From contig NZ_AQPH01000003.1 of assembly GCF_000442515.1 (NCBI RefSeq), positions 1-64,000 of the forward strand: DNA of 64,000 nucleotides. The letters are read 5' to 3'. A program made the translations under genes and the position numbers. Below, in pieces: positions 1 through 64,000 of the stretch. Numbering within the stretch: position 1 is the first letter of the stretch; every line of letters starts with the position of its first letter. The notes below the pieces were generated by a model that had not been told where the DNA came from, ran no database searches, and saw nothing but the letters and a program-made list of their open reading frames with translations. This DNA is from Magnetospirillum fulvum MGU-K5. GTDB taxonomy: Bacteria > Pseudomonadota > Alphaproteobacteria > Rhodospirillales > Magnetospirillaceae.

Positions 1-79
1 TGTGTAGGGGAATATTCCTATTTCTGGGTGTGGTGTCCCGAATTGCTCTTTCAGCGCGGGTGCAGCAATGGCAGCCCTG

Positions 80-133
80 GCCCGGCTGGCCCGGCTGGCC
101 CGGCTGGCCCGGCTGGCCCGGCTGGCCCGGCTG
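80..133. repeat. 9-bp tandem repeat, six perfect copies
   Basis: Six uninterrupted head-to-tail copies of GCCCGGCTG, flanked by partial copies (GCCCTG before, GCCGGG after). The unit is a multiple of three. A short open frame from ATG at 68 to TGA at 142 would read (Ala-Arg-Leu)6, but there is no other sign that it is translated. Copy number is likely to vary by slipped-strand mispairing. Confidence 0.9.
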
Positions 134-142
134 GCCGGGTGA

Positions 143-294
143 CGGGGAAGGAGCGCGCCGCTGACACGGCCTCGCGCGCGCACGCGTAACACGCTTGAAA
201 GTGTGTGCTATTCCCGCCTACCGCCGACCTCGCATGACTGATCCGGGAAATGTTTCGCGAACCTTCAGACCTTCAGACCGGCGCGCGATTTGTT
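143..294. other. intergenic, no gene seen
   Basis: Between the tandem repeat and the small basic-protein gene I see no supported gene. The stretch contains a TGTTTCGCG motif near 249 and two adjacent CTTCAGAC copies near 264-280. Confidence 0.4.
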
Positions 295-519
295 TCACGA
301 AACGAACAGCGTGTTCCGGAGATGCTGGCTAACCGCCCACGTCACGGCGTTTGCGTCCCCAGCCGCCCCCGGATCGAGCAAACCGCGTTCGGCCAGCGCT
401 TCAACGGCGCGCCTACCAATCAACATGGTTACTACCGCGTCACCCCGATCCCTGCGTTCGCGCGCGAGGCGCATCCTCGCGGCTGCTGGTGTTGGGGTCT
501 CATCTCGCTTCCTGCCCAT
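295..519 (-). CDS. small basic protein of mobile-element type
   Basis: A 74-residue protein starting MGRKRDETPTPAAARM. It has a TPTAAARMR-type basic N-terminus followed by a short alpha-helical segment ending in an RGLLDP motif. Short proteins of this build are common in alphaproteobacterial prophages and integrated islands, next to primase and excisionase genes, and their function is unknown. The frame stays open upstream to 582, but the ATG at 519 gives the family-like N-terminus. It lies on the same strand as the other element genes, so it probably belongs to the element's left part. Its role is not known to me. Confidence 0.55.
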   Translation of the reverse strand: MGRKRDETPTPAAARMRLARERRDRGDAVVTMLIGRRAVEALAERGLLDPGAAGDANAVTWAVSQHLRNTLFVS

Positions 520-603
520 GTTACGCGCAACTCCCAAAGTAGTTGTTGACCATATCACGCCAAAAATGTTTCGCGCAATCAATGCCTAAGATGGTCGCTC
601 TGA

Positions 604-915
604 CTGCCACTCAACGCTCGGGCCTGGGGGGAGCTGGTCGAGGCGAAGGATGATGAGGTTTCGCCGCAGCCTGCGGCGAAACCTCGTAACAAAGGGGTCG
701 GCAGTGGCGTTGGCGGCGGCCGCCCGAAAAGCGCCGCATCACTGATCGCCGAAGAACTGGGATGCTCGGCGAAGACTGTTCGCCGCGCCCTGGCCGACGA
801 TCCCGCACCGACCCCCGCCCCGCACCCGGTCTCGCCCGACCGCGCCGACCTATTCCAAAGGGCTGCGCGGACCTTGGGCGGCAGTTCGCGGCTGGGTGGT
901 GTCTGTGGCCGGAAA
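604..915 (+). pseudogene. ParB-like C-terminal fragment (decayed)
   Basis: Right after an in-frame TGA at 601 the plus strand reads LNARAWGELVEAKDDE, then a GRPKSAASLIAEELGCSAKTV helix-turn-helix-like segment and RRALADD. This resembles the C-terminal part of phage/plasmid ParB-like proteins. There is no usable start codon, and the frame runs on antisense into the helicase gene with no stop at a natural place. I read it as a decayed remnant from an earlier version of the element. The match is by eye only. Confidence 0.4.
655..685. repeat. perfect 14-bp hairpin
   Basis: GAGGTTTCGCCGCA, a 3-base loop, then the exact reverse complement. It lies inside the ParB-like remnant and has no T-run, so it is not a classical terminator. 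It could be a protein-binding palindrome or a small palindromic insertion. Confidence 0.8.
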
Positions 916-3513
916 CTATCTACCTGCCCCCAGCGCCGCCAGCATGGCTTGAGCGGGCAGTTCGGCGGCATGCCAGCGCCTCAACGCCTCGGCCCTGTCG
1001 GCATCGTCGGCCAGCAGTCCACCGGTCACTTGTTCCAATATCTGGTCATAGCTCGGACCGACCGGAACGTTCGGCATGATCGGTCGTACCGCGCCGACAG
1101 CCCTGACGATGCCGGGCTGTTCGGGTGGGGTGTTGGGTTGCGGAGCATAGAGCGGCACGTCGAGGTGAACGACGGCAGAGCTGAAGACCATGATCCGCCG
1201 GATCGCTCCGCCCTGGCCCCGCCGTTCGACGATTTCAGCCCGCCCCGCCGGTTGAGCTTCGGGCGCGGGGGCGACATACGGGGTGCCGGGAGCGCCGAGC
1301 AGGTAGTCCCGAACGACCGGCGCAGACGGCACCTTGACCGGGCGGGGCGCAACCTGGGGGGCGACGGCGGCGACGGTCATGGTGGCGATCTCCTTCGGGG
1401 CGGCGGCGATGTCGGGAGTGATGGTCTTGCGGGGCGGCTTCTTCTCGGCGGTGCCGGCCGGTTCCCAGCGATCAAGCGGGCCAAGATACTTCTCTGCAAC
1501 GGCGCGGGGGTCGGCGAGGTCGGAGCGTGCCAGGAGGGTCGAACCTTTCCGCTCACCCTGGCGGCGGTAGCTGAACGCTGACCATGCGAATAGCGCAGAA
1601 ATCCCAATAAGAGAGTCTTCCATTGGGATTTCTGCGCTATTCAGCAATTCGTTCCGTGCGGCGGCTGCGGTCGGGTTGTCGTTGAACCATTGGCGGGCTG
1701 CGTTCGGCGTCGGGAAATTCAGGAGGGCGGCAGTACCAACCCAATCGGCCGGCACGATCCCTCGAGCCACCATCAACTCGACCGGCCCGCCCTCGGCCAT
1801 CAACTGGTCCCAACTGATCAGTTCGTGCATCGGAATCGGCAAGCAGACGTTGGTGCCGATGTCGATGGCGAGCGGGTGGGCGACATCGCGCCAGACGTGA
1901 CGACCTCGGGCGATGTCCTGGATCATTTCGCCCTCGGTGGTGGACCAGCGCACCGCCTCGACCTGGGGGTCCGGGTGGTAAACCTGCTGGGCCGGCCGCC
2001 CGGTGCCGTCAGCCATGAGCCGGCCAACCGGGCGTTTGGGGTAGTCCTCGCCGTTGAGCGACAGGCCGACCTCTCCGAAGATCACCCAGGCGATATCTTC
2101 GGCGGCGGCGGGGCTGATGGCGGGACGGCCATAAACACCTTCGTATCCGACCTCCTTCCAGCCGTCGAAGCCGCGAATGTTCCCGAAATGGCCGATTCCG
2201 CTGGCTTCGGTCGGCGTGAAGCTCCGAAGGACTTCTTCTTCGGTAGCTTTCGGCATCATCACGGCGGTGTCGATTCCAGCACCGCCAGCGCCCCTGTATT
2301 GATGCACCTTAACCTCGATATGGCGCGCGATCTTTGCGCAGTTGTTACGCTGCGTCTTCTGGGTCTCCTCGCTCGCATTTTGATCGGGGCGGATCATCGT
2401 GTACGAGACGGCGCGGTCCTCGAGCTGACGGAGCCGAACGCCCTCGGGAACCTTCGCCGTCTCGGCCGGCACCCCGATGTCGAGGTCAGGCAACCAGACC
2501 CTGGTGATTTCCGGGCGCATCGTGGCGTCCGCGCAGAGGGTCGGCAATTTGAGCCAATCATCATGGATAGGAGTGCGCCACTTCATGTGAAAATAATCGA
2601 CCAGAACCTCTCCTTCAGGAGTGTCAATCTTGTCCTCAATGACCCTGATATAGGGAGATCCATCACCGTTGCCGCTCATTGTCAGCAGCATCAATTCGAG
2701 AAGCTTGCTGGTCTTTTGGACACGGTTGTTGTGTTCGATGATCTTCTTCAGTTTCGCCTTCGCAGCTCGTTCGGACATGCCGGGGGTGATCAGGTCGGTC
2801 GGGTCAATTTTGGCCCTCCAGACGTACCCGTGAGCGGACCGGAGCAGGGCGGCAAACGTGAAGCCGACCATCGGCTTTCCAGGGTCGATGAAGCTGGAGC
2901 GACGCAGCCGCCCAGTCTCCGACGTGTCGTGGATGGCGTTGGCGATAAGCCGACAGACGTGCTCGACCACCTCGCCGGCCCAGCCCTCGCGCTCGCCGGG
3001 ATGATCGGGAATGGCCCATGGTCCGGCGGACCAACTGTTTCTCACGAGCTGTGCAGCGATTTTGCAAGGCGTGCCGAACCCGCCGAGCATCGCCGACCAG
3101 AATCCTTCATCGATGGCGGCGGCACTGAAACCCCATCGAACCATCGGTTTCGGAATCGGATGGGCGAGGTTGGTGTGAGCGAAATTCCAATTTTGAACAG
3201 CCCCGGTCTCCGCCTCGCCGTGCTGCCGAAAGACGCCACACACATCGCCGCCGCTGTTCGGGTGATACGGGCAATATCCTCGCGTCTCGGAGGAACCGCA
3301 GAGGTGCCCCTGATGGCCGCCGGCTTTGATGACCTCGGCGAGTGCCCCGGCGCACCGGCACATACGGATCGGTTGGCCGACCTCGTCCAGTTGTCCCTTC
3401 ATCATCGGGTCGGGCTGATCGACCCCGAGCCACTGGCGCGCCTCCCCGATTCCCCACCGGTCAACGAGATCGCGAGTTTGAACATGGCCAGGGCTGAACG
3501 TCGCGATTCTCAT
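916..3513 (-). CDS. phage-type helicase, C-terminal part (Walker B half)
   Basis: An 865-residue frame that looks like the continuation of the TOPRIM/Walker A protein just upstream. It opens with RIATFSPGHVQTRD, as expected for helicase motif Ia. A cysteine cluster follows (C52, C54, C72, C81, C92), of the kind seen between motifs Ia and II in this family, and then a DEAH-like IDEGFW at residues 134-139. The last quarter is proline/alanine-rich. Its ATG lies one base after the TGA of the upstream frame, with no good ribosome-binding site. Either the two frames are one gene with a +1 frame change, or translation re-initiates. A perfect 21-bp inverted repeat lies inside the gene at 1588-1642. 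Role: DNA replication of the integrated element. Confidence 0.6.
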   Translation of the reverse strand: MRIATFSPGHVQTRDLVDRWGIGEARQWLGVDQPDPMMKGQLDEVGQPIRMCRCAGALAEVIKAGGHQGHLCGSSETRGYCPYHPNSGGDVCGVFRQHGEAETGAVQNWNFAHTNLAHPIPKPMVRWGFSAAAIDEGFWSAMLGGFGTPCKIAAQLVRNSWSAGPWAIPDHPGEREGWAGEVVEHVCRLIANAIHDTSETGRLRRSSFIDPGKPMVGFTFAALLRSAHGYVWRAKIDPTDLITPGMSERAAKAKLKKIIEHNNRVQKTSKLLELMLLTMSGNGDGSPYIRVIEDKIDTPEGEVLVDYFHMKWRTPIHDDWLKLPTLCADATMRPEITRVWLPDLDIGVPAETAKVPEGVRLRQLEDRAVSYTMIRPDQNASEETQKTQRNNCAKIARHIEVKVHQYRGAGGAGIDTAVMMPKATEEEVLRSFTPTEASGIGHFGNIRGFDGWKEVGYEGVYGRPAISPAAAEDIAWVIFGEVGLSLNGEDYPKRPVGRLMADGTGRPAQQVYHPDPQVEAVRWSTTEGEMIQDIARGRHVWRDVAHPLAIDIGTNVCLPIPMHELISWDQLMAEGGPVELMVARGIVPADWVGTAALLNFPTPNAARQWFNDNPTAAAARNELLNSAEIPMEDSLIGISALFAWSAFSYRRQGERKGSTLLARSDLADPRAVAEKYLGPLDRWEPAGTAEKKPPRKTITPDIAAAPKEIATMTVAAVAPQVAPRPVKVPSAPVVRDYLLGAPGTPYVAPAPEAQPAGRAEIVERRGQGGAIRRIMVFSSAVVHLDVPLYAPQPNTPPEQPGIVRAVGAVRPIMPNVPVGPSYDQILEQVTGGLLADDADRAEALRRWHAAELPAQAMLAALGAGR
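1588..1642. repeat. perfect 21-bp inverted repeat inside helicase gene
   Basis: Left arm 1588-1608 and right arm 1622-1642 are exact reverse complements over 21 bp (arms begin GAATAGCGCAG), separated by 13 bases. Read on the minus strand the arms encode NSAEIPM and IGISALF in frame. An uninterrupted 21-bp match inside coding sequence is far beyond chance expectation. Confidence 0.92.
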
Positions 3514-3514
3514 A

Positions 3515-4795
3515 TCAATGGACCCAAGCGGCGGCGGCAGCGGCGGTGCGCTCGGCGGCGGCGATCCGGCGGCTGGCAGCGATCACGGCTCGGGTCTTGC
3601 CGGCTGCGCAGTCTCCGATGATTCCGATGCACAGCTTCTTGCCGGGATTGCGCGCGACCTGATCGAAGAAGGCGAAGATCTCCGCCTCGACCGTGGCGGC
3701 GATTTCGATGATGGTGCGGGTCGGCATCGGCCAGGACGGCTCGACCGTCTCCGGCGTCGGCTCGAACAGCACCGCTGCGTCGATCAGGGCGCGGACTGCC
3801 TCGGCACCATCGCGCCTCAAGACGTCGTTGAAATCGTCGCCGACGATGGGCGGGCGGGCGATCCGCACCGCGTGGCCAGCCTCGGTCAGAGTGGTGGCGG
3901 CCTTGGCAACCTGCTTATCGGCTGGGCATCCGGGCTTGTCGTGGTCGCGGGCGATGACGACCGTGGCACCGGGTGGCAGAACCTGTTTCGCGAAATTCGA
4001 GACCCCCAGGCAAACCCAGACTTCGCGCCCGGTCGAGGCCCAGATAGATAGGCCGGTCTCCGGTCCCTCGGCCAGCACCACCGAGCCGGTGCCCGGCAGG
4101 CGGACGGCAGCCCCTGCCAAGGTGCCTGCTGTCCGCTTCACCACCCCGCCGACCAACTCCTGCGGTGCCTTCAGGCCGTCGTCGGTGACATGGACGACCT
4201 GGGCGGCTTGCGGTTTTCCGGCGGCATTGGTGGCGATGACGACCAATGCGCCGCCGCGCTGGGGGACCCCATCGATGAGCCCACCCCAGGTCGGCGTCAT
4301 CCAACGAACCGCATCGGGGAAACGGTCGATATGGATGCCGCGATTTCGCAGATACAGTTCGCCCGGCGTGCCGGAAAGGTCGCGAAGGCTCGCGAGGATA
4401 TTACGGAGCCGAGACGCTTTGCGACGCGAGGCGGCGTCAGCAGCGGGCACCGGTTCGGGCGACTTGACCTGCTTGGCAGTCGGTGCAGGGCGATCATCGC
4501 TAAGATTTAACCAGTCGCGTGCAAACTTGAAGGCTCCCGCCATATCGCAACGAAGTTCGGCCGCGATGAATCCGAGCGGGCTGTACGACTTGCCAGGACC
4601 GCCTTCGTAATCGGTGATCTTGCCGGTATTGCGGCCGTGAATGACGGCGGCGAGGGAACCGCAATTCCCCCACCGCATTTCATTCCGGCTAGACAATGAC
4701 TTGTTCGGCAGCCCCCGGAAATAGGACACCAACTCCTCGGTAGAGGCGCGCAGGGCGTCATCAATTCCCTTCGAATCGTCCTTTCGCGCCTTCAT
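3515..4795 (-). CDS. TOPRIM primase / helicase, N-terminal part (Walker A half)
   Basis: A 426-residue frame from ATG 4795, one base after the stop of the preceding gene. It has a zinc-poor primase-like N-terminus and a TOPRIM core: VVLAEGPETGLS near residue 235 (acidic Glu), ARDHDKPG near 278 (DxD), then GDDFNDVLRRDG. A Walker A motif, GDCAAGKT, lies near 397-404, but the frame stops only 22 residues later, before motif Ia. The missing helicase motifs continue in the next frame. The pair together resembles the large bifunctional primase/helicase of alphaproteobacterial islands and prophages. An earlier ATG at 4930 would overlap the upstream gene and is unlikely. Confidence 0.65.
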   Translation of the reverse strand: MKARKDDSKGIDDALRASTEELVSYFRGLPNKSLSSRNEMRWGNCGSLAAVIHGRNTGKITDYEGGPGKSYSPLGFIAAELRCDMAGAFKFARDWLNLSDDRPAPTAKQVKSPEPVPAADAASRRKASRLRNILASLRDLSGTPGELYLRNRGIHIDRFPDAVRWMTPTWGGLIDGVPQRGGALVVIATNAAGKPQAAQVVHVTDDGLKAPQELVGGVVKRTAGTLAGAAVRLPGTGSVVLAEGPETGLSIWASTGREVWVCLGVSNFAKQVLPPGATVVIARDHDKPGCPADKQVAKAATTLTEAGHAVRIARPPIVGDDFNDVLRRDGAEAVRALIDAAVLFEPTPETVEPSWPMPTRTIIEIAATVEAEIFAFFDQVARNPGKKLCIGIIGDCAAGKTRAVIAASRRIAAAERTAAAAAAWVH

Positions 4796-4796
4796 C

Positions 4797-5441
4797 CTAT
4801 GCGGCCTCTTCGCGATGCCCGATCTCGGGCGAGACCGGAACGTCGAACATCCAGGCGACCAGTTCTGCCGGATCGGCACGATGTTCACGAGGATCGGCAG
4901 CCCACATGAACAACATCCCGACCGACGCAAGGCCTTCAGATTCCGCTGCCGTGTAGCGGGCCGGGTGGTGGCGATGGAACTGCTCGGGAATCATCTCGAT
5001 CAGATCGATCACCACCCGCTTGCCCTCGGTCAGCAGGTCGCAGATTTCGTCGGCGACCGGGTCTACTCCGGGGATGCCGACCTTGCCCAGATTGCGGTTT
5101 CGAGGGGTTGAGGCGTCACGAGCGATGATGTTCTCAATCTCGTTGATCAGCTTTTCATACACGTCGCCAACCGTGATCAAGCCTCTGTTGATCGCCATCC
5201 GCTCCATAGCCTGAAGACGGGCCTGAAGCGCCAGCCAGATGGCGCGGCGGCGGGCCAGAACCCTCGATTTTTTGGAGGGGCGGCGTTTTGGGGGAGGCGT
5301 GGCGGCCTGCATTGCCGCGATCTGGTCCGCGATCGGGGGCGGGCGGGTGAGGTTGCGAGGGGCGCACGGCGTGCCGCAATCGGGCGGAATCGCGGCGGTG
5401 CCGTCGAGAACGGTGTCAAGAATCGGGCGGGGGCGTTTCAT
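4797..5441 (-). CDS. hypothetical protein of the integrated element
   Basis: A 214-residue protein starting MKRPRPILDTVLDG, with AAGGA at a good distance upstream. It has a basic stretch (PPPKRRPSKKSRVLARRR) near residue 55, then a mostly helical C-terminal half with no motif I recognise. It lies between the excisionase-like gene and the primase, 14 bp after the former's stop and 1 bp before the latter's start, so it is probably co-transcribed with them. It may assist replication or regulation of the element, but I cannot assign a function. Confidence 0.6.
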   Translation of the reverse strand: MKRPRPILDTVLDGTAAIPPDCGTPCAPRNLTRPPPIADQIAAMQAATPPPKRRPSKKSRVLARRRAIWLALQARLQAMERMAINRGLITVGDVYEKLINEIENIIARDASTPRNRNLGKVGIPGVDPVADEICDLLTEGKRVVIDLIEMIPEQFHRHHPARYTAAESEGLASVGMLFMWAADPREHRADPAELVAWMFDVPVSPEIGHREEAA

Positions 5442-5455
5442 TGGGTTGTCCTTGT

Positions 5456-5674
5456 CTAGTTCGCGGCGAGGGCAGCGGGAGTGCGAAAGGAGTCGAGCCA
5501 CGATTCGAGGTCCTCGGCGGCGATCAGCGTCCTTGATCCAATTTTAAAGGTCTTCAACCGGCCTGCGCCGATCTCGGAATAAAGAGACGACCGGCCGATG
5601 CCAACGGCAGCCAGGGCGTCACGAATGCTGTAAGCCAGCGGGGCGGGGCGAGGTTCGGTGATGCGGTTAATCAT
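5456..5674 (-). CDS. AlpA/Xis-like helix-turn-helix protein
   Basis: A 72-residue protein of the MerR-like helix-turn-helix / excisionase class. The core reads AYSIRDALAAVGIGRSSLY, then a wing GRLKTFKIGSRTLIAAEDLE, the usual pattern of AlpA-type and phage excisionase proteins (recognition helix, then a beta-hairpin with RTLI). ATG 5674 has AGGA 8 bases upstream; ATGs at 5689 and 5719 are less likely. It probably directs excision together with the integrase, or controls the element's replication genes, which follow directly downstream. Confidence 0.8.
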   Translation of the reverse strand: MINRITEPRPAPLAYSIRDALAAVGIGRSSLYSEIGAGRLKTFKIGSRTLIAAEDLESWLDSFRTPAALAAN

Positions 5675-5758
5675 TATGCGTTCCTGCATATTGGGTTTAT
5701 CTGGACGCAGGCATACCACATATTGAATTTTGATGGCGAGTCCGATTCTTGTTGGGCA

Positions 5759-5786
5759 TTAAAAAAGGGTGGCGTTTGCCACCCTT
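5759..5786 (-). terminator. rho-independent terminator of the integrase gene
   Basis: On the minus strand AAGGGTGGC pairs with GCCACCCTT around a 4-base loop and is followed by a run of six T. It lies about 50 bp after the integrase stop and separates that gene from the downstream excisionase operon. Confidence 0.9.
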
Positions 5787-5836
5787 AGTCGTTCCGAAAG
5801 ATGATTGCTGACGGCAGGATCACCCTGACCGTTCGG

Positions 5837-7060
5837 TTAGGCTCGAAGCGGAATCACGTTCGTCGCCGGGGCGGCCAGACGGTCGAGGTGATCGGCCCAC
5901 TGCTGAAGCGCAGCGCGGCGTTCGTCCATGCGGTCATGCTGGTCGTAAACCTTAACGATCCCCTGGGGGACGTGGCCGATCACGAGTTCGGCGGTGGTCT
6001 CATCCACGCCGAGGCGGGCGAGGCCGGTTCGCAGGGTGCGGCGGATATCGTGAAGGGTAAAATCGCCCTTCCCCCCGACGAGGACTCGCAACCGGCGCAG
6101 AGCGTTCAATGTGCCATTGAATGGTTTCCCGTCGCCCCGCCCGAGCAGCACCGGGCCGGTTGCCCCTTCGGCCCACCGCGCCCGGAGAATTGTCATGGCC
6201 TGGGACGACAGCGGGACGGCCTGGGCGATGTTGGTCTTGTATCTGACGGCAGGGATCGTCCAGAGGGCAGCGGCAAGGTCGACCTCGGACCAGTCCATCA
6301 GGCGCACTTCATCGCGGCGCTGGCCGGTCAGCATCAACAGCCGGATGTAATCCCGCGACAAATCGCCCATGTCGGCGGTTCCGATCCATGCGGCGGTAAG
6401 CTCGGCTTCGGTCAATGTCCGGCGGCGGGCCTGTTCCTGGGCGGTTCCCGCCACCTTGCGCATGTCCTTCTTTCGCGCTGATGGCACTCCGTCGAGATAG
6501 TCCTTCTGTTCGCACCAGCGCAGCAGGGCCATCAATTCCGAATAGACCCGGTTGGCCTGAACCGGAAATCCCTTGGCGGTGACGGCGGCAACCACCTCGA
6601 TCAAGTCGGCTTTTCGAACGGTCCCGATGATCCGCTTGCCCAGGGCAGGGGCGACGTGATCGCGGAACATCGATTCCTTCAGATTGATCGTGCTGGCCCG
6701 GAGGGCAGGCCGAAGGGCCTCGATGTATTCAGCATGGGCACGGGCCACGGTCAGTGATTCGGCACGTTGGCGAGCATCCATCTCGGCGGGGGAAACACCT
6801 GCCCGCGCCTCCGAGGCATAGACCCGCACGCGCTCGCGTGCTTCGGTCAATGAGACCGCTGGGTAGGCCCCCAGAGGGTGGAAGGAGCGTTTGCCGTTTA
6901 CCATGACGCGGAGGCACCACAACTTCTCGCCGCGAGCGGTCAGACGCAGTAGCAGCCCCCGGCAGCCTCCGTCCGAAATCTCCTTCGAACCGGTCTGGTC
7001 CCGGCCCGGCTTGAGGGTCTTAACGACATAGTCGGTCAGCGGCTTGGCGATCTTCGGCAT
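5837..7060 (-). CDS. int: P4-type tyrosine recombinase / integrase
   Basis: A 407-residue site-specific recombinase. The N-terminus (LTDYVVKTLKPGRD, then ISDGGCRGLLLRL) is the arm-binding domain of P4/CP4-type integrases; a core-binding domain follows. The catalytic set is visible: Arg in LTGQRRDEV (about 249), Lys in VRYKTN, HDIRRT (His-x-x-Arg, about 337), GHVPQG, and the nucleophile Tyr in KVYDQHD (about 371). ATG 7060 is preceded by GGAGA; the frame is open upstream to 7210, but that part is unlike the family. It lies at one end of the element, with its attachment region expected at 7060-7300. It ends with its own terminator. Confidence 0.93.
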   Translation of the reverse strand: MPKIAKPLTDYVVKTLKPGRDQTGSKEISDGGCRGLLLRLTARGEKLWCLRVMVNGKRSFHPLGAYPAVSLTEARERVRVYASEARAGVSPAEMDARQRAESLTVARAHAEYIEALRPALRASTINLKESMFRDHVAPALGKRIIGTVRKADLIEVVAAVTAKGFPVQANRVYSELMALLRWCEQKDYLDGVPSARKKDMRKVAGTAQEQARRRTLTEAELTAAWIGTADMGDLSRDYIRLLMLTGQRRDEVRLMDWSEVDLAAALWTIPAVRYKTNIAQAVPLSSQAMTILRARWAEGATGPVLLGRGDGKPFNGTLNALRRLRVLVGGKGDFTLHDIRRTLRTGLARLGVDETTAELVIGHVPQGIVKVYDQHDRMDERRAALQQWADHLDRLAAPATNVIPLRA

Positions 7061-7282
7061 GCGGTCTCCAATTTCCAAGTGGCATCCCAGTGGCAAAAAC
7101 ATTCGGTGGGACGTGGATGACCGCGAACACGCTTGGACGGCCACGAGTGGCATCATGGCACTATATTCATTCAATATCAATTGATTGGGACGTTCATATC
7201 CGTCCACCACGATCCGGGGGAATTCGGCAAAATAGCCGATGTTTCCAGTCTCCTAGACGTGAAGCCTCCCTGTTTGACTTTG
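7061..7282. other. integrase-proximal intergenic region, presumed attachment end
   Basis: No gene is seen between the integrase start and the strong terminator at 7283. Three AGTGGCA direct repeats lie close to int. There is no tRNA or tmRNA 3' end that I can recognise, so the attachment core cannot be placed. Confidence 0.4.
7078..7154. repeat. AGTGGCA(TC) direct repeats next to int
   Basis: AGTGGCATC occurs at 7078-7086 and 7146-7154, and AGTGGCA at 7089-7095. Short direct repeats just upstream of a P4-type integrase gene are typical of arm-type recombinase binding sites. The assignment is inferred from position. Confidence 0.4.
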
Positions 7283-7310
7283 CCCCCGGGTTTTTACCCG
7301 GGGGTTTTTT
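7283..7310 (+). terminator. strong rho-independent terminator without an obvious gene
   Basis: CCCCCGGGT pairs perfectly with ACCCGGGGG around a TTTT loop and is followed by six T. No plus-strand gene ends before it. It may mark the old 3' end of a chromosomal transcription unit displaced by the integrated element. Confidence 0.88.
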
Positions 7311-7502
7311 ATCTGGGCGATGGTGTCTGGCCATCTCCCCCCCCGGATGAAATCTGCCCATAAGTATATGCGATAAGTATTGGTTTGGACGGAGAAACGC
7401 GGTACGGTTCTCTGGTACGTTCCAAGCGTTGTGTCGTCGGCCTGCGTGTCCGAGCCATCGACGCGACGCGGCATTCGAGGCGCGAGGGCCGGAGAGGTGA
7501 CG

Positions 7503-10481
<2,979 letters not shown>

Positions 10482-10583
10482 ATGCGATGGCTCGGCACGG
10501 CCCGCGATGGGGGATGCGTGATTCCTCTTACGGGTAAGGATGAATCTCTTTATGTTACTACCTATGGATTGATTGGGCGACCC

Positions 10584-11822
10584 ATGCGACGTGTTGGAGA
10601 CATGACGAAAGGCAGGGGGATCGCCGTTCTGGCTACCCTGGTGCCGGTTGCTGTTCTGGCTGGGGAAGGGGTGCTCTGGGCGCTTCCCGGCCTGGGGGCG
10701 GGGGCAGCGGTTCTGCTCCGCCTTGTTTTCGCCGTGGTGGGTCTTGTCCCGCTTGTTCTGTTTGTCGTTCGCTCCTCTGCTGCCGCTCCGGTGGTGGCGC
10801 AAAGCGCCGTTGCCACATCCCGCGAGCCTGCCCTCGTACCAGAACCGGTGTTCGATTCGTTCCGCTGTGGAGTGTGCATCGCCGAAAAGATCAAATATTT
10901 CGGTGATTTTTCCGGGTTGATGGAAAAAGAGACCTCCGAGGTAATCCAGGACACCGAGACCAACGCCCTGTCGCTGATGAACGGGCTTAAAGAGGTGGAA
11001 TCCGGGCTGCGGCGCCTGCTCGATTATATCAGCACCAGCGGATCGGACAGCCGGGCGACGCGGATCATCGAGCGAACGGAAGCCCAACTCGAACGCTGCC
11101 ATAGTCTGATCGAAGAGTTCGCGACCGAGCGTCAACAGGACATCCAGATGGTCCAGTCCCAGGTTGACGATGTCGGTCGGGTCGTGTCGTCGTTAAGCGA
11201 GACGGTCGGCACCGTGCGGGGGATCGCGCGCCAGACCCGGATGCTGGCGCTCAACGCGATGATCGAAGCGGTCCGGGCCGGTTCGGCGGGGCAGGGGTTT
11301 GCCGTTGTCGCCGACGAGGTTCGCTCGTTGTCGCAGCAATCCGACCAGGCGGCGGTGGCGATTGGCGAGGGGATCGCCAATCTTGAACGTGCCGTCAGCG
11401 AGAGCCTGCAATCCATCGTCAACGAGCGCATCGCCAAGGAAGAAAGAGGGTTTGGCGTGATCGCCGGGGCGGTGACCGAACTGACCCAGAACCTTCAAAT
11501 CCTGGTCAGCCAGCAGAGTGATACCCTGGCCAAGGTTCAGCAGGAAAACGAGAACCTGTCCCAGCCGATCATGCGGATGATCGGGTCGATCCAGTTCCAG
11601 GACGTCGTCAAACGGCGTCTGACCGGGTTGTCCACCTGTTTCAAGGAAATCTCGCAAGGAATCGAGGAGACGGTGATCGAGATGTCCGATCCCTCGTCCA
11701 TCAGCCACGAAGACGTCAATGCCCGCTATCGTGGCCGACTCGACGCTATGGTTCAGCAGGCGCTGTCCCGCCTCGAAGCCGAGCCGTCCGAAACCGGCGG
11801 CACCGCGATCGAACTGTTCTGA
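10584..11822 (+). CDS. short membrane MCP-like protein with QFQD helix
   Basis: About 412 residues. Two adjacent N-terminal hydrophobic helices ([18 protein letters not shown] and [18 protein letters not shown]) leave almost no periplasmic loop. A CGVC pair follows, then a coiled coil with an MCP-type hairpin tip ([29 protein letters not shown]). The C-terminal part has [11 protein letters not shown] and ends in TAIELF. The QFQD segment recalls the CheZ active helix, but the Gln expected four residues after the Asp is Arg here, so dephosphorylation is doubtful. Start is uncertain: ATG 10584 or 10602; the frame is open back to 10482. It is probably a cytoplasm-facing receptor acting with the kinase upstream. 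Confidence 0.75.
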
Positions 11823-11863
11823 GTCCTTTTGTTAGCGTCTCCCGATCTGTTACGAAGGAATCC

Positions 11864-12247
11864 ATGACCAGCATTGCAAAACGGGCGGTCATCGCCGAAG
11901 ACAACCAGATATTGCGGGAGATCATCGCTCGCGCTTTGGCCTGGACCGGGAATTGGGAGATCGTGAAGGTCGCCGGCGGGGTGGAGGCCTTGGCGACGAT
12001 CGGGGCGCACGGGGCTGGTCTTGCCATTCTTGATTGGAAGATGGCGAGCATGGACGGGCTTGAATGCACCCGGCGCATCCGGGCGGGAGAGGAGGGAGCC
12101 GATCCCGCCCTGCCGGTGATCCTGGTGACCGCTGCGGGTCAGGAACTGACCGAGGAGATGGCTCGCGGCGCCGGGGTGAACAAGCTGATCCGCAAGCCGT
12201 TCTCGTTGGCCCAATTGTATTCCGCGATCCAAGATATCGCCGGGTGA
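11864..12247 (+). CDS. single-domain response regulator
   Basis: A 127-residue receiver with no output domain. The acidic pair lies at IAEDN near the start, the phospho-acceptor Asp is in AILDWKM, the conserved Thr is in ILVTAA and the Lys in LIRKPF. GAAGG lies just before ATG 11864. It is 42 bp after the receptor-like gene and probably takes phosphate from the hybrid kinase's Hpt domain or from a CheA. It converges on the leftward cluster ending at 12290. Confidence 0.9.
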   Translation: MTSIAKRAVIAEDNQILREIIARALAWTGNWEIVKVAGGVEALATIGAHGAGLAILDWKMASMDGLECTRRIRAGEEGADPALPVILVTAAGQELTEEMARGAGVNKLIRKPFSLAQLYSAIQDIAG

Positions 12248-12289
12248 TCGCCACTGGCGAGAACGCCGCCCCAGGGTAATCCGGCTTGG

Positions 12290-14071
12290 TCAGACGCGGG
12301 TCGGGTTGTCATCGGCGTGCCCATCCGGTTGGCTCCGGATCGACGCGGCAATGGTCTTCAGCAGAGTCTCGGACGAAACCGGCTTTGACAAAAAGGCGGA
12401 GGCACCGGCTTGTTCCGCCCGGGCCTTGATGTCGGACTCGCCCGATCCGGTGATCGCCAACAGCGGCAGGGTGGGCCAGCGGGCGCGGGCCTGCGAGATC
12501 AGTTCAACCCCATCACCGTCGGGCATCATCAGGTCGGTCAGCACCAGATCGGCGGATGCCGTGTCGAGAAAGGCCAAGGCCTCGCGCGCCGAGGCCGCCT
12601 CGCGGGGGCGGTATCCCGCCCGGTCCAGAATCCGCACCACCCCGCTTCTGATTCTTGAATCGTCATCGACCACCAGGATCACCCGCCCATCGCCTGCCGG
12701 GATGGCCGGGGCGGCGGCTGAGGCGGCGGCGGTAACGACAGTGCTGATCGGGAAAAACAGATCGAAGGTGGTGCCCGGCCCTCCCTCGCGGAGCGCGATC
12801 GTGCCCTTCCACGATTCGATGATGCCCCGGACGATTGACAGGCCGAGACCCGTTCCCTTGCCCACGCCCTTGGTGGTGAAGAACGGGTCGAAGATCCGGC
12901 CGACCACGGCGGGCGGGATGCCGGGTCCGTCATCCGAGACCGACAGGCGAAGATAGCGGCCTTCGGGCACGGCGAGCCGCAGCGCCTCGGTCTTGCCCAG
13001 GTCGAGCGGGTCGAGGGCGACGCTAACGCGGCCTTCGCCCGTCATCGCGTCGGCGGCGTTGCCGACCAGATTGCGCAGGATCTGCGACACTTCCCCGGCA
13101 TTGGCCTCGGTCGTGGCGTCGCCAGCGCGGTCAAGGTCGGCGATCAGGGCCACGCCCGCAGGCAGCGTGGTCCGCAGCCGGTCGAGTTCGACCGCGACGG
13201 TCGGCCCCAACCGCACCGTTTCCCGCCGCATCGCGTTGCGTCGGCTAAAGGCGAGAATGCCGCGCACCACGCCAGCGGCGGTGTTGGCGCTATCGACGAT
13301 TATCTGGGCGTTCTCGACGATGTCGGGCTGGTCGGGATGATCCTCCTGGATGAACTTGGCGGCGTAGAGAATCGGTTGCAGCAGATTGTTGATCTCGTGG
13401 GCGATGCCGCCAGCCAATTGACCCAGACTCTCCAGCTTCTGGCGTTGCTGGCGCGCTTCGGCCAGCGCCAGTTGCTCGGTGACGTCGTGGAGGGCGACGA
13501 TTCCGTCTCCCTGCTGGAATGGGCAGATCACCAGTTTGAAGCGGCGGCCCGACGCGAACGGGCGGCACTCCGCCACCAGAATCCGTCGGTTGCGTAGCGC
13601 GGCGGCGAGGTGATCCCTGCGGGCGAGGGGGGCGAGATCGGCCAGCAGGTTGTCGAGGGTCGATGGCGGCGGGCCGTCGGTGACGGGGAGGGCGGCGGGC
13701 GCGTCCCAATCTTCCACCGCGATGTGTCCATCGGCGAAAAAGCGGAGGAACAAGGGGGGGCCGTGCTCGGGGGTCTCGGCCGGGCGCAGGCCGATATTCT
13801 CCGTCGTGGTTCGCCAGGCGACCATCAGTTCGGACAGGCAGATCGTCGCGGCGCTGACCACCTCGTCGGATTGGGTCGGAGCGAGGCGCAGGGCTTCGCT
13901 CAACCCGGCGCAATGGACGTCCAGGACTCCTTCGAGCGGCAGCCCGGACACCGCCATCATCCGCCCCAGGTCGCCGATCGATTCAAGAATTGCTTCATCG
14001 GGGGCGGCAACAAATTCGGTCTGAAGTCGGCCGAAGCATTCCTCGGGGTCGATCGGATGGCGGGCTGGCAT
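12290..14071 (-). CDS. soluble hybrid histidine kinase with RsbU_N-like domain
   Basis: A 593-residue kinase without membrane segments. The first about 80 residues (FGRLQTEFVAAPDEAILESI, then LPLEGVLDVHCAGLSEALR) match the RsbU N-terminal domain, which in Bacillus binds RsbT. A PAS-like segment follows, then HisKA with GIAHEINNLLQP (His near 226), HATPase ([27 protein letters not shown]) and a receiver with VLTDLMMPDG (Asp near 513). ATG 14071 has AAAAGG upstream; the frame extends to 14251 inside the preceding gene. As the last gene of the leftward run, it is the best candidate output of the RsbT-like kinases. In some Gram-negative stressosome loci a histidine kinase likewise follows rsbX. 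Confidence 0.8.
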   Translation of the reverse strand: MPARHPIDPEECFGRLQTEFVAAPDEAILESIGDLGRMMAVSGLPLEGVLDVHCAGLSEALRLAPTQSDEVVSAATICLSELMVAWRTTTENIGLRPAETPEHGPPLFLRFFADGHIAVEDWDAPAALPVTDGPPPSTLDNLLADLAPLARRDHLAAALRNRRILVAECRPFASGRRFKLVICPFQQGDGIVALHDVTEQLALAEARQQRQKLESLGQLAGGIAHEINNLLQPILYAAKFIQEDHPDQPDIVENAQIIVDSANTAAGVVRGILAFSRRNAMRRETVRLGPTVAVELDRLRTTLPAGVALIADLDRAGDATTEANAGEVSQILRNLVGNAADAMTGEGRVSVALDPLDLGKTEALRLAVPEGRYLRLSVSDDGPGIPPAVVGRIFDPFFTTKGVGKGTGLGLSIVRGIIESWKGTIALREGGPGTTFDLFFPISTVVTAAASAAAPAIPAGDGRVILVVDDDSRIRSGVVRILDRAGYRPREAASAREALAFLDTASADLVLTDLMMPDGDGVELISQARARWPTLPLLAITGSGESDIKARAEQAGASAFLSKPVSSETLLKTIAASIRSQPDGHADDNPTRV

Positions 14072-14084
14072 CGGCGCGGCCTTT

Positions 14085-14660
14085 TCAATGCGGGCGCAAC
14101 TGGGCGATAACGACGCAGGAATCATCGGTGCCCTTGGTGTTTCGCTGCAACAGGTCGAGGGCGAGGGCGTCGATGTCGGATGCGCCGGGATCAAGGCCGT
14201 CGAGGGACAGGCGGTCGGCCAGTCCATCGGTCCACAAGGCCAGGGTGTCACCGGGACGGCAGGGAAGGGTGAGCGGCGTCACCCGCCGCGACCCGGCCCC
14301 GACGATGCCGGGCATCGCGTCCAGCCGCTGGATGTGCCAGCCGATCAGGGCGGCACGGGTGTTGCCGATTGCTGCATAGGTCAGGCGTCCCCGCGAGGGG
14401 TCGATCACCGCGACGCCTACCGCCGCGCCGCGCGTCGGAGCCAAAGCGCGATGCAAGCCCTGGAACAGGTCGGGCAATGGCTGGCTGCGATGAGACCCCA
14501 CATAGGCGATCGCGGCCTCGGCGGCCTGGGCTGCGTCGGCTCCGTGGCCCAAACCGTCGGCAATCGTCAGCAGCACGCCGGTTTCGGTCGTCCAGGACGC
14601 AGCCATGTCACCGCATCGTTCCGCCGCATTGGCCGAGGCCCGCGCGATGCCGACCCTCAT
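14085..14660 (-). CDS. rsbX: RsbX-like PPM serine/threonine phosphatase
   Basis: A 191-residue single-domain SpoIIE/RsbX-type phosphatase. Metal-binding motifs are visible: ERCGDM near residue 16, TIADGLGHG, LWTDGLAD and GTDDSCVV. In stressosome loci RsbX resets the complex by dephosphorylating RsbR and RsbS. ATG 14660 overlaps the stop of the upstream kinase gene as ATGA; ATG 14666 two codons earlier is possible. Lack of any sensor domain favours RsbX over RsbU. Confidence 0.85.
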   Translation of the reverse strand: MRVGIARASANAAERCGDMAASWTTETGVLLTIADGLGHGADAAQAAEAAIAYVGSHRSQPLPDLFQGLHRALAPTRGAAVGVAVIDPSRGRLTYAAIGNTRAALIGWHIQRLDAMPGIVGAGSRRVTPLTLPCRPGDTLALWTDGLADRLSLDGLDPGASDIDALALDLLQRNTKGTDDSCVVIAQLRPH

Positions 14661-15076
14661 AGCCATAGCCGGGCCACCACGCGGGTTCCGATGCCGGGGC
14701 TTGAACTGATCTCGAATTCGTCCATCAGCCGCCGGGTGCCGGGCAGCCCGCTGCCCAGGCCGCCATTCTCTGAGACGCCATCGCACATGGCGTGGTCGAT
14801 GTCGGCGATGCCGGGGCCATCGTCGCTGGCCACCAGTTCGAGACCGACCCGGCCGGGCGCATCCAGCGGGGACAGGCTGATGATGCCGCCGTGGGTGGCG
14901 TGGAACACCAGATTGGTTCCCAATTCGCTGACGGCCGTAGCAAGGCGATAGGCGGCGGCGCGGCTGAAGCCCAAGGCCTGAGCCAGCGCCAACGCCGCCT
15001 GTCGGGCGTGCGAGATATCGACTTCGCGTGTCACCACGATCTCGATCTGGCGGAGTTTGTGGGCGGAGTCTGGCAT
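14657..15076 (-). CDS. second RsbT-like GHKL serine kinase
   Basis: A 139-residue protein with a complete GHKL ATP site: SELGTN (N box), SDDGPGI (G1), and GGLGSGLPGTRRLMDEFEI (G2), very close to Bacillus RsbT. ATG 15076 overlaps the previous stop as TGATG; the frame is open to 15307, inside the upstream gene. It is one of two adjacent RsbT-like kinases. Retained catalytic motifs suggest both are active, possibly with different partners (RsbS versus another STAS protein). Confidence 0.85.
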   Translation of the reverse strand: MPDSAHKLRQIEIVVTREVDISHARQAALALAQALGFSRAAAYRLATAVSELGTNLVFHATHGGIISLSPLDAPGRVGLELVASDDGPGIADIDHAMCDGVSENGGLGSGLPGTRRLMDEFEISSSPGIGTRVVARLWL

Positions 15077-15489
15077 CAGCGTGCCTTTCGCCGCATCGCG
15101 AGGGTCACCTGGGTCAGGCCGGGGCGTGATTCGATCGCCAGCGAATCGACCAGTTTCGCCGCGCCGGGCAGACCCATCCCCAGGCTGTTGCCGGTACTGA
15201 ACCCTGGACTCATCGCCCGTTCGATCTCGGGAATGCCGGGACCGTGGTCGGTGACCTGCACGGTGATCCGATGATGCCCCTCTTCCTGGCAGGCGCTGAT
15301 CTCGCATCGCCCGCCGCCGCCATAATGCAGGGCATTGCGGGCGATTTCGGAAATCGCGGTAGCAAGACGGGTCTGGTCGGCCAGCCCCAGCCCCAGCGCC
15401 GCCGCCGCCATCCGCCCGGCCTGACGGGCGCGCACCACGTCTTCGGGGGTGGCGATCAGGACGACACTGGAGGAATCAGTCCCGCGCAT
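15076..15489 (-). CDS. rsbT: RsbT-like switch kinase
   Basis: A 137-residue GHKL kinase directly after rsbS, the normal position of rsbT. The N box is SEIARN, G1 is TDHGPGI, and the glycine-rich lid is SLGMGLPGAAKLVDSL. RsbT normally phosphorylates RsbS and RsbR in the stressosome and is then released to act on a downstream partner. ATG 15489 is preceded by AGAGGAT and overlaps rsbS by 14 bp, implying translational coupling. Confidence 0.87.
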   Translation of the reverse strand: MRGTDSSSVVLIATPEDVVRARQAGRMAAAALGLGLADQTRLATAISEIARNALHYGGGGRCEISACQEEGHHRITVQVTDHGPGIPEIERAMSPGFSTGNSLGMGLPGAAKLVDSLAIESRPGLTQVTLAMRRKAR

Positions 15490-15892
15490 TGGCCGATCCT
15501 CTTTCGCACCTGGGGCGGTCGTCATCCTCGTCCCCGGTCGCATCAAGGCGGCGTTTCAGCTTTTCGACTCCTTGCTCGACGTCGAGGGCGGTGAGCACGT
15601 CATGCAGGTCGCGACCCATTTCGATCAGCGACAGCGCCACCATCGGACTCATGCCGGTGATGACCACCTCGCCTCCCATCAGACGCGCCATCCGGGCGGT
15701 TTCAGACAGAATCCGGGTCATGTAGGAATCGACCACGTCCAGCGCGGTGATGTCGAGCAGCACCCCCAAGGCCCGCGAATCGCCGAGCTGCTTCAGGATG
15801 TCAACCTGAAGGGTCAGAGCCTGGTCGTCGGTGATGTCCGACTGGATCGAGGTCAGCAGAATGTCGCCCAGGCGGAGAATGGGGATGCGCAT
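15476..15892 (-). CDS. rsbS: RsbS-like STAS protein
   Basis: A 138-residue single STAS-domain protein. The phosphorylatable Ser is kept in LLDITALDVVDSYMTRIL, aligning with Ser59 of Bacillus RsbS (DIVDSF), and VVITGMSPMVA follows. The C-terminus has a charged tail (EDDDRPRCERG). ATG 15892 has GGAGG at the right distance. It lies between rsbR and rsbT as in other stressosome loci and would form the scaffold that sequesters RsbT. Confidence 0.88.
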   Translation of the reverse strand: MRIPILRLGDILLTSIQSDITDDQALTLQVDILKQLGDSRALGVLLDITALDVVDSYMTRILSETARMARLMGGEVVITGMSPMVALSLIEMGRDLHDVLTALDVEQGVEKLKRRLDATGDEDDDRPRCERGSANARD

Positions 15893-15903
15893 AACGTCCT
15901 CCG

Positions 15904-16731
15904 TCACCCGATGGGCCGAATCTGGCACTGCAACAAACGCAAAGCTTCGGCGAACCCGGCCCGCAGCGTACCGCGCGTCCGCATCGTGCGCAGATCGACG
16001 TCGAGCTTGACCAGGGTCTGGGCCGCCTCAGGGCTGAATCCGGTGACGATGATCTCGGCACCCAGCATCCGGGCGGCAGAGACGACGTTGGTCAGGTGCA
16101 GCGCGACCCGCGTGTCGATCACCGGAACGCCGGTGACGTCAAGGATCGCCACCCGCGCCTGCTCGCGCGAGATCGCGTTCAGCATTTCCTCCATGATGTG
16201 CTGGGCGCGGGCGGTGTCGATCACGCCGACCAGCGGCATCATCACCACCTCGTCCCAAATCAGCAGCGATGGGGTCGAGATTTCCAGCATCGCGTCGCTT
16301 TGGCGGGTGATGATCTCTTCCCGGGCGCGCATGAAGGCTTCGAAGGTGAGAATCGACAAGCCGTCAATCACCTCGCTCAAGGTGGCGCTTTCCCGGCGCC
16401 AGCGGTCGGGATCGGCACTGTATTCGGCGGCGATCGCTGAATCGGCTGCCGCTTTTAGCCCCAGGATCAGCCGCCCGGTGGACGAGGGCGAATAGCCTTC
16501 ACGGGCACGGCTGGCGCTGACCTCGATCATGTGTTTGGTCAGGTCGTGAAAGGTCGGAGCCTTGATGTCGGGGGGGCCGTCGCTTTTCAGGGCGCGGATC
16601 AGGCGTTCGAGCAATTCGCGGATCATCGGCTCGGTTTCGGAATCACCGTCGCCTGCTTCGGCCAGACGGTCGATCCACGCCGCGATGATCTTGTCTTTGT
16701 GCAGGGAGAGAACGTCACTCAGCGTTTTCAT
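15904..16731 (-). CDS. rsbR: RsbR-like stressosome sensor (RsbRD_N + STAS)
   Basis: A 275-residue protein. The helical N-terminal half (SLHKDKIIAAWIDRL, then HDLTKHMIEVSASRAREGY) resembles the RsbRD N-terminal sensor domain rather than a globin. The C-terminal STAS domain has ILDVTGVPVIDTRVAL and IIVTGFSPEAAQTL; both Thr residues corresponding to the RsbRA phosphosites (VDT and LTG) are present. ATG 16731 overlaps the upstream receiver's stop as ATGA and has AAAGGA before it. It is the input side of the switch; its signal is unknown. Confidence 0.86.
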   Translation of the reverse strand: MKTLSDVLSLHKDKIIAAWIDRLAEAGDGDSETEPMIRELLERLIRALKSDGPPDIKAPTFHDLTKHMIEVSASRAREGYSPSSTGRLILGLKAAADSAIAAEYSADPDRWRRESATLSEVIDGLSILTFEAFMRAREEIITRQSDAMLEISTPSLLIWDEVVMMPLVGVIDTARAQHIMEEMLNAISREQARVAILDVTGVPVIDTRVALHLTNVVSAARMLGAEIIVTGFSPEAAQTLVKLDVDLRTMRTRGTLRAGFAEALRLLQCQIRPIG

Positions 16732-17114
16732 GGCAGGTCCTTTCCAATGCAGTGCAGCGCGTCCTTCATCGCGGTTTGCAGTTCTTCCGGATCGATTGGC
16801 TTCATCAGGGTCACCATCGCGCCTGCGGCCTCGGCGTCGTCGAGCGACCCGGCCAGCGACGTTTGTGGAGACCCTCCGCTCATCGCCACTACGGCCAGCG
16901 ACGGATTGATGCTTCGGGCCTTGTGGATCAAAGCAAGTCCGCCGCTGCCCGGCATCCATACGTCCGAGAGGAGGATATCGACCCGCTCCGTCTCCAGCAG
17001 GCCAAGCGCTTCTTCGCCGCTGCTCGCTTCGACCACCTCATATCCGGCCCGTGTCAGCGCGCGGGATATCACCATCCTCACCACCGCCACGTCATCGACC
17101 ACTAAGATGCGCAT
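16728..17114 (-). CDS. single-domain response regulator before rsbR
   Basis: A 128-residue receiver (VVDDVAVVRM; phospho-acceptor Asp in LLSDVWMPGSGG; Lys in TLMKPID). Its start overlaps the CheZ-like gene (TAATG) and its stop overlaps rsbR (ATGA), so it sits exactly at the join between the chemotaxis and stressosome halves. This makes it the natural candidate for carrying phosphate from CheA to the RsbR/S/T complex, an inference from position. Confidence 0.88.
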   Translation of the reverse strand: MRILVVDDVAVVRMVISRALTRAGYEVVEASSGEEALGLLETERVDILLSDVWMPGSGGLALIHKARSINPSLAVVAMSGGSPQTSLAGSLDDAEAAGAMVTLMKPIDPEELQTAMKDALHCIGKDLP

Positions 17115-17869
17115 TATTTTGTCCCCTCTTCGTCGAAGAACAGTTCGACCGCGGGGCCTGTCGATTCCTGGAGGTCGATACCGTTTGCGGCGCGGTGATC
17201 GTCGCGCTGCGAGCTCATCACCGTGTCATTCAGCGCCTGTTCGAACAGTTCCTTGAACCGCGTGGTCCGGTCGAGCGAGCGGCGATCGCCCAGCATTCGG
17301 GCAAGATCGTCCATATGCTCTTCGAGCAGCAGCGACAGCCGGGCCAGGAACTCGGTCTGCTGCCGGGTTACGTCCTGGAACTGGAGCGCGGCCAGCATCC
17401 CCACCACGGGTTCAGCCGCTGCGGCGACGGCTTGGCGCAGGGACTCGATCTCCGCCGGGTCGGCTCCGTTCGCCTCTAGCCGTGACAGACCGGAGTCCAG
17501 CACCGACATTTCCGTGTCGATCCGGCGCAGGCCATGGGCGATGGTCAGGGCGGACTCCGCGCTTTGATCGACGATCCGCTCGCCTTGGGCCCGCATCAGT
17601 CGGGTAAAAGCGCGATATTGCGCCAGTTCGTCGGCGACCCGGTATTGGCGCAGCCGTGTTTCGGCGGCCGCCTTGCGTCCTCCCAGCCATAACCCGGCCG
17701 CCATCGCCGCCGCCGCCGCGAAACCGGCGACGGCCGGTCCGGGGCTGGGGGCGCCGAAAAGCTCGGCCGCTCCCAAGGCTCCCAGCATCCCTGCCAGGGT
17801 GGCCAAGGCTGCGGGGGGAATCTCGGGGGGCGGCACGCGCCGTCGGGGGGCCGGATCGGCGGGGGTCAT
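17114..17869 (-). CDS. CheZ-like protein with membrane-anchor-like N-terminus
   Basis: A 251-residue protein. Two hydrophobic Ala/Gly-rich helices lie at about 18-38 and 45-62, then a long coiled coil. The motif LQFQDVTRQQ has Asp166 and Gln170 with the same spacing as the catalytic Asp143/Gln147 of E. coli CheZ (FQDLTGQ). Near the C-terminus is GPAVELFFDEEG, which could be a CheY-binding tail. The CheZ-like reading is by motif only. It lies between a CheY gene and a receiver gene, which fits a phospho-receiver phosphatase. Confidence 0.6.
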   Translation of the reverse strand: MTPADPAPRRRVPPPEIPPAALATLAGMLGALGAAELFGAPSPGPAVAGFAAAAAMAAGLWLGGRKAAAETRLRQYRVADELAQYRAFTRLMRAQGERIVDQSAESALTIAHGLRRIDTEMSVLDSGLSRLEANGADPAEIESLRQAVAAAAEPVVGMLAALQFQDVTRQQTEFLARLSLLLEEHMDDLARMLGDRRSLDRTTRFKELFEQALNDTVMSSQRDDHRAANGIDLQESTGPAVELFFDEEGTK

Positions 17870-17875
17870 GACGGC

Positions 17876-18247
17876 TTATCCATTGGGCAGGATCTGTTTG
17901 ACGACTCTCAGCAGATCATCCGGCTGTACCGGCTTGACCAGCCACCCGGTGGCCTTGGCGGCACGGGCCTCATCGCGCTTGGATTGCTGGGATTCGGTGG
18001 TGACCACCAGGATCGGGATGAACTGAAGCCCGGCCATGACGCGGACTTTGCGGATCAGCTCGATGCCGTTCATTCCGGGCATGTGGATATCGGTGATGAT
18101 CAGGCCCGGCTTCAGGCCCTTCTCCAACTGAGCGACGGCGTCTTCTCCGCTAGACGCCTTGGCGATGCCGTATCCGGCCTTGCCCAGGATCGTTTCCATA
18201 CTCATCAGGATGGTAGCGGAATCGTCGATGAGGAAGATCGTGCTCAT
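17876..18247 (-). CDS. cheY: CheY-like response regulator
   Basis: A 123-residue receiver (FLIDDSATIL; Asp in LIITDIHMPGMNG; Thr in LVVTTES; Lys in WLVKPVQ). ATG 18247 follows AAAGGA and overlaps the ParA-like gene's stop as ATGA. It is the second stand-alone CheY of the operon and lies directly upstream of the CheZ-like gene. Confidence 0.9.
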   Translation of the reverse strand: MSTIFLIDDSATILMSMETILGKAGYGIAKASSGEDAVAQLEKGLKPGLIITDIHMPGMNGIELIRKVRVMAGLQFIPILVVTTESQQSKRDEARAAKATGWLVKPVQPDDLLRVVKQILPNG

Positions 18248-19047
18248 GGGGCGTCCTTTGCGTCCAGGGAAGGGGGGTGCCATCGCCACAAGCGGATCAA
18301 CTCGTCGGCGAGCAGGAAATAGTCCATCGCGCCGCGCGATCGGGGCGCGAACGCGCGGATCGGCCGCCCGGCCGAGAACGCTTCGGCCAGCAGGATGTCG
18401 CTACGAATCCCGCGCAGCATCCGGTCGGGGCCGAACTGGCGGGCGATCTCGGCAAGAACGGTTCGGTGGTGGGTGATCCGGGCGTTGTGCATTACCGGCA
18501 GCAACCCGACCAGCTTCAGCCGGGGATTCTCGGTCGAGGCGATGCGAAAGAACAGGCGCGACAATTGCTTCACCCCCTCGCCGGACAGCGCGTGCGGCAA
18601 CATCGGGATCAGCACGCCGTCGGCGGCGGCCATCGCGTTCATCAGCACGAAATCGAGCGAGGGGGGCGTGTCGAGGATCACCACGTCGAAGGCTTGCGTC
18701 AGTTCCGGGCGCCGCAATTGACGGGCCAGGGTGTCGATCGCCGCCGGGCCTTCACTTCCGTCGAATAACGGGTCGGCAGGGGCACAGAACAGCCCCGGCC
18801 AGGCGGTGGGGGTTGTCGCCGCCAGCAAATCGCCGCCGCCGGGTCGGAAGATGTGGTGGGCGGTGGCACCGCCGCGCGGGGCTGCGACGCCCAGGCCGAG
18901 GCCGGAATGGCCCTGGGTGTCGAGATCGACCACCAGGGTGCGCGCGCCACGCGCCGCCCATTCGGCAGCGAGATTGACCGCGGTGGTGCTCTTTCCGCTT
19001 CCGCCCTTGCGGTTCGAGACGGTCAGCACCCGCAGGCCGCTGGTCAT
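18244..19047 (-). CDS. ParA-like ATPase of the chemotaxis operon
   Basis: A 267-residue deviant Walker ATPase: NRKGGSGKST (signature Lys plus P-loop), VVDLDTQGHSG, and VVILDTPPSLD as Walker B. It overlaps its neighbours by 4 bp on both sides. ParA-family proteins within che operons (ParC in Vibrio, PpfA in Rhodobacter) position receptor arrays in the cell. The soluble receptor at the head of this operon makes that role likely, since PpfA acts on a cytoplasmic cluster. There is no ParB partner here. Confidence 0.88.
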   Translation of the reverse strand: MTSGLRVLTVSNRKGGSGKSTTAVNLAAEWAARGARTLVVDLDTQGHSGLGLGVAAPRGGATAHHIFRPGGGDLLAATTPTAWPGLFCAPADPLFDGSEGPAAIDTLARQLRRPELTQAFDVVILDTPPSLDFVLMNAMAAADGVLIPMLPHALSGEGVKQLSRLFFRIASTENPRLKLVGLLPVMHNARITHHRTVLAEIARQFGPDRMLRGIRSDILLAEAFSAGRPIRAFAPRSRGAMDYFLLADELIRLWRWHPPSLDAKDAP

Positions 19048-19286
19048 GATTGCCCCTCGCCCAAGGCGGCGATCAGGCGGACGACGAATGGCTCGGTGGG
19101 CGGTACCGCCACCGGGCGGCCGCTGGCGGCCACCACCTGCAAGACGGCCGAATGAATCAGCGTGCAGGAGCCAAGATCGAACGCGGCATCGGGGATGGCC
19201 TGGACGAATTCCAGCAGCGGTAACGCCTCTTCGACGCCGCAGACGCCGTCCAGCACCGCCCGGCTCTCTTCGAAGCGGATCGGCAT
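19044..19286 (-). CDS. small STAS-like protein between cheA and parA
   Basis: An 80-residue protein with a short STAS-type fold pattern (RAVLDGVCGVEEALPLLEF, then FDLGSCTLIHSAVLQVV). The residue at the usual phospho-serine position appears to be in the CTLIHSA segment. ATG 19286 overlaps the cheA stop as TGATG. STAS proteins are anti-sigma antagonist-like, so it could be bound or phosphorylated by one of the RsbT-like kinases encoded downstream. That would be a direct molecular link between the two halves of the operon, but it is inference. Confidence 0.65.
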   Translation of the reverse strand: MPIRFEESRAVLDGVCGVEEALPLLEFVQAIPDAAFDLGSCTLIHSAVLQVVAASGRPVAVPPTEPFVVRLIAALGEGQS

Positions 19287-21925
19287 CACAGCAGCTCCTT
19301 CAGGTTAAGGACGAGCAGAACGCGCCCGTCGCCCAGCAGCGCCGTGCCCGCGTAGCCTGGAATGCCGGACAAGATCCCTTCGAACGGTTTCAAGATGATG
19401 TCCATTCCCTCGCGGAAATGATCGACGACCAGCCCGGTGACCGCGTTGCCGACGCGGACCACCAGAACAGAATCCTCCTGATCGTCATCGCCGAACCAGG
19501 CCGGTGGGGCGATTCCCAGCAGGCGATCGAGCCGCAGCAAGGGAACGATGGTGTCGCGCAGGACGAACGCCTCGGACTGCTTGAAGCGGCGGACCTGACT
19601 GCGGTGGATGCGGACGGTTTCGGCGATATGGTCCATCGGGATGCCGAACAACATCCCGCCTCCCGCCTCGACCATCATCACCCGGGTCACCGCCATGCTG
19701 AGCGGCAGGGACAGACGGGCGGTGGTGCCTTGCCCCTTGACCGAGGTCAGGGAGACGGTGCCGCCGGTCCGTTCGACCGCCGTCACCACCACATCCATTC
19801 CCACCCCCCGGCCCGACAGGTCGGACACCTGGGCGGCCGTGGAAAATCCGGGCAGGAACACCAGATTGACCGCCTGCTGGTCGCTCATCCGTTCGGCCTG
19901 TTCGGCGTCAATCAGTCCTTTGGTCACCGCCGCCTTGCGGATTTTGTCGGGGTCGATGCCGCGTCCGTCGTCCCTGACTTCGATGATGACCTGATCGCTT
20001 TCCTGGAAGGCGCGGATCAGCACGGTGGCTTCGGGGGCCTTGCTCGCCGTGACGCGGTCGTCCGGGAGTTCGATGCCATGATCAAGCGCGTTGCGGATGA
20101 TGTGCAGCAGCGGGTCGCCCAGGACCTCGATGATATTCTTGTCGGCGGCGGTGTCCTCGCCCTCGATCACCAGCGAGACCCGCTTGCCCAGTTTGCGTGC
20201 GACGTCGCGCACCAAACGGGGGAAACGGTCGAGCACTTCCGACACCGGCAGCATCCGCACCGCCATGATCGCCGCCTGCATCTCCTGGGCAAGGCGGTCG
20301 ATCACCGCGAACAGATCCTTGATCTCGCGGGCCATCTCGCGTGAGCCATGGACCGATTCGGCGCGACGGGCGAGGAAGGGCAGGCTGTTTTTCGACACCA
20401 CCAATTCGCCGATCAAAGTCATCAGCGCATCGACCTTGGCCTGATCGACTTTCAGCACCCGGGGGCCGCCGGTCGTTCGTAGCTCGCCCTGCGCCGCCAG
20501 CCCCGTGTCGATCGCAGCGGCGCGGTGGACGGTGTCGTCCGGCCCGTCGAGCAGGTGGGCGAGGACGGCGAGCATTGGTCCCGGATTGGCCTGGGCGCGG
20601 GCGGACTCAACCGCATCGTCCCAGGATTCGAGGTCGATTTGGCGGACGGTTCCGCCCAGCACGTTGCTTACCGTGTGGGCGACCGAGGGCAGGCGAAGGG
20701 TGAACGCGTCGGGATCGAGGTCGAGGGTCAGGATCGTGCGCTGGGCGGCCAGGATGTCGCGGGCCAGTGGGGTAAGACGCGCCGCGGCTCCGCCCGCCGG
20801 GGAGGAGGCGGGAAGGGGAGCCGCTGGGGCCTCGGCGGAACCGTGGACCGGAGGGGGCGCGGCGTCAGCGGAGATGGCTGCTGTGCCGCGGGGTGGGACC
20901 GGCTGGGCTTGCCCCGTGGCCAGACTGGCGATCAGCGCTTTGGCCCAGGCCGGTTCGGGCGACGGCAGGGCGAGAACCGCCGCCAGCCAGCGCAGGGACG
21001 AGGCGGCGAACAAAGCGGGGGAGGTCAGTTCAGTCAGTGCGGCAACGGCGCGGCGCAGACGCTCCCACTCCCCCGCTTCAACCAGGGCGTCGGCCTCGTC
21101 GAGGAAATCGTCCAGCGCCAGACCGCCATTGGGGGCACCGGCGGGCCGGATCAGAAGGTGCGGCGGAACGTCGCCCAGCCGGGTCTGTTCGATCACGTAA
21201 CGAAACACCGACTCGACCGTCTCGGCCGAGGTCGAGGCCAGGGCGCGCAGCCGCAGAACGCAGCGATAGGGGTCAAGAGAGGCCGAATCCGGCCAGGGCT
21301 CGCGCGGACGAATCTCCAGTCCGTGCAGACCGGGAATCTGCCGCAGCAGATTGACCGGGTCTTCGCCGCTGAAGAAGCAATCCTCCGCCGGTTCGTACTC
21401 GATCGCCACCAGTGGAGCGCCGGTTCCCCAGGCGCGGAAGGCGTCGAGCCGGTCGGCCTCGGGCAGGTCAGGGACCCAATCGATCGACGCGGCGGCTACG
21501 CCGGGGGCTGAATCCGGGGCCGGGGCGGGACCGGCCGGAATCGGCAGCAGGGAGCGCAGATCGGCCGTCATCTCGTGCGATAATCCATCCGCACCGGGGC
21601 CAAGAGTCCCGTCGCTCTCGATATCGTCGATCCAGGCCGCGACCCGGTCGAGCATGTCGAGCAACAGATCGACCATCTCCGAGGTCAGCGATAATTGACC
21701 GCCGCGCACCGCGCTCAACACGTCCTCGCCGGCATGGACCAGCTTGGCGAAGGCGGGGAAGTCGAACAGTCCGACCGATCCCTTCAGGGTGTGGACCGAG
21801 CGGAACACCGTGTTGATGATGGTTTCGTCATCGGGAGATTTTTCCAGCGCCAGAAGACCCGACGCGGCGGCTTGGAGCAGCTCGCGGGCTTCGGCGACGA
21901 ATCGCAGCAGAAGCGGTGTGGTCAT
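19286..21925 (-). CDS. cheA: chemotaxis histidine kinase CheA
   Basis: An 879-residue CheA. P1/Hpt with SVHTLKG (His45); a long middle region of about 380 residues with a P2-like segment and a Pro/Ala-rich linker; P3 dimerisation (VDALMTLIGELVVSKNSL); P4 ATPase (HIIRNALDHGIE, VRDDGRGIDPDKI, LSGRGVGMDVV); and a C-terminal CheW-like P5. It is longer than E. coli CheA (654) because of the P1-P3 region. Its ATG overlaps the cheY stop (ATGA). It would be activated by the double-MA receptor through the triple-CheW protein and would phosphorylate the CheY proteins and CheB. Confidence 0.95.
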   Translation of the reverse strand: MTTPLLLRFVAEARELLQAAASGLLALEKSPDDETIINTVFRSVHTLKGSVGLFDFPAFAKLVHAGEDVLSAVRGGQLSLTSEMVDLLLDMLDRVAAWIDDIESDGTLGPGADGLSHEMTADLRSLLPIPAGPAPAPDSAPGVAAASIDWVPDLPEADRLDAFRAWGTGAPLVAIEYEPAEDCFFSGEDPVNLLRQIPGLHGLEIRPREPWPDSASLDPYRCVLRLRALASTSAETVESVFRYVIEQTRLGDVPPHLLIRPAGAPNGGLALDDFLDEADALVEAGEWERLRRAVAALTELTSPALFAASSLRWLAAVLALPSPEPAWAKALIASLATGQAQPVPPRGTAAISADAAPPPVHGSAEAPAAPLPASSPAGGAAARLTPLARDILAAQRTILTLDLDPDAFTLRLPSVAHTVSNVLGGTVRQIDLESWDDAVESARAQANPGPMLAVLAHLLDGPDDTVHRAAAIDTGLAAQGELRTTGGPRVLKVDQAKVDALMTLIGELVVSKNSLPFLARRAESVHGSREMAREIKDLFAVIDRLAQEMQAAIMAVRMLPVSEVLDRFPRLVRDVARKLGKRVSLVIEGEDTAADKNIIEVLGDPLLHIIRNALDHGIELPDDRVTASKAPEATVLIRAFQESDQVIIEVRDDGRGIDPDKIRKAAVTKGLIDAEQAERMSDQQAVNLVFLPGFSTAAQVSDLSGRGVGMDVVVTAVERTGGTVSLTSVKGQGTTARLSLPLSMAVTRVMMVEAGGGMLFGIPMDHIAETVRIHRSQVRRFKQSEAFVLRDTIVPLLRLDRLLGIAPPAWFGDDDQEDSVLVVRVGNAVTGLVVDHFREGMDIILKPFEGILSGIPGYAGTALLGDGRVLLVLNLKELL

Positions 21926-22329
21926 GAGCGCCCCCCGGCCATCAACCGCGCCAGTTCGGTCAGGGCCTGGGGCGCGACGGGTTTGACCAGATAGAAATTG
22001 GCCCCGGACTGGAAGGCGCGGGTGGCGTCGTCCGGTCCGGCTTCGGTGCTGACGGTGACCGCCGGGACCGAGCGGATCGCCGCCTCGCTGCGGATCGCCC
22101 GCAGCAGGGAATAGCCGTCCATCTTCGGCATGTTGATGTCGACGATCAGCAGGTCATAGGACTGGGCCACGGCCTTCTCGTAGCCTTCGACGCCGTTGGT
22201 GGCCTCCTCGACCGTGAACCCGGCCGCCTCGAGCACGGTGCGGTAATAGAGCCGCATGGTGATTCCGTCGTCGATCACCAGAATACGGGCTCCGCTTGCT
22301 TGAGGTGTGGTGTCGCTCATGGCGTTCAT
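21922..22329 (-). CDS. cheY: CheY response regulator next to cheA
   Basis: A 135-residue receiver (LVIDDGITMRLYY; Asp in LLIVDINMPKMDG; Thr in VTVSTEAG; Lys in YLVKPVA). It overlaps cheR upstream and cheA downstream. Start is ATG 22329 or ATG 22320. Its place between cheR and cheA makes it the primary CheA target. The third position after the second acidic residue is Gly rather than the common Ser/Pro, a minor variation. Confidence 0.93.
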   Translation of the reverse strand: MNAMSDTTPQASGARILVIDDGITMRLYYRTVLEAAGFTVEEATNGVEGYEKAVAQSYDLLIVDINMPKMDGYSLLRAIRSEAAIRSVPAVTVSTEAGPDDATRAFQSGANFYLVKPVAPQALTELARLMAGGRS

Positions 22330-23195
22330 TCCGCTTTCGACGGCTTTTGATAGACAATCGTGTCCTGGAACTTGCGGGGGATAAAAAGCGAGGTCATCCG
22401 GCTCATGCTTTCCGAATGACCCAGGCAGACGAATCCTCCCGGAGAAAGCAATTCGTAGAACATTTCGACGGTTTCGCGCCTCGCCACATCATCGAAATAG
22501 ATCAGCATGTTGCGGCAGAAGATCACATCGACGTTGCGGAAGCGGCGTGTTTGCATCGGGTCAACGACATTGACCAGAGAGAAGTCGATTGAATTGCGCA
22601 AATCTTCGCAAATCTGCCAGCTATCTTCCCCCCGGCTAAGAAAATATTTAGATAAAAGGGCCGGGGGGACGCGCTGCAACGAGCGCGCGCCATAAAGTCC
22701 CGTCCGCGCTTCGTTCAGGATGCGGCTGTCGATGTCGGAGGCGTAAATCTCGATGTCCCAATTGTCGGCCTGGTCCCAGCGCTCCAGGATGCTAAGCGCG
22801 ATCGAATACGGTTCCTCGCCCGACGAGCAGGGAATCGACCAGATACGGATCGGGTCGCGCTGAGAGCGGTTGTGGGTTCGGGCGGGCAAAATCCCTTTGA
22901 CCAGAGCTTCGAACTGATAATCTTCACGAAAGAAATAGGTTTCGTTGACAGTCATCGAATTGACGAGATGTTGAAGCTCCTCGCCCGATGCCTGGAATCT
23001 CAGGAATGTGAAATAGTCGCGGAATGACTCTGTTTCTGTTTTGTCTATTCTGTCGGCAATTCGTCTTTCGACATAATATTTTTTTGTGTCTTGAAACTGA
23101 ATGCCTGTCTTGCGATAAAAATACTCGCAGAATTTGGCGTATTCGTCTTCGGTAATGGTCGGGGGCGAGCGGGGCTGACGGGCGGAGATGGTCAT
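22326..23195 (-). CDS. cheR: chemotaxis protein methyltransferase CheR
   Basis: A 289-residue CheR. The N-terminal helical domain has FCEYFYRKTGIQF and VNSMTVNETYFFR; the SAM-binding domain has IPCSSGEEPYSIA and DVIFCRNMLIYFD. It adds methyl groups from S-adenosylmethionine to receptor glutamates. The C-terminal region shows no NWETF-type pentapeptide-binding signal that I can see. Codon use is more AT-rich near the 5' end than in its neighbours. Confidence 0.95.
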   Translation of the reverse strand: MTISARQPRSPPTITEDEYAKFCEYFYRKTGIQFQDTKKYYVERRIADRIDKTETESFRDYFTFLRFQASGEELQHLVNSMTVNETYFFREDYQFEALVKGILPARTHNRSQRDPIRIWSIPCSSGEEPYSIALSILERWDQADNWDIEIYASDIDSRILNEARTGLYGARSLQRVPPALLSKYFLSRGEDSWQICEDLRNSIDFSLVNVVDPMQTRRFRNVDVIFCRNMLIYFDDVARRETVEMFYELLSPGGFVCLGHSESMSRMTSLFIPRKFQDTIVYQKPSKAE

Positions 23196-23197
23196 GG

Positions 23198-23821
23198 TCA
23201 GCCCCCCCGGATGCGGCGGATTGTCGTGTCGATCGCGAAGGTGAGGAACGGTTCGTCGCCAAAACGAGTCCGCAGCGCCTCAAGCGCCTCGATCGCGTCC
23301 GGGGTTCCGACCTCGGCCAGGGCATCGACGGCGGCGGCGCAGACATTGACGTGTGGTTCGTGGCGCAGCACATCGACCAGCAGGGCCGGGGTTTCGGGAT
23401 CGCACAGGGCTCCCAGGATGTTGACGGCGAAGATGCGGACGTCACTGTCGGGATCGTCGAGCAGATCGCGGACATGCGGCGTGACCGTGCCGCGCATCTC
23501 CTGCAACGCCTCGATCGTGCCGTTGCGCAGGGCGGCATCGTCGCTCCGCAGGTGGACCAGCAGCCGGGCCACCACCGCCGGGCTTTCCTGGCGGATCAGC
23601 ACGGTGAACAGCACCGCGCGAACCGAAGGACTAGTTTCGATATCGAGACGATCGCACAGGGCCATCGCCGCCTCGGGGTGGCTGGTGAGCGCCCGCGCCG
23701 CGCCGCGCCGAACCGCAGGCTCGGGTGAGTGCAGGTTGGCGAGGAGCGAGGCGCGATCGTCGCCGGGCGCAGCGGGCAGGGATTCCGGCGGTGCCGACGG
23801 TTTTGCCCTAAGCAAGGCCAT
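23198..23821 (-). CDS. HEAT-repeat protein of the chemotaxis operon
   Basis: A 207-residue all-helical protein built of about five HEAT/PBS-lyase-like repeats (SPEPAVRRGAARAL; SDDAALRNGTIEAL; DPDSDVRIFAVNILG; HVNVCAAAVDAL). It overlaps cheB by 14 bp and is 2 bp before cheR, so it is co-translated with the adaptation enzymes. HEAT proteins generally mediate protein-protein contacts. Here it may regulate CheB/CheR or bind the receptor. It has no catalytic motif. Confidence 0.8.
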   Translation of the reverse strand: MALLRAKPSAPPESLPAAPGDDRASLLANLHSPEPAVRRGAARALTSHPEAAMALCDRLDIETSPSVRAVLFTVLIRQESPAVVARLLVHLRSDDAALRNGTIEALQEMRGTVTPHVRDLLDDPDSDVRIFAVNILGALCDPETPALLVDVLRHEPHVNVCAAAVDALAEVGTPDAIEALEALRTRFGDEPFLTFAIDTTIRRIRGG

Positions 23822-24911
23822 GGCGTTTCTCCCGCGAGCCGGGCAGCCAGGACAGAAGCTGCGCGGTGATCCGGTCGCAGGGAAGAACCAGATTTGCCCC
23901 GCCCCGTTTGACCAATTCGCCCGGCATGCCCCAGACCACGCTGGTCGCCTCGTCCTGGGCGATGGTTCGTCCTCCCTTGCGGAACAGGGTGTTCATCGCT
24001 TCGGCACCGTCGTCGCCCATCCCGGTCAGCATCACCCCGATCACCTGCTCGGCGGGCAGCGCGTGCATCGCGCTCTCGACCAGACGCGCCACGCTCGGAT
24101 GCCAGAGATATTGCTCGCCCGAGGGCATCGGATTGATCACATAGCGGGTCGCCCGTCGCCCGATCACTACGTCCGCATCCCCCTTGCCGATGTAAACCAC
24201 CCCCGCTTCCAGCGGCATCTGACAGGACGCCTCGATCACGGTGGCGGCGCAAAGCTCGTTGAGGCGGCGGGCGAAGACGCTGGTGAAGCTACCCGGCATG
24301 TGCTGGGCCACCACCACCGGCCAGGGAAAGTCGGCGGGAAGGCGGGGAAGAATTTGCTCCAGCGTGCCCGGCCCTCCGGTCGAGACCCCGATCACCACCA
24401 CGCCGAAGAGACCGGGGTCGGAGGAGGGAAGGGCGGCAAGGGGGCGCCGCTCGGTCCGCGAGTTGGTCCGGTCGCGTTCCGCGCGCAGTCGGCCGGACAG
24501 CCCGATCGAACGGCGGATGCGGGCGCGCACCGCGCCGGTGACCTTGGCGATGATCTCGTTCTCGATCCGGTTGACGTTCAGCGAAATGGTGCCTTCCGGC
24601 TTCTGGATGAAGTCGACGGCGCCGAGCGCCAGCGCCTGAAGGGTGATCTCGGCCCCTTCCTCGGTCAGCGACGACACCATCACCACCGGCAACGGGCGGC
24701 GGGCCATGATGTGCGACAGGCAGGTGAGGCCGTCCATTTCCGGCATGTTGATGTCGAGCGTGATGACGTCGGGGGAAAATGTGTCGAGCGCCGACAACGC
24801 CTCAACCCCGTTGCGGGCCAAGGCGACCTCGCACCCGGCCCGCTGCTCCAGGATTTCCCGAAGATGGCGGCGCATCAGGGCCGAATCGTCGACAACGAGA
24901 ACTTTTGTCAT
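23808..24911 (-). CDS. cheB: chemotaxis methylesterase/deamidase CheB
   Basis: A 367-residue CheB. The receiver has VVDDSALMRR and VITLDINMPEMDG (phospho-acceptor Asp). After the linker the methylesterase shows the catalytic Ser in IGVSTGGPG, His in VAQHMPG and Asp in TGMGDDGAE. ATG 24911 starts MTKVLVVDD; the frame continues upstream to 25034 without family similarity. It removes methyl groups from receptor glutamates, opposing CheR, when phosphorylated by CheA. Confidence 0.95.
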   Translation of the reverse strand: MTKVLVVDDSALMRRHLREILEQRAGCEVALARNGVEALSALDTFSPDVITLDINMPEMDGLTCLSHIMARRPLPVVMVSSLTEEGAEITLQALALGAVDFIQKPEGTISLNVNRIENEIIAKVTGAVRARIRRSIGLSGRLRAERDRTNSRTERRPLAALPSSDPGLFGVVVIGVSTGGPGTLEQILPRLPADFPWPVVVAQHMPGSFTSVFARRLNELCAATVIEASCQMPLEAGVVYIGKGDADVVIGRRATRYVINPMPSGEQYLWHPSVARLVESAMHALPAEQVIGVMLTGMGDDGAEAMNTLFRKGGRTIAQDEATSVVWGMPGELVKRGGANLVLPCDRITAQLLSWLPGSREKRHGLA

Positions 24912-24978
24912 GACCTTGCGTCCATCGCCGCCATCCTTGGGCGGGGGCGCCCGGTGACGCCCCCGTGCCGTATCACGC

Positions 24979-26577
24979 TTACCGGATCGTCTCGCCCATC
25001 GCCGCCAGCTCCCGGACGTCCAGCAACTGTTCAATGTCGAGCAGCAGGATCATCCGATTCTGGCGCTCGATGTTGGCGACACGGCGGATCAGCCGTTGCT
25101 GTTCGTCCGACAGCGCCGGAGCCGGTTCGATCACCGACGCGGGGATGCGGATCACCTCGGATACTGAATCGACGATGAAGCCGGTTCGTACCCCTTTGAT
25201 GGTGTAGACCATGATCCGCTGGCGGTCGGTGCGGTCCATCGGCGGCAGGCCAAAGCGGCGCCGCTGGTCGACCACCGGCAGGACCACACCGCGCAGGTTG
25301 ACGACGCCTTCGATGAAGTCCGGGGTTTTGGGCACCCGGGTCAGTTCATCGGGGACGCGGACGATCTCCTGCACGGCGTCGATCGGCACGCCGTATTCCT
25401 CGTTCATCAGCCGGAAAGCGACGAACTGTTCCTCGTCGTCTGCCGCAGTGGCGCGGCTCTGGGTGGTGTCGTCGCTCATCGGGCCCTGCTCCCCCTCCGC
25501 GTCGTGGGCGATGGCGCGGATGTCGCTGACGTTGAACATCTTTTCCGCTGACAGAATCGACACCAGACGTTGCCCCTGATTGAGGCGACAGATGGATTCG
25601 ATTTCGCCCAGAGTGCCGCCGCGTGCGAGAAGCGGTGGCATCGGGTCGATCACCGAGCGGCCAACCCGCAGCACTTCCTTGACGCTGTCCATCACCACCC
25701 CGACCGAGGCGGTACCGCCGTCGAGGGCGATGACGACGATCTTGTTGGCGTCCGACACCTCTTGCGGGGGAAGGCCGAACATCCGCCGCAGCGAGACCAG
25801 CGGCAGCAGGCGGTTGCGCAACGTCATCACCCCCAGGACATGGGCGGCGGTATTGGGGACCTCGGTGATCTGTTCGGGGATCTGGACGATCTCCTGCACC
25901 CGTTCGATCGGCAGCGCGTATTCCTGGTCGGCGACGTCGAAACTGACCAGTTGGCTTTCGTCTTCAAGGTCGCTGCCAGGACGAGTGTCCTGGCGGTCGT
26001 CGCCCAAATCGCCGCTCCGGTCGCCAAGTCCGCTGCCCGCCGCGTTGGCGCGGGCGAAGGCTTCGAACTCGCGCGACACCACCTTGGCCGAATCCAGGAT
26101 CATCACCATCGACTGGCCGTCCTTGCCCTTGATCATGCCGGTCAGAAGGTCGGTATCGACGGTGCCCTGGATCGATCCCGCCGCCTCGATCCGGCTGGAT
26201 TCGACCGAGACGACGTTGGCGACCCGATCGACGACCAGCCCGACCGGGCGGCCCTGGTCGAGCACCACCACGCGGGTGGCGTCGTCATGCGCTGCCGCCT
26301 CGATCCCGAATACGTGGCGCAGCCGGACCACCGGCAGCACCGAGCCCCGCAGATTGGCCAGTCCTTCCAGCGCGGGCGGACTGAGCGGGACATGCACCAC
26401 GTCCGGCATCCGGATGATTTCCTGGACCGCCGAGAGCGGGACGGCGAAGCTTTCCGCCGCGACCTGGAAGATCACGAACTGATGGGTTTCGCCGTCGTCG
26501 TCGCGCCCGGCCTGACCCACCGCCACGATATCGGGCGGAGCGTCAGGGGCGTCCAGCGTCTGTGCGATTTCGGACAT
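24979..26577 (-). CDS. triple CheW-domain coupling protein
   Basis: A 532-residue protein with three complete CheW domains in tandem, at about 30-175, 205-350 and 380-525. Each carries the V(Q)EI(I/V)R(M/I/V)P hallmark (VQEIIRMPD, VQEIVQIPE, VQEIVRVPD) and an NLRG/TLRN turn. CheW normally exists as a single domain linking receptor and CheA. A fused trimer could set receptor:CheA stoichiometry or bridge neighbouring signalling units. It is the only stand-alone CheW of the operon, 38 bp after the double-MA receptor gene. Confidence 0.93.
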   Translation of the reverse strand: MSEIAQTLDAPDAPPDIVAVGQAGRDDDGETHQFVIFQVAAESFAVPLSAVQEIIRMPDVVHVPLSPPALEGLANLRGSVLPVVRLRHVFGIEAAAHDDATRVVVLDQGRPVGLVVDRVANVVSVESSRIEAAGSIQGTVDTDLLTGMIKGKDGQSMVMILDSAKVVSREFEAFARANAAGSGLGDRSGDLGDDRQDTRPGSDLEDESQLVSFDVADQEYALPIERVQEIVQIPEQITEVPNTAAHVLGVMTLRNRLLPLVSLRRMFGLPPQEVSDANKIVVIALDGGTASVGVVMDSVKEVLRVGRSVIDPMPPLLARGGTLGEIESICRLNQGQRLVSILSAEKMFNVSDIRAIAHDAEGEQGPMSDDTTQSRATAADDEEQFVAFRLMNEEYGVPIDAVQEIVRVPDELTRVPKTPDFIEGVVNLRGVVLPVVDQRRRFGLPPMDRTDRQRIMVYTIKGVRTGFIVDSVSEVIRIPASVIEPAPALSDEQQRLIRRVANIERQNRMILLLDIEQLLDVRELAAMGETIR

Positions 26578-26615
26578 GGGAGTCCTCCTTCACCTGCACC
26601 TGTCTGGACGGACGA

Positions 26616-28542
26616 TCAGGCCCCGGCCTGAAGTTCGTCGGCGAGCGAGGCGATTTCCTCGATCGCGGCGGCCAGTTCCTCGGCCCCCTTGGCCTGCTGC
26701 TTGGCGGCGGCGGCGGCTTCGGTCGAGGCTCGGCTGGATTGCTGGGCAGCGGCGGCGATTTGTTCGACCCCGGTCTGCACTTCCTTGACCACGCGAACGA
26801 TTTCGTCGTTGCCGTCCAGAATCTCGCGACTGCCCTCAAGCACCACCGCCATGTCGCGGGAACAGGTTTCAAGGTCGGCGGTCGTTGCCTTGTTCTTTTC
26901 CACTTCCAGGGCGGCGGCGGCGGCGATCTCTTCGAGATCGCGGCGGACGGTGCCGATCTGGTCCTGGATTGCCTTCACCGTATCCTTGATGCGGTCGGCG
27001 TTTTCGGCCGAATCACGGGCCAGATTGCGGATATCGGTGGAGACCACGGCAAATCCCTTGCCGAATTCGCCAGCGCGTGCCGCTTCGACCGAGCCGTTGA
27101 CCGCCAGCATGTTGGTCTGGATCGACACCGTGGTGATGGCATCGACGATCTTGTCGATGCGGCGGCTGACCTGCTCGAGCGCTCCCATCTGTTCGCGGCT
27201 CTGGCGACCGGATTCGACCGAGGCCAGCACGCCATCAATCAATTCGTTGACGGCGATCGTGTTGCGGCTGAGCAATTCCGAAATCTGAGTGCCTTTCTCG
27301 ACCAACACACGGGCGCGCGTGGCCGAAACCTGGGCGCCCTTTTCGATTTGAGCGATGGCGGCGGACGATTGGTGGGTGGCGCTGCCCTGCTGCTGCGCAC
27401 CGCGCTGAATCTGGTCGAGGGCGGTTTGAATCTGGGCGGCGGCGCGGTTGATTTCCTCGACGGCGCTCGACAATTCCTCTGCGGCGGAGGCCACTTCCTC
27501 GCTGCTTTTGGCGATGTCGGTGGAATTCTTCAATTCGTCGGCCAATTCCGACAATTCCTGCGCCGCCTGCTCCGATTGTTGCAGCGCGGTACCCTGTTGG
27601 TCGACGGTCTTCAGCGATTCCTGACAGGCGGCGCTCTGCTCCTCGGCGGCAGCGGCGATCACCTCGGACCCCTTCTGTGCTTCCTTCGCGGCGGCTTCGC
27701 TTTCTTCCGAGGCATTGACGATATCGCGGCAGCCAGCGCCGATCTCGGTCATGTCGGCGCGAATCTGATCTAGCTGGGCGGCGATTTGACGCCCTTTTTC
27801 CACCTCCTGCTTGGCGGTGGAGGCCGAGGCATTGATCCCTTCGGCGATCGCCTTGACGTCCTTCTGAATCTGGCTGACCAGATCCTGGATGTCGCGGGCG
27901 CTCTTTTCCGAGGTCTCGGCCAGGGTCCGCACTTCGTCGGCGACGACGGCGAAGCCCTTGCCGTGCTGTCCGGCCCGGGCCGCTTCGATCGCGGCATTCA
28001 GCGCGAGAAGGTTGGTCTGGTCGGCGATGCGGGCGACGGCCTTGACCACTTCCGAGATGGCGGCGGCCTGACGTTCCAGTTCCTCGACCATTTCGACAGA
28101 GATGAGCTGGCGTTCGGCGGCGCGGCCGATGGCGAGGATCGAGTTGGTGATCTGCCCGGCGACGCTACCAAGCAGGCTTTGCAGCATGTCGACCTTGACC
28201 AGAGAAACGTCGGCGTTTTCCTTGGCCTTACGGATTAATCCGCCCCCGTGGGTCACCGCCTTCATCGATTGCTGGGCGGCACCGGCGGCCTCTTCGGCGC
28301 CCGAAGCGATCTGTTCCGCCGCTTTGCGCAATTCCTCAGAGGCCGATGCCGCCTCGGCGATGCCGCTGGCCAGTTCGGTGGTTGCCGCGGCGATTCGTTC
28401 GGCTGCTTTTTGCTGGCGGGCGAAGGTGCGGGCTTTTCTTTTTTTGGGCTTCGGCCAGAAGCCGACTGCCGCCGAGCTCTTCGGAAGCGAGGGGCTTCGC
28501 CGCCGCCGGGCTGGCCATCTGGTTTTTTTTGACGAGAGCCAT
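26616..28542 (-). CDS. soluble double-MA chemoreceptor, frameshifted at an A7 tract
   Basis: The receptor has no membrane segment and two MCP signalling tips: [18 protein letters not shown] with [16 protein letters not shown], then a divergent [18 protein letters not shown] with [15 protein letters not shown]. The start [12 protein letters not shown] (ATG 28542, AAAGGGA upstream) is in a different frame from the body. Dropping one base in the A7 run at 28439-28445 joins EAQK to [20 protein letters not shown] and then the receptor in one frame of about 640 residues. A second run, A8, lies at 28523-28530. Without the correction the body could start only at a TTG near 28331. Transcriptional slippage, phase variation, a real mutation or a read error are all possible. 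It heads the che operon. Confidence 0.8.
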
Positions 28543-28911
28543 AGCGAGTCCCTTTCCTCCGAGTCGGAGACCTATGCCAAAACGCCTACATAATACAATG
28601 TATGTCCGAACTCATTATGCCAGCAAGCCCTTTGTTATAAATCAAAGGTCACATCTTGGGAGAATGAAACCTTTCTGCTCATTAAGGTAGATGTAATATT
28701 TGTCGACATTGGGTGGATTGTGCCCATGTCCAACATTTATTATAGGGATTGGAAGGGGGAGATAAGATGGGAGTGTGGGGTTCGAATATTAAATATATGG
28801 TTATATATTTATTGTTTACGTATTGAATCTATAATCGTTTTTAGCTGGAACAGGCTGCATACGTTCTTCATAAATTCCATATAATTCGGGTGTGTATAAT
28901 GAACAGCATGA
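28543..28911. other. AT-rich intergenic region upstream of the che operon
   Basis: This stretch is much more AT-rich than its surroundings, especially 28770-28900. No supported gene is seen. It must hold the promoter for the leftward receptor/che/rsb operon. Candidate -10-like boxes (CATAAT, TATTAT on the minus strand) occur 50-90 bp before the receptor start, but I cannot name a sigma factor. Confidence 0.5.
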
Positions 28912-29058
28912 AGGGCGAGGGCAGAGGACCCTAGCATCGCCCCCAAGCCGCTTGAGCGTGAATTGCGGTTGCTGCTGCGGTGCGATCTCGCCACCGTGCC
29001 TCGCGTCCGCGCTGTCGCCGATTATCTGACCGGGTTGTTCCGGGACGTGCCGGATTGA
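28912..29058 (+). pseudogene. LysR-family regulator, 3' remnant
   Basis: A 48-codon frame after an in-frame TGA reads PLERELRLLLRCDLATVPRV, then RAVADYLTGLF and a stop. This is the typical C-terminus of LysR-type regulators (REL-LLxHPDLRxxxRVRAFxDFL). No other part of such a gene is present upstream, where the sequence becomes AT-rich. I read it as the tail of a lysR gene destroyed by deletion or rearrangement. Confidence 0.5.
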
Positions 29059-29150
29059 TGTCGCTGGCGCGACCGGGCTGCCGCCCAAACCCGCTTGCGG
29101 GCCAGCCCGCAAACACCCGTTTGATTGATCGCTTGGATAACGGGGAGGGT

Positions 29151-29195
29151 CCGGGAGGATGTCCTCCCGGTGGGGTTTGGGGCAACGCCCCAAAC
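29151..29195. repeat. paired extragenic hairpins
   Basis: Two perfect 9-bp stems in a row: CCGGGAGGA/TCCTCCCGG at 29151-29170 and GTTTGGGGC/GCCCCAAAC at 29175-29195. They lie just beyond the stop of the leftward ybaK gene. Tandem GC-rich palindromes of this look are common extragenic repeats in Rhodospirillales. They may also act as a weak terminator. Confidence 0.7.
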
Positions 29196-29203
29196 GTTCG
29201 CGG

Positions 29204-29680
29204 CTATTTCGTCGCGATGGCCGCCACGATTGCTCCGGTGGCCTCGATCAGATCAAGCGGGGCGGCTTTGATCTGAAGTCCGCGCTGGCCACCATTGACG
29301 ACGATGAAGGGCAGCAGCAGGGCGCTTTGATCGAAGATCGTGCGCAGGTGCTTTTTCTGGCCAAGCGGGGAGATGCCGCCGACCTTGAAGCCGGACAGGC
29401 GTTCGGCATCGGGGATCGCCATCATCCGGACGGATTTTTTGTCGGTGGCGTGGGCCAGTGCCTTCAAATTCAGTTCGTGGTCGGACGGGACCACCGCGAT
29501 CATCGCCTCATCGGCGGCTTCGACCATCAGGGTCTTGAACACTTGGGAGGCGGGCAGCCCCAGTGATTGCGCGGCATGCAGCCCGATCGAGGCCGCCTCG
29601 GGATCGTAGCGATATTCCAGCAGGTCGAACGGCTTTTTGGCCTTGTCCATCGCGGCGGTGGCGGGGGTGCGTTTGCTCAT
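29204..29680 (-). CDS. ybaK: YbaK/EbsC-family aminoacyl-tRNA deacylase
   Basis: A 158-residue protein of the YbaK family (Cys-tRNA(Pro)/prolyl-tRNA editing). Family markers are LGLPASQVFKTLMV, the substrate-pocket KKSVRMM and GGISPLGQKK. It hydrolyses mischarged Cys-tRNA(Pro) in trans. It stands alone; the next gene upstream is 67 bp away on the same strand. Confidence 0.92.
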   Translation of the reverse strand: MSKRTPATAAMDKAKKPFDLLEYRYDPEAASIGLHAAQSLGLPASQVFKTLMVEAADEAMIAVVPSDHELNLKALAHATDKKSVRMMAIPDAERLSGFKVGGISPLGQKKHLRTIFDQSALLLPFIVVNGGQRGLQIKAAPLDLIEATGAIVAAIATK

Positions 29681-29747
29681 GTCGGTTCGTCCCGAAACGG
29701 AAATCTCGTTACTTTATCAAAACGACGCCCGGCGGCGGTCGAACGCC

Positions 29748-30437
29748 TCAGTCGCTAATGGCGGAGCGGATCGTCACCGCCTGCCCGGCGGACTGCCCGG
29801 CTTCGAAGGCGGCGGCGGCGACTTTCTTGCCCGAGGCGCGGCTACGGCGCAGCGATAGATCAAGCTTGGCGAACTCGGCCTCGACGATGGCATGGCGAAC
29901 GACGACCAGATCGCGCCCGCTGGAACGGCGGTTGGCTTCGTCGCGTTCGGCCTTCATCGCGCCTAGCTTGTCGGCAATCGATACCGCCATGCCGAACAGG
30001 AACGAGCCGCGTTCGTCATGGCCATAGCGGATGAAGCGCTGGTCGCGGGCATAGGCTTCCCAGGCGGTCTGCATCGCGGTGGCGATCACGTCATGGACGT
30101 AGCGGGCCAGTTCCAGGCTGGGGCGCAGTCCAAAGAAGATGTAGCGGATCCGTCCGGTTTCGTCTTTCTCGCGCCAGACCTTGCAATCGCAATAATCGGC
30201 GATGGCGGGGATGCAGGCCGAAATCGGCTGGCGCTGCTTGCGGTTGGTCTCGACCGCGACCTGTTCGCACTGCTCCTCGCGCAGGTCGAGATCGCTCAGC
30301 GACAGATCGTGGCGGTCAAGCAGTTCGGCGACCTTTGCCGCCGCCGCCAGGGCTTCATCTTCGGTGCAGCCGTTGGCGGTGGTCTTGGCCCGCAACGCCT
30401 GAAGCCGCGATTTGAGCTTGTCGAGATCGCTCGCCAT
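29748..30437 (-). CDS. DUF2786-domain protein
   Basis: A 229-residue protein. The N-terminus (LKSRLQALRAKTTANGCTED, then EALAAAAKVAELLDRHDLS) is the DUF2786 signature. A second domain (YCDCKVWREKD, FFGLRPSLELARYV, AYARDQRF) is typical of the longer members found in proteobacteria and phages. Its function is unknown. It is 24 bp from mucR upstream and may be co-transcribed with it. Confidence 0.75.
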   Translation of the reverse strand: MASDLDKLKSRLQALRAKTTANGCTEDEALAAAAKVAELLDRHDLSLSDLDLREEQCEQVAVETNRKQRQPISACIPAIADYCDCKVWREKDETGRIRYIFFGLRPSLELARYVHDVIATAMQTAWEAYARDQRFIRYGHDERGSFLFGMAVSIADKLGAMKAERDEANRRSSGRDLVVVRHAIVEAEFAKLDLSLRRSRASGKKVAAAAFEAGQSAGQAVTIRSAISD

Positions 30438-30461
30438 GCGGCCTCTTCCTTTGGTCTTCGA

Positions 30462-30941
30462 TCAGCCGACCGGCTTGGACCAGCGCGACGCAGGGTAGCG
30501 GTGCTGCGGCTGCGAGTCCGGCGCGGCGGTCTCGACCGGCTCGGAAGCGGTGGAGGCGCGATCCTGCCGCGGCTTGGTGCCCAGCCCGATCGACTTGGCC
30601 AGTTCCGAGCGGCGTGCGGCATAGGTCGAGGCGACCATCGGATAATCGGTCGGCAGCGACCATTTGGCGCGGTAGGCGTCCACCGACAGATCGTGCGCGG
30701 TCTGGAGATGCCGCTTCAGCATTTTCTGCGGCTTGCCGCACTCAAGACAGTACACCGCGTCCGGGGTCACCGATTTGCGGATCGAGACGGCGGGCTGCTG
30801 CCGTTCCGGCGCTTCGGCGGCCGGGCTGTCGATATTGACCAGGGTGGCGTGGGTGCTGCGGATCAGATCGGGCAGATCGGTGGTCGCCACGGCGTTGTTG
30901 CGGAGGTAGGCGGCCACGATTTTCGAGGTCAGGCGGATCAT
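30462..30941 (-). CDS. mucR: MucR/Ros regulator with intact zinc finger
   Basis: A 159-residue MucR-family regulator. The N-terminal dimerisation part is SKIVAAYLRNNAVATTDLPD. The zinc finger CLECGKPQKMLKRHLQTAH keeps all four ligands (Cys-x2-Cys-x9-His-x4-His). VDAYRAKWSLPTDYPMVA follows, with a Ser/Pro-rich C-terminal tail of about 40 residues. ATG 30941 has GGAG upstream. MucR proteins are H-NS-like regulators of surface polysaccharide, motility and cell cycle. A second, zinc-ligand-poor paralogue is encoded at 33569. Confidence 0.92.
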   Translation of the reverse strand: MIRLTSKIVAAYLRNNAVATTDLPDLIRSTHATLVNIDSPAAEAPERQQPAVSIRKSVTPDAVYCLECGKPQKMLKRHLQTAHDLSVDAYRAKWSLPTDYPMVASTYAARRSELAKSIGLGTKPRQDRASTASEPVETAAPDSQPQHRYPASRWSKPVG

Positions 30942-31175
30942 ACAGACGGACTCCAAACAGGCGGCACGGTGCGGTGCAGAGCGTGAATTGCGCGGCTGGG
31001 CTGGCGGAGACATCGTCGGCGCCCAGTCCGGGCCTTTGCTGCTGAAGATACGAATATTCAGCGCCTCAGGAATTGCCGCATCCGGACCAGTCATGTTCAT
31101 GACTGATTTTCGTGGAAAAATACAAGCCTTACCGATAGCACGGAACTATTCTTCGACACGCAGGCGCAAAGACAG

Positions 31176-31208
31176 CAAAAAGGCCGGACCCGGAGGGTCC
31201 AGCCTTTT
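31176..31208 (-). terminator. terminator of the tRNA-Gly transcript
   Basis: On the minus strand AAAAGGCTGGACCC and GGGTCCGGCCTTTTT form a long stem with one mismatched pair and a TCC loop, ending in a T-run. It lies about 30 bp downstream of the tRNA gene. Confidence 0.88.
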
Positions 31209-31236
31209 GATGATGCTCTCACCGAAGTGAGAGACT

Positions 31237-31311
31237 TGGAGCGGGCGAAGGGATTCGAACCCTCGACCCCAACCTTGGCAAGGTTGTGCTCTACCCCTGA
31301 GCTACGCCCGC
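31237..31311 (-). tRNA. tRNA-Gly (GCC)
   Basis: A 75-nt cloverleaf including an encoded CCA. The acceptor stem GCGGGCG pairs with CGCCCGC, the D-arm begins TAGCTCAGGGGTAGAGC, the anticodon arm is AACCTTGCCAAGGTT with anticodon GCC, and the T-arm has GGTTCGAATCC. It is a complete single tRNA with its own terminator. Confidence 0.97.
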
Positions 31312-31440
31312 TCTGTCTGGCGCCCGGTGCCGGGAAGTCCCGGCGTCCGGAGGCCCGCATATTACGAAAAGAATCGGTCGGCGCAAGCACTTTTTTCAAA
31401 TTTTTTGCAGGCCGGGTTCCGGTGCAACCATTCAAGGCCG

Positions 31441-32010
31441 TCAGGGCATCATCGGATGACCGCCAAGCACCGTATCGGACAGTATGGGATACAAAGAGCG
31501 GGCCTCTTTCATCTGATAGTGCCACCATTCATGGTGATTATACTCCCAGCCCGCAGCAATCATCAGCCCCAGCAACAAGGCGCGATGGCGTTGGGCCTCG
31601 GGCGAGATGTCGAGACGGGCGTGATGGGAGAGCGGGGTAAAGGCGTCGAAGCCGGTTCCCATGTCCAGCGGCTGGCCGGTGGCGATATCGATCAGGTCGA
31701 GATCGACGGCGACGCCCATCGAATGGGTCGAGCCCAGATGCGGGTCGGCGATGAATTCAGGATCGGGGCAAATGCCCCACAACACCCACTGCGCCTCGGC
31801 GGGACGAAAGGCGTCGAGGATGCGCAGCCGCAATCCCAGCGGATAGGCCAGCGCGGCCGCTTTGGTCAGCAACGGGGCGGCGTCGGCATGAAGCCAGCTC
31901 CCGGCATCGGGACGATAGACCGGGCGGCCGGTGAAGTTGTCGGCGGTGGCATAGGCCAGAGCCAACTCGATATTGAAGGCGGACGGGGCAATGGGTACCA
32001 GAGGCGACAT
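31441..32010 (-). CDS. D-alanyl-D-alanine dipeptidase (VanX/DdpX family)
   Basis: A 189-residue zinc dipeptidase. Metal-site motifs are present: STHSMGVAVDLDL (SxHxxGxAxD) and EWWHYQM (ExxWH with His ligand), plus LDAFRP and GTGFD, which are typical of VanX/DdpX. It cleaves D-Ala-D-Ala dipeptide, usually to recycle peptidoglycan D-alanine in Gram-negative bacteria. No signal peptide is apparent, so it acts in the cytoplasm. ATG 32010 has AAGGAAAG upstream and diverges from tsaB with 43 bp between starts. Confidence 0.92.
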   Translation of the reverse strand: MSPLVPIAPSAFNIELALAYATADNFTGRPVYRPDAGSWLHADAAPLLTKAAALAYPLGLRLRILDAFRPAEAQWVLWGICPDPEFIADPHLGSTHSMGVAVDLDLIDIATGQPLDMGTGFDAFTPLSHHARLDISPEAQRHRALLLGLMIAAGWEYNHHEWWHYQMKEARSLYPILSDTVLGGHPMMP

Positions 32011-32053
32011 CTTAGGTCTTTCCTTGATTGGCCGGGCGCAGTATAGCCGCCTG

Positions 32054-32713
32054 ATGAATGTTCTTGCCATCGACACCTCGACCTCGGCCTGTTCGGCGGC
32101 TCTGCTGCGGGATGGCCATGTCGTCGCCCGCCGTTTGACTGTAATGGCTCGCGGTCAAAGCGAAGCCCTGATGCCGATGATAAAGGCGGTGCTGGACGAA
32201 TCCGGCCTCGCCGTCTCCGGGCTTGATCTGCTGGCGGTGACGGTTGGGCCGGGGGCGTTCACCGGCCTGCGGATCGGTCTGGCCGCCGCGCGCGGCTTTG
32301 CCCTGGCTGCCGGTCTGCCCTTGGCCGGTGTGCCGACCTCGCTGGCGGTCGCGGCGGCGATCCCCGAGGCGGAGCGCGAGGGAAAGACCATCGCCGTCGT
32401 GCTCGAGTCGCGCCGCGCCGATCCCTGGATTCAGTTGTTTGACGCCGATCTGACTCCGCTGGGCGCGGTCGCGGCGCACCAGCCCGAGGCGATTGCCGCG
32501 CAACTGACCGGCCCGGTGCTGGTGGCGGGTGATGCCGGGGCGCGGTTGCTGGCGGTGCTGCCGGGGGCGGTGGCGGCGTCCTCGCCGGGTTGGCCCGATG
32601 CGGCTTGTGTCGCGCGGGTGGGAGAGGATTTGTGGCGCACAGGCCGGGCTTTGTCGGCCGAGCCTCTGTATCTGCGCGCTCCCGATGTCACTCTGCCCGG
32701 ACAGAAGCGATGA
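32054..32713 (+). CDS. tsaB: tRNA threonylcarbamoyladenosine biosynthesis protein TsaB
   Basis: A 219-residue ASKHA-fold protein: AIDTSTSACSAALL at the start, TVGPGAFTGLRIGLAAARGF, and VLESRRADPWIQLF. It partners TsaD and TsaE in making t6A37 on ANN-decoding tRNAs. ATG 32054 is chosen because family members begin MxxLAIDTS. It overlaps rimI by 4 bp (ATGA), a frequent arrangement. Confidence 0.93.
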   Translation: MNVLAIDTSTSACSAALLRDGHVVARRLTVMARGQSEALMPMIKAVLDESGLAVSGLDLLAVTVGPGAFTGLRIGLAAARGFALAAGLPLAGVPTSLAVAAAIPEAEREGKTIAVVLESRRADPWIQLFDADLTPLGAVAAHQPEAIAAQLTGPVLVAGDAGARLLAVLPGAVAASSPGWPDAACVARVGEDLWRTGRALSAEPLYLRAPDVTLPGQKR

Positions 32714-33219
32714 TCGAGCTGGTCCCGGCCGCGATGCTTCATGCCGAATTGCTGGCCGGGATGCATGCGGTGTGCTTCGCCGAACCGTGGAGCGCCCGCT
32801 CGATGGCTGAAGTCCTGCTGATGCCGGGCACCAGCGCGCTGATTGCCGTCGATGGCGGCCAGTGGCAGCCCAGCGCGGTTCCGCCCGGTCCGGCCGGGCT
32901 GGTGATGTGGCGGCGCACCTTTGATGAAGCCGAAATCCTGACCCTGGCGGTGCTGCCGCCCTGGCGGGGCCGCGGGGTGGGCGGGCGACTGCTGGACGCG
33001 GCGATGGCCGACGCGGCAGCGCAGGGGGCGACCGCGATGTTCCTGGAAGTCGCCGATGATAACCCGGCCGGTCAGGCGCTTTATCGCCGCCATGGCTTTG
33101 CTCATCTTGGGCGGCGTAAGGGATATTACGGAGGTGTTGACGCGATAACGATGCGTCGGGCACTGGATCAGCCGCAATTCAGCGATGTCGCGGCAGAGTA
33201 TCCCGATAAAACTCCCTAA
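32710..33219 (+). CDS. rimI: ribosomal-protein-alanine N-acetyltransferase RimI
   Basis: A 169-residue GNAT acetyltransferase. The acetyl-CoA motif is LPPWRGRGVGGRLLDAAM, followed by FLEVADDNPAGQALYRRHGF, very close to RimI. The start overlaps tsaB, which supports the RimI call over a generic GNAT. It converges on the TusA-like gene with 1 bp between the two stops. Confidence 0.9.
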   Translation: MIELVPAAMLHAELLAGMHAVCFAEPWSARSMAEVLLMPGTSALIAVDGGQWQPSAVPPGPAGLVMWRRTFDEAEILTLAVLPPWRGRGVGGRLLDAAMADAAAQGATAMFLEVADDNPAGQALYRRHGFAHLGRRKGYYGGVDAITMRRALDQPQFSDVAAEYPDKTP

Positions 33220-33220
33220 A

Positions 33221-33469
33221 CTATTTCTTGCATATCAAAAGGCGATGCGGCCCAAGCGGATCGCCGTCGATGACTTGAGTCATCTCCAGAATTTCGTGCC
33301 CCAGTTCGCGTATCGAACGTGGCACATTTTCAATAGGTTCCCAACCCTTTAGCCATATTTCGGCTGTTTGTCCGGGAGCCATCCGTTCGATCAGCAACTT
33401 GGCTTTGACGAAGGTCATCGGACAGACCTCCGCTGTGATGTCAAGACAGTAGTTAGGGTTTTCAGTCAT
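33221..33469 (-). CDS. TusA-family sulfurtransferase-like protein
   Basis: An 82-residue TusA/SirA-like protein. LDITAEVCPMTFVKAKLLIE carries the conserved Cys-Pro, although the second Pro of CPxP is replaced by Thr (CPMT). Such proteins relay persulfide sulfur. I chose ATG 33469 because relatives start close to the YxLDIT segment; ATG 33496 would add nine residues. It is a single gene, head-to-head with the rightward mucR after a 99-bp gap. Confidence 0.82.
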   Translation of the reverse strand: MTENPNYCLDITAEVCPMTFVKAKLLIERMAPGQTAEIWLKGWEPIENVPRSIRELGHEILEMTQVIDGDPLGPHRLLICKK

Positions 33470-33568
33470 GTGATTCCAGTCATCTTGCTTTGTCATATTG
33501 GTTATTGCTTCGCCGGATTTAAGGAATTATATAAGGCCGATCGTTAGGAAATGGGAGGGGTGCTCTAA

Positions 33569-33988
33569 ATGTCGGAGCGTTCGAGTAACAATGAACTTCT
33601 TGCGCTCACCACCGAGATCGTGTCGGCGCATGTCGGCAATAATAGCGTGGCGATCGGAGAGCTGCCCCACCTGATCCAGGAGGTCTATCGCACCCTGTCG
33701 TCGGTCGGAACCACTCCGGCCGTTCCCGAGCGGCCCCAGCCCGCCGTCGCGGTGCGCAAGTCGGTAACGCCTGACTACATCATCTGCCTCGAAGACGGCA
33801 AGAAACTGAAAATGTTGAAACGGCACCTCAAGACCGCTTACAACATGACCCCGGAAGAGTATCGCGAGCGTTGGGGCCTGCCGCCCGATTACCCGATGGT
33901 GGCCCCGAATTACGCCCAGCACCGGTCCAGCCTGGCCAAGAAGATCGGCCTGGGGACCAAGCCGCGGACGCGCAAGCGGGCGGTCTGA
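33569..33988 (+). CDS. mucR: MucR-family regulator lacking full zinc ligands
   Basis: A 139-residue MucR homologue. The finger region reads CLEDGKKLKMLKRHLKTAY: the second Cys is Asp and the last His is Tyr, so classical C2H2 zinc binding is lost, as in many alphaproteobacterial MucR proteins. DNA-binding flanks (MTPEEYRERWGLPPDYPMVA, RSSLAKKIGLGTK) are intact. The C-terminus is basic. Compared with the paralogue at 30462 it lacks the long tail. It is probably a global regulator of the H-NS-like MucR class. Confidence 0.93.
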   Translation: MSERSSNNELLALTTEIVSAHVGNNSVAIGELPHLIQEVYRTLSSVGTTPAVPERPQPAVAVRKSVTPDYIICLEDGKKLKMLKRHLKTAYNMTPEEYRERWGLPPDYPMVAPNYAQHRSSLAKKIGLGTKPRTRKRAV

Positions 33989-34007
33989 GCGAACGCAGGT
34001 GGTATTC

Positions 34008-34038
34008 GGACGCCGTCGATCAAGGTGCGGCGGCGTCC
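34008..34038 (+). terminator. GC-rich hairpin after mucR, possible terminator
   Basis: GGACGCCG at 34008-34015 pairs with CGGCGTCC at 34031-34038 across a 15-base loop. No T-run follows, so termination here would be weak or Rho-assisted. Confidence 0.35.
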
Positions 34039-34083
34039 GCTTGTGGGTAACAGGTTCTCCCGTCGCCGCTCAACGGATACGCC

Positions 34084-34515
34084 ATGGTCTCGCGCATCGA
34101 ACAGCGCTGTATCGACAAGGGAATGAAGATGACCGAGCAGCGGCGGGTGATTGCCCGTGTGCTGTCGGATTCGGCCGATCATCCCGATGTCGAGGAAGTC
34201 TATCGACGCTCGACCGATATCGATCCGAACATCAGCATTGCGACGGTCTACCGTACCGTTCGTCTCTTTGAAGAAGCGGCGATCCTGGAACGCCACGATT
34301 TTGGCGACGGCCGTGCCCGCTATGAAGAGGCGGCCGGGGATCATCATGACCACCTGATCGACATGCAGTCAGGGGCCGTCATCGAATTCACCAGTTCCGA
34401 AATCGAGGCGCTTCAGCGCGAGATCGCGCGCCGATATGGCTTTCGGCTGGTGGGTCACCGCCTGGAACTGTACGGAGTTCCGTTGACTCCCGACGACGAA
34501 CGGGCAGAGAAATAG
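34084..34515 (+). CDS. fur: Fur-family transcriptional regulator
   Basis: A 143-residue Fur-family regulator: winged helix MTEQRRVIARVLSDSADHPD with recognition helix SIATVYRTVRLFEEA, then the metal-site motif DHHDHLIDMQSG. The C-terminal CxxC zinc site of E. coli Fur is absent, as in alphaproteobacterial Fur/Mur. It could be Fur/Mur (iron or manganese) rather than Irr, since the Irr haem motif is not seen. The gene 44 bp downstream (olsB) may be co-transcribed. Confidence 0.88.
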   Translation: MVSRIEQRCIDKGMKMTEQRRVIARVLSDSADHPDVEEVYRRSTDIDPNISIATVYRTVRLFEEAAILERHDFGDGRARYEEAAGDHHDHLIDMQSGAVIEFTSSEIEALQREIARRYGFRLVGHRLELYGVPLTPDDERAEK

Positions 34516-34558
34516 GCAGCGCGGCCCTTCCGCGCGTCCCGACGGATTCAGAGGAATC

Positions 34559-35368
34559 ATGCCATCCGCTCTCTCGGCAGATGAACCAACCGACCGCCTC
34601 GACGTCAGGCTCGCCGCGGGTCCGGACGAAATTGCCGCTGCCCAGGCCCTGAGGTATCGCGTCTTCTACGAGGAGATGGGGGCCCATCCCACCGAGGCGA
34701 CCCGCGACCGCCGCCGCGATGTCGACGATTTCGATGCCGTTTGCGACCATCTTCTGGTGATCGACCGCGCCCGCGGCGACGGGCCGGACGGCGTGGTGGG
34801 AACCTATCGCCTGATGCCGCGTGCGGCAGGCGAAGCGTTCGGGCGGTTTTACACCGCTGGCGAATACGACATTTCCCGCATTCTGGCCGATGGCTGCCGG
34901 TTCATGGAACTGGGGCGGTCCTGCGTCGATGCCGGGTATCGCAACGGCGCGACGATGAAGAAGCTGTGGGACGGCATTGCCGCCTATGTCTTCGAGCACG
35001 ATATCGAACTGATGTTCGGGTGCGCCAGCCTGCCCGGCACCGATCCCGGGCGTCTGGCCGGGCATCTCGGCTATCTCTACCATTACCATCTGGCCCCCGA
35101 GCATCTGCGCCCGCGTGCCTTGCCCCATCTCTATGTCGATATGGAACTGGCGGAGAAGGAAAGCCTCAATCCCCGTCGTGCCCTGGCCGAACTGCCGCCG
35201 CTGATCAAGGGCTATCTGCGGCTGGGCGGTTTTGTCGGCGATGGCGCGGTGATCGATCACCAGTTCAACACCACCGACATTTGCGTCCTGGTCAAGACCG
35301 ACCTGATTACCGACAAATATCGCAGCCACTACGGACGCAACGTGCGTGACGCCACCTCTGAAGTCTGA
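34559..35368 (+). CDS. olsB: ornithine N-acyltransferase OlsB-like
   Basis: A 269-residue GNAT-fold acyltransferase of the OlsB/hemolysin family: AQALRYRVFYEEMGA, DDFDAVCDHLLVID, GTYRLMPR, FMELGRSCVDAGYRNGATM, and ALPHLYVDMEL. It transfers a 3-hydroxy fatty acid from ACP to ornithine to give lyso-ornithine lipid, a phosphorus-free membrane lipid. The next gene, an overlapping PlsC-type acyltransferase, fits as OlsA. Confidence 0.88.
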   Translation: MPSALSADEPTDRLDVRLAAGPDEIAAAQALRYRVFYEEMGAHPTEATRDRRRDVDDFDAVCDHLLVIDRARGDGPDGVVGTYRLMPRAAGEAFGRFYTAGEYDISRILADGCRFMELGRSCVDAGYRNGATMKKLWDGIAAYVFEHDIELMFGCASLPGTDPGRLAGHLGYLYHYHLAPEHLRPRALPHLYVDMELAEKESLNPRRALAELPPLIKGYLRLGGFVGDGAVIDHQFNTTDICVLVKTDLITDKYRSHYGRNVRDATSEV

Positions 35369-36173
35369 GACCGTGATGGTCTCGCCGGTTCTCGGTCTGG
35401 TGCGTTTTGCCGCGTTCACGGTGTGGACGCTGCTGCTGGTTCCTCCCTATCTGGCGGTGCGATTGTTTTCCAACCGCCTGGGCGGTCGGGTCGTTCTGTT
35501 TTACTGGCAGGTGGTGGTCCGGTTGATCGGCTTTCAGGTGGTGGCGCGCGGTGCGCCCGCCGTCGGGGCCGGTCCGGCACTCTATGTCTGTAATCACGCC
35601 AGCTATCTCGACATCATCGTGCTGGGCAGTCTGATTCCCGCCTGCTTCATCGCCAAATCCGAAGTGGCGGGATGGCCGGGGTTCGGCCTGCTGGCCCGTC
35701 TGGCCCGGACCGTCTTCGTCGATCGCCGCCCCGCGGCGACCCGGCGCGAGCGGGACAGCGTTCGCCACCGGTTGGAAGGCGGCGATTCGCTGATCTTGTT
35801 CGCCGAGGGGACCAGCAACGACGGCAATCACGTTCTGCCGTTCAAAAGCGCGCTGCTGTCGGTGGCCGAAACCGGCCTGACCGGCCCGGACGGGATTGTC
35901 CGTCCCTTGCCGGTTCAGCCGGTGTCGTTGGCCTACACCCGGCTGGAAGGGCTGCCGCTCACCCGGGCGATGCGCCCGTTTCTCGCCTGGTACGGCGACA
36001 TGACGCTGGCTGGTCACTTGTTGGGGGCGCTGGGGTTGGGCCGGGTCACGATCGAGGTGACGTTCCATCCGGCAACCTCGCTGGCCTCGTTTCCGTCGCG
36101 TAAGGAATTGACGGTGCATTGTCACGATCTCGTCGCCAACGGTGTCGCCTCCTTGCTGGCTGGCCGGGCCTGA
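35346..36173 (+). CDS. olsA: 1-acyl-glycerol / lyso-ornithine-lipid acyltransferase (OlsA-like)
   Basis: A 275-residue PlsC-family acyltransferase: N-terminal membrane helix (TVWTLLLVPPYLAVRLF), NHASYLDIIVLG (Hx4D-type motif as NHxSxxD), VDRRPAATRRER, and FAEGTSNDG. It acylates lyso-ornithine lipid made by OlsB. It starts at GTG 35346, overlapping olsB by 23 bp; GTG 35373 or ATG 35376 are alternatives. A general LPA acyltransferase (PlsC) is possible, but the pairing with olsB favours OlsA. Confidence 0.85.
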   Translation: MTPPLKSETVMVSPVLGLVRFAAFTVWTLLLVPPYLAVRLFSNRLGGRVVLFYWQVVVRLIGFQVVARGAPAVGAGPALYVCNHASYLDIIVLGSLIPACFIAKSEVAGWPGFGLLARLARTVFVDRRPAATRRERDSVRHRLEGGDSLILFAEGTSNDGNHVLPFKSALLSVAETGLTGPDGIVRPLPVQPVSLAYTRLEGLPLTRAMRPFLAWYGDMTLAGHLLGALGLGRVTIEVTFHPATSLASFPSRKELTVHCHDLVANGVASLLAGRA

Positions 36174-36260
36174 CGTCCATCGGTATCGCCCTGCTGGGAC
36201 GCCCGCACCACGACCGATCGTTCCCTTTCCCCCGTGTCCGGGACATGTTTTAGACTCGCC

Positions 36261-38561
36261 ATGGCCGCTCCCTCCACTCCCCGCGTTGTGTCCGAGACCG
36301 GCCCCCGCGCCGCAACCCCTGCCGCGCCGTTGTCGGTCGATCCGTCCGATCGTCTGATCTCGAGCGAAGAGAGCGCGCCGCCGAAGCCCTTTCCGGCGTT
36401 GGCGCGTGAGCCAAAGCGCGAGCCGCGCTTTTATCGCGAGGTACAGCAGCAGCATTCCCGTCCGCCCGAGCCGCCCGCTCCCCCCTTGCGTCCAGACCCG
36501 CGCGAGGCGTTCGAACCGCGTCTGTCGCGCAAGGCGGCGAAGTCGCAGGAAGGCCGGTTGCGGCCCGAACCGATGCCGCCCGCGCCGCCCCGTGCATCGA
36601 AGGGGCTGCGCCGTCGCTTGAGTGGCGGTGGAGACGGCAGTGGCGGTCGTCGCGGTGGTGGCTGGGGACGCCGCTTGCTGATCTGGGGCCTGACCCTGGC
36701 GATCTGGGTCGGGGTCGGTATCGGCGGGGTTGTCGCCTATTACGCGGTCGATCTGCCCGATATCGACAAGATGACCGCGACGACGAGGCGGCCCAGCGTG
36801 GTGTTCCAGTCGGTCGAAGGCGAGGTGTTCGCCGCCTTTGGTGATCTGTACGGCGAGCCGCTGACCTTGCCCGAGATTTCGCCCTATCTGATCCAGGCGG
36901 TGCTGGCGACCGAGGACCGCCGCTTCTTCAGCCATTTCGGAATCGATCTGTTCGGTCTGGCCCGAGCCTTCTACACCAATCTTCGCGCCGGGCATGTGGT
37001 GCAGGGCGGCTCGACGGTCACCCAGCAGTTGGCCAAGAACCTGTTTCTGACGCCCGACCGCACGATGAAGCGCAAGATGCAGGAAGTGTTGATGGCGCTG
37101 TGGCTGGAACGGCGCTTCAGCAAGGAACAGATCCTCGCGCTGTATCTCAACCGGGTTTATCTGGGATCGGGGACGTTCGGCGTCGATGCGGCGGCGCGGC
37201 GCTACTTCGATGTTTCCGCCCGCAAGATCGGGCTGTATCAGTCGGCGGTGATCGCCGGGCTGTTGAAGGCGCCGTCGCGCTATAGCCCGATTAACGATCC
37301 CGAGGCCTCGCGGCGTCGCACCGCTGACGTGGTGCAGAACATGGTCGAGGCTGGGTATATCGACCAGAAAACCGCCGATGCTGCCCAGGTCACCGGGGCG
37401 GCCGAACTGGTCCACCGCGCTCCCGCCGCCGGGCGGTACTTTGCCGACTGGATGATGAGCCATCTCGACCAGTTCGGCGAAGTGGCGGGGCGCGACATCG
37501 TGATCCAGACCACGCTTGATCTTGGCCTGCAACGCAAGGTCGAGGCCGATCTGAAGGCGCTGCTGGCCGGCCCGGGGGCCAAGGCTAATGTCAGCCAGGG
37601 CGCGGTGGTGGTGATGACCCCGGATGGCGCGGTGCGGGCGATGGTCGGCGGTCGCGAGTATGACGACAGCCAGTTTAACCGAGCCGCCCAAGGCCTGCGC
37701 CAGCCCGGTTCAGCGTTCAAACCGTTCGTCTATCTGACTGCGATGGAACGCGGCTATAGCCCCGACGACACCATGGAAGATGCGCCGATCAAGCTGGGCA
37801 ATTGGAGTCCGGGCAATTACACCGGCCGCTATCTCGGCACCATCACCCTGCGTCAGGCCCTGGCCGAATCCATCAACACCGTCGCGGTCCGGCTGGTCGA
37901 AGCGGTTGGTCCCAACCGGGTGATTTCCACCGCCCGCCGTCTTGGCATCTCGTCCGATCTGCGCCGCGACGCGACCCTGGCGCTGGGGACCAGCGAGGTG
38001 ACCTTGCTGGAGATGACCAACGCCTATGCTGCCTTTGCCAATGGCGGCCAGGGGGTGACCGCTTATGGCGTTGCCCAGATTACCGATCCTTCCGGCCATG
38101 TCCTGTATAAGCGTCAGGGCGGCGGCTTTGGTCAGGTGATCTCGCCCACCGCGCTGGCGCGGATGCAGGACATGATGACTGCCGTGATTCAAAACGGATC
38201 GGGCAAGGCGGCTCGGCTTGATCGTCCCGCCGCAGGCAAGAGCGGAACCACCCAGGATTACCGTGACGCTTGGTTCATGGGCTTTACCGCCGATTACGTC
38301 GCCGGGGTGTGGCTCGGCAATGACGATTACAGAAACGAAATGAAAAAAGTGACCGGCGGCGGTCTGCCCGCTCAATTGTGGAAGCAGGTGATGGTCGCCG
38401 CCAACCAGGGTCTGCCGCCCCGGCCGCTGACGATGCCTGCGATGGAACAACCCGCTCCGGGCGAGCCGTCGGGCGAACCGGGTGGGACTCCGACCGAGGA
38501 GTCCGGCGGTGGATTGGGCGATACCATCGACGATCTGTTGAAGGGAATCTTCGGCCGCTGA
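36261..38561 (+). CDS. mrcA: penicillin-binding protein 1A
   Basis: A 766-residue class A PBP. A cytoplasmic Pro/Arg-rich N-terminus of about 130 residues precedes one transmembrane helix (RLLIWGLTLAIWVGVGIGGV). The glycosyltransferase domain has ATEDRRFFSHFGIDL and GGSTVTQQLAKNLFL. The transpeptidase has the active Ser in PGSAFKPF, then SINTVA and KSGTTQDYRDAWF. The C-terminal tail is Pro/Gly/Glu-rich. It polymerises and cross-links peptidoglycan. ATG 36261 is chosen; GTG 36234 in frame is possible. Confidence 0.94.
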   Translation: MAAPSTPRVVSETGPRAATPAAPLSVDPSDRLISSEESAPPKPFPALAREPKREPRFYREVQQQHSRPPEPPAPPLRPDPREAFEPRLSRKAAKSQEGRLRPEPMPPAPPRASKGLRRRLSGGGDGSGGRRGGGWGRRLLIWGLTLAIWVGVGIGGVVAYYAVDLPDIDKMTATTRRPSVVFQSVEGEVFAAFGDLYGEPLTLPEISPYLIQAVLATEDRRFFSHFGIDLFGLARAFYTNLRAGHVVQGGSTVTQQLAKNLFLTPDRTMKRKMQEVLMALWLERRFSKEQILALYLNRVYLGSGTFGVDAAARRYFDVSARKIGLYQSAVIAGLLKAPSRYSPINDPEASRRRTADVVQNMVEAGYIDQKTADAAQVTGAAELVHRAPAAGRYFADWMMSHLDQFGEVAGRDIVIQTTLDLGLQRKVEADLKALLAGPGAKANVSQGAVVVMTPDGAVRAMVGGREYDDSQFNRAAQGLRQPGSAFKPFVYLTAMERGYSPDDTMEDAPIKLGNWSPGNYTGRYLGTITLRQALAESINTVAVRLVEAVGPNRVISTARRLGISSDLRRDATLALGTSEVTLLEMTNAYAAFANGGQGVTAYGVAQITDPSGHVLYKRQGGGFGQVISPTALARMQDMMTAVIQNGSGKAARLDRPAAGKSGTTQDYRDAWFMGFTADYVAGVWLGNDDYRNEMKKVTGGGLPAQLWKQVMVAANQGLPPRPLTMPAMEQPAPGEPSGEPGGTPTEESGGGLGDTIDDLLKGIFGR

Positions 38562-38601
38562 TCGAAGCCGATCCGCGCCGACTGTCACCCGGCGCGGCCC
38601 G

Positions 38602-38832
38602 CTATTGCCGGGTCGCCTTGCGGGTGAGGTCGCTGCGCAGATCGGCGGGCAGGGATTCCAGCAGACGGAGCAATGCCCCGATCCCAATCGGAACGCGAGA
38701 GCGACCGTCGGCCCAGCGCCAGACGGTGGTCGATGCGGGCTGGCGCTCTCCCAGTTCGTCGAGCAGCCGGGCGAGGGCTGCCTGAGACAGCCCCAACCGG
38801 GCCAGCGTTTCGGTGAATTCCGTATCGGTCAT
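38602..38832 (-). CDS. small XRE-like helix-turn-helix protein
   Basis: A 76-residue protein with a single helix-turn-helix: FTETLARLGLSQAALARLL, then TTVWRWADGRSRVPIGIGAL. This resembles short Cro/XRE-type regulators. It converges on the PBP1A gene, 40 bp from its stop. Small size and isolation make its target unknown. Confidence 0.7.
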   Translation of the reverse strand: MTDTEFTETLARLGLSQAALARLLDELGERQPASTTVWRWADGRSRVPIGIGALLRLLESLPADLRSDLTRKATRQ

Positions 38833-38947
38833 GTCTCGGCCCCAGGCCCCAACCAGGGCGCGAATAGGAATGTCAGAAAATTTCCTTCATGCCGGGGCCG
38901 CTGTCAATCACGCGGCGAGAGTTGGCTGTTCCACTGATCGTTTTGGG

Positions 38948-40219
38948 TTATTGCTGGCGCAGACCCGAGCAGACCCGGGTGACGAAGGCTTCGATGTCGT
39001 CATTCATTGAAACGGTCCGCGAGGCCAGATCGCCCGCCGCGATCAACACCTGACCGGCGGCGTCGGTGGCGGTACCGGCGGTGTCGGCGACCTGACCGAT
39101 CGTGTCGGCGACGATTTGGACGTCGCTGGCGACGGTACGGATCGAACGGCTCATTTCGGCGACGGCGCTGCTCTGCTGCTCGGTCGAGGCGGCGATCCCG
39201 GTGGCGTCGTCGTTGATCTCACGGATCTTGCCAGCAATGGTCCGGACGGCGGACACGGCGGTCTGGGTCGCTTCGCGCATGCTGCCGATCTGGGTCGAAA
39301 TCTCTTCGGTGGCGCGGGCGGTCTGGTTGGCGAGGTGCTTGACCTCGTTGGCGACGACGGCAAAGCCCTTGCCCGCTTCACCGGCACGGGCGGCCTCGAT
39401 CGTCGCGTTCAGCGCCAACAAATTGGTCTGGCTGGCGATCTCGGTGATCAGATTGACCACCTCGCCGATCTTCTGAGCCGCCTCGTTCAGGCCATTGATC
39501 GCGGAATCGGTCGACAGGGCGACGTGCATCGTGTCCTGCGCCATGTGGGCGGAATGCTGGATGCGGCTGGCAACCTCGCGAATCCCCGACGAAACCTGCT
39601 CGGCGGCGGCGGCAACCCGGCTCGACTGATCGCTGGTCTGGGTGGCGATCAACGACATCTGCTGGGCGGTCGCTTCCAGTTCGGTCGCGGTCGAGGCGAC
39701 GACGCTGGTGACGTGTTTGATGGTGTTGCCAACCCCGGTCGCTTCGATGGTGAATTCGCGTGAGCGGCGTTCCATCTCGCTCAAGGCCCGATTGATCAGA
39801 CGGGCGTGATCGGCGAATTCCCCGACCATCCCTTCGGTCAGGATATGGCGGAAATAGCGTCCCTCGGAGGTCAGGGCCATCGCGGCATCGGCTTCCTTGG
39901 TGAACACTTCGGTCAGATCAAGCAGGCGGTTGATCGAGTGTTCCAAAGCGCCGACCTGACCGCGTTCGGTGATGTGGATCACGCGGGAATCAAGCCGTCC
40001 CGCCGCCGCCGCGTTCAGAACCTCGGTGGCGCGGTTGATCGCCTTGTTGGTGCGCAGCATCAGGGCGATTGCGATCAATCCGGCGCTGAGCGCCACGGCG
40101 ATGATCGAGGCATCGACGATCTGGCCCCGCAGCAGAGCCAGCCCCGCGGCCACGGCGCAGATCACCGAGGCCAGAGCGGCGGCGACCAGGGCCTTAAAGA
40201 GTGAAGACGAATTCATCAT
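38948..40219 (-). CDS. methyl-accepting receptor, partner of PAS protein (Aer-type)
   Basis: A 423-residue receptor with two N-terminal transmembrane helices separated by only a few residues ([39 protein letters not shown]). A HAMP-like segment follows, and an MCP signalling domain with [19 protein letters not shown] and [20 protein letters not shown]. There is no periplasmic sensor, as in Aer. It overlaps the upstream PAS gene by 26 bp. The two would correspond to E. coli Aer cut into separate sensor and signalling proteins. Confidence 0.9.
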
Positions 40220-40718
40220 AGGGAATTCCCGCCGCTTGTAATTTGGAGACCATGGCCTGGAAGGCGGCATCCATCCCCGCCTTGCGATCGGGGTTCGCCT
40301 GCTCGATGGCCAACAACTCGCGATACAGCGCTTCCGCTTTGGCGACAGCGTCGCGTCGGGGCGAGCGGCGGTTCGAGTGGTAGCTGACGATATTTCCCGC
40401 ACTATCAAAAGTCGGGGTAACATGGGCCAGAACCCAGTAATGGTCGCCGTTTTTTGCCCGATTCAAGACATAGGCGAATATTTCTTTGCCCGACTCAATC
40501 GTTTCCCACAGCAATTTAAAGACGCAGCGGGGCATGGCCGGGTGCCGGATGAGGCTGTGAGGCGCCCCCAGTGCTTCATCTTCAGTATAGCCGGCGATAT
40601 TTAGAAAGATTTGATTAGCATAAATGATCCGTCCTTTGGGATCGGTCTTGCTAACGATAATCTCGTCCCGCCCGAAAGTACGCTCGACGCCAGTCAGGTA
40701 TATATCCTGCTTGCTCAT
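40194..40718 (-). CDS. PAS-domain sensor (Aer-like)
   Basis: A 174-residue protein with an Aer-type PAS domain: [75 protein letters not shown]. Residues around IRHPAMP and WVLAHVTP match FAD-binding Aer proteins. No membrane segment. It probably senses redox or oxygen and signals to the overlapping receptor gene. A GTG start at 40727 would add three residues. Confidence 0.88.
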
Positions 40719-40866
40719 GTCGGACACTCGTTGAAAAAGAAGAACGAAATAAGCTATTCCCCGCCTAATCGGTTAGGCCAATCAGACAGAGGTAAACACT
40801 ATACGATATAGGTGATTTCGGTCTATGACATCGTGCAACAATTTGTATCAAAATCACGGAAACGCC

Positions 40867-41718
40867 ATGAATTACCGCCACGCCTATCACGCCGGCAATT
40901 TCGCCGATGTCGTAAAACATACGCTATTGACGATGGTAGTATCGGCATTAAAGCGAAAGGATAAGCCTTTCTTCGCGTTGGATACCCATGCCGGTATCGG
41001 TTCTTACAACCTTGAGGCGGATGAAGCACAGCGGACCGGCGAATTCAAAAGCGGTATTACCCGGCTGCTCGAGGCTGCCGCTCCCCCCGCCGCGCTCGAT
41101 CCCTATCTGGCGGCGGTGCGGGCCGCCAATCCGGCCGGGGGCTGCACCACCTATCCCGGCTCGCCCGAGCTGGTGCGCGGGATGCTGCGCGAGACCGACC
41201 GGCTGGCCCTGGTCGAACTGCATCCCGAGGATGTCGAGGTGTTACGCCGTCGCTATGCCGCCGACCGCCGCGTTGGGGTCCATCACATGGATGGCTATGT
41301 CGCGGTCAAGGGGCTGCTGCCGCCGCCGGAACGGCGCGGTGTGGTGCTGATCGACCCGCCCTTCGAGGTCAAGAACGAGCACGAGCGCCTGCTGTCGGCG
41401 CTGCGCCGGATCCGGCGGCGCTGGGCCAACGCGGTTACCCTGGTGTGGTATCCGATCAAGGGGATGGAGCCGATTGATCGGCTGTATGACGCGTTGCGCA
41501 CCGAGGCCGCGGCCGAGACGCTGGCGGTCGAGCTGATGCTGCGTCCCCCGGTCGATCCGTTCCGGCTGAACGGCAGCGGTTTGGTCGTGGTCAATCCGCC
41601 GTGGGGGCTCGACCGCGAACTGGCCGACCTGCTGCCCTGGCTGACCGAAGTGCTGGCACCTGACGGCGGCTTTTACCGCTTGGAAACCCTGGTGTCAGAG
41701 TCCGACCTGCGCGCCTAA
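40867..41718 (+). CDS. rlmJ: 23S rRNA (adenine(2030)-N6)-methyltransferase RlmJ
   Basis: A 283-residue RlmJ: starts MNYRHAYHAGNFADVVKH, the family hallmark, with ALDTHAGIGSY for SAM binding and the catalytic VLIDPPFEVKNE (DPPF). It methylates A2030 of 23S rRNA. ATG 40867 is set by the conserved N-terminus; the frame extends 14 codons upstream. The gene stands alone, converging on cobS. Confidence 0.95.
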   Translation: MNYRHAYHAGNFADVVKHTLLTMVVSALKRKDKPFFALDTHAGIGSYNLEADEAQRTGEFKSGITRLLEAAAPPAALDPYLAAVRAANPAGGCTTYPGSPELVRGMLRETDRLALVELHPEDVEVLRRRYAADRRVGVHHMDGYVAVKGLLPPPERRGVVLIDPPFEVKNEHERLLSALRRIRRRWANAVTLVWYPIKGMEPIDRLYDALRTEAAAETLAVELMLRPPVDPFRLNGSGLVVVNPPWGLDRELADLLPWLTEVLAPDGGFYRLETLVSESDLRA

Positions 41719-41734
41719 GACCGACGGTGGCGGA

Positions 41735-42520
41735 TCAACCGGAGATCAGGGCGGCGGCGGCAAGCAGCAAGGCGATTTCCGAAGCCTGAGCCACCGCACC
41801 CAGCACATCGCCGGTATAGCCGCCCAGGCGGCGTCGGGCCAGTTCGGCCACTCCCAGCCCAACCAGGGCGGCACAGGCGATGGCCGGAATCGCCGCCAAG
41901 CCCAATCCCAGCCCGGCGAACAATGCGCCCAGGGCAAAGGCGGTCAAGGCGCAATCGGCGCCCGGTCGTCCGGCCAGGGCGGCCAGCCCATCGGGCCGGG
42001 CCGGGGGGAGGCAACGCATCGCCACCGGGATCAGGGCGCGCGACAGCGCCGCCGCCGCGACCAGCGCGCCGATCTTGGCGGCGGCTCCGGTAATGGCGGC
42101 AAGGGCGGTGGCGCGTAACGCGACCGAGAACACCAGCGCCAGCACCCCGAAGGTGCCGTTGCGGGAATCGTGCATCACTTCCAGCCGCCGTTCGGGTCCG
42201 CCCCGGGCTCCCAGACCATCGGCGAAATCGGCCAGCCCGTCTTCGTGCAGCGCCCCGGTGGCCAGCACCAGCACCAGCACCGCCAGCAGCGCGGCGGCCA
42301 GCGGCGGCAGCACGGTTGAGGCGGCGGCGGCGATCAGCCCGGCGACCAGTCCCAGCCCGGCGCCCACCAGGGGAAAGCAGCGCATCGCGGCGGCCAGACC
42401 GCCCGGCGGCACCGCACCCGGATCGGGCAGGGGCAGACGGGTCAGAAAGGTGGCGGCAAGATGAAGATCAGCGAGCCAGCCGCGGGGCGGGTTCGCGGGA
42501 ATGTGGGGTGACTCGGCCAT
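41735..42520 (-). CDS. cobS: adenosylcobinamide-GDP ribazoletransferase CobS
   Basis: A 261-residue polytopic membrane protein of the CobS/CobV family: FLTRLPLPDPG near the start, HEDGLADFADGLGARGGPER (the conserved acidic HxDGLxDxxD site) near residue 90, and ALSRALIPVAMRCL. It joins adenosylcobinamide-GDP and alpha-ribazole to make cobalamin. It is divergent from cobT with 56 bp between starts, so both may share regulation, but no B12 riboswitch is visible in that gap. Confidence 0.95.
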   Translation of the reverse strand: MAESPHIPANPPRGWLADLHLAATFLTRLPLPDPGAVPPGGLAAAMRCFPLVGAGLGLVAGLIAAAASTVLPPLAAALLAVLVLVLATGALHEDGLADFADGLGARGGPERRLEVMHDSRNGTFGVLALVFSVALRATALAAITGAAAKIGALVAAAALSRALIPVAMRCLPPARPDGLAALAGRPGADCALTAFALGALFAGLGLGLAAIPAIACAALVGLGVAELARRRLGGYTGDVLGAVAQASEIALLLAAAALISG

Positions 42521-42576
42521 GATGGTTCGGTTATAGGTCGAAGCACTTTTAACAGCAACACCTTGGGGGCAAGCTC

Positions 42577-43590
42577 GTGACCCTGACGATTTCCGGTCTG
42601 GACGACGTTTCCGCTCTGTTGGCGCGACTGCCGGAGGGCGATGAAGCCGCCGCCGCCGCCTGGGCCGCGCGCGAACCGCGCCTGACCAAACCGGCTGGGT
42701 CGCTGGGTCGGCTTGAAGATTTGTCGGGCTGGCTGTCGACCTGGCAGGGGCGTCATCCCCCGCGGCTCGACGCGCCTTACGCCCGGATCTTCGCCGGAAA
42801 TCATGGCGTTGCCGCTCTGGGCGTTTCGGCTTTTCCCGCCGAAGTGACGGTGCAGATGGTCGCCAACTTCCAGCATGGCGGCGCGGCGATCAATCAATTG
42901 TGCCGGGCCTATGGCGTCGGCCTTGATGTCGTCTCGCTCGATCTCGACCGTCCGACCGCCGATTTCACCCAGGGACCGGCCCTGACCGAAGCCGAGTTCG
43001 TAAACGCCTTCCAGGCCGGGATCGACGCGGTGCCAGAGGGCGCCGATCTGCTGGTGTTGGGCGAGATGGGAATCGGCAACACCACGCCTGCGGCGGCGCT
43101 GGCCTGCGCGCTCTATGGCGGCGAGGCGGTGGAATGGACCGGGCGGGGCACCGGGGTCGAAGGCGGGGCGCTGGCCCGCAAGATCGAGGTGGTTGCCGCC
43201 GGGGTGGCCCGTCATCGCGGCCTGCCGCCGCTGGAAATCCTCCGCGCCCTGGGCGGTCGCGAATTGGTGGCGCTGGCCGGAGCGACGGTGGCGGCGCGGT
43301 TCCGCCGGGTGCCGGTGCTGCTTGACGGCTATGTCGTCACTGCGGCGGTGGCGGCGCTCGAAGTGGCGCGGCCGGGCGCGCTGGCCCATTGCCGGGTCGC
43401 CCACGTCTCGGCCGAGCCGGGCCATCGTCGTTTGCTGGCGGCGCTGGGGGCCGATCCGTTGCTCGATCTCGGTCTGCGGTTGGGCGAAGGCTCGGGGGCG
43501 GCGCTGGCGGTCGGCCTGTTGCGCGGCGCGATTGCCTGCCATAACGGGATGGCGACCTTTGACGAGGCGGGTGTCAGCGACAAGGGCTGA
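42577..43590 (+). CDS. cobT: nicotinate-nucleotide--DMB phosphoribosyltransferase CobT
   Basis: A 337-residue CobT (CobU): TKPAGSLGRLEDL, FAGNHGVAALGVSAFP, LGEMGIGNTTPAAAL, and SAEPGHRRLL near the C-terminus. It makes alpha-ribazole phosphate from 5,6-dimethylbenzimidazole and nicotinate mononucleotide. It starts at GTG 42577, with GGGGGC upstream. It works in the step just before CobS, encoded divergently. Confidence 0.95.
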   Translation: MTLTISGLDDVSALLARLPEGDEAAAAAWAAREPRLTKPAGSLGRLEDLSGWLSTWQGRHPPRLDAPYARIFAGNHGVAALGVSAFPAEVTVQMVANFQHGGAAINQLCRAYGVGLDVVSLDLDRPTADFTQGPALTEAEFVNAFQAGIDAVPEGADLLVLGEMGIGNTTPAAALACALYGGEAVEWTGRGTGVEGGALARKIEVVAAGVARHRGLPPLEILRALGGRELVALAGATVAARFRRVPVLLDGYVVTAAVAALEVARPGALAHCRVAHVSAEPGHRRLLAALGADPLLDLGLRLGEGSGAALAVGLLRGAIACHNGMATFDEAGVSDKG

Positions 43591-43693
43591 CATCTCGGTG
43601 GGGCAGGGGTGAGGAAAAGTACAATCAACAGGCTGGCGCTTCGGCGTCGGCCTGTCCATAATGTCGCCGCAATTTTCCAGCCCAGGAATCATC

Positions 43694-43960
43694 ATGTCCA
43701 TTCATAATCCGCTTCTCAACGATTTCGGCCGCGTCGCCAATGGCGCCCTGGGAGCGCTGTCGGGTCTGCGTGGCGAGGTCGAGTCTCGGCTTCGCGAGCA
43801 TTTCGAGCGCTTCACCGCCGGTCTTGATCTGGTCACCCGCGAAGAGTTCGAGGTGGTGAGCGCGATTGCCCGCAAGGCGCGGCAGGAACAGGAATCGCTT
43901 GAGGCGCGCATTCGGGTTCTCGAAGCCCGTCTGGCTGAAGTGAGCGATACCCGGCTGTAA
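43694..43960 (+). CDS. ubiK: UbiK/BMFP-type accessory factor
   Basis: An 88-residue protein of the membrane-fusogenic BMFP/UbiK family: an amphipathic N-terminal half (NPLLNDFGRVANGALGALSG) and a C-terminal coiled coil ending LEARIRVLEARLAEVS. UbiK assists ubiquinone biosynthesis under aerobic conditions. ATG 43694 is the natural start. Confidence 0.8.
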   Translation: MSIHNPLLNDFGRVANGALGALSGLRGEVESRLREHFERFTAGLDLVTREEFEVVSAIARKARQEQESLEARIRVLEARLAEVSDTRL

Positions 43961-44127
43961 TCGGCCGGTTATCCACAAAAATTCACACGCTTTAACCGAG
44001 GATTGCCTTGCGTCCTCGGAAAGCGTGTGCTTAGGCTATCCTTTGTCGGAAAGAAGCGTACCGGATACAACAATTTGATTCCGGGACGCTTCTGCCGAAT
44101 GGTGCCATGCCAAGGAGGACTCACGGC

Positions 44128-44634
44128 ATGACGTTGACCGCTGCTTGTCACGACGATGAGCCTCAGGCCAACCCGGTCGATCTGGTCGAACAATTCGTCG
44201 CCGCCAACGACTGGGCCTTTGACCGGCGCAGCGACGAGGAATTGGCCGCCGAGGTCCCGGGGAAATGGTGTAATTACTCGCTTTACTTCGCTTGGCGCGA
44301 AGATATGGGCGCGATCCATTTCACCTGTGCGTTCGACATGAAGGTGCCCGAAACCAAGCGGGCACCGATTTGCGATTTGCTCGCCATCGTCAATGAAAAG
44401 CTCTGGCTGGGTCATTTCGGCCTGTGGGAGGACGAGGCGGTGCCGATGTTCCGCCACACCTCGCTGCTCCGCAACGGGACCGCTCTGTCGCAAGAGCAGG
44501 TCGAGGATCTGGTCGATATCGCCGTCAGCGAGTGCGAGCGCTTTTATCCCGCGTTCCAGTTCGTGATCTGGGGCGGCAAAAGCGCCCGGGACGCCGTCGC
44601 GGCGTCGATGCTGGAAACGGCGGGCGAGGCCTAA
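44128..44634 (+). CDS. YbjN-domain protein
   Basis: A 168-residue YbjN-family protein (DLVEQFVAANDWAFDRRSDE; YSLYFAWREDMGAIHF; VNEKLWLGHFGLWEDE). The fold resembles type III secretion chaperones, and the function is unclear. AAGGAGG precedes ATG 44128; ATG 44107 is less likely. It is 21 bp before proC, a pairing common in alphaproteobacteria. Confidence 0.85.
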   Translation: MTLTAACHDDEPQANPVDLVEQFVAANDWAFDRRSDEELAAEVPGKWCNYSLYFAWREDMGAIHFTCAFDMKVPETKRAPICDLLAIVNEKLWLGHFGLWEDEAVPMFRHTSLLRNGTALSQEQVEDLVDIAVSECERFYPAFQFVIWGGKSARDAVAASMLETAGEA

Positions 44635-44655
44635 TTATTTCGGGGACGAATTGAC

Positions 44656-45451
44656 ATGACGAAGGTGCTTCTGGTCGGGTGCGGCCGGATGGGGTCCGCT
44701 TTGCTGTCGGGCTGGCTTGATCGCGGCATCGCCGCCGCCGATCTGGTGGTGGTCGATCCCACCCGCCCCACCGTCGGGCCGGTGAATGTGGTGGCCGATG
44801 CCGACTCGATCCCCGCCGGTTTTGTTCCTGATGTCGTCGTGCTGGCGGTCAAGCCGCAGATGATGGAGGCGGCGTTGCCGCCCTATCGTCGTTTCGTCGC
44901 GTCGGCCTTGTTCCTGTCGATCGCCGCCGGGAAGCCGACCGCCTATTTTCCGCCGCGCCTTTGGCGACGACCTGGCGATCGTGCGGGCGATGCCCAACAC
45001 GCCTGCGGCGGTGCGCCGTGGCATCACGGTTTGTTTTGCCGACGAAACGGTTTCCGCCGACCGCCGCGCCCTGGCGGAATCGTTGCTGGAAGCGGTGGGC
45101 GAGGTCGGCTGGATCGCCGACGAAGCCCAGATGGATGCTGTCACCGCTCTGTCCGGTTCGGGTCCGGCCTATGTCTTCCTGCTGGCCGAAGCGATGGCCG
45201 AGGCCGGGGCGGCGCTGGGCCTCGATCCCGCTCTGGCGGTGCGTCTGGCCCGCACCACCGTTTCCGGATCGGGCGAATTGCTTCGTTTGTCCGCCGATTC
45301 GGCGGGTGATCTGCGTCGCGCCGTGACCAGTCCGGCAGGGACTACCGCTGCCGCTCTGGCGGTGCTGATGGACGAGGCGGCTGGATTCGGCCCGTTGCTG
45401 CGCGACGCCCTGGCCGCCGCCGAGCATCGCAGCCGCGAACTGGCTGGATAG
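44656..45451 (+). pseudogene. proC: pyrroline-5-carboxylate reductase ProC, frameshifted
   Basis: ProC makes proline from pyrroline-5-carboxylate with NAD(P)H. The first frame starts MTKVLLVGCGRMGSALLSGW (Rossmann motif) and runs to SIAAGKPTAYF. The rest (VRAMPNTPAAVRRGITVCF, AVTALSGSGPAYVFLLAEAM, VTSPAGTTAAAL) lies in the +1 frame. Removing one base near the TTTT at 44946-44949 restores a continuous protein of about 264 residues. As proline synthesis is normally needed, this is either a sequencing error or a recent mutation covered by a second copy elsewhere. A GGGGGG/CCCCCC hairpin follows the stop at 45451-45467. Confidence 0.85.
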
Positions 45452-45588
45452 GGGGGACCATCCCCCCGTAATGATTTAAAAAAGAACGGGGAAATGTACG
45501 TAGGGGAGTCACAATTGTTGACTCTCCGATGGCGGTTTGGCACCCTCCGCTGCACTGCAATATCGTGCAGCGGATGGAGGGTGTCAGC

Positions 45589-46029
45589 ATGGCCGCGAAT
45601 CAGTCCGATAACATTTTTGATTTCGACGTCAGCAAATATCTCGGTGACTTCAAGGTTCCCGGTGTCGATGTTGAAACCATCGTTGCCAGCCAGCGCAAGA
45701 ATATCGAGGCGCTGACTCAGGCCAACAAGCTGGCCTTCGAAGGCCTTCAGAACGTCGTCAAGCGTCAGGTCGAGATTCTGCGCCAGGCCATTGATGAGGT
45801 CTCTCATCTCTCTAAGGATATCGTCGAGCCGGGGGCGCCGCATGAAAAGGCGGCTCGTCAGGCCGAGTTGGCCAAGGATGCGTTCGAACGCGCGCTGGTC
45901 AACGCCCGCGAGCTGGCCGAGCTGATCACCAAGGCCAATTCGGATGCCTTCGATCTGCTCAACAAGCGGTTCAGCCAGAGCCTGGATGAAGCCCGCGAGG
46001 CGTTCTCCAAGGCCGCTGCCAAGAAATAG
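45589..46029 (+). CDS. phasin
   Basis: A 146-residue helical protein of the Phasin_2 family: FDFDVSKYLGDFKVPGVDVE, QRKNIEALTQANKLAFEGLQ, VKRQVEILRQAIDEV, and SQSLDEAREAFSKAAAKK at the end. Phasins coat polyhydroxyalkanoate granules. GGAGGG lies before ATG 45589; the frame extends upstream to 45529. It has its own terminator. No PHA synthase gene is nearby. Confidence 0.92.
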   Translation: MAANQSDNIFDFDVSKYLGDFKVPGVDVETIVASQRKNIEALTQANKLAFEGLQNVVKRQVEILRQAIDEVSHLSKDIVEPGAPHEKAARQAELAKDAFERALVNARELAELITKANSDAFDLLNKRFSQSLDEAREAFSKAAAKK

Positions 46030-46051
46030 CGCGATCGGTTTGTGCCGATGC

Positions 46052-46084
46052 GGCCTTCCCCGTCCCGGACGGGGGAGGCCTTTG
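46052..46084 (+). terminator. terminator after phasin gene
   Basis: GGCCTTCCCCGTC and GACGGGGGAGGCC form a strong stem with a 3-base loop, followed by a short TTT. It lies between the convergent phasin and tetR genes and may serve both. Confidence 0.75.
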
Positions 46085-46089
46085 GCGTT

Positions 46090-46698
46090 TTAGGGAGCGA
46101 AAGCCCGCAGCATCGTTTCGACTGCGGCGGAAATCGCCTTGTCGACGGTGCGTCCTTCGGGCTGGGGCAGGCCCAGCAGGGTGCGCATGAACAGATCGGT
46201 GCGCAACATGCCGATAAACAGGTCGGCCATCTGCCACGCATCGTCAACCGACAGCAAGCCGCGTCGACCCAGATCGACGAACACCTGGGCGATCTGGCCT
46301 TTGCCGGTACCGGGGCCGGATTCATAGAAAGCGCGGGCAAGATCGGGTTGGCGGTGGGCTTCGGCGGTGACCAGTCGGAACATCGCCAGCGTCTCGGGCT
46401 GAAGCAGCAATCCCAGCAAGCGCTGGCCGATGATGGTCAGGGTGGCGCGGGCATCCAACGTGTTATCGACGGCGGCAAAGGTCATGTTGCGCTCGCAGCG
46501 CATCCGGATCACCGCGCGGAACAGATCGTCCTTGTCGGTGAAGTGGGCGTAGATCGTCGCCTTGGACACCCCGGCGCGGTTGGCGACCGTGTCCATGCTG
46601 GCGGCGGCATAGCCAACTTCAAGAAAAACGCTGCCCGCAGCGTCAAGAATGGCCTCACGTTTGGCCGAAGGGCGGTGACAGCGACTCGAGTCCGACAT
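46090..46698 (-). CDS. TetR/AcrR-family regulator
   Basis: A 202-residue TetR regulator. The helix-turn-helix reads REAILDAAGSVFLEVGYAAA, then ANRAGVSKATIYAHFTDKDD. The C-terminal ligand domain resembles AcrR C-terminal types. ATG 46698 has GGAGGA 5 bases upstream (ATG 46713 less likely). A 40-bp palindrome lies 15 bp upstream, so it probably represses itself. It is the last gene after mlaA-mlaC on the same strand, so it may also respond to envelope or lipid signals. Confidence 0.9.
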   Translation of the reverse strand: MSDSSRCHRPSAKREAILDAAGSVFLEVGYAAASMDTVANRAGVSKATIYAHFTDKDDLFRAVIRMRCERNMTFAAVDNTLDARATLTIIGQRLLGLLLQPETLAMFRLVTAEAHRQPDLARAFYESGPGTGKGQIAQVFVDLGRRGLLSVDDAWQMADLFIGMLRTDLFMRTLLGLPQPEGRTVDKAISAAVETMLRAFAP

Positions 46699-46712
46699 TG
46701 TTCCTCCATACA

Positions 46713-46752
46713 CCTTCCCTAAACTAAACCATACGGTTCAGTTTAGGGAAGG
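46713..46752. promoter_or_regulatory. palindromic operator upstream of tetR
   Basis: CCTTCCCTAAACT and its exact reverse complement flank a 14-base centre (AAACCATACGGTTC) that is itself largely palindromic. The size and inner ACC...GGT symmetry are typical of TetR-family operators. Position just before the tetR start predicts autoregulation. Confidence 0.8.
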
Positions 46753-46776
46753 GAAGAAACATCGGATCCGATGGCC

Positions 46777-47427
46777 TTAGTTGCGCGGCGCGGCGCTACT
46801 GGACTGAAGATCGGCCACCTTGTTGCGCAAAGCGGACAGCAAACCGTCGATCCGGTCGCCATTGGCCCGGATCACCGAGGCATATTCCGACTGATAGGTG
46901 ACGGCCATCGACGAGCCCTCAACAATCAGATCGACGACCCGGAATCCGCCTTCGGTCCTCTTCAACCGCCATTGCAGGGTAATTGGCTGCTGGCGGTCGC
47001 GCTCGACTCGCGAGGTGACGGTGAGCCCGCGCTCGCCATCATCGACCAGCCCGATGACGGTGTGGCGCAGGTCGCCGCCGTAATCCTTGAAGCGGGTCGA
47101 CCAGGTGAGGACGACGATATCCTCGAACAAACGCAGGAAGTCCTGCTGCTGCTCGGGGGTGGCGCTCCGCCAATAGCGGCCCAGCACGCGTCGGCCGATT
47201 TCGGCGAGATCGACTTCGGTGGTGAACAAGGTGCGGAAGCGAGCGGCCCGTTCGGAATCGGGAACGCCCTTACCGACCATTGTCTGCATCGCCGTATCGG
47301 CGAGACGGTTGACGAAGACGATCGCCGGGTCAATCGGTGCCGTGTCGGCGGCGGCGAAACGGAGCGGGGCAACCAGCAGCGAGATGCCGCCCAGGGCAGC
47401 CAGCAAAAACGGACGGCGGGAAATCAT
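46777..47427 (-). CDS. mlaC: phospholipid-binding protein MlaC
   Basis: A 216-residue periplasmic protein of the MlaC/Ttg2D family: RRVLGRYWRSATPEQQQDFL, VLTWSTRFKDYGGD, and LIVEGSSMAVTYQSEYASVI. The signal peptide begins MISRRPFLLAALGG, with a twin-Arg SRRPFL that suggests Tat export. It carries phospholipid between outer-membrane MlaA and the inner-membrane MlaFEDB complex. It overlaps mlaA by 4 bp. mlaFED are not in this window. Confidence 0.93.
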   Translation of the reverse strand: MISRRPFLLAALGGISLLVAPLRFAAADTAPIDPAIVFVNRLADTAMQTMVGKGVPDSERAARFRTLFTTEVDLAEIGRRVLGRYWRSATPEQQQDFLRLFEDIVVLTWSTRFKDYGGDLRHTVIGLVDDGERGLTVTSRVERDRQQPITLQWRLKRTEGGFRVVDLIVEGSSMAVTYQSEYASVIRANGDRIDGLLSALRNKVADLQSSSAAPRN

Positions 47428-48221
47428 CGGACTGCCGCTCCCGACGAAGACGGAGCGGGGGTGAGCGGAGAGCGGTCGTGCCCGTTGGCGATCTCGGAGG
47501 CGCGATTCTGACGATAGAGCGAGCGCAGCGAGGCGTAATAATCGAGCGAGGTCCGCTTGACATCGTCCAGGGTGTCGATCAGCCGTTCACGACGGTCAAG
47601 ACCGGAAACGCCGCTGCGAGCCCAGGGTGCCCATTCGTAGCCCATGTTGACCATGACGATATCAACCGGATCGCCATACCATTCGACGGCGGTGCCAAAG
47701 GCATCGCGCGGATTCGACGGGCCGAACAGCGGCAGGACCAGATACGGTCCTTCGCCGACGCCCCACACTGCCAGGGTCTGACCGAAATCTTCCTCGTGGG
47801 CGGGGATACCGGCCTCGGTGGCGATGTCGATGAAGCCAAGCAGACCGAAGGTGGTGTTGAACGCAGCGCGGAAGAAGGTCTGGACCGCACGGTCGGGTTC
47901 GCCCTGCAACAGGTCGTTGGCGAACACCAACGGCGATTTCAGGTTTTGCAGGGCATCGTGGATACGGTCGCGGCCGAATTGCGGCACCACGGTACGATAG
48001 CCCTCGGCGGCGGGGCGAATCGCATAGGTGTCGAGGAAATCGTTGAACGCGAAGATCTCGCGATTCATCGGCTCCAGCGGATCATTGACTTGTTCCCATT
48101 CCGCCACCGCCTCCGGATCGGAGTCCGGGGGAGGGGTGGCGCACCCGGCCAGAAGGCCCAAGGCGATGATTGAGCCAGCAATGCGGGCTGCGGTGCTGTG
48201 GCTGGGGCGGCGCGCGGTCAT
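47424..48221 (-). CDS. mlaA: outer-membrane lipoprotein MlaA (VacJ)
   Basis: A 265-residue lipoprotein. The signal peptide ends in the lipobox LLAGC (Cys near 27). The MlaA core has VNDPLEPMNREIFAFNDFLD, GVGEGPYLVLPLFGPSNPRD and ASLRSLYRQN. It sits in the outer membrane with porins, removing surface phospholipid and handing it to MlaC, encoded next. The C-terminal tail is Pro/Ser-rich. It is the first gene of a leftward mlaA-mlaC(-tetR) unit. Confidence 0.95.
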   Translation of the reverse strand: MTARRPSHSTAARIAGSIIALGLLAGCATPPPDSDPEAVAEWEQVNDPLEPMNREIFAFNDFLDTYAIRPAAEGYRTVVPQFGRDRIHDALQNLKSPLVFANDLLQGEPDRAVQTFFRAAFNTTFGLLGFIDIATEAGIPAHEEDFGQTLAVWGVGEGPYLVLPLFGPSNPRDAFGTAVEWYGDPVDIVMVNMGYEWAPWARSGVSGLDRRERLIDTLDDVKRTSLDYYASLRSLYRQNRASEIANGHDRSPLTPAPSSSGAAVR

Positions 48222-48427
48222 CTTGAGGTAACCCCTAAGGTCGTGGCGGAAGGGCCGGGAAATTCGATATAGACGTCAGAATATATACGAAACTCTATTA
48301 TCTTCACCAATCACAATCCAGACGGAAAAAACGGCAATCTGACCGTACCACCATCGGGCTTCCCAGGATGGGGGGTGACGCGGTATGGTAACAAATTAGG
48401 CGTTACCGTGTCGGTCGGGAGGGAACG

Positions 48428-48904
48428 ATGGCGATCGCCTGGGACGATTCGTTTGCGATTGGTGACGACGAGATCGATGCCGACCATCGGGCGATGATGG
48501 CATTGATCGGTAGGCTGCAAACTATCACGTCCGGCCTGGGAGATGGTGAAGCCATTGTCTCGGCCATTTCCCAATTGCGCGATCTCTGTTTCGGCCACTT
48601 CCTGCGGGAAGAGGCGCTCCAGCACCGCATCGGCTTTCCCGATATCGAGGCTCACCGCCTCGGCCACCAGATGCTGTTGAAGCGCCTGGATGCCGTGCTC
48701 AGCCATTTCGCCGTGGGCTGCGATCAAATCCGGGCTGGCATTCTACGCACCCTCGGGGATTCGCTCGCGACCTGGATGGTGTTCCATATCACCCGGGGCG
48801 ATATCGAGATGCGGCCCTATGTCGAGGCGACCAGCCGAAGACGGCGGGGGGCTTCGTCGCGCCGCCGCTCCGTCACCGATCATCATCCTCTGATTGGGGC
48901 TTGA
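48428..48904 (+). CDS. bacteriohemerythrin
   Basis: A 158-residue O2-binding protein. The di-iron ligands follow the hemerythrin pattern: DADH, FGHFLREE (HxxxE), AHRLGH (HxxxH) and HITRGD (HxxxxD), all present. An Arg-rich C-terminal tail (RRRRGASSRRRS) is added to the four-helix bundle. Stand-alone hemerythrins in aquatic alphaproteobacteria are linked to oxygen storage, delivery or aerotaxis. The stop is immediately next to the ccmB stop (convergent). Confidence 0.93.
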   Translation: MAIAWDDSFAIGDDEIDADHRAMMALIGRLQTITSGLGDGEAIVSAISQLRDLCFGHFLREEALQHRIGFPDIEAHRLGHQMLLKRLDAVLSHFAVGCDQIRAGILRTLGDSLATWMVFHITRGDIEMRPYVEATSRRRRGASSRRRSVTDHHPLIGA

Positions 48905-49570
48905 TTACTCGACCGCCTGACGCAGCGCGGCAGCGGCAACCCAAGGCGACAACGCCAGGGACGCGATCAGAATTCCACCCAAGATCAGCAGATGCGGTCC
49001 CGCTTCCAGTCCCTGGATCGCGGCATCAATCGCTCCCACCGAAAAAATCAGCACCGGAATGTAAAGCGGCAGGATCAGCAGCGATAACAGCACGCCGCCG
49101 CGCCGCGCTCCCAACACCAGGGCGGCACCGATCCCGCCGATCAGCGACAAAACCGGGGTGCCCAACACCATCGCCGCCAGCAGGGGGGCAAAACCGTCGG
49201 CGGGCAGGTGGAGCAGCACCGCGAGCACCGGAGCGACGACGATCAGCGGCAGGCCGGTCGTCAGCCAGTGGGCCAGCATCTTGGCCGCGACCGCCAGTTC
49301 GAGCGGCATCGGCGACATCGCCAGCAATTCCAGCGAGCCATCCTCGTAATCGGCCTGGAATAACCGATCGAGCGACAGCATCGAGGCCAACAGTGCGGTG
49401 ACCATCAACACCCCGGGCGAGACCCGCTCAAGCAGATTGGTTTCCGGCCCCAGCCCGAACGGAAACAGGATCACGGTCAGGATAAAAAAGGTCACCACCA
49501 TCACGCTGTCCGATCCCTGGCGCAGCGCCAGACGCAGATCGCGGCGGACCACTTCGAAGAAACGGGTCAT
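48905..49570 (-). CDS. ccmB: haem exporter membrane subunit CcmB
   Basis: A 221-residue polytopic membrane protein of the CcmB family with about six hydrophobic helices (FFILTVILFPFGLGPE near the start; VLGTPVLSLIGGIGAALVLG; LLSLLILPLYIPVLIFSVGA). With CcmA it forms the ABC module that releases holo-CcmE in c-type cytochrome maturation. The start overlaps ccmA by 4 bp. ccmC and later genes are not visible here. Confidence 0.93.
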   Translation of the reverse strand: MTRFFEVVRRDLRLALRQGSDSVMVVTFFILTVILFPFGLGPETNLLERVSPGVLMVTALLASMLSLDRLFQADYEDGSLELLAMSPMPLELAVAAKMLAHWLTTGLPLIVVAPVLAVLLHLPADGFAPLLAAMVLGTPVLSLIGGIGAALVLGARRGGVLLSLLILPLYIPVLIFSVGAIDAAIQGLEAGPHLLILGGILIASLALSPWVAAAALRQAVE

Positions 49571-50232
49571 GACAGGCCTTCGGGGGCGGGGGCGAAGCGG
49601 TCGAGGGTCAGGATTGCGGCGTCGGGCAGCACGATGTCGGCATGGGTCGACAGAACGACCATCCCGCCACCGGCGCGATGCTCGGCCAGCACCGTTTCCA
49701 GCACCGCGATCGAGGCGCGGTCAAGCGCGGTGGTCGGTTCATCCATCAGCCACAGCGGGCAGGGCGCGGCCAGCAGCCGGGCCAGATTGACCCGGCGCTT
49801 TTGCCCGGCCGACAGCATCCGTCCCGGCATGTCGGCCAGATGGCCAAGGCCAAAGCGGTCGATCGCCGCATCGGCGGCACGGTCGGCCTCGGCGGTGTCG
49901 CTCCGGTGCAGCCGGGCCCAGAAGCGCACGGCCTCGGCCACGCTCAACACCGGCTTGATCGCGTCGTGATGGCCGAGATAGTGAGTCCGGGCGGCGTGGG
50001 CTTCGGGATCGTCGGCTAGGGACTGGCCGTTCCAGTCCAACTGCCCGGCACACGGGCGCAACAGACCGGCCAGCACCCGCAACAGGCTGGATTTGCCCGA
50101 TCCGTTGGGGCCGAGCAGCAACAGCGCTCCCCCCGGTTCGAGGGTGAAGCCGAGATGGGAAAACACCAGCCGTCCGCCACGTCGGCAGGCCAGCTCAGAA
50201 CCGCGAAAGAGAAGGGATTGGGCGGTGCTCAT
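49567..50232 (-). CDS. ccmA: cytochrome c maturation ATPase CcmA
   Basis: A 221-residue ABC ATPase: Walker A GPNGSGKSSL, signature LSAGQKRRVNLARLL, Walker B LWLMDEPTTALD. ATG 50232 (MSTAQSLLFRG) fits the family length; the frame goes on to 50358. It powers release of haem-loaded CcmE. Confidence 0.93.
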   Translation of the reverse strand: MSTAQSLLFRGSELACRRGGRLVFSHLGFTLEPGGALLLLGPNGSGKSSLLRVLAGLLRPCAGQLDWNGQSLADDPEAHAARTHYLGHHDAIKPVLSVAEAVRFWARLHRSDTAEADRAADAAIDRFGLGHLADMPGRMLSAGQKRRVNLARLLAAPCPLWLMDEPTTALDRASIAVLETVLAEHRAGGGMVVLSTHADIVLPDAAILTLDRFAPAPEGLS

Positions 50233-50391
50233 GGGCGGCACCATGGCAAAATTCCGTCGCCTTGGCGAGAGCCGAATGCGCCCGCACATTACGCATGTGT
50301 AATGCCATAGAAAAGGTGTTGAAATTATCCCCAGGTCGGAGCAAACCTCGCTTATCAAGACAATATGATTCGATTTGCCCAGGGGGAAATC

Positions 50392-50691
50392 ATGCTCTTC
50401 GGACGTGTGACGGGGTGGCTGCTGGTCGGTCTCGCCGTCATCATGGCATCGGCTGACGCGGTCATGGCCTTAGGCCCGGCCGATTACGTCGGACTGATCA
50501 CCGCCGATTTCGTTTTGTTGCTTGCCGGTCATACCCCCGACACCGCCGAAACCGGTCGTAGCCTGTTCGATACGGTCCAGGCGATGGTTCTCGATCTTCC
50601 GGCCTGGGTCGTGGTCGGAACCATGGGTGTGACTCTTTCGATCGTGTGCCGCCATCGTCCGCGCTGGCGTCGCCCGGTTTTCCGCCGCTAA
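50392..50691 (+). CDS. small membrane protein, function unknown
   Basis: A 99-residue protein with a hydrophobic N-terminal helix (GWLLVGLAVIMASADAVMAL) and a C-terminal one (AWVVVGTMGVTLSIV), ending in an Arg-rich tail (RHRPRWRRPVFRR). GGGGGAAATC precedes ATG 50392. I do not recognise the family, though short two-helix proteins of this kind are frequent in Rhodospirillales. Confidence 0.65.
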   Translation: MLFGRVTGWLLVGLAVIMASADAVMALGPADYVGLITADFVLLLAGHTPDTAETGRSLFDTVQAMVLDLPAWVVVGTMGVTLSIVCRHRPRWRRPVFRR

Positions 50692-50813
50692 TCCCAAATA
50701 TCCCGCCTGTCGGCCGCCCCGCGCCAGACTTCCCTTTGTTGTGAAATCAGAACAAACGGACGCTCCAGCCGGGGCGTGGTCGCGGCTTGCGCTCCTATTG
50801 GACCGGCCTGACC

Positions 50814-51320
50814 TCAGGCGGCCCCGGTGGCGGGCGACAGATCGCCCTCGGCGGCCTTGTCCTTGCCCTTGTCCGTCCCGGTGTCCTTGCGTGGCGGGGC
50901 CAGCCGGGCCGGAGTGGGGGTCGCCGCCAGAGCGGGGGCGGCATCCGCGGCGGGCGTTTCCTGCTTGCGGACCAGACGACCTTCCAATTGCGCCCCGGCT
51001 TCGATTTCGATGCTGTCGTGAATGATGTCGCCAGCGATGCGGGCGGCACGCGCGATCACCACCGCCCCGGCGGTGATCTTGCCGATCACCTCGCCGTGCA
51101 CCTGGGTGGTTTCGGCGGTGATTTCGCCGGTGACCCGACCGGATTCGCCGATCAACAGCCGATGGCAGACGATATCGCCTTCCAACTGGCCGTCGATCTG
51201 GATTTCGCCCTCGGTGGTGATGTTGCCGACGATGCGGACATCGGCACCGATCAGCGACAGGGTTCCCCCAGCCGGCGACTTCCGGGACGACGTGCCGCCG
51301 CCTTTACCAAATCTTGAGAG
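50814..51320 (-). CDS. bactofilin
   Basis: A 168-residue polymer-forming cytoskeletal protein. The core beta-helix shows the repeated pattern LSLIGADVRIVGNITTEGEI, DGQLEGDIVCHRLLIGESG, VTGEITAETTQVHGEVIGKI. Flexible tails lie at both ends; the C-terminal one is Pro/Ala/Lys-rich. ATG 51320 follows AGGTGACC and overlaps the upstream peptidase gene by 17 bp. Bactofilins scaffold cell-wall enzymes; the coupled M23 peptidase is the likely client. Confidence 0.93.
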   Translation of the reverse strand, partial: LSRFGKGGGTSSRKSPAGGTLSLIGADVRIVGNITTEGEIQIDGQLEGDIVCHRLLIGESGRVTGEITAETTQVHGEVIGKITAGAVVIARAARIAGDIIHDSIEIEAGAQLEGRLVRKQETPAADAAPALAATPTPARLAPPRKDTGTDKGKDKAAEGDLSPATGAA

Positions 51321-52491
51321 CATGGTCACCTGCCGCGATGAATTTGAGGGGGTCACGGGGGACTTCGGACAGTCGAACTTCGTAATGCAGATGCGGGCCG
51401 GTCGAACGGCCGGTATTGCCGAGCAGTCCGATCACGGTCGAACGGCCGACATGCTGGCCCTCGCGGACCAGGATGCGGGACAGGTGGGCGTAGCGGGTGG
51501 TAACGCCGCCGCCATGGTCGATTTCGATCGCGAGGCCATAGCGGTCCCACGGCCCGGCGAACAGCACCTGACCTTCGCCGGTGGCATGAACCGGGGAGCC
51601 GAACGGGGCGGTCAGATCGACGCCTTCGTGAATCCCGGTGCGGCGGTTGAGCGGATCGTTGCGGCGGCCGAACGGTGAGCTGACGTCGTAGTCGGTTTGC
51701 AGCGGATCGCCCAACGGCATCGTCTGCATCGCCGCCTTGACCCCGCTCCAGCGATCGAGCCGGTCGAGCAGGCCGTTCAGCCCGGGCTCGGTCGCGGTGG
51801 CGTTGACCGGGACGAACGGACCGCCGCGGCCACGTTCGGGGTGGCGCGTTTCGATTACCCGGCCGGGATCGATCCCCAGCCGCGACAGCGAATGTTCGGC
51901 ATCGGCGATGCGAGCGGCGGCGGCGTCGCTGGTGGTCTGCACCGCCTGGGCATAGGCCATCCGCAGACGTTCCAGCGAGGTTTCCAGCCGCCGGACCTGA
52001 TCGCGCACGGCGCGGACCTCGGACTCGGCCGGGGCGTCGTCGGTTTTGACCGGATCGGCGACCGGGCCGGGCAGCGAGCGTTGTTTTTCCGGGGCGCCCT
52101 TGACCAAGGCGGCATTGGATTCGGCCAGAACCATCAGGCTGGACTGGACCAGATCGACCTCGCGGGTGATGTCGGCGACCATCTTCTGCGAGGCGATCAA
52201 TCGTTGCTGGGCGCTATGGGTCGCCGACAGCATTTCTTCCAGCCGCTGTTCGCGCTGGACCAGTTCTTCGGGATGATGGAGCAGCATCAGGGTGGAGGCG
52301 GCCGCCCACAACACGCAGCCCGCGACGGCGGCGCCCAGCGCAACCAGCCGTCCCCGACCCAGGGCGATTTGGACAGCCGTGCCGTCGGCGCGGCGGATCA
52401 GCACCCGGGATTCGGGCACGATTGCGACGAAGGCGCGACGAACCGCTTTGAGGCGTTGTTCGGCCGCCTGGATCGCTCGCGGGTCCCTCAC
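51304..52491 (-). CDS. M23-family membrane metallopeptidase
   Basis: A 395-residue protein: cytoplasmic N-terminus of about 45 residues, one transmembrane helix (LVALGAAVAGCVLWAAASTL), two periplasmic coiled-coil stretches, and a C-terminal LytM domain with GIHEGVDLTAPFG (His and Asp ligands) and STGPHLHYEVR (HxH). Zinc ligands are complete, so it is probably an active peptidoglycan endopeptidase. Overlap with the bactofilin gene suggests a bactofilin-LytM shape module, as known in Caulobacter relatives (BacA with an M23 enzyme). Confidence 0.92.
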   Translation of the reverse strand: MRDPRAIQAAEQRLKAVRRAFVAIVPESRVLIRRADGTAVQIALGRGRLVALGAAVAGCVLWAAASTLMLLHHPEELVQREQRLEEMLSATHSAQQRLIASQKMVADITREVDLVQSSLMVLAESNAALVKGAPEKQRSLPGPVADPVKTDDAPAESEVRAVRDQVRRLETSLERLRMAYAQAVQTTSDAAAARIADAEHSLSRLGIDPGRVIETRHPERGRGGPFVPVNATATEPGLNGLLDRLDRWSGVKAAMQTMPLGDPLQTDYDVSSPFGRRNDPLNRRTGIHEGVDLTAPFGSPVHATGEGQVLFAGPWDRYGLAIEIDHGGGVTTRYAHLSRILVREGQHVGRSTVIGLLGNTGRSTGPHLHYEVRLSEVPRDPLKFIAAGDHALKIW

Positions 52492-52756
52492 CTTTATCTG
52501 CTCCCCCCGTGGCAGGATGGCCCGACGACCGCCCGACAGGGACGATCGCCCAGCTTTGGGAAAATTCAGTGTAGTCAGCCTTCCGGCCCTAACCTATAGG
52601 TAAGAACTCCTGATCCGGGCAAGACGAATGTTGGCTGCGCCGTGGCAATCGGTGTCAGACTGTGTCGACTCGGCCGATTTCGGGGCGGACGATTGACGCG
52701 ACCGCCCGGCGGGAATATCGTCACCGGCTTTATCCGTCTTCTGGAAGTTCTAGAAA
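52492..52756. other. divergent intergenic region
   Basis: The 265 bp between the M23 peptidase (leftward) and lysK (rightward) hold no gene I can support. Both promoters must be here. Confidence 0.4.
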
Positions 52757-54340
52757 ATGCCCGATCTTCGCGACCTCGCCCGTTCCGCCGCCGCCTGGCC
52801 GTTCCAGGAAGCCCGCGCTCTGTTGGATGGCCGCTTGCAGGGGAAAAAACCGGATAAAGGCTACGTTCTGTTCGAGACGGGCTACGGTCCGTCGGGGCTG
52901 CCCCATATCGGCACCTTCGGCGAGGTGGTGCGCACCACCATGGTCCGGCGCGCCTTTTCGCTGCTGGCCCCCGAGATTCCGACCCGTCTGTTTGCCTTTT
53001 CGGACGATATGGATGGCCTGCGCAAGGTTCCCGACAATATCCCGAATCAGGAGATGGTCCGCGCCCATCTCGGCAAGCCGCTGACCTCGATCCCCGATCC
53101 GTTCGGTACCCACGAAAGCTTCGGCCACCATAACAACGCCCGCCTGCGCTCGTTCCTGGATGCGTTCGGCTTCGAGTATGAGTTCCAGTCGGCGACCGAC
53201 TGGTACAAGTCCGGGCGTTACGATCAGGCGCTGCTCGGTGTGCTGCGTCATTATGACGAGGTCATCAACGTCGTTCTGCCCACCCTGGGCGAAGAGCGCC
53301 GCGCCACCTATTCGCCGTTCCTGCCGGTCTGTCCCAAGACCGGGATCGTGTTGCAGGTGCCGGTGGTCGAAACCCGTCCCGACGACGGCACCATCATCTA
53401 TCGTGACACCGATGGAACCCTGGTCGAAACCCCGGTGACCGGCGGGCAGTGCAAGCTGCAATGGAAGGCCGATTGGGGAATGCGCTGGGTCGCGCTCGGC
53501 GTCGATTACGAAATGAGCGGCAAGGATCTGATCCCCTCGGTCGAGCTGTCGACCCGGATCGCCCGCATTCTCGGTGGCCAGCCGCCGCAGACCCTGACCT
53601 ACGAACTGTTCCTCGACGACAAGGGGCAGAAGATTTCGAAATCGAAGGGCAACGGTCTCGCTGTCGAGGATTGGCTGAAATACGCCCCGCCGGAAAGCCT
53701 GGCCCTGTTCATGTACCAGAAGCCCAAGGCGGCGAAGCGGCTGTATTTCGACGTCATTCCCCGCGCGGTCGATGATTACCTGACCTTCCTTGGCAAGTTC
53801 CCGGCCGAGGACGATGCCAAGCGGCTGGAAAATCCGGTCTGGCACATCCATCAGGGCCAGCCGCCCCGCGAAGAGGCTCACCTGACCTTCGGCATCCTGC
53901 TGAATCTTGCCAGCGTCTGCCATTCCGAGGATCCGGCGGTGCTGTGGGGCTTCATCCGCCGCTATGTTCCCGGCGCCAGCCCGGAAACCGCGCCGATCCT
54001 CGATTCGCTGGTCGGCTACGCGATCGCCTATTACCGCGATTTCGTCAAACCGTCGCTGCGCTATCGGGCCGCGACGGCGGACGAGGCCGAGGCCTTTACC
54101 GCGCTGAAGGCCGGGCTGGAGGCGTTGCCTGTCGATGCCTCGGTTGAGGACCTTCAGGCCCTGGTCTATGAGATCGGCAAGCGTCCCTGCTTCACCGACC
54201 TCAAGGCGTGGTTCAAGGCGTGCTACGAAGTGCTTCTGGGAGCCGAGCAGGGGCCGCGTCTGGGCAGCTTTATCCGCCTCTATGGTATCCCCGAGACCAT
54301 CGCCCTGCTCGACAAGGCGATCAAGGGCGAAGCCATCTAA
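52757..54340 (+). CDS. lysK: class I lysyl-tRNA synthetase
   Basis: A 527-residue class I (archaeal-type) LysRS. HIGH-like motif [12 protein letters not shown] near residue 47, KMSKS-like KISKSKGNG near 295. There is no class II motif. It charges tRNA-Lys. Class I LysRS is the usual form in alphaproteobacteria, so this is expected and supports the taxonomic call. Confidence 0.95.
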
Positions 54341-54432
54341 AGTCTCCGAGGTGGGGCGGTCGCCATCGGCGATCGCCCCGTTTCGAGCCGGGCCGGTTGC
54401 CCCCATCGCGCCGGTGCCGTATAGGGTACGCC

Positions 54433-56013
54433 ATGGCCAACGAGGATGACGGCGATAAACGCGCGGAACGGCTGAAGCGGGCACGAGCGCTGGCGGGACA
54501 GACCGGCGGCGGGACCCCTGCGGCCCCCGCACGCGCCGAGCCGGTCAAACCCGACCCCGTTCTCCCCTCTGCCTCTCCGTCTGCCGCACCGGCCCCCGCT
54601 TCGGCGGACCTGACCCGCACCCTGCGGCAAAGCCTGATCGAGATGCTGACCGGCTTGTTGCGGCCCAAGCCACCGGCAGTGGCTCAGCCCGCCGCGCCGC
54701 TGCCCGATCCTCCGGTTCTGACCGTCGTCGTCGCTGCTTTGGGCAACGATGCCGATGGGGCGGGGGCAACCCGGCTCAATCAGGCGCTGTCGGCGCGGAC
54801 CGCGCTGAAGGTCAAGGCGCTGCCCAAGCTGTTTAGCCTCGACGGGTTGGAAGACCCGGCCCTGGTTGCCGCGGTGACGATGAACACCCGTCATGCCGTC
54901 GTCGAGGAAGATGCCGATCTCCTGCTGTGGGGTGATCTGACCAAGGACGGCTACCGTCTGCGGCTGGCCACCGCCGCCAGCGACGAGGAACGGTTCGGTC
55001 CCGCCACCCGGATCGAACTGCCGCTTGATCTGTCCGAGCCGGTGGTCAATCTGCTGTTTGCCGCTCTGCTGGCGGCGACCGATCCGGGCAGCGAGCCGCG
55101 CCGCACCGCGTTGCGCCGCCTGTTGTTGCCCGCCGCGATCGCCGCCGAGCCCTTGGCCGCCAAGCCGCCGGTCCAGATGGCGATGCCGCAGCAGCGTTCG
55201 GTGCAGATGCTGTTCGGTCATATCGCCGCCGCCGTCGCCGCGATTGCTCCGGCCGAGCAGGCCACCGTCTGGGCCGACAAGGCGATCAATGCCTATCGTC
55301 AGGCGGAACGAAGGCTGGGCCGCACCGATCCCGGTTGGGAAGGCGGTTTGATCCATCGCCATATCGCCGCCGCGATTGCCGCCAAGGCCGACCGTTCGAA
55401 GGAACCGGCTCCATTGTTGGAAGAGGCGATCCGCGAATGGCGTTCGGCGGCGGAAACCCTGCCGCGGGCGGTGATGCCGCAGGATTGGGCGGCGACCCAG
55501 CTCCGGCTGGGGACGGCGCTGTACCGGCTCGATTTGCTGACCGGCCAGACCGAATTGCTGCGCGAGGCGCTCCAGGCGCTGCAATCGACCCTTCAGGTCT
55601 ATTCCCGCACCGAGACCCCGTCCCGCTGGGCCGACGTGATGCACACTGTCGCTCAGGTGCTGGAGGTCTATGGCGATCAATTGCGCAACGTCGAAGTATT
55701 GCAGCGGGCGGTCGATGCCTGCCATTCCGTGCTGGAGATCCGCAGCCGCGACCGGACGCCGCTGGCCTGGGCGGCGACTCAGAACACCCTGGGCTCGGCC
55801 CTGTTCCTGCTCGACCGCCATTCCGAAGGCGGTGGCCATCTGGTCGAGGCCGAACTGGCCCTGACCGCCGCCCTGGACGTATTCCAGACCCATGGCGCGA
55901 AGCGCCCGGCCAAGGTGGCGGCGCGCAACCTGGCCCATGTCCGCAAACTGGCCGAAAGCCGCAAGACCCGTTCGGTGGTCGAGCCGCATTGGCTTGACGA
56001 TCCACAAAGGTAA
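54433..56013 (+). CDS. alanine/proline-rich protein with TPR-like helices, unknown function
   Basis: A 526-residue protein. The N-terminus is charged and Ala/Pro-rich (AERLKRARALAGQ, then a PAAPARAEPVKPDP linker). The middle resembles an ATP- or nucleotide-free alpha/beta segment (VLTVVVAALGNDADGAGATR; VVEEDADLLLWGDLTKDGYR). The C-terminal 250 residues look like TPR-type helical pairs (WAATQLRLGTALYRLDLLTG; AWAATQNTLGSALFLLDR). ATG 54433 is chosen. It lies between lysK and rsmB, 3 bp before rsmB, so it is co-transcribed with it. I cannot assign a function. Confidence 0.7.
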   Translation: MANEDDGDKRAERLKRARALAGQTGGGTPAAPARAEPVKPDPVLPSASPSAAPAPASADLTRTLRQSLIEMLTGLLRPKPPAVAQPAAPLPDPPVLTVVVAALGNDADGAGATRLNQALSARTALKVKALPKLFSLDGLEDPALVAAVTMNTRHAVVEEDADLLLWGDLTKDGYRLRLATAASDEERFGPATRIELPLDLSEPVVNLLFAALLAATDPGSEPRRTALRRLLLPAAIAAEPLAAKPPVQMAMPQQRSVQMLFGHIAAAVAAIAPAEQATVWADKAINAYRQAERRLGRTDPGWEGGLIHRHIAAAIAAKADRSKEPAPLLEEAIREWRSAAETLPRAVMPQDWAATQLRLGTALYRLDLLTGQTELLREALQALQSTLQVYSRTETPSRWADVMHTVAQVLEVYGDQLRNVEVLQRAVDACHSVLEIRSRDRTPLAWAATQNTLGSALFLLDRHSEGGGHLVEAELALTAALDVFQTHGAKRPAKVAARNLAHVRKLAESRKTRSVVEPHWLDDPQR

Positions 56014-56016
56014 TCC

Positions 56017-57303
56017 ATGGCGCCCAAGCCGACTCCCCGTGCCCTTGCTCTTGAGCTTCTGTCCACCATCCTCGATCGCGACCGTCTGCTCGACGACATG
56101 CTCGAAGACCGCCGACTGGCGACGCTGGACGACCGCGACCGCGCCTTTGTGCGGCTGTTGCTGGCGACGACGCTGCGCCGCCTCGGCCAGATTGACGCCC
56201 TGATCGCGCTCTGTCTCGACCGTCCGCTCGGGCCGCGCGCGGTGATGGCCTGCCACGCCTTGCGGCTCGGCGTTTGCCAGTTGCTGTTCCTCGATCTGCC
56301 GCCGCATGCGGCGATCTCGACCACCGTCGATCTGGTCAAGCATACCCCGCTGGCCGGGTTCACCGGGCTGATCAACGCGGTGCTGCGCCGTCTGTCGCGC
56401 GATGGGGCCGAGATGGTCGCGGCCCAGGATGCCGCCCGGCTCGATACCCCGGACTGGCTGTGGCGGTCGTGGTCGAATACCTATGGCGACGAGGTGGCCC
56501 ACGCCATCGCCGCCGCCCATCTGACCGAGGCTCCGGTCGATATCACCGTTGCCGCCGATCCCGAGGGCTGGGCCGCCCGGCTCGAGGCCGAGATTCTCCC
56601 CACCGGCTCGCTTCGGCGCAGCGGGGGCGGGGCGGTGTCGCGTCTGGCCGGGTTCGACGAAGGCGGCTGGTGGATTCAAGATGCCGCCGCCGCCTTGCCA
56701 GCACGGCTGTTTGGCGATGTCCGGGGCAAGCGCGTTGTCGATCTGTGCGCCGCACCGGGCGGCAAGGCGCTGCAACTTGCCTCGGCCGGGGCAGTGGTGA
56801 CCGCGCTTGACCGCTCGGCTCCCCGGCTGGGGCGGCTGTCCGATAATTTGGCCCGGCTGGGATTGTCGGCGACGATTATCGCCGCCGATGCCGCCGCCTG
56901 GGCCCCGGGCGAAACCTTCGACGCCGTACTGCTCGATGCGCCGTGTTCCGCCACCGGGACGCTGCGCCGCCATCCCGACGTCGCCCGCCACAAAAGCCCG
57001 GCTGACGTCACCAAACTGTCTGCCGCCCAGGCCCGCCTGTTCGAGGCCGCGACCGCGCTGCTTGTTCCCGGTGGGACGCTGATTTACTGCGTCTGCTCGT
57101 TGGAGCCGCAGGAGGGGATTGATCAGGTCGAGCGCGCCCTGGCCGCCGGTGCTCCGCTGGAGCGGGTGCCGATCCGGCCGGATGAGGTCGGCGGGCTGGC
57201 CGAACTGATTACCCCGGCGGGCGATCTGCGCACGCTGCCCTGCCATCTGGGCGAGAAGGGGGGCATGGATGCCTTCTTCGCCGCCCGTCTGCGCCGGGTC
57301 TAA
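56017..57303 (+). CDS. rsmB: 16S rRNA (cytosine(967)-C5)-methyltransferase RsmB
   Basis: A 428-residue RsmB. An N-terminal NusB-like domain (RALALELLSTILDRDRLLDD; AGFTGLINAVLRRL), then a SAM-dependent methyltransferase domain with DLCAAPGGKALQLAS and the two catalytic cysteines in DAPCSATGTLRRHP and VCSLEPQEG. It methylates C967 of 16S rRNA. 4 bp separate it from gmhB. Confidence 0.93.
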   Translation: MAPKPTPRALALELLSTILDRDRLLDDMLEDRRLATLDDRDRAFVRLLLATTLRRLGQIDALIALCLDRPLGPRAVMACHALRLGVCQLLFLDLPPHAAISTTVDLVKHTPLAGFTGLINAVLRRLSRDGAEMVAAQDAARLDTPDWLWRSWSNTYGDEVAHAIAAAHLTEAPVDITVAADPEGWAARLEAEILPTGSLRRSGGGAVSRLAGFDEGGWWIQDAAAALPARLFGDVRGKRVVDLCAAPGGKALQLASAGAVVTALDRSAPRLGRLSDNLARLGLSATIIAADAAAWAPGETFDAVLLDAPCSATGTLRRHPDVARHKSPADVTKLSAAQARLFEAATALLVPGGTLIYCVCSLEPQEGIDQVERALAAGAPLERVPIRPDEVGGLAELITPAGDLRTLPCHLGEKGGMDAFFAARLRRV

Positions 57304-57307
57304 GTCG

Positions 57308-57844
57308 ATGAGCCGCCGATTCGTCCTGATCGACCGCGACGGAACCTTGAACGTCGAGAAGCATTATCTGTCCGACCCCGATCAGCTCGAGCTGTATCCC
57401 GGCGCGGGGGCGGCGGTGCGGCGGTTGAACCAGCTTGGGCTGGGGGTGGTGGTGGTGACCAACCAGTCGGGGATCGCCCGGGGCTATTTCGATCTGGCCC
57501 GGCTGGCGGAGATTCACCGCCGCCTCGACCAAGTGCTGGCTGCCGAGGGGGCGCATCTCGACGGGCTGTATGTCTGCCCGCACGGTCCGGACGAGGAGTG
57601 CGCGTGCCGCAAACCTCGCCCCGGCATGATCGATCAGGCGGTTGCCGATCACGGATTCGATCCGGCCCAGGCCTTTGTCATCGGCGATAAGGAAGTCGAT
57701 GTCGAATTGGGGCACGGCGTTGGGGCGGTCAGCTTTCTGGTCCGCACCGGCCATGGTGCCAAGGCGGTGGCGACCTCGCGCGCTGATTATATCGTCAACG
57801 ATCTTGCTGCGGCGGTGGCGCAGATCGAGCGTCTGGTCGGCTAG
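57308..57844 (+). CDS. gmhB: D-glycero-D-manno-heptose 1,7-bisphosphate phosphatase GmhB
   Basis: A 178-residue HAD phosphatase: nucleophile loop LIDRDGTLNV, VVTNQSGIARGYF, a zinc loop CPHGPDEECACRKPRPG with the Cys/His ligands, and GDKEVDVELG. It removes the 7-phosphate in ADP-heptose synthesis for lipopolysaccharide core. Other heptose genes are not in the window. ATG 57308 matches family length. Confidence 0.92.
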   Translation: MSRRFVLIDRDGTLNVEKHYLSDPDQLELYPGAGAAVRRLNQLGLGVVVVTNQSGIARGYFDLARLAEIHRRLDQVLAAEGAHLDGLYVCPHGPDEECACRKPRPGMIDQAVADHGFDPAQAFVIGDKEVDVELGHGVGAVSFLVRTGHGAKAVATSRADYIVNDLAAAVAQIERLVG

Positions 57845-57857
57845 GCGCCGTCGGGCG

Positions 57858-58480
57858 CTATTTTCCAGCCGGAGCCAAGCGGACCGACAAAACGCCCTCC
57901 ATCGCGGTGCGGCCGGGGGGCGCCACCAGGGTCATCAGCGCCACCGGAGCGCTGCCGTTGCCGCCCAGGCGTTTGGCCAGGATTTTGGCGAACCATCCGC
58001 TTGGGGTGTAGACATAATCGCTGAGGGTCATCCCCTCGGCGTCCCGGCTGTCGAGCGGCAGTAACGATCCGCCATCCTTCATCCCGCCGCGTTCGACCAT
58101 CGCGACGAGATAGCGGTGAACGGCGATCGGATCGGCGAATTCCGCCATCACCGAGCAGAGGCCGTCTTGCGAGACGACCAGGGTGATGCCCCCAATCCGG
58201 CCCGGCGCAGAACCCGGACGCTGCCGCTGCGCTCGCCCAGCAGTGCCTTGGCGACATCGGGCGGCGCATCGATAAAGCCGAACTCGCCCCCCGCCGCGGC
58301 AGCGGCCAGGGTTCCGCTGGCATCGCCGATATTGATCAGACAAATCTGCCCCAGGACGGCGGTGGCCAACCGGCTGGTCTGGTCGCGGACAACGCTGGGA
58401 TCAAGCGCGGGGGCCGTCTGGGCCAGGGCCGGAGCGGCACACAGCAGCGACAGTACCGACAGAACCCGTGTCAGCCTCAT
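57858..58480 (-). pseudogene. secreted protein, frameshifted (paralogue of next gene)
   Basis: The first frame starts with a signal peptide (LTRVLSVLSLLCAAPALA) and runs to GERSGSVRVLRRAG. The matching continuation (GGITLVVSQDGLCSVMAEF, then LSDYVYTPSGWFAKILAKR and PAGK at the end) is in another frame. Adding one base in the G-rich stretch near 58190-58205 gives about 207 residues. Two conserved Cys and the overall pattern resemble the protein encoded directly upstream, 4 bp of overlap away. Function is unknown; the break may be a sequencing error or a real decay. Confidence 0.65.
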
Positions 58481-59076
58481 GGGGACCTCGCGCCAAGAGT
58501 GATGATCGCCTGAAGATCGGGATTGGCCGTTTCCGAGGTGGTGAGGATCACCCGCATCCCCGCCGGTTCGACGGTGTAGAGCCGGATCAGCTCCTCGCGG
58601 TAGGCCCCGGACGGGATCAGATCAATGAAGCGCGATCGCATCGCTCCCTTCGTCTCTTCTCCGGCGGCGCGCACGGTGAAGGATTTGCCCAATCCCGAGC
58701 GCAGATCGGCTTGAAGGCGGCGGAAGAGAGCGTCGGTCGCGACCTTGCGGACGAAGACGATGCAGGTTTCGTCGGGGTTCAGCAACGCCAGGGTAACCCC
58801 GGCATCGGGCCGCGCCCAGGCCGAGCCCTCGCGACCCTGGAGGAAGGGGGCGGCATCGGCGGGCGACAGTTCGGGCAGATACATGTCCCGTCCCGGACGC
58901 AACACCTCGCGCAGCTTGGCGTAATCCCCCGCATAGGCGACGCAGCCCAGCAGGAAGGTGCGGGCCGCGACGTCGACGCTGTCGTTCGGCGGGGCCGCCA
59001 TTGCCCGGTTCGGGGACGCGGCGAGGACAAGCAGCGCGATCAGTCCGGCCGCAATGGCTCTGGGGAGAGTGATCAT
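58477..59076 (-). CDS. secreted protein, unknown function
   Basis: A 199-residue protein with a signal peptide (AIAAGLIALLVLAASPNRAMA) and a mature part bearing two Cys (FLLGCVAYAGDY; NPDETCIVFVRKV) and SAWARPDAGVTLALL. The layout parallels the frameshifted neighbour downstream: one Cys near the mature start, then a Ser-rich turn, then the second Cys. This suggests a tandem duplication. ATG 59076 is chosen because it begins the signal peptide. It is about 64 bp past the atp terminator on the same strand. Confidence 0.7.
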   Translation of the reverse strand: MITLPRAIAAGLIALLVLAASPNRAMAAPPNDSVDVAARTFLLGCVAYAGDYAKLREVLRPGRDMYLPELSPADAAPFLQGREGSAWARPDAGVTLALLNPDETCIVFVRKVATDALFRRLQADLRSGLGKSFTVRAAGEETKGAMRSRFIDLIPSGAYREELIRLYTVEPAGMRVILTTSETANPDLQAIITLGARSP

Positions 59077-59139
59077 GGAGCGAAGCAGACCACAGCCGCC
59101 CGTCCGGTTCAAGTGTGGGAGACCTGGGGGAGGGGGGTA

Positions 59140-59178
59140 CAAAAGCAACGGGACCGCCCTCGGCAGAGAGCGGTCCCG
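59140..59178 (-). terminator. terminator of the atp operon
   Basis: On the minus strand CGGGACCGC and GCGGTCCCG form a perfect 9-bp stem around a 12-base loop, followed by TTGCTTTT. It lies about 30 bp after the atpC stop. Confidence 0.82.
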
Positions 59179-59206
59179 CGCTTTATCGATCGAAATCGGC
59201 GGTCGG

Positions 59207-59608
59207 TCAGCGCAGAGCGACAACCATCGCTTCGGCAATCGCCACCTGGCGGGCCGCCCGGCTGCGATCCAGGTCGGTCTGCGCATCGGTGACGGCGAGG
59301 TCAGCGGCAGCACGACGCTCGGCCGCGATCTCGCTGGTCAACTCGTCCAGCGGAAACGCTTCTTCCGCCAGAACGGTGACCCGTTCGCCGGTCACTTCGG
59401 CGAAGCCACCGGCGACGAAGATCCGGTTGGTGACCTTGCCGTCGTTATGGATGTCGATGACACCGGGGCGCACGGTGGAAATCAACGGAGCATGGAGGGG
59501 GAGGGCGCCGAAATCGCCGTCCTCGCCCGGAACCACCACCATTTCCACCGGCTCTGACAACAAGAGCTTTGCCGGTGACACCAATTCGAACTGGATCTTC
59601 TCGGCCAT
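59207..59608 (-). CDS. atpC: ATP synthase epsilon subunit
   Basis: A 133-residue F1 epsilon subunit. The N-terminal beta-barrel is typical (IQFELVSPAKLLLSEPVEMV; VVPGEDGDFGALPLHAPLIS) and a C-terminal helical part follows (LTSEIAAERRAAADLAVTDA). It links the F1 head to the rotor. It lies 17 bp after atpD as the last gene of the operon. Confidence 0.95.
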   Translation of the reverse strand: MAEKIQFELVSPAKLLLSEPVEMVVVPGEDGDFGALPLHAPLISTVRPGVIDIHNDGKVTNRIFVAGGFAEVTGERVTVLAEEAFPLDELTSEIAAERRAAADLAVTDAQTDLDRSRAARQVAIAEAMVVALR

Positions 59609-59625
59609 GCCGATGTTCCTTTACG

Positions 59626-61955
<2,330 letters not shown>

Positions 61956-62102
61956 GAACTCCTACACTCCCTTGCGTGACGTCCCCCCGGGGCGGCGGGC
62001 GCTTGCCTGCTCTCGGAGGGTCGCCCTCGCGACCCTTGGGTGACGAAGCGACGATCTCGCTCCCGACCGGATCACCGGTGCGGGAGCGGATCGTCGCGGC
62101 GA
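61956..62102. other. atpA-atpG intergenic spacer
   Basis: A 147-bp gap inside the atp operon, longer than the other junctions there. It contains a GATCGTCGC...GCGACGATC-type inverted match around 62047-62098 (CGACGATC and GATCGTCG) and no gene. It may form an mRNA hairpin that tunes relative expression. Confidence 0.35.
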
Positions 62103-63632
62103 TCAGGCGAAGGTTTTGGTGAAAGCGACGATCGCCGCCTTCAACTTTTCTTCGGTTTCGGCCTTGATCTGCTTGTCAGCGGCGATCGAGGTCAAGATTT
62201 CCGGCGACTTCGCCTTGATGTCGGCCAGCAGACCGGCTTCGAAGCGGCCGACCTGACGGACGTCGATCTTGTCGAGATAGCCCTTCACACCGGCATAGAC
62301 CGACACGACTTCTTCTTCGGTCGACAGCGGCGAGAACTGGGGCTGCTTCAACAATTCGGTCAGACGGGCACCGCGATTGAGCAGCTTCTGGGTCGCCGGA
62401 TCGAGATCCGAAGCGAACTGGGCGAAGGCCGCCATTTCACGATACTGCGCCAGTTCCAGCTTGATCGAGCCAGCAACCTGCTTCATCGCCTTGATCTGCG
62501 CGGCGGAACCGACGCGCGACACCGAGAGGCCGACGTTCACGGCGGGGCGGATGCCCTTATAGAACAGCTCGGTCTCGAGGAAGATCTGACCGTCGGTGAT
62601 CGAAATCACGTTGGTCGGGATGTAGGCGGAAACGTCGTTGGCCTGGGTCTCGATCACCGGCAGAGCGGTCAGCGAGCCGTTACCGGCGGCGTCGCCCATC
62701 TTGGCGGCGCGTTCGAGCAGGCGCGAATGGAGATAGAACACGTCGCCCGGATAGGCTTCACGTCCCGGCGGACGACGGAGCAGCAGCGACATCTGACGAT
62801 AGGCGACCGCCTGCTTGGACAGATCGTCATAAATGATCAGAGCGTGCATGCCGTTGTCGCGGAAATACTCGCCCATCGCACAGCCGGCATAGGGAGCCAG
62901 GAACTGGAGCGGGGCGGGCTCGGACGCGGTGGCGGCGACGACGATGGTGTATTCCATCGCGCCGTAATCGGTCAGCGTCTTGACGATCTGGGCGACGGTC
63001 GAACGCTTCTGGCCGACGGCGACATAGATGCAGAACAGCTTGGCCGATTCGTCGGTGCCGCTGTGCCAGCGCTTCTGATTGATGATGGTGTCGATCAGGA
63101 TCGCGGTCTTGCCGGTCTGACGGTCACCGATCACCAGTTCGCGCTGACCACGCCCGATCGGGATCAGGGTGTCGATCGCCTTGATGCCGGTCGACATCGG
63201 CTCATGCACCGACTTACGCGGAATGATGCCGGGAGCCTTGACGTCGACTCGGGCACGGCCCGCAGCTTCGATCGGACCCTTGCCGTCGATCGGATTGCCG
63301 AGCGCGTCAACGACGCGACCGAGCAGGCCCTTGCCCACCGGCACATCGACGATCGCGCCAGTGCGCTTGACGACATCGCCTTCCTTGATCGAGCGGTCGT
63401 TGCCGAAAATCACGATGCCGACATTGTCGACTTCGAGATTCAGCGCCATCCCCTTGATGCCGCCGGGGAATTCGACCATCTCGCCGGCCTGGACCTTATC
63501 AAGGCCATGCACGCGGGCGATACCGTCTCCGACCGACAGGACCTGACCGACCTCGGCAACTTCCGCCTCGGTTCCGAAGCTGGCGATCTGTTGCTTGAGG
63601 ATTGCGGAGATTTCCGCGGCGCGGATTTCCAT
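62103..63632 (-). CDS. atpA: ATP synthase alpha subunit
   Basis: A 509-residue non-catalytic F1 subunit: P-loop [51 protein letters not shown], and [18 protein letters not shown]. Its ATG overlaps the atpH stop (TAATG). It forms the alpha3-beta3 head with AtpD. Confidence 0.98.
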
Positions 63633-64000
63633 TATCCAACCCCTTTCATAGCGAGCTTGAGATGCTGCAGCTTCGTCTTGAGCGAGCTGTCAACCATTTG
63701 GGAGCCGACCTTGACCACCAGACCGCCGAGCAGGCCGGGGTCGACCTTCACCTCAACGGCGACGGAGCCGCCGAAGGTGGTGCGGAGGGCGGAGGACAAG
63801 GCGTCTTGCTGGGCCTGCGACAGCGGAACGGCGGAGGCCACTTCGGCCGTCCGTTCCCCACGCCGCGCGGCCAGCCGGCCGAGATAGGAATTGATCGCCG
63901 CTTCCATCAGGAACAGGCGGCGGCTTTTCGCGGCCAGTCCCAGGAAGCGGGTGGTGAGGTCGGTGAAGCCGGCGGCCTTCGCCACGGCGACAATCGCCCG
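63632..64000 (-). CDS. atpH: ATP synthase delta subunit, partial (cut by window edge)
   Basis: Only the C-terminal about 120 residues of the delta subunit are inside the window ([40 protein letters not shown], the typical delta C-terminal motif). The frame is open to the right edge, and the family is about 180-190 residues, so the start lies beyond 64000. It is the first gene of atpHAGDC. Confidence 0.93.

Follow-up and report, generated by a model that had tools for sequence, protein, structure and literature searches.

A putative sigma-free stressosome with a second GHKL protein, encoded in an F9-type chemosensory cluster of Magnetospirillum fulvum

Sequence comparisons of a 64,000-nt stretch of Magnetospirillum fulvum MGU-K5 DNA (the window; NZ_AQPH01000003.1, positions 1–64,000, assembly GCF_000442515.1, a draft in 178 contigs) identify a predicted sigma-free stressosome operon, in which genes for RsbR, RsbS, two GHKL proteins (T1 and T2) and an RsbX-type phosphatase (X) are followed by a gene for a hybrid histidine kinase headed by a putative RsbU_N domain. 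The operon lies in an F9-type chemosensory cluster. We consider it reasonably probable that T1 acts on the RsbU_N-headed kinase and that T2 and X make up a reset enzyme, with a tentative common output shared with the F9 array. The layout of sigma-free modules has been published before; the unexpected part appears to be the recurring F9-stressosome pairing.

The stressosome operon and its F9-type neighborhood

The genes are read from the minus strand in the order RR1-R-S-T1-T2-X-hybrid histidine kinase (Table 1). They overlap by 4 bases (RR1/R), 14 bases (S/T1), 1 base (T1/T2) and 4 bases (T2/X), and are separated by 11 bases between R and S and by 13 bases between X and the kinase gene. RsbR, with its sensor domain, STAS domain and threonine sites, aligns to the RsbR chains of solved stressosomes (7o0i, 7.5e-32; 7b0u, 1.8e-27) and keeps both IDT threonines, which we take to be the phosphosites. 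RsbS, a lone STAS domain, matches the RsbS structure 6qcm at 1.2e-30, and its D55-S56 pair is invariant in all eight aligned sequences. T1 carries the N box, G1 and lid motifs, and X, a single-domain PP2C phosphatase, matches the solved structures 3zt9 (4.1e-15) and 3w40 (RsbX; 1.3e-7), completing the set of parts of an rsbRSTX module. None of the five proteins R, S, T1, T2 and X reached the cut-off of an NCBIfam model.

A first-pass annotation of this DNA had described the interval 14085–15489 as two adjacent GHKL kinases with N box, G1 and glycine lid. Both kinases are real, with recognized Pfam domains and intact catalytic motifs, and they occupy 15489–14657; the lower part of the interval (14660–14085) encodes the RsbX-type phosphatase, which had gone unmentioned.

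Table 1. Predicted genes of the operon and the adjoining chemosensory cluster, in the order of the minus strand (S, T2 and the output kinase were submitted to Pfam with slightly different ends)
Feature	Coordinates	Strand	Evidence and remarks
DosM-type chemoreceptor with two signalling domains, F9 hallmark	26616..28331	-	Two MCPsignal stretches, 1.6e-63
Concatenated triple CheW, F9 hallmark	24979..26577	-	Three CheW stretches, 1.5e-101
CheB	23808..24980	-	
HEAT-repeat protein	23198..23821	-	
CheR	22326..23195	-	
CheY-like receiver RR3	21922..22329	-	
CheA	19286..21925	-	Hpt, H-kinase_dim, HATPase_c, CheW
81-residue STAS-like protein	19044..19289	-	Directly behind cheA; no Pfam match at E ≤ 1
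ParA-family ATPase	18244..19047	-	
CheY-like receiver RR2	17876..18250	-	
Stand-alone receiver RR1	16728..17114	-	Response_reg 2.6e-22
RsbR: RsbRD_N sensor domain and STAS	15904..16731	-	RsbRD_N 1.6e-14, STAS 2.3e-12 (Pfam)
RsbS: single STAS, DS motif	15476..15892	-	STAS 8.2e-08 (on the longer frame 15476–15928)
T1: RsbT-like switch kinase (putative)	15076..15489	-	HATPase_c 3.6e-13, HATPase_c_2 1.1e-12; groups with first kinases of other modules
T2: second GHKL protein	14657..15076	-	HATPase_c_2 2.4e-11; groups with N-domains of fused RsbX-like phosphatases in the 153-row tree
X: RsbX-type PP2C phosphatase	14085..14660	-	SpoIIE 4.5e-12
Output hybrid histidine kinase (predicted)	12290..14071	-	RsbU_N-like four-helix domain (~13790–14050), then HisKA-HATPase-REC

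Related modules were collected by an RsbR search of 99 genomes including that of M. fulvum (nine matched at E ≤ 0.001, G025 and G063 among them with lone STAS matches and no module), by an RsbS profile search of 386 genomes of the class (15 matched, including M. fulvum) and by a T2 profile search over genome contigs, from which the best 80 of 260 relatives were taken; the T, S and X profiles were trained on the same loci that they score. Three loci (L024, L025 and L026) were removed before counting, being the same places as L061, L062 and L086. The 99 classified loci, including our own, comprise 28 split T1-T2-X modules (two of which, L072 and L073, lie on two contigs of one genome), 24 modules with T2 and X fused, 44 single-kinase modules, over-weighted in Mycobacterium and Bacillaceae, and three without X, proportions that are biased because most loci were drawn with the T2 profile. 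The class sample was collected without reference to T2; its 14 other modules were ten fused T-X, one split and three single-kinase.

By its hallmarks, a triple CheW and a DosM-like receptor with two signalling domains, the chemosensory cluster of the window is assigned to the F9 type. Cluster I of Vibrio cholerae, the class F9 example described in PMC7534058, encodes CheA (VC1397), a triple CheW (VC1402) and DosM (VC1403); cryo-tomography has shown F9 arrays in V. cholerae, and the same source calls their role unclear. In the loci that extend 6 kb or more upstream of the module, CheA, scored by best match to the window proteins on the module strand and not by class (the triple CheW and DosM were checked in the window, not in the other loci), precedes 13 of 20 split modules versus one of 11 fused modules, none of 34 single-kinase modules and neither of two modules without X. 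A Fisher comparison of 15/22 with 1/47 includes two loci with less than 6 kb upstream in which CheA was seen, and treats related loci as independent; the preceding counts are the ones used here. CheA-linked modules occur in Magnetospirillum molischianum, Rhodoplanes serenus, Rhodovulum sp. PH10, Delftia sp. PS-11 and Methylotuvimicrobium buryatense 5G and in MAGs of Methylobacter, Undibacterium, Rubrivivax and Desulfuromonadales. Seven of the 20 split modules are without CheA, and the sole fused locus with CheA (L108) is without the 81-residue STAS-like protein that is found in 14 of the 15 CheA-linked module loci and weakly (1.9e-4) in the last.

A profile of this 81-residue protein, made from 14 homologues, matched five of 386 class genomes and nine of 397 phylum genomes, which together are 12 distinct genomes. 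In the ten of these genomes whose loci were new to the comparison, it follows CheA every time; in nine, the neighborhood is free of S, T and X genes (a T match of 17 bits on the opposite strand in L181 was disregarded), and one contig was too short to judge. Among these nine, G328 and G423 do encode an RsbS module, at another place in the genome; in our own genome and in G362 the protein is linked to a stressosome. In four of the clusters without a stressosome (L181, L182, L187 and L188), the 81-residue protein is followed at a distance of about 1 kb by a hybrid histidine kinase, close to the place expected for the stressosome. In G423, the homologue (C1:2616979-2617212; L170) was read through one TAG and cheA (L180) lies in two open frames; the cluster is possibly decaying or misassembled.

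That nine of the 11 judgeable F9 clusters in this sample have no adjacent stressosome lends weight to the idea that the two systems work separately and are neighbors through shared transfer or co-expression only, as does the lack of a shared domain that would prove contact. We regard this as a serious possibility, though not the probable one, given that a similar gene order recurs among the 13 CheA-linked split loci in Alpha-, Beta- and Gammaproteobacteria and in Desulfuromonadia, and that the pairing is nearly restricted to split modules in our sample. Correlations of Che with Rsb identities over the 15 linked loci reached 0.71–0.77 for CheR versus R, S and T1 (13 loci) and about 0.5 for CheA, with CheB disregarded as its rows are partly wrong proteins; being positive but mixed, they do not prove co-transfer. 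The literature that we surveyed (titles and the starts of abstracts, with subscription papers mostly outside its scope) held no F9-stressosome pairing and no second RsbT beside RsbX, and the pairing may already have been described in the subscription literature.

Between RR2 and RR1, the window also encodes a 251-residue protein (17114–17869, minus strand) that has no convincing Pfam match, is kept in L061 and L062, and contains a QFQDVTRQ motif resembling one in the MCP at 10482–11822.

The second GHKL protein and the phosphatase

In the split-type modules, all 28 T1 and all 28 T2 sequences keep the N-box Glu and Asn, the G1 Asp-Gly-Gly and the two lid glycines without exception, and the N+4 residue is His in 27 of the 28 T2 versus Tyr in 24 of the 28 T1. 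The anti-sigma factor SpoIIAB is the best solved relative of both proteins (T1 is also related to histidine kinases), so that, going by sequence, an RsbW-like role is conceivable for either.

The relation of T2 to the fused phosphatases was followed in two trees. In a 153-row tree, made by a quick method from few columns and with 15 loci omitted as Mycobacterium/Bacillaceae excess or near copies, one starred branch (SH-aLRT 95) unites 27 T2 and 24 fused N-domains with just three other rows, apart from T1; the exceptions are the T1 of L087 and L101, which are placed elsewhere, and the T2 of L087, which falls among the fused domains. At L089 and L103, the sole recognized kinase belongs to the T2 group of this tree, and T2-X may thus occur without T1. 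In a more careful tree of 77 rows, rooted with RsbW, the 14 split T1 group with nine of the ten T1 of fused modules (98/91). T2 forms a clade (93/84) and the fused N-domains are basal, the two together not making one clade: an unstarred branch (83/91) places T2 on the RsbT side, and a further unstarred branch (83/90) separates T2 plus fused domains from all remaining RsbT-like rows. Since the T1 of split and fused modules group together, both kinases appear to be old, and on the basis of both trees we rejected the reading of T2 as a recent duplicate of T1.

The fused T-X protein of Dendronalium (L115) was modelled as a single compact unit (pLDDT 89.6, pTM 0.90, 12 aligned rows). The trees, the fused modules and this compact model lead us to infer a single enzyme made up of T2 and X, in which T2 is most likely the detached half of the reset phosphatase of the module.

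A different assignment would make both proteins switch kinases with divided substrates, T1 for RsbS and T2 for RsbR or the reverse, with T2 or both binding RsbU_N and X working alone. Their shared catalytic residues and their common position between S and X would fit such an arrangement, as would the placement of the single kinases of Bacilli on the T2 side of the 153-row tree (branch support 85). We nevertheless hold it to be unlikely, as the relative of T2 is physically tied to the phosphatase in fused modules and the RsbW-rooted tree puts T1 closer than T2 to most single RsbT proteins (87/89).

The first-pass annotation had instead proposed that the second kinase acts on the small STAS protein behind cheA, which would create a second partner switch in the cluster. 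In its favor, the two genes share a cluster, the candidate phosphosite is a serine in the window copy, and the best solved relative of T2 is an anti-sigma kinase, SpoIIAB. However, at this site, placed by eye, the 15 homologues in linked loci have Ser (two), Thr (five), Ala (seven) or Pro (one); eight of the 15 thus lack a hydroxyl group, yet T2 is present in all 15 loci. The protein moreover belongs to nine F9 clusters without S, T or X nearby. This occurrence, together with the variable phosphosite, assigns the 81-residue protein to the chemosensory cluster and makes it a weak candidate for a substrate of T2, and we rejected the proposal as very improbable.

The output kinase and the search for a sigma pathway

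The RsbU_N-like domain of the window kinase falls below the Pfam gathering score (15.7 of 25.5 bits; E 0.26 with the whole protein and 0.017 with the domain alone). A custom profile, made from the N-termini of ten output proteins of other modules and free of window and RsbU rows, finds the window kinase at 2.5e-6 and also finds RsbU-like proteins at sigB-type loci of Bacillaceae (L081, 5.9e-14; L111, 5.4e-13), that of L111 having a phosphatase domain as well. PF08673 matches 28 of the 29 aligned domains at E ≤ 0.1, five of the members being the Bacillaceae RsbU-like proteins. AlphaFold2 models the window domain as a four-helix bundle (residues 11–90, block pLDDT at least 94). A fold search with this model returned the RsbR N-domain 2bnl (Z 8.0, rmsd 3.0, 87 aligned), within the score level that the search tool regards as common; helical bundles match many folds, no match stood out, and the solved RsbU N-domain is absent from the 50 fold matches listed. 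The custom profile supports the earlier suggestion that an RsbU_N-type domain heads the hybrid kinase, despite its score below the Pfam cut-off.

Counting any frame in the locus, an RsbU_N-like protein accompanies 27 of 28 split modules (ten of these 27 being profile seeds), 37 of 44 single-kinase modules, one of three modules without X and one of 24 fused modules. Within these counts, the protein of L090 lies upstream of the module, that of L064 is a 174-residue protein without kinase label, and those of Bacillaceae are RsbU itself. Behind X, 13 of 24 fused, four of 44 single-kinase and none of 28 split modules encode a third T-like domain, which in eight of the 13 fused modules is labelled in the same frame as a histidine kinase. 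These distributions suggest that a tethered T-like domain replaces the T1-RsbU_N contact in fused modules. In L027 (7185–9071, minus strand), as in L141, L142 and L145, a T-like GHKL domain heads a hybrid histidine kinase behind the fused T-X phosphatase, and no RsbU_N-like protein was found in these four loci. L061 (the same place as L024) encodes two consecutive RsbU_N-like outputs at 9931–12249 and 12098–14107, one of GGDEF-EAL type and one a hybrid histidine kinase.

With an RsbU_N-headed hybrid histidine kinase as its output, the module likely signals through a phosphorelay rather than a sigma factor, as had been surmised for this DNA; sigma-free modules of this kind are among those already published (Heinz 2022, PMC9237108). 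An RR1-like receiver is encoded directly upstream of R in the window and at L061, L062, L063, L066, L067, L090, L092 and L149, and behind the output kinase at L068, L077, L078, L091, L094, L105 and L131. Since it adjoins R or follows the output kinase in split modules, RR1 is perhaps the receiver of this kinase; it may also serve CheA. A dCache-PAS-HisKA-REC-Hpt hybrid kinase encoded beside the cluster (7380–10481, plus strand) is a possible phosphorelay partner.

The genes scanned from 7380 to 28331 include no sigma factor, RsbU or further RsbW/T, in agreement with the original remark that the kinases have no sigma, anti-sigma or RsbU phosphatase beside them. In the whole assembly, the sole RsbU_N match at E ≤ 1 is the hybrid kinase itself (E 0.037, below cut-off), and a SigB/F/G model gave four matches, all under cut-off (best 134.6 of 234.35 bits), in a sigma search that covered these types and had others such as EcfG outside its range. 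The assembly encodes three other SpoIIE proteins. On contigs C50 and C11 (L190 and L192), there are two more partner-switch sets, one with a phosphatase (REC-like N-terminus by eye), GHKL and STAS genes and the other with a STAS gene behind a phosphatase-GHKL fusion. A route from T1 to an RsbU-sigma pathway encoded elsewhere, the counter-case raised in the first-pass annotation, would find possible components in these three phosphatases, two of which are fused to, or lie beside, a GHKL domain and have a STAS protein as neighbor, but as none of the three matches RsbU_N by the custom profile and no SigB/F/G match exceeds the cut-off in this draft, we rejected it as the most improbable of the readings considered.

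Proposed mechanism and relation to known systems

In the mechanism that we favor, RsbR and RsbS would form a scaffold that holds T1. Upon a signal, T1 would phosphorylate RsbR and RsbS and leave the scaffold; free T1, as the RsbT proper of the module, would then bind the RsbU_N domain and switch the hybrid histidine kinase, which would feed a phosphorelay, perhaps via RR1. T2 and X would be the two subunits of an enzyme that resets RsbR and RsbS, with T2 docking X on the STAS scaffold and perhaps phosphorylating the scaffold as well. A more tentative part of the proposal is an output shared by the F9 array and the stressosome. A bolder version, which we hold to be possible without thinking it probable, has cytoplasmic F9 arrays as the input layer of the stressosome; both would act on the RsbU_N-headed histidine kinase or cyclase, and T2-X would be an adaptation or reset arm tuned by the array or its receivers.

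If the favored mechanism is true, a common second GHKL protein would make RsbX a two-part enzyme and change the view of how stressosomes are reset. The recurrent gene pairing, in turn, offers a concrete output to test for F9 arrays, and does so in bacteria that are not pathogens.

The module resembles the sigma-free rsbRSTX modules of Gram-negative bacteria described by Heinz 2022 (PMC9237108), with their R, S, T, X order, no RsbU, RsbV, RsbW or sigma factor and a two-component output that is sometimes RsbU_N-like; modules with HisKA/REC outputs and RsbU_N-like domains are listed there and restated in an eLife 2025 article (PMC12143880). Unlike those modules, which are described with one RsbT and a single-domain RsbX, the M. 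fulvum operon has a second GHKL protein between RsbT and RsbX, and an F9 cluster precedes it. RsbU_N as a receiver of RsbT, joined to a histidine kinase or cyclase, is likewise known from the Moorella MtG cyclase and the RsbU_N histidine kinases treated in PMC12143880; here, in contrast, the effector is a hybrid kinase with a receiver of its own, and its contact with RsbT is a prediction. The R, S, T and X parts are shared with the RsbRST-RsbU-RsbVW-SigB pathway and RsbX of Bacillus subtilis, whereas in M. fulvum RsbU, RsbV, RsbW and SigB were not found, T2 is added and X lies directly behind the kinases. On the chemosensory side, the triple CheW, the double-signalling-domain DosM receptor and the CheA cluster are as in V. 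cholerae cluster I as presented in PMC7534058, with the difference that here a stressosome module follows. Stage 1 F7 clusters are stated to carry anti-sigma antagonists (PMC7184735), and in Shewanella the F7 cluster Che1 is encoded with the CrsR-CrsA partner switch that acts on RpoS (PMC9855816). Like the M. fulvum locus, the latter joins a chemosensory cluster to a partner switch; unlike it, it is of another chemosensory class and has RpoS as its output, and the account of it in that source, as far as it concerns this switch, names no stressosome.
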